Origin: Loxodes magnus | Lineage: Eukaryota; Ciliophora; Karyorelictea; Loxodida; Loxodidae | Length of the DNA stretch: 64,000 nucleotides | Direction: 5' to 3' | Assembly: GCA_946699065.1 (NCBI GenBank) | Contig: CAMPDV010002166.1 | Span: 1 to 64,000, forward strand | Shown: positions 1 through 64,000 of the stretch, piece after piece | Numbering within the stretch: the stretch's first letter is position 1 | Layout: the number at the start of each line of letters is the position of its first letter | Notes under the pieces: generated by a model | The model's database searches: none | What the model saw: only the letters and a program-made list of their open reading frames with translations | Told to the model about the DNA's origin: nothing | Translations under genes and position numbers: made by a program

Positions 1-3000
1 AAAATTAAATTTAAGTCAAACTGATTTTAATTTACTTAAAATTAAATTTAAGTCAAACTGATTTTAATTTACTTAAATCTAAATTTAAGTCAAACTGATT
101 TTAATTTACTTAAATCTAAATTTAAGTCAAACTGATTTTAATTTACTTAAAATTAAATTTAAGTCAAACTGATTTTAATTTACTTAAATCTAAATTTAAG
201 TCAAACTGATTTTAATTTACTTAAAATTAAATTTAAGTCAAACTGATTTTAATTTAACCTAAAATTAAATTTAAGTCAAACTGATTTTGATTTACTTAAA
301 ATTAAATTTAAGTCAAACTGATTTTAATTTACTTAAAATTAAATTTAAGTCAAACTGATTTTAATTTACTTAAAATTAAATTTAAGTCAAACTGATTTTA
401 ATTTACTTAAATCTAAATTTAAGTCAAACTGATTTTAATTGACTTAAAATTAAATTTAAGTCAAACTGATTTTAATTTAACCTAAAATTAAATTTAAGTC
501 AAACTGATTTTGATTTACTTAAAATTAAATTTAAGTCAAACTGATTTTAATTTACTTAAAATTAAATTTAAGTCAAACTGATTTTAATTTACTTAAATCT
601 AAATTTAAGTCAAACTGATTTTAATTTACTTAAAATTAAATTTAAGTCAAACTGATTTTAATTTACTTAAATCTAAATTTAAGTCAAACTGATTTTAATT
701 TACTAAAATTAAATTTAAGTCAAACTGATTTTAATTTACTTAAAATTAAATTTAAGTCAAACTGATTTTAATTTACTTAAAATTAAATTTAAGTCAAACT
801 GATTTTAATTTACTTAAATCTAAATTTAAGTCAAACTGATTTTAATTTACTTAAATCTAAATTTAAGTCAAACTGATTTTAATTTACTTAAATCTAAATT
901 TAAGTCAAACTGATTTTAATTTACTTAAATCTAAATTTAAGTCAAACTGATTTTAATTTACTCAAAATTAAATTTAAGTCAAACTGATTTTAATTTACTT
1001 AAATCTAAATTTAAGTCAAACTGATTTTAATTTACTTAAAATTAAATTTAAGTCAAACTGATTTTAATTTACTTAAATCTAAATTTAAGTCAAACTGATT
1101 TTAATTTACTTAAAATTAAATTTAAGTCAAACTGATTTTAATTTACTTAAATCTAAATTTAAGTCAAACTGATTTTAATTTACTTAAAATTAAATTTAAG
1201 TCAAACTGATTTTAATTTACTTAAATCTAAATTTAAGTCAAACTGATTTTAATTTACTTAAAATTAAATTTAAGTCAAACTGATTTTAATTTACTTAAAA
1301 TTAAATTTAAGTCAAACTGATTTTAATTTACTTAAAATTAAATTTAAGTCAAACTGATTTTAATTTACTTAAATCTAAATTTAAGTCAAACTGATTTTAA
1401 TTAAACCTAAAATCAAATTTAAGTCAAACTGATTTTAATTTACTTAAATCTAAATTTAAGTCAAACTGATTTTAATTTACTTAAAATTAAATTTAAGTCA
1501 AACTGATTTTAATTTCAAACTGATTTTAAATCTAAAATTAAATTTAAGTCAAACTGATTTTAATTTACTTAAAATTAAATTTAAGTCAAACTGATTTTAA
1601 TTTACTTAAAATTAAATTTAAGTCAAACTGATTTTAATTTACTTAAAATTAAATTTAAGTCAAACTGATTTTAATTTACTTAAATCTAAATTTAAGTCAA
1701 ACTGATTTTAATTTACTTAAAATCTAAATTTAAGTCAAACTGATTTTAATTTACTTAAATCTAAATTTAAGTCAAACTGATTTTAATTTACCTAAATCTA
1801 AATTTAAGTCAAACTGATTTTAATTTACTTAAAATTAAATTTAAGTCAAACTGATTTTAATTTACTTAAAATTAAATTTAAGTCAAACTGATTTTAATTT
1901 ACTTAAATCTAAATTTAAGTCAAACTGATTTTAATTTACTTAAAATTGAATTTAAGTCAAACTGATTTTAATTTACTTAAAATTAAATTTAAGTCAAACT
2001 GATTTTGATTTACTTAAAATTAAATTTAAGTCAAACTGATTTTAATTTACTTAAAATTAAATTTAAGTCAAACTGATTTTAATTTACTTAAATCTAAATT
2101 TAAGTCAAACTGATTTTAATTTACTTAAAATTAAATTTAAGTCAAACTGATTTTAATTTACTTAAAATTAAATTTAAGTCAAACTGATTTTAATTTACTT
2201 AAAATTAAATTTAAGTCAAACTGATTTTAATTTACTTAAATCTAAATTTAAGTCAAACTGATTTTAATTTACTTAAATCTAAATTTAAGTCAAACTGATT
2301 TTAATTTACTTAAATCTAAATTTAAGTCAAACTGATTTTAATTTACTTAAAATTAAATTTAAGTCAAACTGATTTTAATTTACTTAAAATTAAATTTAAG
2401 TCAAACTGATTTTAATTTACTTAAAATTAAATTTAAGTCAAACTGATTTTAATTTACTTAAATCTAAATTTAAGTCAAACTGATTTTAATTTACTTAAAA
2501 TTAAATTTAAGTCAAACTGATTTTAATTTACTTAAATCTAAATTTAAGTCAAACTGATTTTAATTTACTTAAAATTAAATTTAAGTCAAACTGATTTTAA
2601 TTTACTTAAAATTAAATTTAAGTAAAACTGATTTTAATTTACTTAAATCTAAATTTAAGTCAAACTGATTTTAATTTACTTAAATCTAAATTTAAGTCAA
2701 ACTGATTTTAATTTACTTAAAATTAAATTTAAGTCAAACTGATTTTAATTTACTTAAATCTAAATTTAAGTCAAACTGATTTTAATTTACTTAAAATTAA
2801 ATTTAAGTCAAACTGATTTTAATTTACTTAAAATCTAAATTTAAGTCAAACTGATTTTAATTTACTTAAAATTAAATTTAAGTCAAACTGATTTTAATTT
2901 ACTTAAAATTAAATTTAAGTCAAACTGATTTTAATTTACTTAAAATTAAATTTAAGTCAAACTGATTTTGATTTACTTAAAATTAAATTTAAGTCAAACT

Positions 3001-6000
3001 GATTTTAATTTACTTAAAATTAAATTTAAGTCAAACTGATTTTGATTTACTTAAAATTAAATTTAAGTCAAACTGATTTTGATTTACTTAAAATTAAATT
3101 TAAGTCAAACTGATTTTAATTTACTTAAATCTAAATTTAAGTCAAACTGATTTTAATTTACTTAAAATTAAATTTAAGTCAAACTGATTTTAATTTACTC
3201 AAAATTAAATTTAAGTCAAACTGATTTTGATTTACTCAAAATTAAATTTAAGTCAAACTGATTTTAATTTACTTAAAATTAAATTTAAGTCAAACTGATT
3301 TTATTTTACTTAAATCTAAATTTAAGTCAAACTGATTTTAATTTACTTAAAATTAAATTTAAGTCAAACTGATTTTAATTTACTTAAATTAAATTCAAAC
3401 AGATTTTAATTTACTTAAAATTAAATTTAAGTCAAACTGATTTTAATTTACTTAAATCTAAATTTAAGTCAAACTGATTTTAATTTACTTAAATCTAAAT
3501 TTAAGTCAAACTGATTTTGATTTACTCAAAATTGAATTTAAGTCAAACTGATTTTAATTTACTTAAAATTAAATTTAAGTCAAACTGATTTTAATTTACT
3601 TAAATCTAAATTTAAGTCAAACTGATTTTAATTTAAACTTAAAATTAAATTTAAGTCAAACTGATTTTAATTTACTTAAATCTAAATTTAAGTCAAACTG
3701 ATTTTAATTTACTTAAAATTAAATTTAAGTCAAACTGATTTTAATTTACTTAAATCTAAATTTAAGTCAAACTGATTTTAATTTACTTAAATCTAAATTT
3801 AAGTCAAACTGATTTTGATTTACTCAAAATTAAATTTAAGTCAAACTGATTTTAATTTACTTAAATCTAAATTTAAGTCAAACTGATTTTAATTTACTTA
3901 AAATTAAATTTAAGTCAAACTGATTTTAATTTACTTAAAATTAAATTTAGTCAAACTGATTTTAATTTACTTAAATCTAAATTTAAGTCAAACTGATTTT
4001 AATTTACTTAAAATTAAATTTAAGTCAAACTGATTTTAATTTACTTAAATCTAAATTTAAGTCAAACTGATTTTAATTTACTTAAATCTAAATTTAAGTC
4101 AAACTGATTTTAATTTACTCAAAATTAAATTTAAGTCAAACTGATTTTAATTTACTTAAATCTAAATTTAAGTCAAACTGATTTTAATTTACTTAAAATT
4201 AAATTTAAGTCAAACTGATTTTAATTTACTTAAATCTAAATTTAAGTCAAACTGATTTTAATTTACTTAAAATTAAATTTAAGTCAAACTGATTTTAATT
4301 TACTTAAATCTAAATTTAAGTCAAACTGATTTTAATTTACTTAAAATTAAATTTAAGTCAAACTGATTTTAATTGACTTAAATCTAAATTTAAGTCAAAC
4401 TGATTTTAATTTACTTAAAATTAAATTTAAGTCAAACTGATTTTAATTTACTTAAAATTAAATTTAAGTCAAACTGATTTTAATTTACTTAAATCTAAAT
4501 TTAAGTCAAACTGATTTTAATTTACTCAAAATTAAATTTAAGTCAAACTGATTTTAATTTACTTAAAATTAAATTTAAGTCAAACTGATTTTAATTTACT
4601 TAAATCTAAATTTAAGTCAAACTGATTTTAATTTACCTAAATCTAAATTTAAGTCAAACTGATTTTAATTTACTTAAAATTAAATTTAAGTCAAACTGAT
4701 TTTAATTTACTTAAATCTAAATTTAAGTCAAACTGATTTTAATTTACTTAAAATTAAATTTAAGTCAAACTGATTTTAATTTACTTAAAATTAAATTTAA
4801 GTCAAACTGATTTTGATTTACTCAAAATTAAATTTAAGTCAAACTGATTTTGATTTACTCAAAATTGAATTTAAGTCAAACTGATTTATTTTACTTAAAT
4901 CTAAATTTAAGTCAAACTGATTTTAATTTACTTAAAATTAAATTTAAGTCAAACTGATTTTAATTTACTTAAAATTAAATTTAAGTCAAACTGATTTTGA
5001 TTTACTCAAAATTAAATTTAAGTCAAACTGATTTTAATTTACTTAAAATTAAATTTAAGTCAAACTGATTTTAATTTACTTAAATCTAAATTTAAGTCAA
5101 ACTGATTTTAATTTACTTAAATCTAAATTTAAGTCAAACTGATTTTAATTTACTTAAAATTAAATTTAAGTCAAACTGATTTTAATTTACCTAAATCTAA
5201 ATTTAAGTCAAACTGATTTTAATTTACTTAAAATTAAATTTAAGTCAAACTGATTTTAATTTACTTAAATCTAAATTTAAGTCAAACTGATTTTAATTTA
5301 CTTAAAATTAAATTTAAGTCAAACTGATTTTAATTTACTTAAAATTAAATTTAAGTCAAACTGATTTTAATTTACTTAAAATTAAATTTAAGTCAAACTG
5401 ATTTTGATTTACTCAAAATTAAATTTAAGTCAAACTGATTTATTTTACTTAAATCTAAATTTAAGTCAAACTGATTTTAATTTACTTAAAATTAAATTTA
5501 AGTCAAACTGATTTTAATTTACTTAAATCTAAATTTAAGTCAAACAGATTTTGATTTACTTAAAATTAAATTTAGTCAAACCGATTTTAATTTACTTAAA
5601 TCTAAATTTAAGTCAAACTGATTTTAATTTACTTAAAATTAAATTTAAGTCAAACTGATTTTAATTTACTTAAAATTAAATTTAAGTCAAACTGATTTTG
5701 ATTTACTTAAAATTAAATTTAAGTCAAACTGATTTTGATTTACTTAAAATTAAATTTAAGTCAAACTGATTTTAATTTACTTAAATCTAAATTTAAGTCA
5801 AACTGATTTTAATTTACTTAAATCTAAATTTAAGTCAAACTGATTTTAATTTACTTAAAATTAAATTTAAGTCAAACTGATTTTAATTTACTTAAAATTA
5901 AATTTAAGTCAAACTGATTTTAATTTACTTAAATCTAAATTTAAGTCAAACTGATTTTAATTTACTTAAATCCAAATTTAAGTCAAACTGATTTTAATTT

Positions 6001-7083
6001 ACTTAAAATTAAATTTAAGTCAAACTGATTTTAATTTACTTAAATCTAAATTTAAGTCAAACTGATTTTAATTTACTTAAATCTAAATTTAAGTCAAACT
6101 GATTTTAATTTACTTAAAATTAAATTTAAGTCAAACTGATTTTAATTTACTTAAAGTTAAATTTAAGTCAAACTGATTTTGATTTACTCAAAATTAAATT
6201 TAAGTCAAACTGATTTTAATTTACTTAAATCTAAATTTAAGTCAAACTGATTTTAATTTACTTAAAATTAAATTTAAGTCAAACTGATTTTAATTTACTT
6301 AAATCTAAATTTAAGTCAAACTGATTTTAATTTACTTAAATCTAAATTTAAGTCAAACTGATTTTAATTTACTTAAAATTAAATTTAAGTCAAACTGATT
6401 TTAATTTACTTAAATCTAAATTTAAGTCAAACAGATTTTGTTTTACTTAAAATTAAATTTAGTCAAACTGATTTTAATTTACTTAAATCTAAATTTAAGT
6501 CAAACTGATTTTAATTTACTTAAAATTAAATTTAAGTCAAACTGATTTTGATTTACTTAAAATTAAATTTAAGTCAAACTGATTTTGATTTACTTAAAAT
6601 TAAATTTAAGTCAAACTGATTTTAATTTACTTAAATCTAAATTTAAGTCAAACTGATTTTAATTTACTTAAAATTAAATTTAAGTCAAACTGATTTTAAT
6701 TTACTTAAATCTAAATTTAAGTCAAACTGATTTTAATTTACTTAAAATTAAATTTAAGTCAAACTGATTTTAATTTACTTAAAATTAAATTTAAGTCAAA
6801 CTGATTTTAATTTACTTAAAATTAAATTTAAGTCAAACTGATTTTAATTTACTTAAAATTAAATTTAAGTCAAACTGATTTTAATTTACTTAAATCTAAA
6901 TTTAAGTCAAACTGATTTTAATTTACTTAAATCTAAATTTAAGTCAAACAGATTTTAATTTACTTAAAATTAAATTTAGTCAAACTGATTTTAATTTACT
7001 TAAATCTAAATTTAAGTCAAACTGATTTTAATTTACTTAAAATTAAATTTAAGTCAAACTGATTTTAATTTACTTAAAATTAA
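1..7083. repeat. 37-bp AT-rich tandem satellite (about 190 copies)
   Basis: An almost perfect head-to-tail array with a 37-bp period, already running at the left edge of the window. Two main unit types alternate irregularly: one has AAAATTAAATTT and the other AAATCTAAATTT at the same place. Minor variants carry TTTTGATTT for TTTTAATTT, TACTC for TACTT, or single-base indels (for example near 3,390, 3,945 and 5,570). Each standard unit carries a dyad: AAATTAAA near its start pairs with TTTAATTT near its end, around a core containing AAGTCAAACTGA. No unit shows a gene, and 37 is not a multiple of three. The array stops abruptly at AAAATTAAC, followed by a T tract. I see no telomere-type motif. 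It is probably satellite or heterochromatic DNA. Confidence 0.97.
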
Positions 7084-10000
7084 CTTTTTTTTCATATTCA
7101 GTTTTTTACATTTGGCATTGATGATTTATAAATTGTTTATCGTATAGCTTGAGTATTAACTTACAGTGATCTTTATTTTAAATATTTCATATATTACAAC
7201 TTATATTTTTTCTAAGTTAATGGTTTTTGAGCAAATATATTTTTATTTTTATTATATTATTTTTGTTTGCTAATTATTTTTTAGTTTTAAGCTTTCTTTT
7301 CATCTCAAGTTTTATCAGTTTTTACAATTTTTAGAAAAAACCAACTGTTACTTTCTATGAAAATTTTTTATTTCTCATTAGTTGCTATTTAACCAATATC
7401 TAAAAAAAAATATTTTTTATCTATTCGTTGTACTTTTTATTTTTATTAAAGGATACCTTTTAGATTATTATTTTTAGTAAATCTTTATTGATTTAATTTT
7501 TTTTTCTAATATGTTATAAATTTATAAAATATTTCTATTTAAAGTTTTTTTGAGTTTATATTTTAATTTCTTTACAAAATCTTTAAAAAAAAATCATTTA
7601 TTTTATAAGAAACTGTCTTCTTTTATATTTATATTATAAATTTTCTATTTTTATATTTATAAATTTTTTTTCAAGAAGCATTTACAAATTATATTGCATA
7701 TTTATATCACGAAGTTGAAAGAACATTTTTGTATTTATTTTAAGTTATATAAAAAAAAGAAAAAGAAATTATTAAAGAAATTTATTATCGACTCATGTAT
7801 TTTTAAACTAGATTTAGCTTATAAGAAAACTAATTAATTGCTATTATTTATACTTTGGAAAATAAAAAATAAAGCTAAAAGCTATAAATTTATTCTTGTT
7901 TGATATAATTGAACTAATATTCTAGGTAAAACAAAAGAATTTTTCAAATATAATTTAATTAAAGATACTTACTTTTTAATTATAGCAATAAAAATTCAAT
8001 TTCTTTTAAGTTTAAAATAGAGTATACCTACATCCCTAAGTTAAACTTTAGCAATAACTATTATTTATAATAATTAAAATAATTAAGTATTATATAATTT
8101 TTTAATTCAGAAGAAGCTTAACCATCATAAAATAAGGTTGAAAGTCAGCTATATTAAGTTTTTTTAATATTCTAATTATTCTGTTAACTTAATCATAATT
8201 ATATCTAAAAAACAATAAGCGAATTATAACTCTAAAGAAAATAATAGAGCTATATTAATCTATTAAGTAAGTTAAATTTATAATCGTAAGAGTTACTTTA
8301 AAAGATAACAACTAAAAGTTATTTTGCTAAATTTTTATTTTATCCAAGTAAAAATAAATAAATTAGTCAATTATCCTAAAATAATTTTTACTAAATCCCT
8401 CTTATGAAATATATCTTAGCTTTACAATTATTTCAATTTTATGTATTCAATAAATAAAAATATAATATTTGGCAAACCATATATGAATTTAATTGAATAA
8501 AGGTATTTTAATTAATTAAAATTATACATTCTAGATATTAAAGAATAATTCAAACTTCATAAATTATTAAATAAAAAACTAAATTTTAGAAGTAAAATTT
8601 AAAATTGTTCTATAAAGATAAATATAAAAAAGCAAGTTAAATATGCTTTAATTTTAAAATTTATGAATTTTAGAATGAATCTAGTGATTTAAGTAGCATT
8701 ACTGTAAGAAAATGCAATCAGTTCACGGTTTTATATTTATTCTTAAATTTTTTAATTTATTTTAATTATTCAATAAATTCCTAAATCATTTATTTAATTA
8801 AAAAAAAATTTAGTAAAATTTGAATACTTAGTTTTAAAATTAATCTAAGAATTCTTATTTTATGAAAATTTTTAAACTCTAAATTATTTTATAAAGTTTT
8901 TAACTTAATTTATAATAAATTTAAAATACATTTGTATTTATATATTTTAACAAATTTAACTATTTAAATAAAAAAAAATTTTAATAATGCATAACTATAA
9001 TGTATTTTAAATAGATAGAATAGCAATTTAAATTAAAAATAATATTCTCTTAAAGAGAAATAGTTAGAATGTTATATAGATAATTATTTTATTTTTAATT
9101 ATCTAGCAATTTTAGAAATAAAAGCATTATTTAATTATTCAACTGCTTACTTTTAACGATTCTTAAGAACTAAATTTCAAATTTATTTAATCTTATTAAA
9201 GTATTCTATTCATTAATTAAAAATCACTTTAATTTAGAAAGAAAACCTGTTTCTCTAATTTAAGCAGATACTTCCCTAAAATGAAGTTCTAAATATAAGT
9301 GTATTAATTAATATATTAAATTTGTTTAATGTTTAAGTTATATATATAGATATCTAAAGCTTAAGCTTATTAAATTAATTACTAACCTATTAATAATTAT
9401 TTAGAGTTTAGTTTATTTTAATATCGTACTATTTCTTAAAATTATAAAATAAATAGACTCTTAAATTATTAATTTCCTTTTACTTTTAGTTTTTTCAGTT
9501 TGATAGATTATGTTTTTTTATAGTAGAATAAATATAATAAAAGCTTAGAAAGAATTAAAATATTAGATATAATATAATATTAATCTATTAATTATTGAGT
9601 TAGGAGATTTATAGCTTTATTATTATATTTTATTTAAAGTAAACTATTATGCAATTATTATATCTATTAATAAACATCTAACTAACTTTTAAAATTACAT
9701 TTAACTATTATTTCAGCTAAAACTTTAATAGACTTATAAAAACCAAGATTATTTAACTTTTTACTAGAACTAATTATTTTAAAATCTTATAATTATATTA
9801 TATTCTAATTTTAATAAATAGTTAATATGATATTTAATAACTTTAAATATAATTAAATGTTAGTTTAATAGGATAGCTAAATTAAATTATATAATCTTAG
9901 TTGTATTGTAAATAAAAATAATTATTATATATTTCTATTATTTAACTTTATGAGATAAATATCTCTTTCATTTACAAATTATTAGGTAATGCTTGGTAGT

Positions 10001-12888
10001 TATATTTAAGATTTTATTAATTTAAATTTTATCTATAATTAAAGATATTTCTTAGTTTTATCTAATTTTAGTTTCAAAGTCTATCAAAGTTATCAATGTA
10101 CCTTATAATGATATTCTATTGATTAAGGTTTAGAAATAAATTTATTTAATTAAGCATATCATTTATAAATTCTATTTTTTGTAAAGATTTATAAACAGAT
10201 AAAATGCTTTATCTTATTAGAAAAAGTTTACATTAAAAAAGAGATAACCACCAAATCATTATATCTATACCAGATGTTTATTATAAATAGTTTTTATTTA
10301 AAAAATAAATATTATTTTTACATTTTAAGCTATAGAAAATAGATTAAGAATTTTATAGCTTCTTTTTATTAAGAAAAAGTGATTTTTATTCTTAAAGTAA
10401 AAATACTATTATGAAAGATATAATTTCAACTTATCTGAAACATTTCATTAATTTTATTTAAAATTTTAACTTTAATCTTTTCAATGAAAACTGAGATACC
10501 TTACATTAATTTTAAAATACAGGAAATACTTTTATTTAATAAACTTTATAAATTATTCATAAGATATCTATTATAAGATTCATTAATATTTATTTCAACT
10601 AATTTGATAATGCTTTATCTTTTATTTAAGTTAAATCTAAATTATAAAATTTAAATTAAATTATTTTTAATATGATTTAATTAAATATTCTGGTTATTGG
10701 TATATCGTTACTAATATTTTAAATAATTAAAATATTAGTAAAAATTAAGTCTATTTATATATGTGTTTCATGGGAATAAATTTAAAATAAATTTCTTTAA
10801 TCTATTAGTTACTATTACCTAATAATTTATCATCTAAAATCTTTATAAACCTATTTATTTTTACCATCTATTAAATGCTTATTTCTTCTTCTAATTTATT
10901 ATGATTTTCATTTAAATTAAAGTTAAAATAAATATATTAGAACATAACTATGAAATTATTAATAAATCTTTTTGTTGTCATATTTTAAATAAATCATTTA
11001 ACTTTTAGATATAATTTAAAGAAAACTAGACGTTCTTAAAATTAAAGTGAATAAAGTGATGAGAATAAAAAATTATAAGATTAAATAGTAATTTAAAATG
11101 TATATTTATTCTAAGAATTTGAGGGTAAATGATTCTATTCACTTATAAAATATCTCTAAAAATAGTTAACTTTATATATATCTTTTATTTACCAAATATT
11201 TGGAAAGATTGTTGTCTTATCTACATAATTTTGAATTTGAATAAAATTAAAAAAAAGAACTAATATCTAATTTATTTAAATCTAGATTAGATTCTGCTTT
11301 ATGTATAAAATATTTGCAAATAGATTATTAATATCTTCTAATTAAAAATGCTTCAAAGTTATTTGCAAAGAAATGATGAATCAAAATATTAATTAAAGAG
11401 ATGTTTAAAGTTTAAAATGATATATCTTAGAATTAAATATAATAGTAAAAGACCTAATGAAGTAGACACTAATATATAATAATTAATAACTCTAGCTTTA
11501 GTTGATTGATTATTGTATATTTTATAAAATATAATATCTTAATCTTCTTAGTTAATTTATAATAAATCTTAAAGCTTATTTATTCCTATTGCTATAATTT
11601 ATTAATTTAAATCTTTTAAGTTATTATTTTGCTTTATAAATTCTAATATAATGCATAGTTAACTATGCTTTTTGTCTATTTAAGGCTAAAAGGATAAAAT
11701 ATAAGAGTCATTAGATTCTAGAATTAAGTTTATCTATTATCTAATTTTAATTTTAATATGATTATTCTAATTGTATTATAACTTGATATTTTCAATTTCC
11801 CTCTTTTAAACTTAAAATTCTTAAATAAATGTAAAGAGTAGATTTTCTTAATGAGATACATGCTTAAAAGAATTGAATTACATTCTAAATAAAAATGAAG
11901 TAATTAAGTAAATAAATTCTAAATAGGTAGTAGTTTCTAAAGGTTAGATAATATTAGATAACTCTATGAGTTATAGGTAACTATAAGTAGCATTGTATAT
12001 AATAACTAATAATATCTAAATAGTTTAGATATCTGCTCTATATAACGATAGAATTAGCTTTAGAAGTAGATTAGAGTAATTAATAGTAAATTAGATAAAT
12101 GTATATAATATAACTCTAAGAATTTAATATAAATGCAAGTATATTCAATAAACCATTTCATTATTCTCTTTATTAGAATCTTTAAAACTTAACTTATAAT
12201 TATTTACTATCTTATAAGCACAAGCTCTTAGATTCTAATATCAATGTAAGTACTAATTTTAGAAATTAGCTAGACACTATTAAATTAGTAGTTATAATAT
12301 TAAATTAATATTAAGCTTTATTTTTATTATCTATTTCCAAAGCTAGTTATATTATACTATTTATTACTTAAATCTAATTATAGTCAGCAATAAATTAAAT
12401 ACTACTATCTTTCTTAGGAATTAAAGGTAGTAACTAAAGAAGCTTGTTAATTATACCAAAGTACCATACTAGCAATATTAAAACAAATCCTACTTACCTT
12501 TGCATAATTTCCTTAATTAAAATATAAAGATATTATACTAAGAATAATTAAGGCTAATACTTTTATACTATTAGTTTAATCATAAGAGATATAGATTATT
12601 AAGATGAAGGCTACTAGCATAATTATTATTAAGTTAAGGTTATTTTGACACTAATATATAAATTAAATATATCAAATGAATAATTATTTTACAAATAAAC
12701 CAAAGAGTACAAATACTTAAGATATATAAACATTTAGCGAATTTTTAAATTTAAATTATATTCCTTAAGCAATATTTAATTATTAACTTGGAATTTTTAT
12801 TTAAATTTGTACTTAAAAGATAGGATTTAATTAAAGCAAATTAAGTTAATTGCCTATCTTCTACCTAAAAGAAAATTGAACATGTTAA
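7084..12888. other. AT-rich stretch, no gene recognised
   Basis: About 5.8 kb of very low-GC DNA full of TTAATTA, TAAATT and A or T runs. I translated parts of it on both strands with TAA/TAG = Gln and TGA = Trp and found no stretch with balanced amino-acid composition or a recognisable motif. Absence of TGA is not evidence of coding here, because G and C are so rare. No tRNA-like or rRNA-like sequence was noticed. The right end must contain the 3' end of the neighbouring minus-strand gene, whose stop I could not fix. Confidence 0.6.
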
Positions 12889-13612
12889 AGAATCTTTAAC
12901 TAAAGCCTATGTAATTATCGTCATATTTCTGTCTAAATGAATATAATGTTTGAAAAATTCTTCCGTACTTACTTTTATCAAGCCTGCTTCTGGGTAACCT
13001 ATGAGCTTATTATTTGAAGAATTTTTATCGAAAGATTTATACCAAGTCTAAGAGTAAACTGAAACTTAATCTGACAGAAAATTATTTCTTAAACTAAGAA
13101 CTAATTCGCTTTTCCTGTAGAAAATTACGCTCTTAAAAATGTAGCTTGCTCGATAAATCCGTTATCAGTTCTTAATCCAGCTAGAACTGAAACTTTAGGA
13201 CCTCCTCCTGAACCTAAACTATCAAAAATAGATCCTGAAAAAGCACCAATCATAACTGATTTTTTGGTGATATATCCTGCATCATATGAGCCTCCATCAA
13301 TCGAAAACGCTTTATATGGTCTATCATTGCTGTCTAAAGTCAATTTTAAACCTCTACAATCAGCTGGGCTTGAATCTAAGAAAGTTTTGTACAGTTCAAC
13401 TCATTAACTATCTATTTCCTAATTCAGCAATCTTAATTATCAGAACTAATTTATGAATACCCTACTTCATAAACATTTCCATTTGTATCTCTCATAGATT
13501 TGGTACTAAATCTTTCTTGAGTATAGCTTTACTTTTCCATAAAGAACTTATCTATTCTGTGACTTTGAGAAAAGCCTATAATAGCCAATATCAGTAAGAA
13601 GGAAATTTTCAT
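12889..13612 (-). CDS. Putative secreted protein, unknown function (3 exons, C-terminus unresolved)
   Basis: The minus-strand start at 13,612 begins MKISFLLILAIIGFSQS, a good signal peptide with likely cleavage after the S-Q-S stretch. Two frame changes are each resolved by a short GT-AG intron (13,446-13,465 and 13,115-13,128), giving one continuous frame. The middle is glycine-rich (IDGGSYDAGY, SLGSGGGPKV). The last part reads like normal protein (YSQTWYKSFDKNSSNNK, GYPEAGLIKVSTEEFFKHY). TGA is read as Trp twice in exon 2 (EFWQL and SQWVEL). No TGA stop follows within about 300 bases, and composition decays after about 12,890, so the end given is where coding character fades. I do not recognise the family. 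An alternative 29-nt first intron would also keep frame. Confidence 0.6.
13115..13128 (-). other. Putative 14-nt intron
   Basis: The minus-strand sequence GTAATTTTCTACAG has canonical GT and AG ends. Its length, 2 modulo 3, is exactly what is needed to pass from the FIEQATFLRA frame into the KSELVLSLRNNFLSD frame. A sequencing indel is the alternative explanation. Confidence 0.45.
13446..13465 (-). other. Putative 20-nt intron
   Basis: On the minus strand this stretch starts GTAGGG and ends AATTAG. Its removal joins codon 49 (GAA) to the frame used by the rest of the secreted-protein gene. A longer 29-nt choice starting at GTTTATG also restores frame, so the exact donor is uncertain. Confidence 0.4.
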
Positions 13613-16344
13613 TTATACATGTTAAGTACCAAAGCTAACTTATATGGTTTGGAGTAATTTTAAATAACTACGTAAGCTATTAAAAGAGTTACTTTAAATA
13701 ATAAAAGAATAATTGAAATTATTTGAAAATTAACTCTATTATTAAATTAAAATATTAAATTGCTTGATAGATAATTAAATTGTAATATTAAGGATCTTTT
13801 TTTTAACTTTAATATCGAAACGTTAATTTAATAGCGAAGCATATATTTATCAGTGCATAATAAAGAAATAAAATAAAATAAATATTACTAAGTATTTTCG
13901 TAATATCGAAAAGAAACTTTAAAATAATAAATTAAGTTAATAAAATAAAATTTTTGCTTTATTTATTATTTGTTGCCAAATAGCTCTAATAAATTTTAGA
14001 GTATAAATATGACCTAATTTTCTATTTTTATCTTGCTTATAAACATTTTCTTTATATTTTCACTATTTGATCCTATTTTCTTACTTTCTTTACTTTCCAT
14101 TCTTCAAAAATATCTTGAAATTTCAATTTTAGTTGTTAAATTATTATTCATTTTCAATATTTATAACATCATTCTCACAGGAATATAAACCTTTAAAATA
14201 ATTTAATCAAAGTTTTATCTAAATAGTATTAATAAATTTAGATAAATAAATTTCCCATCTATAACTAAAAATTATTATTATGTTTTAAAAATTTAAAAAT
14301 AAAATAAATCATTAATCCAATCACAAGCCTTCCATAATAAATAATTATCACATTTAAAATTAGCTAAAATATAAAAAAATAAATAAGGAATAAATATAAC
14401 TTTATGAATTTAATTAATTTAAGCTACTATTATAAGCTTAATATTTATTTATCAATCTGATTATTTATAATTCTATAATTTTAGTTATCTTTATTTATTT
14501 AAGTCTATGTAGATTTAATTACTTTCTTATGAAAGCTAGTCTTAAAAAAGATAGTAAATATCGTCTGCTTTATATTATCATTATAATCTCCATATACTTT
14601 GTTTCGTAGCTTAAATAAGGTATATAAACAAAATATATTGATTGATAATGGTAGTTGTAAATAAAACATGCAAGTTAAATTAGATAATTAAGAAAACCAA
14701 ATAAAATGAATCTTATTTTTATATCTTCTTCCAATATATCTTAAAATAAGTTTAATAATAAATTATTCTAAATTTCTATGCTAAATTTTAGGATTTTAAT
14801 AATTAAAACAAAATAAATCTATATAAAATGAGAAATTTATAATAATAGATTCAAATAGCATTTTGATATAGTAATAAATGTAGAAATTTATAATTCCGAT
14901 TTAATTGAAAAAAATCTAAATTTATTATAAAATAACTATGCTTAGTTTTATTGAAAAAGTAATTAAGCAATACAATTAAGAAAATTACTTAAAGATAAAA
15001 TATAAAGCATACTTAGTAGAATTTTATAAACTACCATGAAGATATTTAGAATGCTTATAAAGTTAATAAATATTATTATTTAGCTTTTTTTAAATTAATT
15101 ATTATATGGCTTTATTAGTCTTATATGTTTTTCTTATTTTGCTTAAAATTTTTATTTTCATTCAGTTAAATTAAATTTTCTTTTTTTGTTTAATTTTTTT
15201 ATCTTTTTTAATCTTATTAAATTATTTTTCTTATTTTTAGAATATCTTATATTTTATTATAGTTTAATAATTTTTTTTATATTTTCCATTTTTTTAAGTA
15301 AATTTTTATTTATTTTTTTCCTTTTTATATTTATTAGCATAATTTTTTATCTTTTGTTTTATTTTTTCTTTTAATATTAATTAATTTTTTTATTATTTTT
15401 TTAAATTATGTCATTTTGAGTTTACTTCTTAGGATGTTTTAATTTCATTAATATAATGAATTTTTTTTCAAATTGTATCTTAGTTTATTTCTTTAATTTT
15501 TTTAAATAAATTATATTTTATAGATTTTAATATTATTTGAAGTTTCAAACAAATAAATTTAACTATCTAATTTTAGATAATATATATCATTATTGGGTGA
15601 TAATGTATAATTTCCAGGTATTAAATAAAAAATTTTATGTAATTATTTTTTTTTGTAAATTAGGTTTAAGTATACAAGTTTTTTTCAGATGAATAAAGAT
15701 TTTTTATTCTAATTTTTTTAAATAATTTACTTTATATATTAATAAAAAAAAATGTACTTTTGATTATTAAATTCGAAATAATAAGATTTTTTTAATAATT
15801 TAATTTTATATTATATACATATCTTATATATTTTCATTCTTTTAAAATTATAAAAAATTAATTTGCATTTAATTAATATAAGATTTGTTTTTTTATTTAT
15901 AAAAAAATTTTAATTATGATTAAAGTATATTTTTATTATAATAGTTTTATTATTTTTTATTTTTTCATTAATAGTTTTATTTTTAAATAATTTTTTATAT
16001 TAAAATAAAAGTTTTTGTAATTGAATTTATCTCAAAATTTATTTAAATTTTTAAAAAAATTTAAATATATTTTTTTTAATTTTATTTAAAATTTTTAATT
16101 TTTTTTTAAAGAAATGAATTATGATATTTAATTTTATTATGTTTGTAAAATTTTAGTAATCGCGTTTAATATTTTTATCTAATAGTTATCAAGTTTTTTA
16201 TTTTTCTTATCAAATATATTTTAATCAAAATTATATATTAATTTTGATAAATTCTTATTTTTAATTAATTTTTTTTTTCAATATTATTTTCATTGTAATA
16301 TATGGTATTTAATGAGATGCTTTTTTTTAGATTAATTATAAGTA
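13613..16344. other. AT-rich intergenic DNA, strongly T-rich to the right
   Basis: There is no gene-like translation on either strand. From about 15,060 to 16,330 the plus strand is dominated by T runs, and a Phe/Ile/Leu-only open frame there is a composition artefact. It separates the minus-strand secreted-protein gene from the plus-strand RING-WD40 gene, so it should contain two divergent promoters, but no specific motif could be picked out of the AT background. Confidence 0.6.
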
Positions 16345-18724
16345 ATGGATTTAACAGTCTGTTAGAGTTGTAGTAAAGTCTTTTACTAAAATCAAAGATT
16401 ACCCAAAATAATAAGTTGTGGTTGCATTTAATGTACTAAATGCTTAAAAACATTTTAAAAAGTGACTGATACAATAAAATGTAAAATTCATAGCATTTAA
16501 GTAAATATAGAGGAACAGAATCTGAAGAATTTCGACATAAAAGAGTACTTTAAGTAGGAAATCAATAATTTCGAACAACAAATCAATTTTAAGTAATTGA
16601 TTAAAGATGTATCAAGTTAATTAAGTTCATAAAAGAACAAAATGATAGGGATCATGAATGCATGTTTAGATTTTCAAAAAATATTTAGTGAAGTAGTGAA
16701 GCAAGTAACCTTGATGTAATATCAAAAAGAAGATAAAGACTTTTAGATGATCTCATTTTATTTCGAGAGCTTCTTAAAAAAAATTAATACAATTAATGTG
16801 AAGTTTTGTTAGATAAAATCCCTTAAGACAGTAACTAGTTAAGAGTATAATCAAAGTATAAATGTTTTAAAAAACTTGGTAAAAGAGTTTGGAGAACTGT
16901 AAAACGAAAGCAAGAAAGTAATGGATTCGAATTCTAACGACAGTAATTAGAATTTCAAAATCATTTAAGAAGTGTCATTTTAAGTTTTGTAAGAAATCAT
17001 GAGTATGAATTCAGAATAAAGAGCAAATATGTAAGATTTTTCAGTTGTAATAAGAAAGTACATCGATCTATAAAGCCAACTCAAATAAAATCAGGCTTAA
17101 GAAGTGATTCAACCCAAAGAAGAAGCCAAAAAATAAATTTAAGGACAGCAAGTTAACAAATCAATTAAACCTTAAATTCCAGAATAAGTTCAAGCAGTTT
17201 AAACAGCAAAATAGACACTTTAGGAGTTCAAAATCGAAAGCATTCAGAACCTTTAAAATATCCTCAATGAATTCAAAATCAAATAAATCGATATGAGTTC
17301 ATTCATAAGCAATCCTTTGAACAAAGTCAGCATCTGCAAGAAGTAAATGATTCTTTACGATTTAATTCAAATAAAATCTGAGAAGAACCAGCAATACATG
17401 TTGCAGATCTTGAATATAGCTAAGAATCAAACAAAGATTTAAGTAGCAGCAGCAAATGCCTTAACAATGTTAAACTACTTGAACTACAACTTTGCGTAAT
17501 AAAACTTCCAAAACCTTGACTTAACTAACTCAGACATTTCGGATAACACCTTCACAAATTGTAACTTCTCTAACTCCAACCTAACATCAGCCAACCTTTG
17601 CAACACTAAATTCATAAACTGCGACTTCTCCAACACCAATCTAACCTCAATCATCACTGAGCACCCACACATCTTCACTGGACACACAGACTCTGTCACT
17701 TCGGTTGCCATCTCTTCTGATGGCAACTTAATAGTATCTGGCTCTGATGACAAAACTCTTCGAATCTACAACATAGCCATAGGTACCTGTAAGGCCATGA
17801 GTGGTCACACAGTTTTTGTATGATCATTGGCTATATCCAGTGATTCAGAGTTCATCGTATCGGGAAGTAATGATTATACGGTGAGACTATGGGATGTCAA
17901 GACAGGTACCTGTAAGACTATGAGTGGTCACACTGGTTCTGTATGATCTGTGGCTATATCCAGTGATTCAGAGTTCATCGTATCGGGAAGTTCTGATAAG
18001 ACGGTGAGACTATGGGACGTCAAGACAGGTACCTGTAAGACCATGAGTGGTCACACTAGTTATGTATATGCTGTGGCTATATCCAGTGATTCAGAGTTCA
18101 TCGTATCGGGAAGTCATGATAATACGGTGAGACTATGGGACGTCAAGACAGGTACCTATAAGACCATGAGTGGTCACGCTAGTTATGTATATGCTGTGGC
18201 TATATCCAGTGATTCCAGCTTAATCATATCTGGATCGGATGACTCAACTATTCGTTTATGGAACTCAAGAACATAATAATGCACCAAAATCTTTTCGGGA
18301 CACACCGCTGAAGTCTTATCGGTAATATTCTCAAGTAACAATAGCAAGTATATCTTATCTGGATCTTATGACAAGTCAATAAGAATATGAAATATCAATA
18401 ATGGATAGTGTATCTGTGTACTATTGGGTCATACAGACAGTGTGGGTAGTTTATCATTATCTAAGGACAACTAATGGTTGGTATCAAGTAATGGAGCAAG
18501 ATGGGATAATTAATCAAGTGATTACAATTTCCGTAGATGGAATATAGGAAGGATATTGAATGGAGAATAAGCAACTAACTAATAACAGGTAAGTTCAAAT
18601 TTACCAATTAATTATTTAGGTTGACTGGAGCAAAGTATATGCTGACTATGGATTAAGATTTAACAATTGCGTAATGTCTAATACTATAATGAGTGTGGAG
18701 GACAAGTAGAGACACATCAAGTGA
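16345..18724 (+). CDS. RING-like / coiled-coil / pentapeptide / WD40 protein, candidate E3 ubiquitin ligase
   Basis: The predicted protein has 782 residues from two exons (16,345-18,588 and 18,620-18,721) and a TGA stop at 18,722. Residues 6-49 hold Cys/His with RING spacing: C6, C9, C25, C27, C30, C33, C46, H49, with Cys at the usual His position. Residues about 60-380 are Gln/Lys/Glu-rich and probably coiled coil. Residues about 388-435 are pentapeptide repeats (LDLTNSDISDNTF, NLTSANL, CDFSNTNL). From about 443 there are seven WD40 units ending RIYNI, RLWDV (three times), RLWNS, RIWNI and RRWNI, which makes one seven-blade propeller. Many TAA/TAG codons are read as Gln. Three in-frame TGA codons (17,821; 17,944; 18,388) sit at WD40 Trp positions (VWSL, VWSV, RIWNI). 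Blades 2-4 are near-identical at DNA level to each other and to the distant arrays; blades 1 and 5-7 are diverged. The order resembles TRIM-type ligases with a WD40 substrate domain. Ligase activity and recognition role are inferred. Confidence 0.9.
17782..18215 (+). repeat. 123-bp WD40 units inside the RING-WD40 gene
   Basis: About three and a half copies of the same 123-bp (41-codon) unit that makes up the large arrays at 43.6-64 kb. Between GGTACCTGTAAG and the next copy, most bases are identical. The differing codons are the two after GHT, the two after the following V, and the residues either side of D in SGSxDx (N-Y, S-K, H-N). Homology ends inside blade 5, where SSDSSLIISGS replaces the array type. 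Confidence 0.93.
18589..18619 (+). other. 31-nt intron in the RING-WD40 gene
   Basis: CAG precedes GTAAGT at the donor and ATTATTTAG ends the acceptor. Removing it joins the Gln-rich end of exon 1 to VDWSKVYADYGLRF, followed by a clean C-terminus and a TGA stop. Unspliced reading gives a poor sequence. Confidence 0.75.
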
Positions 18725-19002
18725 TCTTCAACAGTTAAACTATTTAATTTTTACATTTAAGAATATTAAAATTTTCTAAGTCTTTAAGCTAATTATTTAT
18801 GTTTGCTTTCTTATTATTATTATTTTAAGTAAAGGAAAATTTTCAAAACTTTGTATTTTTTTCTAAGTCTTTCTTTTGAACTTAATTATTTTTTATAATA
18901 AATGTTAAATTATTTAAAGCAAAGTGTTAGATTATCTATCGAATTTTTTTTAAGCAAGTATTAAAAAATAAAATAAAACAAGAGTTAAGTCTTATTAAAT
19001 TT
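18725..19002 (+). other. Presumed 3' flank of the RING-WD40 gene
   Basis: AT-rich sequence after the TGA stop with T runs and no ORF-like translation. Presumably 3' UTR and terminator. No AATAAA-type signal stands out against the AT background. Confidence 0.5.
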
Positions 19003-19200
19003 TTCTAGTATTAGAAAATTTTTTGAGTTATGTACTAGCCAAAGATTGTTTAATTTTTCCAGTGTCAGAAAATTTTTTGAGTTATGTATTAGAGTTTAAA
19101 AAGCTTTAAATTTTCTAGCATTAGAATTTTTTTTGGGGTATGTACTAAAGTAAAAAATTTGTTAGTATAGTATTAGTTTTTTTTTGAGTTATGTGCAGTT
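19003..19200. repeat. Degenerate short repeats around TTTTTTGAGTTATGTACTAG
   Basis: Four diverged copies, roughly 45-60 bp apart, of a motif like CTAGTRTTAGAAAATTTTTTG followed by GAGTTATGTACTA (about 19,003, 19,058, 19,118 and 19,165). Short, imperfect and non-coding in appearance. Confidence 0.7.
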
Positions 19201-19329
19201 GCAATTTGTTTTGTCTAAAATTTAGTTACGTTCGTTATAATCTTTTTATTATATGTAAGTAAGCATTATGTGTTTTTACGATAGGAAAAATTTAGTATAC
19301 TACATTTGAATTTGCAGCAGATTAAATTT

Positions 19330-20135
19330 GGATGAGTTAGAAGCCCTGAAAATGGCAAAAAGTGTGAAAGCATTTTTTCGCTCAGCGTTTTACACTATAG
19401 GGCTGAGTTGGGACGGAACAAGCTGGGGGATTTCGGGATTAGTAAAGGGTCAGAAAGGAATAAATTTTTTAAAGAAAATGTTTTAAAGTATAAAAGGTTT
19501 TTGAAAAAAATGGGAATAAAAGAAATTAAGACAATTTTTTTAAATTTGATTTTGAAAATTTTTGATATTGGATTTGAAAACTTTTGATTTTGGTTTTACA
19601 AGCTTTTGCTTTTTTGATTTGAAAATTTTCGATTTTGGTTCGTGATAAAAATTTTAAGAATTGGGTCTCGGTATTTTTTTAAATTTTTAGAGCTAAACGA
19701 AAGGAGAATAAGAGTATTTAAAGCATTAAATCGTGAAAAATTTAATTTTGTTTTTTTGCTCAGCCTTTTACACTGCAAGACTTTTTTCGGACGGAACAAA
19801 CTGAAGGAAATCGGGATGGATATAGGTCATAATGGTATAATTTTTCAAAAAAAGTTTAAAAATATAAAAGGGTATTGAGAAAAAATGGGAATAAAAAAAT
19901 TAAAGAAAATATTTCTATTTTGGTTTAGAAATGTTTTGATTTTGGGTTGTACTAATTTTTTTTGAATTAGGTAGGTCGTGATAACATTATTATTTTGGGT
20001 AATGAAATTTTTTTGATTTTTAGATTTTTTGAGTTAAAAAAAGAAGAAAAAAGATAATACTAAGCTATAAATTGTAGAAAATATAATTTCGTTTTTTTCA
20101 TAAGCTTTTTACACTACTAGACTTTTTTTGAAAGA
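19330..20135. repeat. Three diverged copies of a ~350-bp repeat
   Basis: A block containing GCTCAGC then TTTTACACT, a GGACGGAACAA segment, a stretch like AAAAATGGGAATAAA and a T-rich tail recurs at about 19,373, 19,750 and 20,092. The third copy is the most eroded. The first copy is locally GC-richer than its surroundings and its plus-strand translation looks protein-like for about 55 residues (SWDGTSWGISGLVKG), but the other copies do not share that frame. It could be an old mobile-element fragment or a decayed gene family; I cannot tell which. Confidence 0.6.
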
Positions 20136-20815
20136 ATAAACTCACAAAATACTTTATAACTAAGTTTTAATAAAGAATTTTTTTTCGATTAAAGTATGAA
20201 AAAATTTCTGAAATTAAAAAAATGTTTTCAAAAAGATAAAAGAGAAAATGCACTTTTGGACGTTAAAGTTTAGCACAAGAAGAGAAGTTTTGAATGAACA
20301 AAACAAGAAAAGACTTTGGATATAAAACAAAATGAAGAAATAGTAAGCAAGCAAGAAATAATTTACAATAGTCTTTAAAAATTGTTGTTGATAAACTAAA
20401 TTGGTAATTTATAGCTTTAGAAAACGAAGAATAAAAGAAGACTTTAAAATTAATCAAAAAGAGTAACATTTAATTAAAACAAATTAAAAAGTTTAAATAA
20501 ATAGTCAATAAATCAAAATAAAACGTTTCATTGATTTCAGTATAAAAAGTTATAAATCTGATGAGTTAAAAAAAAACTTTTGTTGAAATAAAAGAAAAAA
20601 AAATATTTTTTTTTATAGAAATTTAATATCTTTCGAAAAAAAAGCAAAATTATTACAATAAAAGAGTAGTAAAGAAAAAAAAAAGGTCAAAAAAAAAGAA
20701 ATTGCAGTAAAAAAAGTGATATGAATATGTAAATAAGAGAAGTATAAAAAGTAATAAATAGACATGCGATAAATAAAAAATTTAAAATTAAAATATAAAA
20801 CTTTTAAACGAACAG
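20136..20815. other. A-rich purine-biased spacer, weak coding potential on +
   Basis: The plus strand shifts to A and G with many A runs. Under TGA = Trp, a plus-strand frame around 20,260-20,470 reads like a Lys/Gln-rich protein (SFEWTKQEKTLDIKQNEE), but homopolymers dominate on both sides and no start or domain is visible. It may be the edge of the purine-rich satellite domain. Confidence 0.35.
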
Positions 20816-23800
20816 TTGTTGATTTTAAAAGTGAAGAAGAAAAGTAAGAAAAGAAGAGTAATTTCAGTTTCTAAGTGTGTAAGATTTGATAAGAGTTATA
20901 AAGAGTAAGTAGTTAGTTTTAAAAGTAAAGTGAAGAAGAAAAGTAAGAAAAGAAGAGTAATTTCAGTTTCTAAGTGTGTAAGCTTTGTTAAGAGTTATAA
21001 AGAGTAAGTAGTTAGTTTTAAAAGTAAAGTGAAGAAGAAAAGTAAGAAAAGAAGAGTAATTTCAGTTTCTAAGTGTGTAAGCTTTGTTAAGAGTTATAAA
21101 GAGTAAGTAGTTAGTTTTAAAAGTAAAGTGAAGAAGAAAAGTAAGAAAAGAAGAGTAATTTCAGTTTCTAAGTGTGTAAGCTTTGTTAATAGTTATAAAG
21201 AGTAAGTAGTTAGTTTTAAAAGTAAAGTGAAGAAGAAAAGTAAGAAAAGAAGAGTAATTTCAGTTTCTAAGTGTGTAAGATTTGATAAGAGTTATAAAGA
21301 GTAAGTAGTTAGTTTTAAAAGTAAAGTGAAGAAGAAAAGTAAGAAAAGAAGAGTAATTTCAGTTTCTAAGTGTGTAAGCTTTGTTAAGAGTTATAAAGAG
21401 TAAGTAGTTAGTTTTAAAAGTAAAGTGAAGAAGAAAAGTAAGAAAAGAAGAGTAATTTCAGTTTCTAAGTGTGTAAGCTTTGTTAAGAGTTATAAAGAGT
21501 AAGTAGTTAGTTTTAAAAGTAAAGTGAAGAAGAAAAGTAAGAAAAGAAGAGTAATTTCAGTTTCTAAGTGTGTAAGATTTGATAAGAGTTATAAAGAGTA
21601 AGTAGTTAGTTTTGAAAGTAAAGTGAAGAAGAAAAGTAAGAAAAGAAGAGTAATTTCAGTTTCTAAGTGTGTAAGCTTTGTTAATAGTTATAAAGAGTAA
21701 GTAGTTAGTTTTAAAAGTAAAGTGAAGAAGAAAAGTAAGAAAAGAAGAGTAATTTCAGTTTCTAAGTGTGTAAGATTTGATAAGAGTTATAAAGAGTAAG
21801 TAGTTAGTTTTGAAAGTAAAGTGAAGAAGAAAAGTAAGAAAAGAAGAGTAATTTCAGTTTCTAAGTGTGTAAGATTTGATAAGAGTTATAAAGAGTAAGT
21901 AGTTAGTTTTGAAAGTAAAGTGAAGAAGAAAAGTAAGAAAAGAAGAGTAATTTCAGTTTCTAAGTGTGTAAGATTTGATAAGAGTTATAAAGAGTAAGTA
22001 GTTAGTTTTGAAAGTAAAGTGAAGAAGAAAAGTAAGAAAAGAAGAGTAATTTCAGTTTCTAAGTGTGTAAGATTTGATAAGAGTTATAAAGAGTAAGTAG
22101 TTAGTTTTAAAAGTAAAGTGAAGAAGAAAAGTAAGAAAAGAAGAGTAATTTCAGTTTCTAAGTGTGTAAGCTATGATAAGATAAAAGAGTAAGTAGTTAG
22201 TTTTAAAAGTAAAGTGAAGAAGAAAAGTAAGAAAAGAAGAGTAATTTCAGTTTCTAAGTGTGTAAGATTTGATAAGAGTTATAAAGAGTAAGTAGTTAGT
22301 TTTAAAAGTAAAGTGAAGAAGAAAAGTAAGAAAAGAAGAGTAATTTCAGTTTCTAAGTGTGTAAGATTTGATAAGAGTTATAAAAAGTAAGTAGTTAGTT
22401 TTAAAAGTAAAGTGAAGAAGAAAAGTAAGAAAAGAAGAGTAATTTCAGTTTCTAAGTGTGTAAGATTTGATAAGAGTTATAAAGAGTAAGTAGTTAGTTT
22501 TAAAAGTAAAGTGAAGAAGAAAAGTAAGAAAAGAAGAGTAATTTCAGTTTCTAAGTGTGTAACTTTGATAAGAGTTATAAAGAGTAAGTAGTTAGTTTTA
22601 AAAGTAAAGTGAAGAAGAAAAGTAAGAAAAGAAGAGTAATTTCAGTTTCTAAGTGTGTAAGCCTTGATAAGAGTTATAAAGAGTAAGTAGTTAGTTTTAA
22701 AAGTAAAGTGAAGAAGAAAAGTAAGAAAAGAAGAGTAATTTCAGTTTCTAAGTGTGTAACTTTGATAAGAGTTATAAAGAGTAAGTAGTTAGTTTTAAAA
22801 GTAAAGTGAAGAAGAAAAGTAAGAAAAGAAGAGTAATTTCAGTTTCTAAGTGTGTAAGCCTTGATAAGAGTTATAAAGAGTAAGTAGTTAGTTTTAAAAG
22901 TAAAGTGAAGAAGAAAAGTAAGAAAAGAAGAGTAATTTCAGTTTCTAAGTGTGTAACTTTGATAAGAGTTATAAAGAGTAAGTAGTTAGTTTTAAAAGTA
23001 AAGTGAAGAAGAAAAGTAAGAAAAGAAGAGTAATTTCAGTTTCTAAGTGTGTAAGCCTTGATAAGAGTTATAAAGAGTAAGTAGTTAGTTTTAAAAGTAA
23101 AGTGAAGAAGAAAAGTAAGAAAAGAAGAGTAATTTCAGTTTCTAAGTGTGTAACTTTGATAAGAGTTATAAAGAGTAAGTAGTTAGTTTTAAAAGTAAAG
23201 TGAAGAAGAAAAGTAAGAAAAGAAGAGTAATTTCAGTTTCTAAGTGTGTAAGCCTTGATAAGAGTTATAAAGAGTAAGTAGTTAGTTTTAAAAGTAAAGT
23301 GAAGAAGAAAAGTAAGAAAAGAAGAGTAATTTCAGTTTCTAAGTTTGTAAGCTTTGTTAATAGTTATAAAGAGTAAGTAGTTAGTTTTAAAAGTAAAGTG
23401 AAGAAGAAAAGTAAGAAAAGAAGAGTAATTTCAGTTTCTAAGTGTGTAACTTTGATAAGAGTTATAAAGAGTAAGTAGTTAGTTTTAAAAGTAAAGTGAA
23501 GAAGAAAAGTAAGAAAAGAAGAGTAATTTCAGTTTCTAAGTGTGTAAGCCTTGATAAGAGTTATAAAGAGTAAGTAGTTAGTTTTAAAAGTAAAGTGAAG
23601 AAGAAAAGTAAGAAAAGAAGAGTAATTTCAGTTTCTAAGTGTGTAACTTTGATAAGAGTTATAAAGAGTAAGTAGTTAGTTTTAAAAGTAAAGTGAAGAA
23701 GAAAAGTAAGAAAAGAAGAGTAATTTCAGTTTCTAAGTGTGTAAGCCTTGATAAGAGTTATAAAGAGTAAGTAGTTAGTTTTAAAAGTAAAGTGAAGAAG

Positions 23801-26800
23801 AAAAGTAAGAAAAGAAGAGTAATTTCAGTTTCTAAGTGTGTAACTTTGATAAGAGTTATAAAGAGTAAGTAGTTAGTTTTAAAAGTAAAGTGAAGAAGAA
23901 AAGTAAGAAAAGAAGAGTAATTTCAGTTTCTAAGTGTGTAACTTTGATAAGAGTTATAAAGAGTAAGTAGTTAGTTTTAAAAGTAAAGTGAAGAAGAAAA
24001 GTAAGAAAAGAAGAGTAATTTCAGTTTCTAAGTTTGTAAGATTTGATAAGAGTTATAAAGAGTAAGTAGTTAGTTTTAAAAGTAAAGTGAAGAAGAAAAG
24101 TAAGAAAAGAAGAGTAATTTCAGTTTCTAAGTGTGTAAGCTTTGTTAAGAGTTATAAAGAGTAAGTAGTTAGTTTTAAAAGTAAAGTGTAGAAGAAAAGT
24201 AAGAAAAGAAGAGTAATTTCAGTTTCTAAGTGTGTAAGCTTTGTTAATAGTTATAAAGAGTAAGTAGTTAGTTTTAAAAGTAAAGTGAAGAAGAAAAGTA
24301 AGAAAAGAAGAGTAATTTCAGTTTCTAAGTGTGTAAGATTTGATAAGAGTTATAAAGAGTAAGTAGTTAGTTTTAAAAGTAAAGTGAAGAAGAAAAGTAA
24401 GAAAAGAAGAGTAATTTCAGTTTCTAAGTGTGTAACTTTGATAAGAGTTATAAAGAGTAAGTAGTTAGTTTTAAAAGTAAAGTGAAGAAGAAAAGTAAGA
24501 AAAGAAGAGTAATTTCAGTTTCTAAGTTTGTAAGATTTGATAAGAGTTATAAAGAGTAAGTAGTTAGTTTTAAAAGTAAAGTGAAGAAGAAAAGTAAGAA
24601 AAGAAGAGTAATTTCAGTTTCTAAGTGTGTAACTTTGATAAGAGTTATAAAGAGTAAGTAGTTAGTTTTAAAAGTAAAGTGAAGAAGAAAAGTAAGAAAA
24701 GAAGAGTAATTTCAGTTTCTAAGTGTGTAACTTTGATAAGAGTTATAAAGAGTAAGTAGTTAGTTTTAAAAGTAAAGTGAAGAAGAAAAGTAAGAAAAGA
24801 AGAGTAATTTCAGTTTCTAAGTGTGTAAGCCTTGATAAGAGTTATAAAGAGTAAGTAGTTAGTTTTAAAAGTAAAGTGAAGAAGAAAAGTAAGAAAAGAA
24901 GAGTAATTTCAGTTTCTAAGTGTGTAAGCCTTGATAAGAGTTATAAAGAGTAAGTAGTTAGTTTTAAAAGTAAAGTGAAGAAGAAAAGTAAGAAAAGAAG
25001 AGTAATTTCAGTTTCTAAGTGTGTAACTTTGATAAGAGTTATAAAGAGTAAGTAGTTAGTTTTAAAAGTAAAGTGAAGAAGAAAAGTAAGAAAAGAAGAG
25101 TAATTTCAGTTTCTAAGTGTGTAAGATTTGATAAGAGTTATAAAGAGTAAGTAGTTAGTTTTAAAAGTAAAGTGAAGAAGAAAAGTAAGAAAAGAAGAGT
25201 AATTTCAGTTTCTAAGTGTGTAACTTTGATAAGAGTTATAAAGAGTAAGTAGTTAGTTTTAAAAGTAAAGTGAAGAAGAAAAGTAAGAAAAGAAGAGTAA
25301 TTTCAGTTTCTAAGTGTGTAAGCCTTGATAAGAGTTATAAAGAGTAAGTAGTTAGTTTTAAAAGTAAAGTGAAGAAGAAAAGTAAGAAAAGAAGAGTAAT
25401 TTCAGTTTCTAAGTTTGTAAGCTTTGTTAATAGTTATAAAGAGTAAGTAGTTAGTTTTAAAAGTAAAGTGAAGAAGAAAAGTAAGAAAAGAAGAGTAATT
25501 TCAGTTTCTAAGTGTGTAACTTTGATAAGAGTTATAAAGAGTAAGTAGTTAGTTTTAAAAGTAAAGTGAAGAAGAAAAGTAAGAAAAGAAGAGTAATTTC
25601 AGTTTCTAAGTGTGTAAGCCTTGATAAGAGTTATAAAGAGTAAGTAGTTAGTTTTAAAAGTAAAGTGAAGAAGAAAAGTAAGAAAAGAAGAGTAATTTCA
25701 GTTTCTAAGTGTGTAACTTTGATAAGAGTTATAAAGAGTAAGTAGTTAGTTTTAAAAGTAAAGTGAAGAAGAAAAGTAAGAAAAGAAGAGTAATTTCAGT
25801 TTCTAAGTGTGTAAGCCTTGATAAGAGTTATAAAGAGTAAGTAGTTAGTTTTAAAAGTAAAGTGAAGAAGAAAAGTAAGAAAAGAAGAGTAATTTCAGTT
25901 TCTAAGTGTGTAACTTTGATAAGAGTTATAAAGAGTAAGTAGTTAGTTTTAAAAGTAAAGTGAAGAAGAAAAGTAAGAAAAGAAGAGTAATTTCAGTTTC
26001 TAAGTGTGTAACTTTGATAAGAGTTATAAAGAGTAAGTAGTTAGTTTTAAAAGTAAAGTGAAGAAGAAAAGTAAGAAAAGAAGAGTAATTTCAGTTTCTA
26101 AGTTTGTAAGATTTGATAAGAGTTATAAAGAGTAAGTAGTTAGTTTTAAAAGTAAAGTGAAGAAGAAAAGTAAGAAAAGAAGAGTAATTTCAGTTTCTAA
26201 GTGTGTAAGCTTTGTTAAGAGTTATAAAGAGTAAGTAGTTAGTTTTAAAAGTAAAGTGTAGAAGAAAAGTAAGAAAAGAAGAGTAATTTCAGTTTCTAAG
26301 TGTGTAAGCTTTGTTAATAGTTATAAAGAGTAAGTAGTTAGTTTTAAAAGTAAAGTGAAGAAGAAAAGTAAGAAAAGAAGAGTAATTTCAGTTTCTAAGT
26401 GTGTAAGATTTGATAAGAGTTATAAAGAGTAAGTAGTTAGTTTTAAAAGTAAAGTGAAGAAGAAAAGTAAGAAAAGAAGAGTAATTTCAGTTTCTAAGTG
26501 TGTAACTTTGATAAGAGTTATAAAGAGTAAGTAGTTAGTTTTAAAAGTAAAGTGAAGAAGAAAAGTAAGAAAAGAAGAGTAATTTCAGTTTCTAAGTTTG
26601 TAAGATTTGATAAGAGTTATAAAGAGTAAGTAGTTAGTTTTAAAAGTAAAGTGAAGAAGAAAAGTAAGAAAAGAAGAGTAATTTCAGTTTCTAAGTGTGT
26701 AACTTTGATAAGAGTTATAAAGAGTAAGTAGTTAGTTTTAAAAGTAAAGTGAAGAAGAAAAGTAAGAAAAGAAGAGTAATTTCAGTTTCTAAGTGTGTAA

Positions 26801-29800
26801 CTTTGATAAGAGTTATAAAGAGTAAGTAGTTAGTTTTAAAAGTAAAGTGAAGAAGAAAAGTAAGAAAAGAAGAGTAATTTCAGTTTCTAAGTTTGTAAGA
26901 TTTGATAAGAGTTATAAAGAGTAAGTAGTTAGTTTTAAAAGTAAAGTGAAGAAGAAAAGTAAGAAAAGAAGAGTAATTTCAGTTTCTAAGTGTGTAACTT
27001 TGATAAGAGTTATAAAGAGTAAGTAGTTAGTTTTAAAAGTAAAGTGAAGAAGAAAAGTAAGAAAAGAAGAGTAATTTCAGTTTCTAAGTGTGTAAGCTTT
27101 GTTAAGAGTTATAAAGAGTAAGTAGTTAGTTTTAAAAGTAAAGTGAAGAAGAAAAGTAAGAAAAGAAGAGTAATTTCAGTTTCTTAGTGTGTAAGATTTG
27201 ATAAGAGTTATAAAGAGTAAGTAGTTAGTTTTAAAAGTAAAGTGAAGAAGAAAAGTAAGAAAAGAAGAGTAATTTCAGTTTCTAAGTGTGTAAGCTTTGT
27301 TAATAGTTATAAAGAGTAAGTAGTTAGTTTTAAAAGTAAAGTGAAGAAGAAAAGTAAGAAAAGAAGAGTAATTTCAGTTTCTAAGTGTGTAAGCTTTGTT
27401 AAGAGTTATAAAGAGTAAGTAGTTAGTTTTAAAAGTAAAGTGAAGAAGAAAAGTAAGAAAAGAAGAGTAATTTCAGTTTCTAAGTGTGTAACTTTGATAA
27501 GAGTTATAAAGAGTAAGTAGTTAGTTTTAAAAGTAAAGTGAAGAAGAAAAGTAAGAAAAGAAGAGTAATTTCAGTTTCTAAGTGTGTAAGATTTGATAAG
27601 AGTTATAAAGAGTAAGTAGTTAGTTTTAAAAGTAAAGTGAAGAAGAAAAGTAAGAAAAGAAGAGTAATTTCAGTTTCTAAGTGTGTAAGCTATGATAAGA
27701 GTTATAAAGAGTAAGTAGTTAGTTTTAAAAGTAAAGTGAAGAAGAAAAGTAAGAAAAGAAGAGTAATTTCAGTTTCTAAGTGTGTAACTTTGATAAGAGT
27801 TATAAAGAGTAAGTAGTTAGTTTTAAAAGTAAAGTGAAGAAGAAAAGTAAGAAAAGAAGAGTAATTTCAGTTTCTAAGTGTGTAACTTTGATAAGAGTTA
27901 TAAAGAGTAAGTAGTTAGTTTTAAAAGTAAAGTGAAGAAGAAAAGTAAGAAAAGAAGAGTAATTTCAGTTTCTAAGTGTGTAAGCCTTGATAAGAGTTAT
28001 AAAGAGTAAGTAGTTAGTTTTAAAAGTAAAGTGAAGAAGAAAAGTAAGAAAAGAAGAGTAATTTCAGTTTCTAAGTGTGTAACTTTGATAAGAGTTATAA
28101 AGAGTAAGTAGTTAGTTTTAAAAGTAAAGTGAAGAAGAAAAGTAAGAAAAGAAGAGTAATTTCAGTTTCTAAGTGTGTAACTTTGATAAGAGTTATAAAG
28201 AGTAAGTAGTTAGTTTTAAAAGTAAAGTGAAGAAGAAAAGTAAGAAAAGAAGAGTAATTTCAGTTTCTAAGTGTGTAAGCCTTGATAAGAGTTATAAAGA
28301 GTAAGTAGTTAGTTTTAAAAGTAAAGTGAAGAAGAAAAGTAAGAAAAGAAGAGTAATTTCAGTTTCTAAGTGTGTAACTTTGATAAGAGTTATAAAGAGT
28401 AAGTAGTTAGTTTTAAAAGTAAAGTGAAGAAGAAAAGTAAGAAAAGAAGAGTAATTTCAGTTTCTAAGTGTGTAACTTTGATAAGAGTTATAAAGAGTAA
28501 GTAGTTAGTTTTAAAAGTAAAGTGAAGAAGAAAAGTAAGAAAAGAAGAGTAATTTCAGTTTCTAAGTGTGTAACTTTGATAAGAGTTATAAAGAGTAAGT
28601 AGTTAGTTTTAAAAGTAAAGTGAAGAAGAAAAGTAAGAAAAGAAGAGTAATTTCAGTTTCTAAGTGTGTAAGATTTGATAAGAGTTATAAAGAGTAAGTA
28701 GTTAGTTTTAAAAGTAAAGTGAAGAAGAAAAGTAAGAAAAGAAGAGTAATTTCAGTTTCTAAGTGTGTAACTTTGATAAGAGTTATAAAGAGTAAGTAGT
28801 TAGTTTTAAAAGTAAAGTGAAGAAGAAAAGTAAGAAAAGAAGAGTAATTTCAGTTTCTAAGTTTGTAAGATTTGATAAGAGTTATAAAGAGTAAGTAGTT
28901 AGTTTTAAAAGTAAAGTGAAGAAGAAAAGTAAGAAAAGAAGAGTAATTTCAGTTTCTAAGTGTGTAAGCTTTGTTAATAGTTATAAAGAGTAAGTAGTTA
29001 GTTTTAAAAGTAAAGTGAAGAAGAAAAGTAAGAAAAGAAGAGTAATTTCAGTTTCTAAGTGTGTAAGATTTGATAAGAGTTATAAAGAGTAAGTAGTTAG
29101 TTTTAAAAGTAAAGTGAAGAAGAAAAGTAAGAAAAGAAGAGTAATTTCAGTTTCTAAGTGTGTAACTTTGATAAGAGTTATAAAGAGTAAGTAGTTAGTT
29201 TTAAAAGTAAAGTGAAGAAGAAAAGTAAGAAAAGAAGAGTAATTTCAGTTTCTAAGTGTGTAACTTTGATAAGAGTTATAAAGAGTAAGTAGTTAGTTTT
29301 AAAAGTAAAGTGAAGAAGAAAAGTAAGAAAAGAAGAGTAATTTCAGTTTCTAAGTTTGTAACTTTGATAAGAGTTATAAAGAGTAAGTAGTTAGTTTTAA
29401 AAGTAAAGTGAAGAAGAAAAGTAAGAAAAGAAGAGTAATTTCAGTTTCTAAGTGTGTAACTTTGATAAGAGTTATAAAGAGTAAGTAGTTAGTTTTAAAA
29501 GTAAAGTGAAGAAGAAAAGTAAGAAAAGAAGAGTAATTTCAGTTTCTAAGTGTGTAACTTTGATAAGAGTTATAAAGAGTAAGTAGTTAGTTTTAAAAGT
29601 AAAGTGAAGAAGAAAAGTAAGAAAAGAAGAGTAATTTCAGTTTCTAAGTTTGTAACTTTGATATGAGTTATAAAGAGTAAGTAGTTAGTTTTAAAAGTAA
29701 AGTGAAGAAGAAAAGTAAGAAAAGAAGAGTAATTTCAGTTTCTAAGTGTGTAAGATTTGATAAGATAAAAGAGTAAGTAGTTAGTTTTAAAAGTAAAGTG

Positions 29801-32800
29801 AAGAAGAAAAGTAAGAAAAGAAGAGTAATTTCAGTTTCTAAGTGTGTAAGCCTTGATAAGAGTTATAAAGAGTAAGTAGTTAGTTTTAAAAGTAAAGTGA
29901 AGAAGAAAAGTAAGAAAAGAAGAGTAATTTCAGTTTCTAAGTGTGTAAGCTTTGTTAATAGTTATAAAGAGTAAGTAGTTAGTTTTAAAAGTAAAGTGAA
30001 GAAGAAAAGTAAGAAAAGAAGAGTAATTTCAGTTTCTAAGTGTGTAAGATTTGATAAGAGTTATAAAGAGTAAGTAGTTAGTTTTAAAAGTAAAGTGAAG
30101 AAGAAAAGTAAGAAAAGAAGAGTACTTTCAGTTTCTAAGTGTGTAACTTTGATAAGAGTTATAAAGAGTAAGTAGTTAGTTTTAAAAGTAAAGTGAAGAA
30201 GAAAAGTAAGAAAAGAAGAGTAATTTCAGTTTCTAAGTGTGTAACTTTGATAAGAGTTATAAAGAGTAAGTAGTTAGTTTTAAAAGTAAAGTGAAGAAGA
30301 AAAGTAAGAAAAGAAGAGTAATTTCAGTTTCTAAGTGTGTAAGATTTGATAAGATAAAAGAGTAAGTAGTTAGTTTTAAAAGTAAAGTGAAGAAGAAAAG
30401 TAAGAAAAGAAGAGTAATTTCAGTTTCTAAGTTTGTAACTTTGATAAGAGTTATAAAGAGTAAGTAGTTAGTTTTAAAAGTAAAGTGAAGAAGAAAAGTA
30501 AGAAAAGAAGAGTAATTTCAGTTTCTAAGTGTGTAACTTTGATAAGAGTTATAAAGAGTAAGTAGTTAGTTTTAAAAGTAAAGTGAAGAAGAAAAGTAAG
30601 AAAAGAAGAGTAATTTCAGTTTCTAAGTGTGTAACTTTGATAAGAGTTATAAAGAGTAAGTAGTTAGTTTTAAAAGTAAAGTGAAGAAGAAAAGTAAGAA
30701 AAGAAGAGTAATTTCAGTTTCTAAGTTTGTAACTTTGATATGAGTTATAAAGAGTAAGTAGTTAGTTTTAAAAGTAAAGTGAAGAAGAAAAGTAAGAAAA
30801 GAAGAGTAATTTCAGTTTCTAAGTGTGTAACTTTGATAAGAGTTATAAAGAGTAAGTAGTTAGTTTTAAAAGTAAAGTGAAGAAGAAAAGTAAGAAAAGA
30901 AGAGTAATTTCAGTTTCTAAGTGTGTAACTTTGATAAGAGTTATAAAGAGTAAGTAGTTAGTTTTAAAAGTAAAGTGAAGAAGAAAAGTAAGAAAAGAAG
31001 AGTAATTTCAGTTTCTAAGTGTGTAAGATTTGATAAGAGTTATAAAGAGTAAGTAGTTAGTTTTAAAAGTAAAGTGAAGAAGAAAAGTAAGAAAAGAAGA
31101 GTAATTTTAGTTTCTAAGTGTGTAAGCTTTGATAAGAGTTATAAAGAGTAAGTAGTTAGTTTTAAAAGTAAAGTGAAGAAGAAAAGTAAGAAAAGAAGAG
31201 TAATTTCAGTTTCTAAGTGTGTAACTTTGATAAGAGTTATAAAGAGTAAGTAGTTAGTTTTAAAAGTAAAGTGAAGAAGAAAAGTAAGAAAAGAAGAGTA
31301 ATTTCAGTTTCTAAGTGTGTAACTTTGATAAGAGTTATAAAGAGTAAGTAGTTAGTTTTAAAAGTAAAGTGAAGAAGAAAAGTAAGAAAAGAAGAGTAAT
31401 TTCAGTTTCTAAGTGTGTAACTTTGATAAGAGTTATAAAGAGTAAGTAGTTAGTTTTAAAAGTAAAGTGAAGAAGAAAAGTAAGAAAAGAAGAGTAATTT
31501 CAGTTTCTAAGTGTGTAACTTTGATAAGAGTTATAAAGAGTAAGTAGTTAGTTTTAAAAGTAAAGTGAAGAAGAAAAGTAAGAAAAGAAGAGTAATTTCA
31601 GTTTCTAAGTGTGTAACTTTGATAAGAGTTATAAAGAGTAAGTAGTTAGTTTTAAAAGTAAAGTGAAGAAGAAAAGTAAGAAAAGAAGAGTAATTTCAGT
31701 TTCTAAGTGTGTAAGATTTGATAAGAGTTATAAAGAGTAAGTAGTTAGTTTTAAAAGTAAAGTGAAGAAGAAAAGTAAGAAAAGAAGAGTAATTTTAGTT
31801 TCTAAGTGTGTAACTTTGATAAGAGTTATAAAGAGTAAGTAGTTAGTTTTAAAAGTAAAGTGAAGAAGAAAAGTAAGAAAAGAAGAGTAATTTCAGTTTC
31901 TAAGTGTGTAACTTTGATAAGAGTTATAAAGAGTAAGTAGTTAGTTTTAAAAGTAAAGTGAAGAAGAAAAGTAAGAAAAGAAGAGTAATTTCAGTTTCTA
32001 AGTGTGTAAGATTTGATAAGAGTTATAAAGAGTAAGTAGTTAGTTTTAAAAGTAAAGTGAAGAAGAAAAGTAAGAAAAGAAGAGTAATTTCAGTTTCTAA
32101 GTTTGTAACTTTGATAAGAGTTATAAAGAGTAAGTAGTTAGTTTTAAAAGTAAAGTGAAGAAGAAAAGTAAGAAAAGAAGAGTAATTTCAGTTTCTAAGT
32201 GTGTAAGCCTTGATAAGAGTTATAAAGAGTAAGTAGTTAGTTTTAAAAGTAAAGTGAAGAAGAAAAGTAAGAAAAGAAGAGTAATTTCAGTTTCTAAGTG
32301 TGTAACTTTGATAAGAGTTATAAAGAGTAAGTAGTTAGTTTTAAAAGTAAAGTGAAGAAGAAAAGTAAGAAAAGAAGAGTAATTTCAGTTTCTAAGTGTG
32401 TAAGCTTTGATAAGAGTTATAAAGAGTAAGTAGTTAGTTTTAAAAGTAAAGTGAAGAAGAAAAGTAAGAAAAGAAGAGTAATTTCAGTTTCTAAGTGTGT
32501 AACTTTGATAAGAGTTATAAAGAGTAAGTAGTTAGTTTTAAAAGTAAAGTGAAGAAGAAAAGTAAGAAAAGAAGAGTAATTTCAGTTTCTAAGTGTGTAA
32601 GCCTTGATAAGAGTTATAAAGAGTAAGTAGTTAGTTTTAAAAGTAAAGTGAAGAAGAAAAGTAAGAAAAGAAGAGTAATTTCAGTTTCTAAGTGTGTAAC
32701 TTTGATAAGAGTTATAAAGAGTAAGTAGTTAGTTTTAAAAGTAAAGTGAAGAAGAAAAGTAAGAAAAGAAGAGTAATTTCAGTTTCTAAGTGTGTAACTT

Positions 32801-35800
32801 TGATAAGAGTTATAAAGAGTAAGTAGTTAGTTTTAAAAGTAAAGTGAAGAAGAAAAGTAAGAAAAGAAGAGTAATTTCAGTTTCTAAGTGTGTAACTTTG
32901 ATAAGAGTTATAAAGAGTAAGTAGTTAGTTTTAAAAGTAAAGTGAAGAAGAAAAGTAAGAAAAGAAGAGTAATTTCAGTTTCTAAGTGTGTAACTTTGAT
33001 AAGAGTTATAAAGAGTAAGTAGTTAGTTTTAAAAGTAAAGTGAAGAAGAAAAGTAAGAAAAGAAGAGTAATTTCAGTTTCTAAGTTTGTAACTTTGATAT
33101 GAGTTATAAAGAGTAAGTAGTTAGTTTTAAAAGTAAAGTGAAGAAGAAAAGTAAGAAAAGAAGAGTAATTTCAGTTTCTAAGTGTGTAAGATTTGATAAG
33201 ATAAAAGAGTAAGTAGTTAGTTTTAAAAGTAAAGTGAAGAAGAAAAGTAAGAAAAGAAGAGTAATTTCAGTTTCTAAGTGTGTAAGATTTGATAAGAGTT
33301 ATAAAGAGTAAGTAGTTAGTTTTAAAAGTAAAGTGAAGAAGAAAAGTAAGAAAAGAAGAGTAATTTCAGTTTCTAAGTGTGTAAGCTTTGATAAGAGTTA
33401 TAAAGAGTAAGTAGTTAGTTTTAAAAGTAAAGTGAAGAAGAAAAGTAAGAAAAGAAGAGTAATTTCAGTTTCTAAGTGTGTAAGATTTGATAAGAGTTAT
33501 AAAGAGTAAGTAGTTAGTTTTAAAAGTAAAGTGAAGAAGAAAAGTAAGAAAAGAAGAGTAATTTCAGTTTCTAAGTGTGTAACTTTGATAAGAGTTATAA
33601 AGAGTAAGTAGTTAGTTTTAAAAGTAAAGTGAAGAAGAAAAGTAAGAAAAGAAGAGTAATTTCAGTTTCTAAGTGTGTAAGATTTGATAAGAGTTATAAA
33701 GAGTAAGTAGTTAGTTTTAAAAGTAAAGTGAAGAAGAAAAGTAAGAAAAGAAGAGTAATTTCAGTTTCTAAGTGTGTAAGATTTGATAAGAGTTATAAAG
33801 AGTAAGTAGTTAGTTTTAAAAGTAAAGTGAAGAAGAAAAGTAAGAAAAGAAGAGTAATTTCAGTTTCTAAGTGTGTAACTTTGATAAGAGTTATAAAGAG
33901 TAAGTAGTTAGTTTTAAAGTAAAGTGAAGAAGAAAAGTAAGAAAAGAAGAGTAATTTTAGTTTCTAAGTGTGTAAGCCTTGATAAGAGTTATAAAGAGTA
34001 AGTAGTTAGTTTTAAAAGTAAAGTGAAGAAGAAAAGTAAGAAAAGAAGAGTAATTTCAGTTTCTAAGTGTGTAAGATTTGATAAGAGTTATAAAGAGTAA
34101 GTAGTTAGTTTTAAAAGTAAAGTGAAGAAGAAAAGTAAGAAAAGAAGAGTAATTTCAGTTTCTAAGTGTGTAAGCTTTGTTAATAGTTATAAAGAGTAAG
34201 TAGTTAGTTTTAAAAGTAAAGTGAAGAAGAAAAGTAAGAAAAGAAGAGTAATTTCAGTTTCTAAGTGTGTAACTTTGATAAGAGTTATAAAGAGTAAGTA
34301 GTTAGTTTTAAAAGTAAAGTGAAGAAGAAAAGTAAGAAAAGAAGAGTAATTTCAGTTTCTAAGTGTGTAACTTTGATAAGAGTTATAAAGAGTAAGTAGT
34401 TAGTTTTAAAAGTAAAGTGAAGAAGAAAAGTAAGAAAAGAAGAGTAATTTCAGTTTCTAAGTGTGTAAGATTTGATAAGAGTTATAAAGAGTAAGTAGTT
34501 AGTTTTAAAAGTAAAGTGAAGAAGAAAAGTAAGAAAAGAAGAGTAATTTCAGTTTCTAAGTTTGTAACTTTGATAAGAGTTATAAAGAGTAAGTAGTTAG
34601 TTTTAAAAGTAAAGTGAAGAAGAAAAGTAAGAAAAGAAGAGTAATTTCAGTTTCTAAGTGTGTAAGCCTTGATAAGAGTTATAAAGAGTAAGTAGTTAGT
34701 TTTAAAAGTAAAGTGAAGAAGAAAAGTAAGAAAAGAAGAGTAATTTCAGTTTCTAAGTGTGTAAGCCTTGATAAGAGTTATAAAGAGTAAGTAGTTAGTT
34801 TTAAAAGTAAAGTGAAGAAGAAAAGTAAGAAAAGAAGAGTAATTTCAGTTTCTAAGTGTGTAACTTTGATAAGAGTTATAAAGAGTAAGTAGTTAGTTTT
34901 AAAAGTAAAGTGAAGAAGAAAAGTAAGAAAAGAAGAGTAATTTCAGTTTCTAAGTGTGTAACTTTGATAAGAGTTATAAAGAGTAAGTAGTTAGTTTTAA
35001 AAGTAAAGTGAAGAAGAAAAGTAAGAAAAGAAGAGTAATTTCAGTTTCTAAGTGTGTAACTTTGATAAGAGTTATAAAGAGTAAGTAGTTAGTTTTAAAA
35101 GTAAAGTGAAGAAGAAAAGTAAGAAAAGAAGAGTAATTTCAGTTTCTAAGTTTGTAACTTTGATATGAGTTATAAAGAGTAAGTAGTTAGTTTTAAAAGT
35201 AAAGTGAAGAAGAAAAGTAAGAAAAGAAGAGTAATTTCAGTTTCTAAGTGTGTAAGATTTGATAAGATAAAAGAGTAAGTAGTTAGTTTTAAAAGTAAAG
35301 TGAAGAAGAAAAGTAAGAAAAGAAGAGTAATTTCAGTTTCTAAGTGTGTAAGATTTGATAAGAGTTATAAAGAGTAAGTAGTTAGTTTTAAAAGTAAAGT
35401 GAAGAAGAAAAGTAAGAAAAGAAGAGTAATTTCAGTTTCTAAGTGTGTAAGATTTGATAAGAGTTATAAAGAGTAAGTAGTTAGTTTTAAAAGTAAAGTG
35501 AAGAAGAAAAGTAAGAAAAGAAGAGTAATTTCAGTTTCTAAGTGTGTAACTTTGATAAGAGTTATAAAGAGTAAGTAGTTAGTTTTAAAGTAAAGTGAAG
35601 AAGAAAAGTAAGAAAAGAAGAGTAATTTTAGTTTCTAAGTGTGTAAGCTTTGTTAAGAGTTATAAAGAGTAAGTAGTTAGCTTTGAAAGTAAAGTGAAGA
35701 AGAAAAGTAAGAAAAGAAGAGTAATTTCAGTTTCTAAGTGTGTAACTTTGATAAGAGTTATAAAGAGTAAGTAGTTAGTTTTAAAAGTAAAGTGAAGAAG

Positions 35801-36069
35801 AAAAGTAAGAAAAGAAGAGTAATTTCAGTTTCTAAGTGTGTAAGCTTTGTAAAGAGTTATAAAGAGTAAGTAGTTAGTTTTAAAAGTAAAGTGAAGAAGA
35901 AAAGTAAGAAAAGAAGAGTAATTTCAGTTTCTAAGTGTGTAAGATTTGATAAGATAAAAGAGTAAGTAGTTAGTTTTAAAAGTAAAGTGAAGAAGAAAAG
36001 TAAGAAAAGAAGAGTAATTTCAGTTTCTAAGTGTGTAACTTTGATAAGAGTTATAAAGAGTAAGTAGTT
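20816..36069. repeat. 15-kb satellite of 98/99-bp purine-rich units (about 154 copies)
   Basis: Head-to-tail units of 99 bp, with 98-bp versions that lack one G (GTGTAACTTTG against GTGTAAGCTTTG) and a 96-bp version with GATAAGATAAAAGAG. The plus strand is nearly C-free. The variable slot lies between CTAAGTGTGTAA and AGTTATAAAGAG (GATTTGATAAG, GCTTTGTTAAT, CTTTGATAAG, GCCTTGATAAG). Each unit has a purine mirror repeat: GAAGAAAAG, centre TAA, then GAAAAGAAG. The first 17 or so units (to about 22,555) all keep a multiple-of-three length and an open Lys-rich frame. From there on, 98-bp units break any frame. Segments are re-duplicated, with a 2,070-bp offset between 23,341/25,411 and 24,181/26,251. 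The array ends 22 bp from the stop codon of the adjacent minus-strand gene. Confidence 0.97.
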
Positions 36070-36090
36070 TGATATCGTTGTCTTATATTC

Positions 36091-36848
36091 TCATGCAATT
36101 TATTTGTAAATCTTTTGCATTTATTTTACTAAATATATCACTTATTATTGTTTATAAGCTTCCTTTTCATGTTCATTAGACGCGGGAGTTTCGATTTTAA
36201 ATTTGACTATCTTTTTTTAATCTTTCGGTTGCTTATATGTCATTATTTTTATTATATTTTTATTGCATTATTTTCATTCGATTTTCTTTATTTTAATTAA
36301 TTACTTTTATTTTCTACTATTTTTACTCATTTATTTTCGAACATTTTATTTGTCAGCTACTTTTTTTATTCTCTGACGGCTCATTTTGTAGACGCATTCG
36401 GCCTGTTACTTTGTGTCGCTCGTTTTCTTTCACATTTTTAACAAATCATACTCATTAGACGCGTGTGTGCCACTTTTATTCGCAGAATTTCTTTATCAAA
36501 TTTATAGCTACTCATATATATTAGATGCGGGAGGAACATTATTTTTATGTAGTTTATTTATATATCACTCTCAATTTAAGTCATTTTTTATGGACGCAGG
36601 GGTCCCATTTTTATATTTTTTTGTTGTCTGTCAAATTCGATTCATGTAATTTAGACGCAGGGAGCATGTTTTTTTATACGATGTGCAACTATATATAAAT
36701 TAAGATGCAAACTTTTTATGCCAGCAGCTTTTATAAGATATAAAGCATTACTTTTTTACTTTTTTTCAACTTCTCTATCCTAATCAACTTCCTTATTTCA
36801 TACGAAAAGGTCACCCGTTTATCCTCGTTTGTCCTCTTCAACTATCAT
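36091..36848 (-). CDS. Putative protein with ~22-residue TPAS repeats (partly resolved)
   Basis: On the minus strand a frame open from about 36,645 to a TGA stop at 36,091-36,093 reads as good protein under UAR = Gln and UGA = Trp. It has repeats NGTPASIKND, NVPPASNIYE, SGTHASNEYD and, later, ETPASNEHE, with Trp from TGA in LNWEWY, QIWQ, KMWKK and KIEWKQ. At DNA level each repeat shows as a GC-rich GACGC core spaced about 60-70 bp on the plus strand (36,455; 36,521; 36,591; 36,651), with outliers at 36,175 and 36,389. Upstream, a second frame starting MIVEEDKRG at 36,848 also looks coding and needs an unplaced intron or indel to join. I do not recognise the family. It may be the 3' part of the 37-kb gene. 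Confidence 0.55.
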
Positions 36849-37147
36849 TTTCGATTTACTTTATTATCCTCATTCAACCTTTAGAATATTTAATAAAAAA
36901 GCGAGAATAAAAGTGAAATAGAAAATTAGCTATAAAATAGTTATATTATATTGTTTAAACTTTATACTAGAATATTTAATAAAAATGCTTAAAATCGTTT
37001 TATATTATAAGCATTTAAAAAAGATACAGTTTACATAAGAACTTAAGAAGTTACTTAAAAGTTAATATTAAATTGTTTATAGCTTAAATTATGTAGTTTA
37101 CATTAATTTTTATAATTAAAACTTTTTAATTTATAATATAGCATAAC
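36849..37147. other. AT-rich gap between two minus-strand coding stretches
   Basis: The minus strand has no TGA in the frame coming from the right, but composition falls to nearly pure A/T with no protein character. It is either intergenic DNA or a larger intron joining the flanking coding stretches. Confidence 0.4.
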
Positions 37148-37796
37148 ATCATTTATTAACCCGGCGTCACCTTTATTTGGTTTGCCACAATCAAAAAGTT
37201 TAAAGTTGTCTAAAGTGCTATTTCATTTCCAATCTTCTTGTGAGTCTTCTTCTTAGATAACATATCTTGCAGTACTCCATTCGCCCTTTTTAATTAACGG
37301 TATCTTGCTTCAACCGAGTTCGATTAAAACATATTAAAATTTCTTCTTTATTGAGCAAATGAGATATCCTTAGTTAATTTCCTATGTAGATATTTTTTCT
37401 GTATAATAAATCTTCAGGAGTGCAGTATAGATTACTTATGGATTTTCATAACTTAAAGCTTTTAAATTTTTATTTTTATTAGAATTTTCAGTGATATCTT
37501 AAAATATATCCATATTTCTTGCAATACCTGCATTACGTTTTATTCTTTACTATCGGAATTTTTGCTGGTTGAGGATTCGGTTCCATATCCATGGAACTAT
37601 TTGTTGTTGTATTTTTTAGAAATAAGCTTTCAGTAAATTCCTCTAATAAATTGGATTTGGATTCTATTTGTTCAATTCTCAGATTGATTGGTTGGAAGTT
37701 TTGCTTTTTTATTATTTATGTGCTAGACATTAGGTATGCGATTTTTTCTTCAAGCTCTTATACATTTCTTAAAAGTTTAGAATTATCCAATTACAT
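37148..37796 (-). CDS. Hypothetical coiled-coil protein (C-terminus unresolved)
   Basis: The start chosen is the ATG at 37,796, opening a coiled-coil-like stretch (NVQELEEKIAYLMSS, RIEQIESKSNLLEEF). A Pro-rich linker (EPNPQPAKIPIVK) follows. A 19-nt putative intron at 37,518-37,536 joins it to a well-behaved second part (NPQVIYTALLKIYYTEK, LIKKGEWSTARYVIQEE, CGKPNKGDAG). TGA is read as Trp in LGWSK and WKWNS. The frame is open upstream of this ATG, so an earlier start is possible. After 37,148 the sequence becomes AT-rich with no stop. Function unknown. It could continue into the TPAS-repeat coding stretch. Confidence 0.6.
37518..37536 (-). other. Putative 19-nt intron
   Basis: The minus-strand sequence GTAATGCAGGTATTGCAAG has GT and AG ends and a length of 1 modulo 3, which is what the frame change requires. 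Splicing gives KNKTNMDIFQDITENS. A 10-nt donor at the internal GTATTG also fits but is less plausible. Confidence 0.45.
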
Positions 37797-38349
37797 AGCT
37801 TTTAATTCTTAGAATATGTTTGCTAATTGTAATTTTATTGGTATGGATCCTTTTCAGAAGGGACTTTTTGGAAGAAATGTTAAATGTTGTATATAATAAT
37901 ATACAAATAGTAATTAAATGACTAGTTTTCTTAATTATATTTACATTAATTTAGTATGCTGTAATAATCATAATCAACAAGAATTAAGATAGAAAATTAA
38001 AAGTTTGTAATTATAATAAAAGTATAGTTACTAAATTAAAGGTTTAAATAATAGAAACATTTTATTATATAAAATAGCTTATATGAGTCAATTTTATTTA
38101 AGATTAGTCTTTTATTATAAAATTTAAATGCTTAATGTTTACAATATTTTAGTAATTCATTCAATCTTTCAGACTAATAATTTATAAGTGAAATTTTTTA
38201 TTAAAATAAATTACTTGTCTATTACTATATTAAATATAAGTCTAATAATTGTTAGTACTTATTTAAGTTATTTTTTAACTATTTTATATATTTAAATTTA
38301 TTTATAAGAAAAATTAATGTAATATTAAAGTTAATCTCTTAATCCCATG
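37797..38349. other. Intergenic AT-rich DNA
   Basis: Lies between the stop of the F-box/LRR gene and the start of the coiled-coil gene, both minus strand. No conserved element was recognised. An upstream in-frame extension of the coiled-coil gene could reach into it but has no protein character. Confidence 0.55.
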
Positions 38350-41300
38350 TCACAAATCCAAATCAAGATCTTCGGCTTATATTGATAAATCTAAATTTTA
38401 GTTAAATATTTTTATTTTTCTATATTTTTCCTTTAGTTTCCTAAATTATTCTTGATATTTAAAATTTTTAAAAGTTACCTTTAAAACCTTCAGGCTTTTA
38501 TAAATAGAATAAGGCTATTAATTTTAATCATTTATAGGAAATGTATCCTTTGAGATTTTATTGTCAGACAAATCTAAAGTTTATAATTTTGTTGCTTTCT
38601 ACAATATTTTAGCTATATCCTAATCATTTAATTTTAAATTATTTAGTTATAAGTAGTTTAATAGGCTAATAGATGCTATTTCATCTATTCAATTTTTATT
38701 TCCTTAAATTACTAACTATCTTAGTTTTAAGCTTTGTAAATATAAATTATTTTACTTCATCACTTGGAAGATTTCTACATTTATTTTACTTAGTTAATCA
38801 AGCTTTACTGACTTTAATCTTTTACATTGTTAGAAAATAAAAGCTAAAGTTTAATGTTATATTTCCTTTAAGTCAATTAAACTTATTTTTTGATACTTCT
38901 ATCCATAATGACCTATTAACTCAAGAGAAGAATTAGTAAGTTTTGCTAAACTTTTTAACTTAAGTGATTAGATGTTACTTGCATTTTATAAAAGGATCTA
39001 CAAATCTTCATCACTAAAACTATCACAGTTTTAAATACTAATTTGCATTAGTTCAGTATATTTATCTGGAAAAAATTACTAAAAAGCTTCAGATGTAAAA
39101 TTTATTTTTAACTTTAAGTTTTAAATTTTTGTATTTCTAATTTTATCTAAAATCTATTATGGTGATTTAAATACTTAAGAATCAATATCAGTTAAATTAG
39201 GATACAAATAAGTAAATTAATAAGTTATTTATGGGTTATTTATGCTTAGTTATTAAATATTTTTCCCCTTTAATTTAAAATATTTTTCTATATGCTTTAA
39301 TTAAAGCTATTCACTTTTAATTTTTAGAACTTTAAGTTTATTTAAATCCATACAATACTCAGTTAAAAATTATCCACTAAGTCCTTAATCATTTTTAATA
39401 TTAGTTACATCATTTAAATCTAATCATTCAAGATTAACTAGCATCTTTATAAATTTTAAATCTCCATCTTTAAAGCATCCTTGAAGTGTTAATCTTTTTA
39501 AATTCTAGTAAGGTAAAAAAGTAGAAAGTATAAACTTCTTATTATAACTGAAAAGAGAAAAGTCTGATAATGTATCTTTTTTTGCTTATAAAAGGATTGT
39601 ACTTTAACCACGTAAAATACTGTAATATAATTTATTTTATAATTAATCTATCAAATTTTGAGATAAATTATTCAGATTAATTACTAACTTTTATATATCC
39701 TAATTCTATATTTATTTTATAAGTCAATTCATCTTGTTCCTTGTGTAAAGTTTATTCTCATTCCAGTACCTAATCCTTAAAACTTACATCTTATATTTAT
39801 AATAATAGAAGAAACTGTTAGTCTTTTATAAAGTACAAATATCCTTGCAACTAAGGAATTCAAATATGTTATTAATAATATTTTAACTTTATTAAATAAG
39901 TATTGAATCATTCTATTCTTTTTATATTCCTAGTTTTCGTTAACTTTAAATAGAAGTCTCCCTTTTATTAGAATCTATCTAAAAGTTGGGAAATTGATTG
40001 TCATTTTATTCCATTTATAAATAAATCTTATTAACATGCAAATCCTATTATCTTCCATAAACCTAATTTAAATTTCATTATCCTTCAAACTAAAAATCCT
40101 AAAACTTAATAAAGCCTTATCCATGTTTATAATCTTTTAATCATTTTCCGTCATAAATATTTCCATCTTTTAAATACATTAGTCCTTAACCATTTTTTTA
40201 TCCTTTAATAAACTAACCTTCATATTTCATACCATCTTTTCATTTATAAATTCCTTATCCATACATTTAATCTTTTTCTCAATCTCCATCATAAGATCTT
40301 CCACTTTTATAGTATAAAATTCCTTTACCATTTTTTTATCCGTTAATAAACTAACCTTCATATTTCTTTCCATCTTCTCATTTATAAATTCCTTATCCAT
40401 TCATTTGATCTTTTTCTCAATTTCCTTCATAATTATCTCCATTTATATATCACATTATTCCTATACCATTTTTTTATCCGTTAATAAACTAACCTTCATA
40501 TTTCTTTCCATCTTTTCATTTATAAATTCCTTATCCATTCATTTGATCTTTTTCTCAATTTCCTTCATAATTATCTCCATTTATATATCACATTATTCCT
40601 ATACCATTTTTTTATCCGTTAATAAACTAACCTTCATATTTCTTTCCATCTTTTCATTTATAAATTCCTTATCCATTCATTTAATTTTTTTCTCAATTTC
40701 CTTCATAATTATCTCCATTTATATATCACATTTTTCCTTTACCATTTTTTTATCCGTTAATAAACTAACCTTCATATTTCTTTCCATCTTTTCATTTAAA
40801 AATTCCTTATCCATTCATTTAATTTTTTTCTCAATCTCCATCATAAGATCATTCACTTTTATAGTATAATATTCCTTTACCATTTTTTATCCGTTAATAA
40901 ACTAACCTTCATATTTCATTCAATTTTTCAATTTATAAACTCCAAAACCATGCATTTAATCTTTTTCTCAATCTCCATCATAAGATCATTCACTTTTATA
41001 GTATAAAATTCCTTTACCATTTTTTTATCCGTTAATAAACTAACCTTCATATTTCTTTCCATCTTCTCATTTATAAATTCCTTATCCATTCATTTGATCT
41101 TTTTCTCAATCTCCATCATAAGATCTTCCACTTTTATAGTATAAAATTCCTTTACCATTTTTTTATCCGTTAATAAACTAACCTTCATATTTCTTTCCAT
41201 CTTCTCATTTATAAATTCCTTATCCATTCATTTGATCTTTTTCTCAATTTCCTTCATAATTATCTCCATTTATATATCACATTATTCCTATACCATTTTT

Positions 41301-41694
41301 TTATCCGTTAATAAACTAACCTTCATATTTCTTTCCATCTTTTCATTTATAAATTCCTTATCCATTCATTTAATTTTTTTCTCAATTTCCTTCATAATTA
41401 TCTCCATTTATATATCACATTTTTCCTTTACCATTTTTTTATCCGTTAATAAACTAACCTTCATATTTCTTTCCATCTTTTCATTTAAAAATTCCTTATC
41501 TTTGCATTTAATCTTTTTCTCAATCACCTTCATAAATATCTCCATTTATATATCACATTATTTCTTTACCATTTTTTTATCCGTTAATAAACTAACCTTC
41601 ATATTTCTTTCCATCTTTTCAATTTATAAACTCCAAAACCATGCATTTAATCTTTTTCTTAATACTCTTGGTTGATTTCAATTCTATTTTCCAT
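38350..41694 (-). CDS. MORN / F-box / leucine-rich-repeat protein, candidate SCF adaptor
   Basis: About 1,114 codons from ATG at 41,694 to TGA at 38,350-38,352 (last residues EDLDLDL). Residues about 10-570 are some two dozen 23-residue MORN repeats of the form YEGQFINGQKNGIG and YEGNWEKDQMNGQG. Residues about 600-650 fit an F-box (NIINNIFEFLSCKDICTLQK). Residues about 710-1,080 are leucine-rich repeats (NLKRLTLQGCFKDGDLKF, LVNLEWLDLNDVT, LQTLDLSDNKIS). MORN repeats usually bind membranes or act as scaffolds; F-box-LRR proteins usually bring substrates to SCF ubiquitin ligases. That role here is inferred. Trp is mostly TGA in the MORN part and again in NKNWIDE. Two single-base indels in the MORN array (about 41,620 and 40,884) cancel each other but put about 740 bp out of frame, so this is a sequencing error or a damaged allele. 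Confidence 0.85.
39990..41670 (-). repeat. MORN-coding tandem array, 138-bp units (two MORN each)
   Basis: The region repeats every 138 bp (46 codons). The plus strand shows recurring TTTTTTTATCCGTTAATAAA and CTAACCTTCATATTTC blocks. Alternate units differ in the segment encoding IMWYINGD or an equivalent. Plus-strand open frames rich in Phe/Ile/Ser across this array are shadows of the MORN frame. Copies near 40,405-40,700 are almost identical, which points to recent unequal exchange. Confidence 0.9.
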
Positions 41695-41998
41695 ATTTAT
41701 AGCTTTTGTTATTATATTTAACTAATTTTTTAACAGTATTTAGTATAATTTAAAATTTCATTTTTATCATTAATTTTTTTAATCTTTTAATTATTTGTTT
41801 TCTATGTTTTAATCATTATCTATTTAATTATTTTTTGCTTTAATATATTTTTATAGTTTATTTTATAAAGTAAGTTATCTATATTTTTTTTAATTATCAA
41901 TTAAGATATATAGAGTGCCTACTAAAGGCTTGTCTCGTGTTAATAAAAATTGTTTTGAGAAAAGGAAACACAAACCTGTTTAAAAATTAATAGCAAAG
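41695..41998. other. AT-rich spacer between divergent F-box/LRR gene and retroelement
   Basis: T- and A-rich DNA with no translation of interest except at its right end. There the plus-strand frame leading into 41,999 already looks protein-like (GLSRVNKNCFEKRKHK), so the retroelement ORF may start slightly earlier, at a site not marked by an in-frame ATG. Confidence 0.5.
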
Positions 41999-43648
41999 AT
42001 GCTTGAACATGAACAGAAAAAGGGAAATTAATAACCAATTATAGTTAGACAAGAATCATGGAGTTAAATAATTAAGTTATTTAGACTTAAAATTCTTTCA
42101 ATACTAAGGATGAAGGAACAGTAACAGTAGTTACCAATCATTAGCTCGTTACTTCTTAACAAGAACTATAAATCACAAAATAGAATAATGGAAAACTGTA
42201 AGAGTAATATAATGAATTAAACGGATTATATGTTTAACTCATGCAGGATTATGAGCATCAAGTAGAATTGAAGCTAAATGTTTATGCATAAATTTCAGAA
42301 ATATAGAGAAAATAATAAGATGCTAAAACTCAATCTTACTTGAAAGAAATAAAATGAAACGCTTCAACATAAACATTTTTAATTGATTAAATTTAAGAAG
42401 ATTAGCAGATTGAAATTTTAGAAAATTCAAATAATTAGACATCATATGTGATGAATTGGGATAGCCAAACAAAATTTGGAAAGAGAAGTTGAAGAGATGC
42501 CAAATTTAATCAAGACACTTTAAACTTAAAATAGTCAAAATTTGGGTTTAATGAAATAAATATTGAAGAGATTTTAAATAAATACGAATTTAAAGACGCC
42601 TAACTAATTCAATTTATAAGTTCCAATAAATGATGAAATTAGAATCTTTTCACTTTAGTAGGCAATAGATTTATAACTTTATCTTGCAAACTAAACCATG
42701 CTACGTGTGATGGAAATGAAATAGATATAAAAATCGATAATAAATTGAGCGAAAAGTACGATTCATTGACATTATTCATTATAATAAGTTAAAGGTAATA
42801 TATCAAAAATTGCCCCAAATTGCTTAACATATAAATTCATCAAAATGAGAAGATTCTCTGTATTTATGAACCAGGAATAAAAGGAGGAGTTTTGACTACA
42901 TCATAAGAAATTCATTGATTTATAAAAAACGGAAATTATATAGTTAAAACGCTGCTACAAACTGATTTTAGAATTAACTATATTGTCCTTTAAAAATAAC
43001 TAAGACTCAAAGGAGGTGTAGAGAACAATGTAGAATAACCATAATAATGCAAACAAGAATTTGGGAATTAAGAAATAAAGATGCTTATCTATAAGCAAAG
43101 AGAGATAGGCATAATAAAGCTTGGACATATTAACATAAATGGAATTGGAAGCAAGCAATTAAACGTGGAAGAATTTATACGAAATAATGACTTAAACATT
43201 TTCTCAATTAATGAAACGTGATAAAAATAAGACTATCCTCCAATACTTATTAATGGATATAGGACGTATTTCAAGAACTCAGGAAAAGGAGGAGGAGTTT
43301 GCTTAATTGCTAGAGATTAACTTAACAGCACGGAATAGAATAACATATAACAATTAGCTCAAGAGAGGTTCGTTACAATCAAACTAGATAATATATTCAT
43401 AACATCTTGTTACATGCCAGATAACAGCAAGAGTGAAAATATAAAAGACAAAGCATATGAATATATAAATGTATTCCTTAATTCTTTTCCTGACAACTCA
43501 CATATATTATTAGGAGATTTTAACGCTCTACTATAAGACTTTGGGGATAACCCTATTAACAACTATGACAATACAAATAGATTCTAAGAATTCGCTCTCT
43601 AAAACGATTTAGAAATAATAAACGATGCAAATATGAACACATGCTTAT
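41999..43648 (+). mobile_element. 5' part of a non-LTR (LINE-type) retrotransposon with APE-like endonuclease, 3'-truncated
   Basis: From ATG 42,058 one frame stays open to the junction at about 43,648 (roughly 530 codons) under UAR = Gln and UGA = Trp. The N-terminal two-thirds are Gln-rich with no recognised domain. The end is an AP-endonuclease/EEP domain: LGHININGIG, FSINETW (catalytic Glu, about residue 386), GGGVCLI, TSCYMPDN and ILLGDFNA (about residue 486). Trp in ETW is a TGA, and five other TGA codons occur (one a TGATGA pair). A better-looking N-terminus (MLEHEQKKGNQQPIIV) lies in another frame from 41,999; a single-base indel or a 14-nt GT-AG segment (GTTAAATAATTAAG) would join the two. 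No reverse transcriptase remains, because WD40 repeat DNA starts in mid-domain. The loss is at the 3' side, the opposite of usual LINE 5' truncation. Confidence 0.85.
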
Positions 43649-46600
43649 ATCGGGAAGTGGAGATTATACGGTGAGACTATGGGACGTCAAGACAGGTACC
43701 TGTAAGACCATGAGTGGTCACACTAATTGTGTATATGCTGTGGCTATATCCAGTGATTCAGAGTTCATCGTATCGGGAAGTTGAGATTAGACGGTGAGAC
43801 TATGGGACGTCAAGACAGGTACCTGTAAGACCATGAGTGGTCACACTAATTGTGTATATGCTGTGGCTATATCCAGTGATTCAGAGTTCATCGTATCGGG
43901 AAGTTGAGATTAGACGGTGAGACTATGGGACGTCAAGACAGGTACCTGTAAGACCATGAGTGGTCACACTAATTGTGTATATGCTGTGGCTATATCCAGT
44001 GATTCAGAGTTCATCGTATCGGGAAGTAGAGATTATACGGTGAGACTATGGGACGTCAAGACAGGTACCTGTAAGACCATGAGTGGTCACACTAATTGTG
44101 TATATGCTGTGGCTATATCCAGTGATTCAGAGTTCATCGTATCGGGAAGTAGAGATTATACGGTGAGACTATGGGACGTCAAGACAGGTACCTGTAAGAC
44201 CATGAGTGGTCACACTAGTTATGTATCATCTGTGGCTATATCCAGTGATTCAGAGTACATCGTATCGGGAAGTAGAGATTATACGGTGAGACTATGGGAC
44301 GTCAAGACAGGTACCTGTAAGACCATGAGTGGTCACACTAATTGTGTATATGCTGTGGCTATATCCAGTGATTCAGAGTACATCGTATCGGGAAGTAGAG
44401 ATTATACGGTGAGACTATGGGACGTCAAGACAGGTACCTGTAAGACCATGAGTGGTCACACTAATTGTGTATATGCTGTGGCTATATCCAGTGATTCAGA
44501 GTTCATCGTATCGGGAAGTAGAGATTATACGGTGAGACTATGGGACGTCAAGACAGGTACCTGTAAGACCATGAGTGGTCACACTAATTTTGTATATGCT
44601 GTGGCTATATCCAGTGATTCAGAGTTCATCGTATCGGGAAGTCATGATTAGACGGTGAGACTATGGGACGTCAAGACAGGTACCTGTAAGACCATGAGTG
44701 GTCACACTAGTTATGTATCATCTGTGGCTATATCCAGTGATTCAGAGTTCATCGTATCGGGAAGTAGAGATTATACGGTGAGACTATGGGACGTCAAGAC
44801 AGGTACCTGTAAGACCATGAGTGGTCACACAAATTTTGTATGATCTGTGGCTATATCCAGTGATTCAGAGTTCATCGTATCGGGAAGTTGAGATTAGACG
44901 GTGAGACTATGGGACGTCAAGACAGGTACCTGTAAGACCATGAGTGGTCACACAAATTTTGTATGATCTGTGGCTATATCCAGTGATTCAGAGTTCATCG
45001 TATCGGGAAGTAGAGATTATACGGTGAGACTATGGGACTTCAAGACAGGTACCTGTAAGACCATGAGTGGTCACACTAATTGCGTATATGCTGTGGCTAT
45101 ATCCAGTGATTCAGAGTTCATCGTATCGGGAAGTTGAGATTAGACGGTGAGACTATGGGACGTCAAGACAGGTACCTGTAAGACCATGAGTGGTCACACT
45201 AATTGTGTATATGCTGTGGCTATATCCAGTGATTCAGAGTTCATCGTATCGGGAAGTAGAGATTATACGGTGAGACTATGGGACGTCAAGACAGGTACCT
45301 GTAAGACCATGAGTGGTCACACAAATTTTGTATGATCTGTGGCTATATCCAGTGATTCAGAGTTCATCGTATCGGGAAGTAGAGATTATACGGTGAGACT
45401 ATGGGACGTCAAGACAGGTACCTGTAAGACCATGAGTGGTCACACTAGTTATGTATCATCTGTGGCTATATCCAGTGATTCAGAGTACATCGTATCGGGA
45501 AGTAGAGATTATACGGTGAGACTATGGGACGTCAAGACAGGTCCTGTAAGACCATGAGTGGTCACACTAGTCATGTATGATCTGTGGCTATATCCAGTGA
45601 TTCAGAGTTCATCGTATCGGGAAGTTGAGATTAGACGGTGAGACTATGGGACGTCAAGACAGGTACCTGTAAGACCATGAGTGGTCACACTAGTCATGTA
45701 TGATCTGTGGCTATATCCAGTGATTCAGAGTTCATCGTATCGGGAAGTAGAGATTATACGGTGAGACTATGGGACGTCAAGACAGGTACCTGTAAGACCA
45801 TGAGTGGTCACACTAGTTATGTATCATCTGTGGCTATATCCAGTGATTCAGAGTACATCGTATCGGGAAGTAGAGATTATACGGTGAGACTATGGGACGT
45901 CAAGACAGGTACCTGTAAGACCATGAGTGGTCACACTAATTGTGTATATGCTGTGGCTATATCCAGTGATTCAGAGTTCATCGTATCGGGAAGTTGAGAT
46001 TAGACGGTGAGACTATGGGACGTCAAGACAGGTACCTGTAAGACCATGAGTGGTCACACAAATTTTGTATGATCTGTGGCTATATCCAGTGATTCAGAGT
46101 TCATCGTATCGGGAAGTAGAGATTATACGGTGAGACTATGGGACTTCAAGACAGGTACCTGTAAGACCATGAGTGGTCACACTAATTGCGTATATGCTGT
46201 GGCTATATCCAGTGATTCAGAGTTCATCGTATCGGGAAGTTGAGATTAGACGGTGAGACTATGGGACGTCAAGACAGGTACCTGTAAGACCATGAGTGGT
46301 CACACTAGTCATGTATGATCTGTGGCTATATCCAGTGATTCAGAGTTCATCGTATCGGGAAGTTGAGATTAGACGGTGAGACTATGGGACGTCAAGACAG
46401 GTACCTGTAAGACCATGAGTGGTCACACAAATTTTGTATGATCTGTGGCTATATCCAGTGATTCAGAGTTCATCGTATCGGGAAGTAGAGATTATACGGT
46501 GAGACTATGGGACGTCAAGACAGGTACCTGTAAGACCATGAGTGGTCACACTAGTTATGTATCATCTGTGGCTATATCCAGTGATTCAGAGTACATCGTA

Positions 46601-49600
46601 TCGGGAAGTAGAGATTATACGGTGAGACTATGGGACGTCAAGACAGGTCCTGTAAGACCATGAGTGGTCACACTAGTCATGTATGATCTGTGGCTATATC
46701 CAGTGATTCAGAGTTCATCGTATCGGGAAGTTGAGATTAGACGGTGAGACTATGGGACGTCAAGACAGGTACCTGTAAGACCATGAGTGGTCACACTAGT
46801 CATGTATGATCTGTGGCTATATCCAGTGATTCAGAGTTCATCGTATCGGGAAGTAGAGATTATACGGTGAGACTATGGGACGTCAAGACAGGTACCTGTA
46901 AGACCATGAGTGGTCACACTAGTTATGTATCATCTGTGGCTATATCCAGTGATTCAGAGTACATCGTATCGGGAAGTAGAGATTATACGGTGAGACTATG
47001 GGACGTCAAGACAGGTACCTGTAAGACCATGAGTGGTCACACTAATTGTGTATATGCTGTGGCTATATCCAGTGATTCAGAGTTCATCGTATCGGGAAGT
47101 TGAGATTAGACGGTGAGACTATGGGACGTCAAGACAGGTACCTGTAAGACCATGAGTGGTCACACAAATTTTGTATGATCTGTGGCTATATCCAGTGATT
47201 CAGAGTTCATCGTATCGGGAAGTTGAGATTAGACGGTGAGACTATGGGACGTCAAGACAGGTACCTGTAAGACCATGAGTGGTCACACTAATTGTGTATA
47301 TGCTGTGGCTATATCCAGTGATTCAGAGTTCATCGTATCGGGAAGTAGAGATTATACGGTGAGACTATGGGACGTCAAGACAGGTACCTGTAAGACCATG
47401 AGTGGTCACACTAATTGTGTATATGCTGTGGCTATATCCAGTGATTGAGTTCATCGTATCGGGAAGTTGAGATTAGACGGTGAGACTATGGGACGTCAAG
47501 ACAGGTACCTGTAAGACCATGAGTGGTCACACTAATTGTGTATATGCTGTGGCTATATCCAGTGATTCAGAGTTCATCGTATCGGGAAGTTGAGATTAGA
47601 CGGTGAGACTATGGGACGTCAAGACAGGTACCTGTAAGACCATGAGTGGTCACACTAATTGTGTATATGCTGTGGCTATATCCAGTGATTCAGAGTTCAT
47701 CGTATCGGGAAGTAGAGATTATACGGTGAGACTATGGGACGTCAAGACAGGTACCTGTAAGACCATGAGTGGTCACACTAGTTGTGTATAGGCTGTGGCT
47801 ATATCCAGTGATTCAGAGTTCATCGTATCGGGAAGTTGAGATTATACGGTGAGACTATGGGACGTCAAGACAGGTACCTGTAAGACCATGAGTGGTCACA
47901 CTAGTTATGTATCATCTGTGGTTATATCCAGTGATTCAGAGTTCATCGTATCGGGAAGTAGAGATTATACGGTGAGACTATGGGACGTCAAGACAGGTAC
48001 CTGTAAGACCATGAGTGGTCACACTAGTTATGTATCATCTGTGGCTATATCCAGTGATTCAGAGTACATCGTATCGGGAAGTAGAGATTATACGGTGAGA
48101 CTATGGGACGTCAAGACAGGTACCTGTAAGACCATGAGTGGTCACACTAATTGTGTATATGCTGTGGCTATATCCAGTGATTCAGAGTTCATCGTATCGG
48201 GAAGTTGAGATTAGACGGTGAGACTATGGGACGTCAAGACAGGTACCTGTAAGACCATGAGTGGTCACACAAATTTTGTATGATCTGTGGCTATATCCAG
48301 TGATTCAGAGTTCATCGTATCGGGAAGTTGAGATTAGACGGTGAGACTATGGGACGTCAAGACAGGTACCTGTAAGACCATGAGTGGTCACACAAATTTT
48401 GTATGATCTGTGGCTATATCCAGTGATTCAGAGTTCATCGTATCGGGAAGTAGAGATTATACGGTGAGACTATGGGACGTCAAGACAGGTACCTGTAAGA
48501 CCATGAGTGGTCACACTAATTGTGTATATGCTGTGGCTATATCCAGTGATTCAGAGTTCATCGTATCGGGAAGTTGAGATTAGACGGTGAGACTATGGGA
48601 CGTCAAGACAGGTACCTGTAAGACCATGAGTGGTCACACTAATTGTGTATATGCTGTGGCTATATCCAGTGATTCAGAGTTCATCGTATCGGGAAGTTGA
48701 GATTAGACGGTGAGACTATGGGACGTCAAGACAGGTACCTGTAAGACCATGAGTGGTCACACTAATTGTGTATATGCTGTGGCTATATCCAGTGATTCAG
48801 AGTTCATCGTATCGGGAAGTTGAGATTAGACGGTGAGACTATGGGACGTCAAGACAGGTACCTGTAAGACCATGAGTGGTCACACTAATTGTGTATATGC
48901 TGTGGCTATATCCAGTGATTCAGAGTTCATCGTATCGGGAAGTAGAGATTATACGGTGAGACTATGGGACGTCAAGACAGGTACCTGTAAGACCATGAGT
49001 GGTCACACTAGTTGTGTATAGGCTGTGGCTATATCCAGTGATTCAGAGTTCATCGTATCGGGAAGTTGAGATTATACGGTGAGACTATGGGACGTCAAGA
49101 CAGGTACCTGTAAGACCATGAGTGGTCACACTAGTTATGTATCATCTGTGGTTATATCCAGTGATTCAGAGTTCATCGTATCGGGAAGTAGAGATTATAC
49201 GGTGAGACTATGGGACGTCAAGACAGGTACCTGTAAGACCATGAGTGGTCACACTAGTTATGTATCATCTGTGGCTATATCCAGTGATTCAGAGTACATC
49301 GTATCGGGAAGTAGAGATTATACGGTGAGACTATGGGACGTCAAGACAGGTACCTGTAAGACCATGAGTGGTCACACTAATTGTGTATATGCTGTGGCTA
49401 TATCCAGTGATTCAGAGTTCATCGTATCGGGAAGTTGAGATTAGACGGTGAGACTATGGGACGTCAAGACAGGTACCTGTAAGACCATGAGTGGTCACAC
49501 AAATTTTGTATGATCTGTGGCTATATCCAGTGATTCAGAGTTCATCGTATCGGGAAGTTGAGATTAGACGGTGAGACTATGGGACGTCAAGACAGGTACC

Positions 49601-52600
49601 TGTAAGACCATGAGTGGTCACACAAATTTTGTATGATCTGTGGCTATATCCAGTGATTCAGAGTTCATCGTATCGGGAAGTAGAGATTATACGGTGAGAC
49701 TATGGGACGTCAAGACAGGTACCTGTAAGACCATGAGTGGTCACACTAATTGTGTATATGCTGTGGCTATATCCAGTGATTCAGAGTTCATCGTATCGGG
49801 AAGTTGAGATTAGACGGTGAGACTATGGGACGTCAAGACAGGTACCTGTAAGACCATGAGTGGTCACACAGATTATGTATATGCTGTGGCTATATCCAGT
49901 GATTCAGAGTTCATCGTATCGGGAAGTAGAGATAATACGGTGAGACTATGGGACGTCAAGACAGGTACCTGTAAGACCATGAGTGGTCACACAAATTTTG
50001 TATGATCTGTGGCTATATCCAGTGATTCAGAGTTCATCGTATCGGGAAGTAGAGATTATACGGTGAGACTATGGGACGTCAAGACAGGTACCTGTAAGAC
50101 CATGAGTGGTCACACAAATTTTGTATGATCTGTGGCTATATCCAGTGATTCAGAGTTCATCGTATCGGGAAGTAGAGATTATACGGTGAGACTATGGGAC
50201 GTCAAGACAGGTACCTGTAAGACCATGAGTGGTCACACTAATTGTGTATATGCTGTGGCTATATCCAGTGATTCAGAGTTCATCGTATCGGGAAGTTGAG
50301 ATTAGACGGTGAGACTATGGGACGTCAAGACAGGTACCTGTAAGACCATGAGTGGTCACACTAGTTATGTATCATCTGTGGCTATATCCAGTGATTCAGA
50401 GTTCATCGTATCGGGAAGTAGAGATTATACGGTGAGACTATGGGACGTCAAGACAGGTACCTGTAAGACCATGAGTGGTCACACTAATTGTGTATATGCT
50501 GTGGCTATATCCAGTGATTCAGAGTTCATCGTATCGGGAAGTTGAGATTAGACGGTGAGACTATGGGACGTCAAGACAGGTACCTGTAAGACCATGAGTG
50601 GTCACACAGATTATGTATATGCTGTGGCTATATCCAGTGATTCAGAGTTCATCGTATCGGGAAGTAGAGATAATACGGTGAGACTATGGGACGTCAAGAC
50701 AGGTACCTGTAAGACCATGAGTGGTCACACAAATTTTGTATGATCTGTGGCTATATCCAGTGATTCAGAGTTCATCGTATCGGGAAGTTAAGATTATACG
50801 GTGAGACTATGGGACGTCAAGACAGGTACCTGTAAGACCATGAGTGGTCACACTAATTGTGTATATGCTGTGGCTATATCCAGTGATTCAGAGTTCATCG
50901 TATCGGGAAGTGGAGATAATACGGTGAGACTATGGGACGTCAAGACAGGTACCTGTAAGACCATGAGTGGTCACACTAATTGTGTATATGCTGTGGCTAT
51001 ATCCAGTGATTCAGAGTTCATCGTATCGGGAAGTAGAGATTATACGGTGAGACTATGGGACGTCAAGACAGGTACCTGTAAGACCATGAGTGGTCACACA
51101 AATTTTGTATGATCTGTGGCTATATCCAGTGATTCAGAGTTCATCGTATCGGGAAGTAGAGATTATACGGTGAGACTATGGGACGTCAAGACAGGTACCT
51201 GTAAGACCATGAGTGGTCACACTAATTGTGTATATGCTGTGGCTATATCCAGTGATTCAGAGTTCATCGTATCGGGAAGTTGAGATTAGACGGTGAGACT
51301 ATGGGACGTCAAGACAGGTACCTGTAAGACCATGAGTGGTCACACTAATTGTGTATATGCTGTGGCTATATCCAGTGATTCAGAGTTCATCGTATCGGGA
51401 AGTGGAGATTAGACGGTGAGACTATGGGACGTCAAGACAGGTACCTGTAAGACCATGAGTGGTCACACTAATTGTGTATGATCTGTGGCTATATCCAGTG
51501 ATTCAGAGTTCATCGTATCGGGAAGTAGAGATAATACGGTGAGACTATGGGACGTCAAGACAGGTACCTGTAAGACCATGAGTGGTCACACTAATTGTGT
51601 ATATGCTGTGGCTATATCCAGTGATTCAGAGTTCATCGTATCGGGAAGTAGAGATTATACGGTGAGACTATGGGACGTCAAGACAGGTACCTGTAAGACC
51701 ATGAGTGGTCACACTAGTTATGTATGATCTGTGGCTATATCCAGTGATTCAGAGTTCATCGTATCGGGAAGTAGAGATAATACGGTGAGACTATGGGACG
51801 TCAAGACAGGTACCTGTAAGACCATGAGTGGTCACACTAATTTTGTATGATCTGTGGCTATATCCAGTGATTCAGAGTTCATCGTATCGGGAAGTAGAGA
51901 TTATACGGTGAGACTATGGGACGTCAAGAAAGGTACCTGTAAGACCATGAGTGGTCACACAAATTTTGTATGATCTGTGGCTATATCCAGTGATTCAGAG
52001 TTCATCGTATCGGGAAGTAGAGATAATACGGTGAGACTATGGGACGTCAAGACAGGTACCTGTAAGACCATGAGTGGTCACACAAATTTTGTATGATCTG
52101 TGGCTATATCCAGTGATTCAGAGTTCATCGTATCGGGAGGTTAAGATTATACGGTGAGACTATGGGACGTCAAGACAGGTACCTGTAAGACCATGAGTGG
52201 TCACACTAGTTGTGTATAGGCTGTGGCTATATCCAGTGATTCAGAGTTCATCGTATCGGGAAGTAGAGATAATACGGTGAGACTATGGGACGTCAAGACA
52301 GGTACCTGTAAGACCATGAGTGGTCACACTAGTCATGTATGATCTGTGGCTATATCCAGTGATTCAGAGTTCATCGTATCGGGAAGTAGAGATTATACGG
52401 TGAGACTATGGGACGTCAAGACAGGTACCTGTAAGACCATGAGTGGTCACACTAATTGTGTATATGCTGTGGCTATATCCAGTGATTCAGAGTTCATCGT
52501 ATCGGGAAGTAGAGATTATACGGTGAGACTATGGGACGTCAAGACAGGTACCTGTAAGACCATGAGTGGTCACACTAATTTTGTATGATCTGTGGCTATA

Positions 52601-55600
52601 TCCAGTGATTCAGAGTTCATCGTATCGGGAAGTAGAGATTATACGGTGAGACTATGGGACGTCAAGACAGGTACCTGTAAGACCATGAGTGGTCACACTA
52701 ATTGTGTATATGCTGTGGCTATATCCAGTGATTCAGAGTTCATCGTATCGGGAAGTAGAGATTATACGGTGAGACTATGGGACGTCAAGACAGGTACCTG
52801 TAAGACCATGAGTGGTCACACTAATTGTGTATATGCTGTGGCTATATCCAGTGATTCAGAGTTCATCGTATCGGGAAGTAGAGATTATACGGTGAGACTA
52901 TGGGACGTCAAGACAGGTACCTGTAAGACCATGAGTGGTCACACAAATTTTGTATGATCTGTGGCTATATCCAGTGATTCAGAGTTCATCGTATCGGGAA
53001 GTGGAGATTATACGGTGAGACTATGGGACGTCAAGACAGGTACCTGTAAGACCATGAGTGGTCACACTAGTTGTGTATAGGCTGTGGCTATATCCAGTGA
53101 TTCAGAGTTCATCGTATCGGGAAGTGGAGATTATACGGTGAGACTATGGGACGTCAAGACAGGTACCTGTAAGACCATGAGTGGTCACACAAATTTTGTA
53201 TGATCTGTGGCTATATCCAGTGATTCAGAGTTCATCGTATCGGGAAGTAGAGATAATACGGTGAGACTATGGGACGTCAAGACAGGTACCTGTAAGACCA
53301 TGAGTGGTCACACTAGTCATGTATGATCTGTGGCTATATCCAGTGATTCAGAGTTCATCGTATCGGGAAGTAGAGATTATACGGTGAGACTATGGGACGT
53401 CAAGACAGGTACCTGTAAGACCATGAGTGGTCACACTAATTGTGTATATGCTGTGGCTATATCCAGTGATTCAGAGTTCATCGTATCGGGAAGTAGAGAT
53501 TATACGGTGAGACTATGGGACGTCAAGACAGGTACCTGTAAGACCATGAGTGGTCACACTAGTTGTGTATAGGCTGTGGCTATATCCAGTGATTCAGAGT
53601 TCATCGTATCGGGAAGTAGAGATAATACGGTGAGACTATGGGACGTCAAGACAGGTACCTGTAAGACCATGAGTGGTCACACAAATTTTGTATGATCTGT
53701 GGCTATATCCAGTGATTCAGAGTTCATCGTATCGGGAAGTAGAGATTATACGGTGAGACTATGGGACGTCAAGACAGGTACCTGTAAGACCATGAGTGGT
53801 CACACAAATTTTGTATGATCTGTGGCTATATCCAGTGATTCAGAGTTCATCGTATCGGGAAGTAGAGATTATACGGTGAGACTATGGGACGTCAAGACAG
53901 GTACCTGTAAGACCATGAGTGGTCACACTAGTTGTGTATGATCTGTGGCTATATCCAGTGATTCAGAGTTCATCGTATCGGGAAGTTGAGATTATACGGT
54001 GAGACTATGGGACGTCAAGACAGGTACCTGTAAGACCATGAGTTGTCACACTAGTTATGTATCATCTGTGGCTATATCCAGTGATTCAGAGTTCATCGTA
54101 TCGGGAAGTAGAGATTATACGGTGAGACTATGGGACGTCAAGACAGGTACCTGTAAGACCATGAGTGGTCACACTAATTGTGTATATGCTGTGGCTATAT
54201 CCAGTGATTCAGAGTTCATCGTATCGGGAAGTAGAGATTATACGGTGAGACTATGGGACGTCAAGACAGGTACCTGTAAGACCATGAGTGGTCACACTAG
54301 TTGTGTATAGGCTGTGGCTATATCCAGTGATTCAGAGTTCATCGTATCGGGAAGTAGAGATAATACGGTGAGACTATGGGACGTCAAGACAGGTACCTGT
54401 AAGACCATGAGTGGTCACACAAATTTTGTATGATCTGTGGCTATATCCAGTGATTCAGAGTTCATCGTATCGGGAAGTAGAGATTATACGGTGAGACTAT
54501 GGGACGTCAAGACAGGTACCTGTAAGACCATGAGTGGTCACACAAATTTTGTATGATCTGTGGCTATATCCAGTGATTCAGAGTTCATCGTATCGGGAAG
54601 TAGAGATTATACGGTGAGACTATGGGACGTCAAGACAGGTACCTGTAAGACCATGAGTGGTCACACTAGTTGTGTATGATCTGTGGCTATATCCAGTGAT
54701 TCAGAGTTCATCGTATCGGGAAGTTGAGATTATACGGTGAGACTATGGGACGTCAAGACAGGTACCTGTAAGACCATGAGTGGTCACACTAGTCATGTAT
54801 GATCTGTGGCTATATCCAGTGATTCAGAGTTCATCGTATCGGGAAGTAGAGATTATACGGTGAGACTATGGGACGTCAAGACAGGTACCTGTAAGACCAT
54901 GAGTGGTCACACTAATTGTGTATATGCTGTGGCTATATCCAGTGATTCAGAGTTCATCGTATCGGGAAGTAGAGATTATACGGTGAGACTATGGGACGTC
55001 AAGACAGGTACCTGTAAGACCATGAGTGGTCACACTAGTTGTGTATAGGCTGTGGCTATATCCAGTGATTCAGAGTTCATCGTATCGGGAAGTAGAGATA
55101 ATACGGTGAGACTATGGGACGTCAAGACAGGTACCTGTAAGACCATGAGTGGTCACACAAATTTTGTATGATCTGTGGCTATATCCAGTGATTCAGAGTT
55201 CATCGTATCGGGAAGTAGAGATTATACGGTGAGACTATGGGACGTCAAGACAGGTACCTGTAAGACCATGAGTGGTCACACAAATTTTGTATGATCTGTG
55301 GCTATATCCAGTGATTCAGAGTTCATCGTATCGGGAAGTAGAGATTATACGGTGAGACTATGGGACGTCAAGACAGGTACCTGTAAGACCATGAGTGGTC
55401 ACACTAGTTGTGTATGATCTGTGGCTATATCCAGTGATTCAGAGTTCATCGTATCGGGAAGTTGAGATTATACGGTGAGACTATGGGACGTCAAGACAGG
55501 TACCTGTAAGACCATGAGTGGTCACACTAATTGTGTATGATCTGTGGCTATATCCAGTGATTCAGAGTTCATCGTATCGGGAAGTAGAGATAATACGGTG

Positions 55601-56321
55601 AGACTATGGGACGTCAAGACAGGTACCTGTAAGACCATGAGTGGTCACACTAATTTTGTATGATCTGTGGCTATATCCAGTGATTCAGAGTTCATCGTAT
55701 CGGGAAGTAGAGATTATACGGTGAGACTATGGGACGTCAAGAAAGGTACCTGTAAGACCATGAGTGGTCACACAAATTTTGTATGATCTGTGGCTATATC
55801 CAGTGATTCAGAGTTCATCGTATCGGGAAGTAGAGATAATACGGTGAGACTATGGGACGTCAAGACAGGTACCTGTAAGACCATGAGTGGTCACACAAAT
55901 TTTGTATGATCTGTGGCTATATCCAGTGATTCAGAGTTCATCGTATCGGGAGGTTAAGATTATACGGTGAGACTATGGGACGTCAAGACAGGTACCTGTA
56001 AGACCATGAGTGGTCACACTAATTGTGTATATGCTGTGGCTATATCCAGTGATTCAGAGTTCATCGTATCGGGAAGTAGAGATTATACGGTGAGACTATG
56101 GGACGTCAAGACAGGTACCTGTAAGACCATGAGTGGTCACACTAATTGTGTATATGCTGTGGCTATATCCAGTGATTCAGAGTTCATCGTATCGGGAAGT
56201 AGAGATTATACGGTGAGACTATGGGACGTCAAGACAGGTACCTGTAAGACCATGAGTGGTCACACTAATTGTGTATATGCTGTGGCTATATCCAGTGATT
56301 CAGAGTTCATCGTATCGGGAA
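43648..56321 (+). repeat. Left WD40 array: about 103 tandem 123-bp units
   Basis: Each 123-bp unit encodes one 41-residue WD40 blade (core VAISSDSEFIVSGS, then TVRLWDVKTGTCKTMSGHT). No start, N-terminal domain or stop outside the repeat is visible; the array begins inside a unit, fused out of frame to the retroelement. Bases are nearly invariant outside a few codons. These are the two after GHT (N-C, N-F, S-Y, S-C, S-H, D-Y), the two after V (TAT-GCT, TGA-TCT, TCA-TCT, TAG-GCT), and the residues flanking D in SGSxDx (R, G, W, H or Q; then Y, N or Q). Three indels break the frame: one base missing at 45,541 and 46,647, and two bases missing near 47,447. Larger blocks are duplicated: nine units (45.4/46.5 kb), ten units (47.85/49.08 kb) and six units (53.57/54.31/55.05 kb). 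Confidence 0.96.
47447..56321 (+). pseudogene. Uninterrupted WD40-only reading frame, about 72 blades
   Basis: After the last indel the array stays in one frame for 8.9 kb if TGA = Trp and TAA/TAG = Gln. With TGA as stop it would be fragments of at most about 127 codons. It encodes only near-identical blades, about ten propellers' worth, with no start or partner domain before it, so a functional mRNA is doubtful. It may be a silent reservoir, a decayed gene body, or the middle of a gene whose ends lie elsewhere or were lost at the inversion. Confidence 0.5.
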
Positions 56322-56330
56322 GTTCAACTT
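56322..56330. other. Head-on inversion junction of the WD40 arrays
   Basis: The plus strand reads GGGAAGTT, then one C, then AACTTCCC: the left array stops inside the SGS codons and the complement of the same motif follows at once. The spacer is a single base. Units next to the junction differ between the arms (TNCVYA run on the left, TNFVWS then TNCVYA with SEY on the right), so this is not an exact fold-back. Confidence 0.95.
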
Positions 56331-59300
56331 CCCGATACGATGAACTCTGAATCACTGGATATAGCCACAGATCATACAAAATTTGTGTGACCACTCATGG
56401 TCTTACAGGTACCTGTCTTGACGTCCCATAGTCTCACCGTATAATCTCTACTTCCCGATACGATGTACTCTGAATCACTGGATATAGCCACAGCATATAC
56501 ACAATTAGTGTGACCACTCATGGTCTTACAGGTACCTGTCTTGACGTCCCATAGTCTCACCGTATAATCTCCACTTCCCGATACGATGAACTCTGAATCA
56601 CTGGATATAGCCACAGATCATACACAATTAGTGTGACCACTCATGGTCTTACAGGTACCTGTCTTGACGTCCCATAGTCTCACCGTATAATCTCTACTTC
56701 CCGATACGATGAACTCTGAATCACTGGATATAGCCACAGATCATACATAACTAGTGTGACCACTCATGGTCTTACAGGTACCTGTCTTGACGTCCCATAG
56801 TCTCACCGTATAATCTCTACTTCCCGATACGATGAACTCTGAATCACTGGATATAGCCACAGCCTATACACAACTAGTGTGACCACTCATGGTCTTACAG
56901 GTACCTGTCTTGACGTCCCATAGTCTCACCGTATAATCTCTACTTCCCGATACGATGAACTCTGAATCACTGGATATAGCCACAGCATATACACAATTAG
57001 TGTGACCACTCATGGTCTTACAGGTACCTGTCTTGACGTCCCATAGTCTCACCGTATAATCTCTACTTCCCGATACGATGAACTCTGAATCACTGGATAT
57101 AGCCACAGATCATACAAAATTTGTGTGACCACTCATGGTCTTACAGGTACCTGTCTTGACGTCCCATAGTCTCACCGTATAATCTCTACTTCCCGATACG
57201 ATGAACTCTGAATCACTGGATATAGCCACAGATGATACACAACTAGTGTGACCACTCATGGTCTTACAGGTACCTGTCTTGACGTCCCATAGTCTCACCG
57301 TATAATCTCTACTTCCCGATACGATGAACTCTGAATCACTGGATATAGCCACAGCATATACATGACTAGTGTGACCACTCATGGTCTTACAGGTACCTGT
57401 CTTGACGTCCCATAGTCTCACCGTCTAATCATGACTTCCCGATACGATGAACTCTGAATCACTGGATATAGCCACAGATCATACAAAATTTGTGTGACCA
57501 CTCATGGTCTTACAGGTACCTGTCTTGACGTCCCATAGTCTCACCGTATAATCTCTACTTCCCGATACGATGAACTCTGAATCACTGGATATAGCCACAG
57601 CATATACACAATTAGTGTGACCACTCATGGTCTTACAGGTACCTGTCTTGACGTCCCATAGTCTCACCGTATAATCTCTACTTCCCGATACGATGAACTC
57701 TGAATCACTGGATATAGCCACAGATCATACAAAATTTGTGTGACCACTCATGGTCTTACAGGTACCTGTCTTGACGTCCCATAGTCTCACCGTATTATCT
57801 CTACTTCCCGATACGATGAACTCTGAATCACTGGATATAGCCACAGCATATACACAATTAGTGTGACCACTCATGGTCTTACAGGTACCTGTCTTGACGT
57901 CCCATAGTCTCACCGTATAATCTCAACTTCCCGATACGATGAACTCTGAATCACTGGATATAGCCACAGATCATACACAACTAGTGTGACCACTCATGGT
58001 CTTACAGGTACCTGTCTTGACGTCCCATAGTCTCACCGTATAATCTCTACTTCCCGATACGATGAACTCTGAATCACTGGATATAGCCACAGATCATACA
58101 AAATTTGTGTGACCACTCATGGTCTTACAGGTACCTGTCTTGACGTCCCATAGTCTCACCGTATAATCTCTACTTCCCGATACGATGAACTCTGAATCAC
58201 TGGATATAGCCACAGATCATACAAAATTTGTGTGACCACTCATGGTCTTACAGGTACCTGTCTTGACGTCCCATAGTCTCACCGTATTATCTCTACTTCC
58301 CGATACGATGAACTCTGAATCACTGGATATAGCCACAGCCTATACACAACTAGTGTGACCACTCATGGTCTTACAGGTACCTGTCTTGACGTCCCATAGT
58401 CTCACCGTATAATCTCTACTTCCCGATACGATGAACTCTGAATCACTGGATATAGCCACAGCATATACACAATTAGTGTGACCACTCATGGTCTTACAGG
58501 TACCTGTCTTGACGTCCCATAGTCTCACCGTATAATCTCTACTTCCCGATACGATGAACTCTGAATCACTGGATATAGCCACAGATCATACATGACTAGT
58601 GTGACCACTCATGGTCTTACAGGTACCTGTCTTGACGTCCCATAGTCTCACCGTATAATCTCAACTTCCCGATACGATGAACTCTGAATCACTGGATATA
58701 GCCACAGATCATACACAACTAGTGTGACCACTCATGGTCTTACAGGTACCTGTCTTGACGTCCCATAGTCTCACCGTATAATCTCTACTTCCCGATACGA
58801 TGAACTCTGAATCACTGGATATAGCCACAGATCATACAAAATTTGTGTGACCACTCATGGTCTTACAGGTACCTGTCTTGACGTCCCATAGTCTCACCGT
58901 ATAATCTCTACTTCCCGATACGATGAACTCTGAATCACTGGATATAGCCACAGATCATACAAAATTTGTGTGACCACTCATGGTCTTACAGGTACCTGTC
59001 TTGACGTCCCATAGTCTCACCGTATTATCTCTACTTCCCGATACGATGAACTCTGAATCACTGGATATAGCCACAGCCTATACACAACTAGTGTGACCAC
59101 TCATGGTCTTACAGGTACCTGTCTTGACGTCCCATAGTCTCACCGTATAATCTCTACTTCCCGATACGATGAACTCTGAATCACTGGATATAGCCACAGC
59201 ATATACACAATTAGTGTGACCACTCATGGTCTTACAGGTACCTGTCTTGACGTCCCATAGTCTCACCGTATAATCTCTACTTCCCGATACGATGAACTCT

Positions 59301-62300
59301 GAATCACTGGATATAGCCACAGATCATACATGACTAGTGTGACCACTCATGGTCTTACAGGTACCTGTCTTGACGTCCCATAGTCTCACCGTATTATCTC
59401 TACTTCCCGATACGATGAACTCTGAATCACTGGATATAGCCACAGATCATACAAAATTTGTGTGACCACTCATGGTCTTACAGGTACCTGTCTTGACGTC
59501 CCATAGTCTCACCGTATAATCTCCACTTCCCGATACGATGAACTCTGAATCACTGGATATAGCCACAGCCTATACACAACTAGTGTGACCACTCATGGTC
59601 TTACAGGTACCTGTCTTGACGTCCCATAGTCTCACCGTATAATCTCCACTTCCCGATACGATGAACTCTGAATCACTGGATATAGCCACAGATCATACAA
59701 AATTTGTGTGACCACTCATGGTCTTACAGGTACCTGTCTTGACGTCCCATAGTCTCACCGTATAATCTCTACTTCCCGATACGATGAACTCTGAATCACT
59801 GGATATAGCCACAGCATATACACAATTAGTGTGACCACTCATGGTCTTACAGGTACCTGTCTTGACGTCCCATAGTCTCACCGTATAATCTCTACTTCCC
59901 GATACGATGAACTCTGAATCACTGGATATAGCCACAGCATATACACAATTAGTGTGACCACTCATGGTCTTACAGGTACCTGTCTTGACGTCCCATAGTC
60001 TCACCGTATAATCTCTACTTCCCGATACGATGAACTCTGAATCACTGGATATAGCCACAGATCATACAAAATTTGTGTGACCACTCATGGTCTTACAGGT
60101 ACCTGTCTTGACGTCCCATAGTCTCACCGTATAATCTCTACTTCCCGATACGATGAACTCTGAATCACTGGATATAGCCACAGCATATACACAATTAGTG
60201 TGACCACTCATGGTCTTACAGGTACCTGTCTTGACGTCCCATAGTCTCACCGTATAATCTCTACTTCCCGATACGATGAACTCTGAATCACTGGATATAG
60301 CCACAGCATATACACAATTAGTGTGACCACTCATGGTCTTACAGGTACCTGTCTTGACGTCCCATAGTCTCACCGTATAATCTCTACTTCCCGATACGAT
60401 GAACTCTGAATCACTGGATATAGCCACAGCATATACACAATTAGTGTGACCACTCATGGTCTTACAGGTACCTGTCTTGACGTCCCATAGTCTCACCGTA
60501 TAATCTTAACCTCCCGATACGATGAACTCTGAATCACTGGATATAGCCACAGATCATACAAAATTTGTGTGACCACTCATGGTCTTACAGGTACCTGTCT
60601 TGACGTCCCATAGTCTCACCGTATTATCTCTACTTCCCGATACGATGAACTCTGAATCACTGGATATAGCCACAGATCATACAAAATTTGTGTGACCACT
60701 CATGGTCTTACAGGTACCTTTCTTGACGTCCCATAGTCTCACCGTATAATCTCTACTTCCCGATACGATGAACTCTGAATCACTGGATATAGCCACAGAT
60801 CATACAAAATTAGTGTGACCACTCATGGTCTTACAGGTACCTGTCTTGACGTCCCATAGTCTCACCGTATTATCTCTACTTCCCGATACGATGAACTCTG
60901 AATCACTGGATATAGCCACAGATCATACACAATTAGTGTGACCACTCATGGTCTTACAGGTACCTGTCTTGACGTCCCATAGTCTCACCGTATAATCTCA
61001 ACTTCCCGATACGATGAACTCTGAATCACTGGATATAGCCACAGATCATACACAACTAGTGTGACCACTCATGGTCTTACAGGTACCTGTCTTGACGTCC
61101 CATAGTCTCACCGTATAATCTCTACTTCCCGATACGATGAACTCTGAATCACTGGATATAGCCACAGATCATACAAAATTTGTGTGACCACTCATGGTCT
61201 TACAGGTACCTGTCTTGACGTCCCATAGTCTCACCGTATAATCTCTACTTCCCGATACGATGAACTCTGAATCACTGGATATAGCCACAGATCATACAAA
61301 ATTTGTGTGACCACTCATGGTCTTACAGGTACCTGTCTTGACGTCCCATAGTCTCACCGTATTATCTCTACTTCCCGATACGATGAACTCTGAATCACTG
61401 GATATAGCCACAGCCTATACACAACTAGTGTGACCACTCATGGTCTTACAGGTACCTGTCTTGACGTCCCATAGTCTCACCGTATAATCTCTACTTCCCG
61501 ATACGATGAACTCTGAATCACTGGATATAGCCACAGCATATACACAATTAGTGTGACCACTCATGGTCTTACAGGTACCTGTCTTGACGTCCCATAGTCT
61601 CACCGTATAATCTCTACTTCCCGATACGATGAACTCTGAATCACTGGATATAGCCACAGATCATACATGACTAGTGTGACCACTCATGGTCTTACAGGTA
61701 CCTGTCTTGACGTCCCATAGTCTCACCGTATAATCTCAACTTCCCGATACGATGAACTCTGAATCACTGGATATAGCCACAGATCATACACAACTAGTGT
61801 GACCACTCATGGTCTTACAGGTACCTGTCTTGACGTCCCATAGTCTCACCGTATAATCTCTACTTCCCGATACGATGAACTCTGAATCACTGGATATAGC
61901 CACAGATCATACAAAATTTGTGTGACCACTCATGGTCTTACAGGTACCTGTCTTGACGTCCCATAGTCTCACCGTATAATCTCTACTTCCCGATACGATG
62001 AACTCTGAATCACTGGATATAGCCACAGATCATACAAAATTTGTGTGACCACTCATGGTCTTACAGGTACCTGTCTTGACGTCCCATAGTCTCACCGTAT
62101 TATCTCTACTTCCCGATACGATGAACTCTGAATCACTGGATATAGCCACAGCCTATACACAACTAGTGTGACCACTCATGGTCTTACAGGTACCTGTCTT
62201 GACGTCCCATAGTCTCACCGTATAATCTCTACTTCCCGATACGATGAACTCTGAATCACTGGATATAGCCACAGCATATACACAATTAGTGTGACCACTC

Positions 62301-64000
62301 ATGGTCTTACAGGTACCTGTCTTGACGTCCCATAGTCTCACCGTATAATCTCTACTTCCCGATACGATGAACTCTGAATCACTGGATATAGCCACAGCAT
62401 ATACACAATTAGTGTGACCACTCATGGTCTTACAGGTACCTGTCTTGACGTCCCATAGTCTCACCGTATAATCTCTACTTCCCGATACGATGAACTCTGA
62501 ATCACTGGATATAGCCACAGCATATACACAATTAGTGTGACCACTCATGGTCTTACAGGTACCTGTCTTGACGTCCCATAGTCTCACCGTATAATCTTAA
62601 CCTCCCGATACGATGAACTCTGAATCACTGGATATAGCCACAGATCATACAAAATTTGTGTGACCACTCATGGTCTTACAGGTACCTGTCTTGACGTCCC
62701 ATAGTCTCACCGTATTATCTCTACTTCCCGATACGATGAACTCTGAATCACTGGATATAGCCACAGATCATACAAAATTTGTGTGACCACTCATGGTCTT
62801 ACAGGTACCTTTCTTGACGTCCCATAGTCTCACCGTATAATCTCTACTTCCCGATACGATGAACTCTGAATCACTGGATATAGCCACAGATCATACAAAA
62901 TTAGTGTGACCACTCATGGTCTTACAGGTACCTGTCTTGACGTCCCATAGTCTCACCGTATTATCTCTACTTCCCGATACGATGAACTCTGAATCACTGG
63001 ATATAGCCACAGATCATACACAATTAGTGTGACCACTCATGGTCTTACAGGTACCTGTCTTGACGTCCCATAGTCTCACCGTATAATCTCAACTTCCCGA
63101 TACGATGAACTCTGAATCACTGGATATAGCCACAGATCATACACAACTAGTGTGACCACTCATGGTCTTACAGGTACCTGTCTTGACGTCCCATAGTCTC
63201 ACCGTATAATCTCTACTTCCCGATACGATGAACTCTGAATCACTGGATATAGCCACAGATCATACAAAATTTGTGTGACCACTCATGGTCTTACAGGTAC
63301 CTGTCTTGACGTCCCATAGTCTCACCGTATAATCTCTACTTCCCGATACGATGAACTCTGAATCACTGGATATAGCCACAGATCATACAAAATTTGTGTG
63401 ACCACTCATGGTCTTACAGGTACCTGTCTTGACGTCCCATAGTCTCACCGTATTATCTCTACTTCCCGATACGATGAACTCTGAATCACTGGATATAGCC
63501 ACAGCCTATACACAACTAGTGTGACCACTCATGGTCTTACAGGTACCTGTCTTGACGTCCCATAGTCTCACCGTATAATCTCTACTTCCCGATACGATGA
63601 ACTCTGAATCACTGGATATAGCCACAGCATATACACAATTAGTGTGACCACTCATGGTCTTACAGGTACCTGTCTTGACGTCCCATAGTCTCACCGTATA
63701 ATCTCTACTTCCCGATACGATGAACTCTGAATCACTGGATATAGCCACAGATCATACATGACTAGTGTGACCACTCATGGTCTTACAGGTACCTGTCTTG
63801 ACGTCCCATAGTCTCACCGTATAATCTCAACTTCCCGATACGATGAACTCTGAATCACTGGATATAGCCACAGATCATACACAACTAGTGTGACCACTCA
63901 TGGTCTTACAGGTACCTGTCTTGACGTCCCATAGTCTCACCGTATAATCTCTACTTCCCGATACGATGAACTCTGAATCACTGGATATAGCCACAGATCA
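56327..64000 (-). repeat. Right WD40 array, inverted: about 62 tandem 123-bp units, continuing past the window
   Basis: Same 123-bp unit on the minus strand, in a single open frame (TGA = Trp) across the whole 7.7 kb, with no indel seen. It shares rare marker variants with the left array: KKGT instead of KTGT at 60,717 and 62,808 (left: 51,928 and 55,741), GGQDY near 60,507 and 62,600 (left: about 52,137 and 55,950), and one SHDQ near 57,430 (left: about 44,640). The order of variants from about 60.2 to 62.1 kb mirrors the left array from 56.32 back to about 54.3 kb, so both arms are copies of one parental array. Internal duplications are 17 units (2,091 bp) and six units (738 bp). No gene ends are visible. 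Confidence 0.96.

Follow-up and report, generated by a model that had tools for sequence, protein, structure and literature searches.

The closest described systems are the HNWD/NWD genes of Podospora anserina (HET-D, HET-E, and HET-R). In the portions of the two source papers that we draw on, the WD40 repeats of these genes are over 80% identical within a gene, are homogenised between genes too, and have high dN/dS on the predicted interaction surface (PMC12222747, PMC4986451). In HET-D/E, high dN/dS is reported for positions 10, 11, 12, 14, 30, 32, and 39 of the repeat (PMC12222747). Highly-Repetitive WD40 proteins, with high internal identity and variable hotspots, are known from prokaryotes, fungi, and protists (Hu et al. 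2017, PMC5587647); that text does not mention ciliates, Paramecium, or Tetrahymena, and the part of it available to us describes no satellite, unlike what we report here. Among solved folds or sequences of near-identical blades, the closest to ours are 2YMU, PkwA (5YZV), and the designed WRAP propellers, but these are bacterial or designed and are 38-42% identical to the Loxodes propeller. In the literature that we searched, nothing was found on hypervariable WD40 repeats in ciliates or on WD40 in Loxodes, and searches for ciliate self-recognition with WD40 or for ciliate receptors under diversifying selection returned only unrelated work, judged by titles.

The macronuclear assembly of Loxodes magnus is described as 706 Mbp, with 231 Mbp of tandem repeats and with UGA as either tryptophan or stop; its authors suspect misassembly of low-complexity repeats, and WD40 does not appear in the main text (PMC11441545). 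The assembly that we used has 705,730,643 bases. We analysed the first 64,000 nucleotides of contig CAMPDV010002166.1 (C2166:1-64000), which we call the window. A first-pass annotation of this sequence had described an array of WD40 units with about six hypervariable codons and had compared it to fungal non-self recognition proteins. This ciliate has a gene family of WD40 proteins that are diversified on the predicted top face, probably an HNWD-like strategy, along with an abundant satellite made of their blades that is likely non-coding. The finding is more interesting in the genes than in the array.

The Loxodes unit varies at the same places as the repeats of HET-D/E. At one offset, its five most variable codons all correspond to HET-D/E positions (11, 12, 14, 30, and 32; P = 2.8e-5 in the fixed register, P = 0.0011 over all offsets). 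The Loxodes units hardly vary at positions 10 and 39. The register of the unit against HET-E is our assumption, based on spacing, and the position numbers alone come from the paper. The analogy with HNWD and HET-E that had been drawn at first holds for these positions and for the homogenised framework, but not for the partner domains. The Loxodes family has a RING-like finger and a pentapeptide segment, and neither NACHT nor HET was among the nine Pfam families found at E up to 10 in residues 1-438. Other differences from the HNWD genes are that the Loxodes proteins have a single propeller of seven blades, with homogenisation in about three to five of them; that the units are of 41 residues instead of 42; and that Loxodes has a satellite of units.

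The array in the window

The array contains about 165 WD40 units within the window, as first described, with about 103 on the + strand and 62 on the - strand (123 bp each, by TRF). The + arm (43648-56323) has 103.1 copies according to TRF. Segmentation by wrap-around alignment gives 102 full units in this arm, and three of these have frameshifting deletions of 1 bp. At 56323-56327 the array turns round, and it continues on the - strand (56327-64000, 62.4 copies by TRF) and beyond the window to contig position 69621. With this extension, the - arm has 107 full units, none of them frameshifted. The inversion was missing from the first-pass annotation, as was the reading of TGA as tryptophan: the frame of the units needs TGA as tryptophan as well as TAA and TAG as glutamine.

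A BLAST comparison of the contig with itself identified an inverted duplication whose arms of 7391 bp (48933-56323 and 62231-69621) are 100% identical, and the left flank of the array recurs inverted on the right, also at 100% (at least 722 bp in the stretch compared). Because 7391 bp of the array and the flank recur inverted at 100% identity, the units in the window are not all independent. The palindrome is possibly real and possibly an assembly artefact; it has no bearing on the arrays of other contigs. On its left, the array borders a repeat-element ORF (42983-43647, + strand) that looks like a LINE endonuclease by eye and for which no Pfam match was found. A search with 43000-43640 yielded 1,324 candidates, of which 40 were scored; apart from the window's own copy, all 39 match at 98%.

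In the 206 indel-free units of the array on this contig (64001-69621 included), 29 of the 41 codons have no amino-acid change. The six codons that had been singled out as variable are indeed those with common variation: codons 4 and 5 (the two after GHT), 7 and 8 (the two after the V), and 23 and 25 (which flank the Asp). As had also been noted, the units are nearly invariant at silent sites: among the 206 units, codon 3 may be ACT or ACA and, in just two units, codon 5 differs silently (TGT/TGC), and there are no other silent differences. To count distinct variants we used 1,358 indel-free array units from 12 contigs. At codons 4, 5, 7, 23, and 25 there are 55 replacement variants and 1 silent variant; if codons 8 and 17 are added, the ratio is 63:3, versus 3.1-5.3:1 expected from single-base changes. 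Nearly all of the changes are replacements. We rejected noise as the source of this variation, which falls on specific codons that are common to arrays and genes.

The silent ACA at codon 3 accompanies particular top-face clusters, mostly those with a residue other than Ser at codon 4, and it does so in arrays and genes alike. For example, it goes with the cluster HYYA in 26 of 26 array cases and 3 of 3 gene cases. It could be a mark of origin or else a trace of how the variants arise.

A family of RING-like/WD40 genes

The window also contains an intact gene of the family (16345-18724, + strand), which we predict to encode a RING-like finger, a pentapeptide segment, and a seven-bladed WD40 propeller. 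In our gene model, exon 1 (16345-18588) carries the finger, the pentapeptide segment, and the propeller, as identified partly with Pfam, and it is open if TAA and TAG are read as glutamine and TGA as tryptophan. A predicted phase-0 intron of 31 nt (18589-18619, GTAAG...TTTAG) separates it from exon 2 (18620-18724), which encodes the end of the last blade and ends with a TGA stop at 18722-18724. By pattern, 12 of 14 paralogous loci have an intron of this kind. The TGA stop follows the conserved last exon in 9 of the 14; of the other five, two are cut off before the stop, one has an early TGA, and two were not found.

The finger (16360-16491, + strand) has the pattern C-x2-C-x15-CGC-x2-C-x2-C-x12-C-x2-H, and all eight ligands are present in the 10 of 10 gene loci that were read there (two of these loci are identical). 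The spacing is like that of RING ligases of the TRIM32/TRIM23 kind, with His as the eighth ligand. Similarity by sequence is weak: zf-C3HC4_4 (E = 0.29) and zf-RING_5 (E = 0.63) are below the Pfam cut-offs, and matches to the TRIM32, TRIM23, and CBL chains in PDB have E values of 0.4-3.4, below any threshold. A single-sequence structure model of the N-terminal part has a pLDDT of 36.7, too low to be of use. We take the recognition domain of the Loxodes family to be different from TRIM/B30.2. The RING-like end might act as a ubiquitin-ligase effector, although we are doubtful of this. The pentapeptide-repeat segment (17488-17652, + strand; the range is that of PF13599) matches PF00805 with E = 1.7e-07, which is above the cut-off of that family.

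Pfam finds seven WD40 stretches in the window gene. Three of the blades (17806-18174, + strand, from blade extraction; TRF reports 17781-18215) are homogenised and have the framework of the array units. An AlphaFold2 model of the propeller, built from window sequences only, has the strands of seven blades (pLDDT 91.9, pTM 0.90), Foldseek matches it to 5YZV (E = 3.3e-30), and the residues of the DHSW tetrad are present, as in a seven-bladed WD40 fold. In blade 2 of the model, variable residues 52 and 53 are in the loop before strand a, 55 is at the start of strand a, and 71 and 73 are in the loop from strand b to strand c. In the units, the a-b and c-d loops do not vary. The variable residues are thus predicted to be in the d-a and b-c loops and at the start of strand a, and to lie together on the top face instead of being scattered at random over the propeller, which agrees with the first suggestion that they line the binding face. 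We assigned the face from the order of the strands and general knowledge of the fold, not from coordinates.

A published rule for WD40 proteins points to the same residues. Hotspots of the top face are R1-2, R1, and D-1, and they are located by the pattern V, R1, R2, V and by the residue before the tetrad Asp, according to the part of the paper available to us (PMC3419727). Applied to our unit, this rule makes codons 5, 7, and 23 R1-2, R1, and D-1, and codon 8 is R2.

The first 494 residues of the window gene have at least 87 family matches (the best 87 of 41,667 first-look candidates were scored), and the C-terminal pattern of the family occurs at 116 places in the assembly, of which 100 were listed. 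By eye, the two lists overlap at 10 loci, which gives at least 177 places with family sequence, some of them on duplicate contigs, as is the case for the gene that C319 and C2166 have in common. We read the starts of the genes at three places that had only the C-terminal match. Those on C13 and C306 also encode a finger of this kind, and the one on C267 is frameshifted and has lost one Cys of the finger. Broken copies do exist in the family, as L037 (C154) and L057 (C267) are frameshifted. Another member, L051 (C1281:76650-77500), has a fused blade along with an unusually high number of blades, and is perhaps an intermediate between gene and array. A search of phage DNA and a scan of IMG/VR with one pattern gave no match; a search of phage proteins gave two records, with 33-35% identity within the WD40 part.

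Selection and homogenisation in the genes

We read 24 gene loci over the blades and left out L030, which is identical to the window gene. We recognised 77 blades and required at least 30 of the 35 framework residues, which removed 7 blades and left 70 from 23 genes. The most variable codons in these blades are 23, 25, 7, 5, and 4, at each of which between 7 and 13 amino acids occur; at codon 8, Ser or Ala predominates. Across the 70 blades, piN/piS is 3.28 at the five codons, compared to 0.39 for the framework (95% ranges of 2.27-5.56 and 0.26-0.64, respectively, from one blade per gene and 300 resamplings of genes); codon 8 has a value of 2.70. Homogenisation lowers silent divergence inside the blades, so we also compared dN at the five codons to dS in the N-terminal region. 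For the nine full-length genes, the median dN at the five codons is 0.898, versus an N-terminal dS of 0.459, and the five-codon dN is the higher of the two in 34 of 36 gene pairs (21 of 21 without the suspect genes L035 and L037).

Like the HNWD genes, the Loxodes family appears to exchange repeats among its members. Framework dS is 0.102 (0.059 without codon 3) compared to the N-terminal 0.459, and it is the lower of the two in 31 of 36 pairs, or 17 of 21 without L035 and L037; the exceptions are 5 of the 36 pairs. Blade identity within genes is high, as in the HNWD genes (85.8%, 75 core-blade pairs), and between genes it is 84.1%. Since blades are scarcely more alike within genes than between them, exchange works family-wide.

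In our reading, genes of this family combine a RING-like finger with a long middle region, a pentapeptide segment, and a seven-bladed propeller. Their middle blades are shuffled and homogenised across the family, which leaves the framework nearly fixed down to silent sites, and selection that favours replacement changes probably maintains the diversity of five top-face codons per blade. The diversifying selection that had been suggested for the array units is apparent in the genes, which have both the replacement excess and the homogenised framework, and the arrays seem to have inherited the pattern.

An abundant satellite

A 32-bp piece of the framework has 359,617 exact matches in the assembly, and its reversed control has none. 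At one copy per 123-bp unit this is about 44 Mb, or 6.3% of the assembly. The piece is present in 1,242 of 1,390 sampled units, so the total number of units should exceed 359,617, but the assembly may have collapsed or duplicated repeats, which would shift the figure up or down. The sample comprises 17 array stretches on 12 contigs, with 1,390 full units (1,358 indel-free, 489 distinct); these stretches were the best matches of a DNA search and are not a random sample.

Single-base variants of the framework in the arrays comprise 75 replacement and 26 silent changes, which is what neutrality predicts (P = 1.0 versus a neutral ratio of 2.85, with an expected range of 2.56-3.19). In the genes the corresponding counts are 32:31 (P = 0.0001 versus neutral), and the arrays differ from the genes (Fisher P = 0.0025, or P = 0.0091 with all variants). 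Framework variants that occur on a single contig and in none of the gene blades are also neutral by this measure (39:10, P = 0.42). At the 5' edges of arrays, no gene start was found in 4 of 4 edges seen. On C4 and C6 the array begins mid-unit, in differing unit phases, and the several hundred bases of AT-rich DNA before it contain no blade or gene sequence.

Could the arrays instead be giant genes that encode WD40 solenoids or proteins with several propellers? The frame is kept in 10 of the 17 stretches, for up to 107 full units, and indels are rare (0-1.6 indel bases per kb, versus 4.8 and 6.0 in two other satellites of the window, which are AT-rich and may be older). There are thirteen distinct indel patterns in the arrays beside about a hundred framework substitutions. 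Youth is another explanation of the low indel rate, and 31 of the 1,390 units are frameshifted, the framework ratio is neutral, structural residues are replaced, the array in the window is inverted midway, and the 5' edges lie in unrelated DNA without a start or a first blade. We consider it very unlikely that the arrays are coding, and we rejected a single giant protein in view of the neutral ratio, the frameshifts, the gene-less edges, and the inversion. The original idea that the array itself is the recognition protein is not supported, on these grounds and because there are many such arrays. Judging from the sequence, the array in the window is most likely a young non-coding satellite: long tandem arrays of the unit occur at many sites, without purifying selection on the peptide. 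We also rejected an origin of the window array from the gene next to it, as the three hypervariable types of this gene are missing from the array. In the literature that we searched, nothing was found on satellites derived from WD40 or other protein-coding DNA.

Blade DNA may have escaped from the genes, been amplified in tandem (perhaps as excised circles), and landed in unrelated DNA. The escaped blades would have carried the diversified codons along and reshuffled them by recombination. Within a stretch, there are 15-43 types, which are combinations of 5-18 N-side clusters with 7-14 C-side clusters, and this favours recombination.

Alternative explanations

The arrays and genes share variants. 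Of the hypervariable variant codons in the arrays, 37 of 56 are also found in gene blades, compared to 33 of 106 framework variants (P = 2.6e-5), which points to a common pool. One alternative is that the satellite is an archive of donors: like the silent cassettes of antigenic variation, its blades would convert those of the genes, and in this way maintain the uniform framework and bring in new combinations on the top face. Array units far outnumber gene blades, the silent haplotype context is common to both, and the sampled arrays hold 317 hypervariable combinations, which include 9 of the 68 combinations in the genes; 4 of the 70 gene blades are identical to array units. However, one-way escape from the genes would produce the same sharing. 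Also, the 5-18 and 7-14 clusters of a stretch are few compared to 68 combinations in 70 blades, the array variants V6A (60 of 1,358 units) and H2Q (36 of 1,358) are missing from the 70 gene blades, and the window array lacks the three types of the window gene. We think a donor role is unlikely. The same goes for its larger consequence, which we find similarly improbable: a protist immune or allorecognition repertoire in which hundreds of thousands of non-coding blades rewrite the faces of RING-like/WD40 receptors by gene conversion. A mutational hotspot at the five codons, in place of selection, seems to us most improbable. The arrays have a slight excess of private variants at these codons (13 of 62 versus 12% expected, P = 0.049), but only 3 of 12 one-step new array variants are at the five codons, far below their concentration in the genes, and a hotspot leaves the 55:1 ratio unexplained. 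As new and private variants are hardly concentrated at these codons, the arrays carry the pattern and do not generate it.

If selection on the genes maintains the variation, then what do the faces bind? By analogy to the fungal proteins, the family may be a set of receptors that differ in their binding faces and together serve as a recognition repertoire, and we consider the case for this to be evenly balanced. A somewhat less probable account is that the family was diversified for many fixed endogenous partners, such as the substrates of adaptors or ubiquitin ligases, and not for non-self recognition. The variable hotspots of Highly-Repetitive WD40 proteins have been read as adaptation to partners, in the part of the text available to us (PMC5587647). 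On the other hand, 68 combinations in 70 blades suggest a continually reshuffled repertoire, and the near-equal identity of blades within and between genes is also unfavourable to fixed partners. If a recognition repertoire is correct, then the concerted-yet-hypervariable WD40 strategy that was worked out in fungi extends to a ciliate with other partner domains, and fungi and a ciliate would have converged on the same residues. In addition, a protein repeat has turned into an abundant satellite here, so the direction of exchange and the source of receptor diversity could be tested with long reads from several strains.

Other features of the window

Scans of the window for tRNAs and Rfam families found nothing. 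It contains three other satellites: a 99-bp satellite at 20828-36069 (some 155 copies; it is one of the two satellites compared above, at about 6.0 indel bases per kb), and 37-bp and 138-bp satellites at 1-7087 and 40115-41663 (TRF). The 138-bp satellite continues on C319. That contig also has a second copy of the window region (L012-L014, C319:160000-189999), which is 99.1% identical over 16 kb and is either a haplotype or a duplicate contig; its N-terminal match to the family is identical to the window gene.
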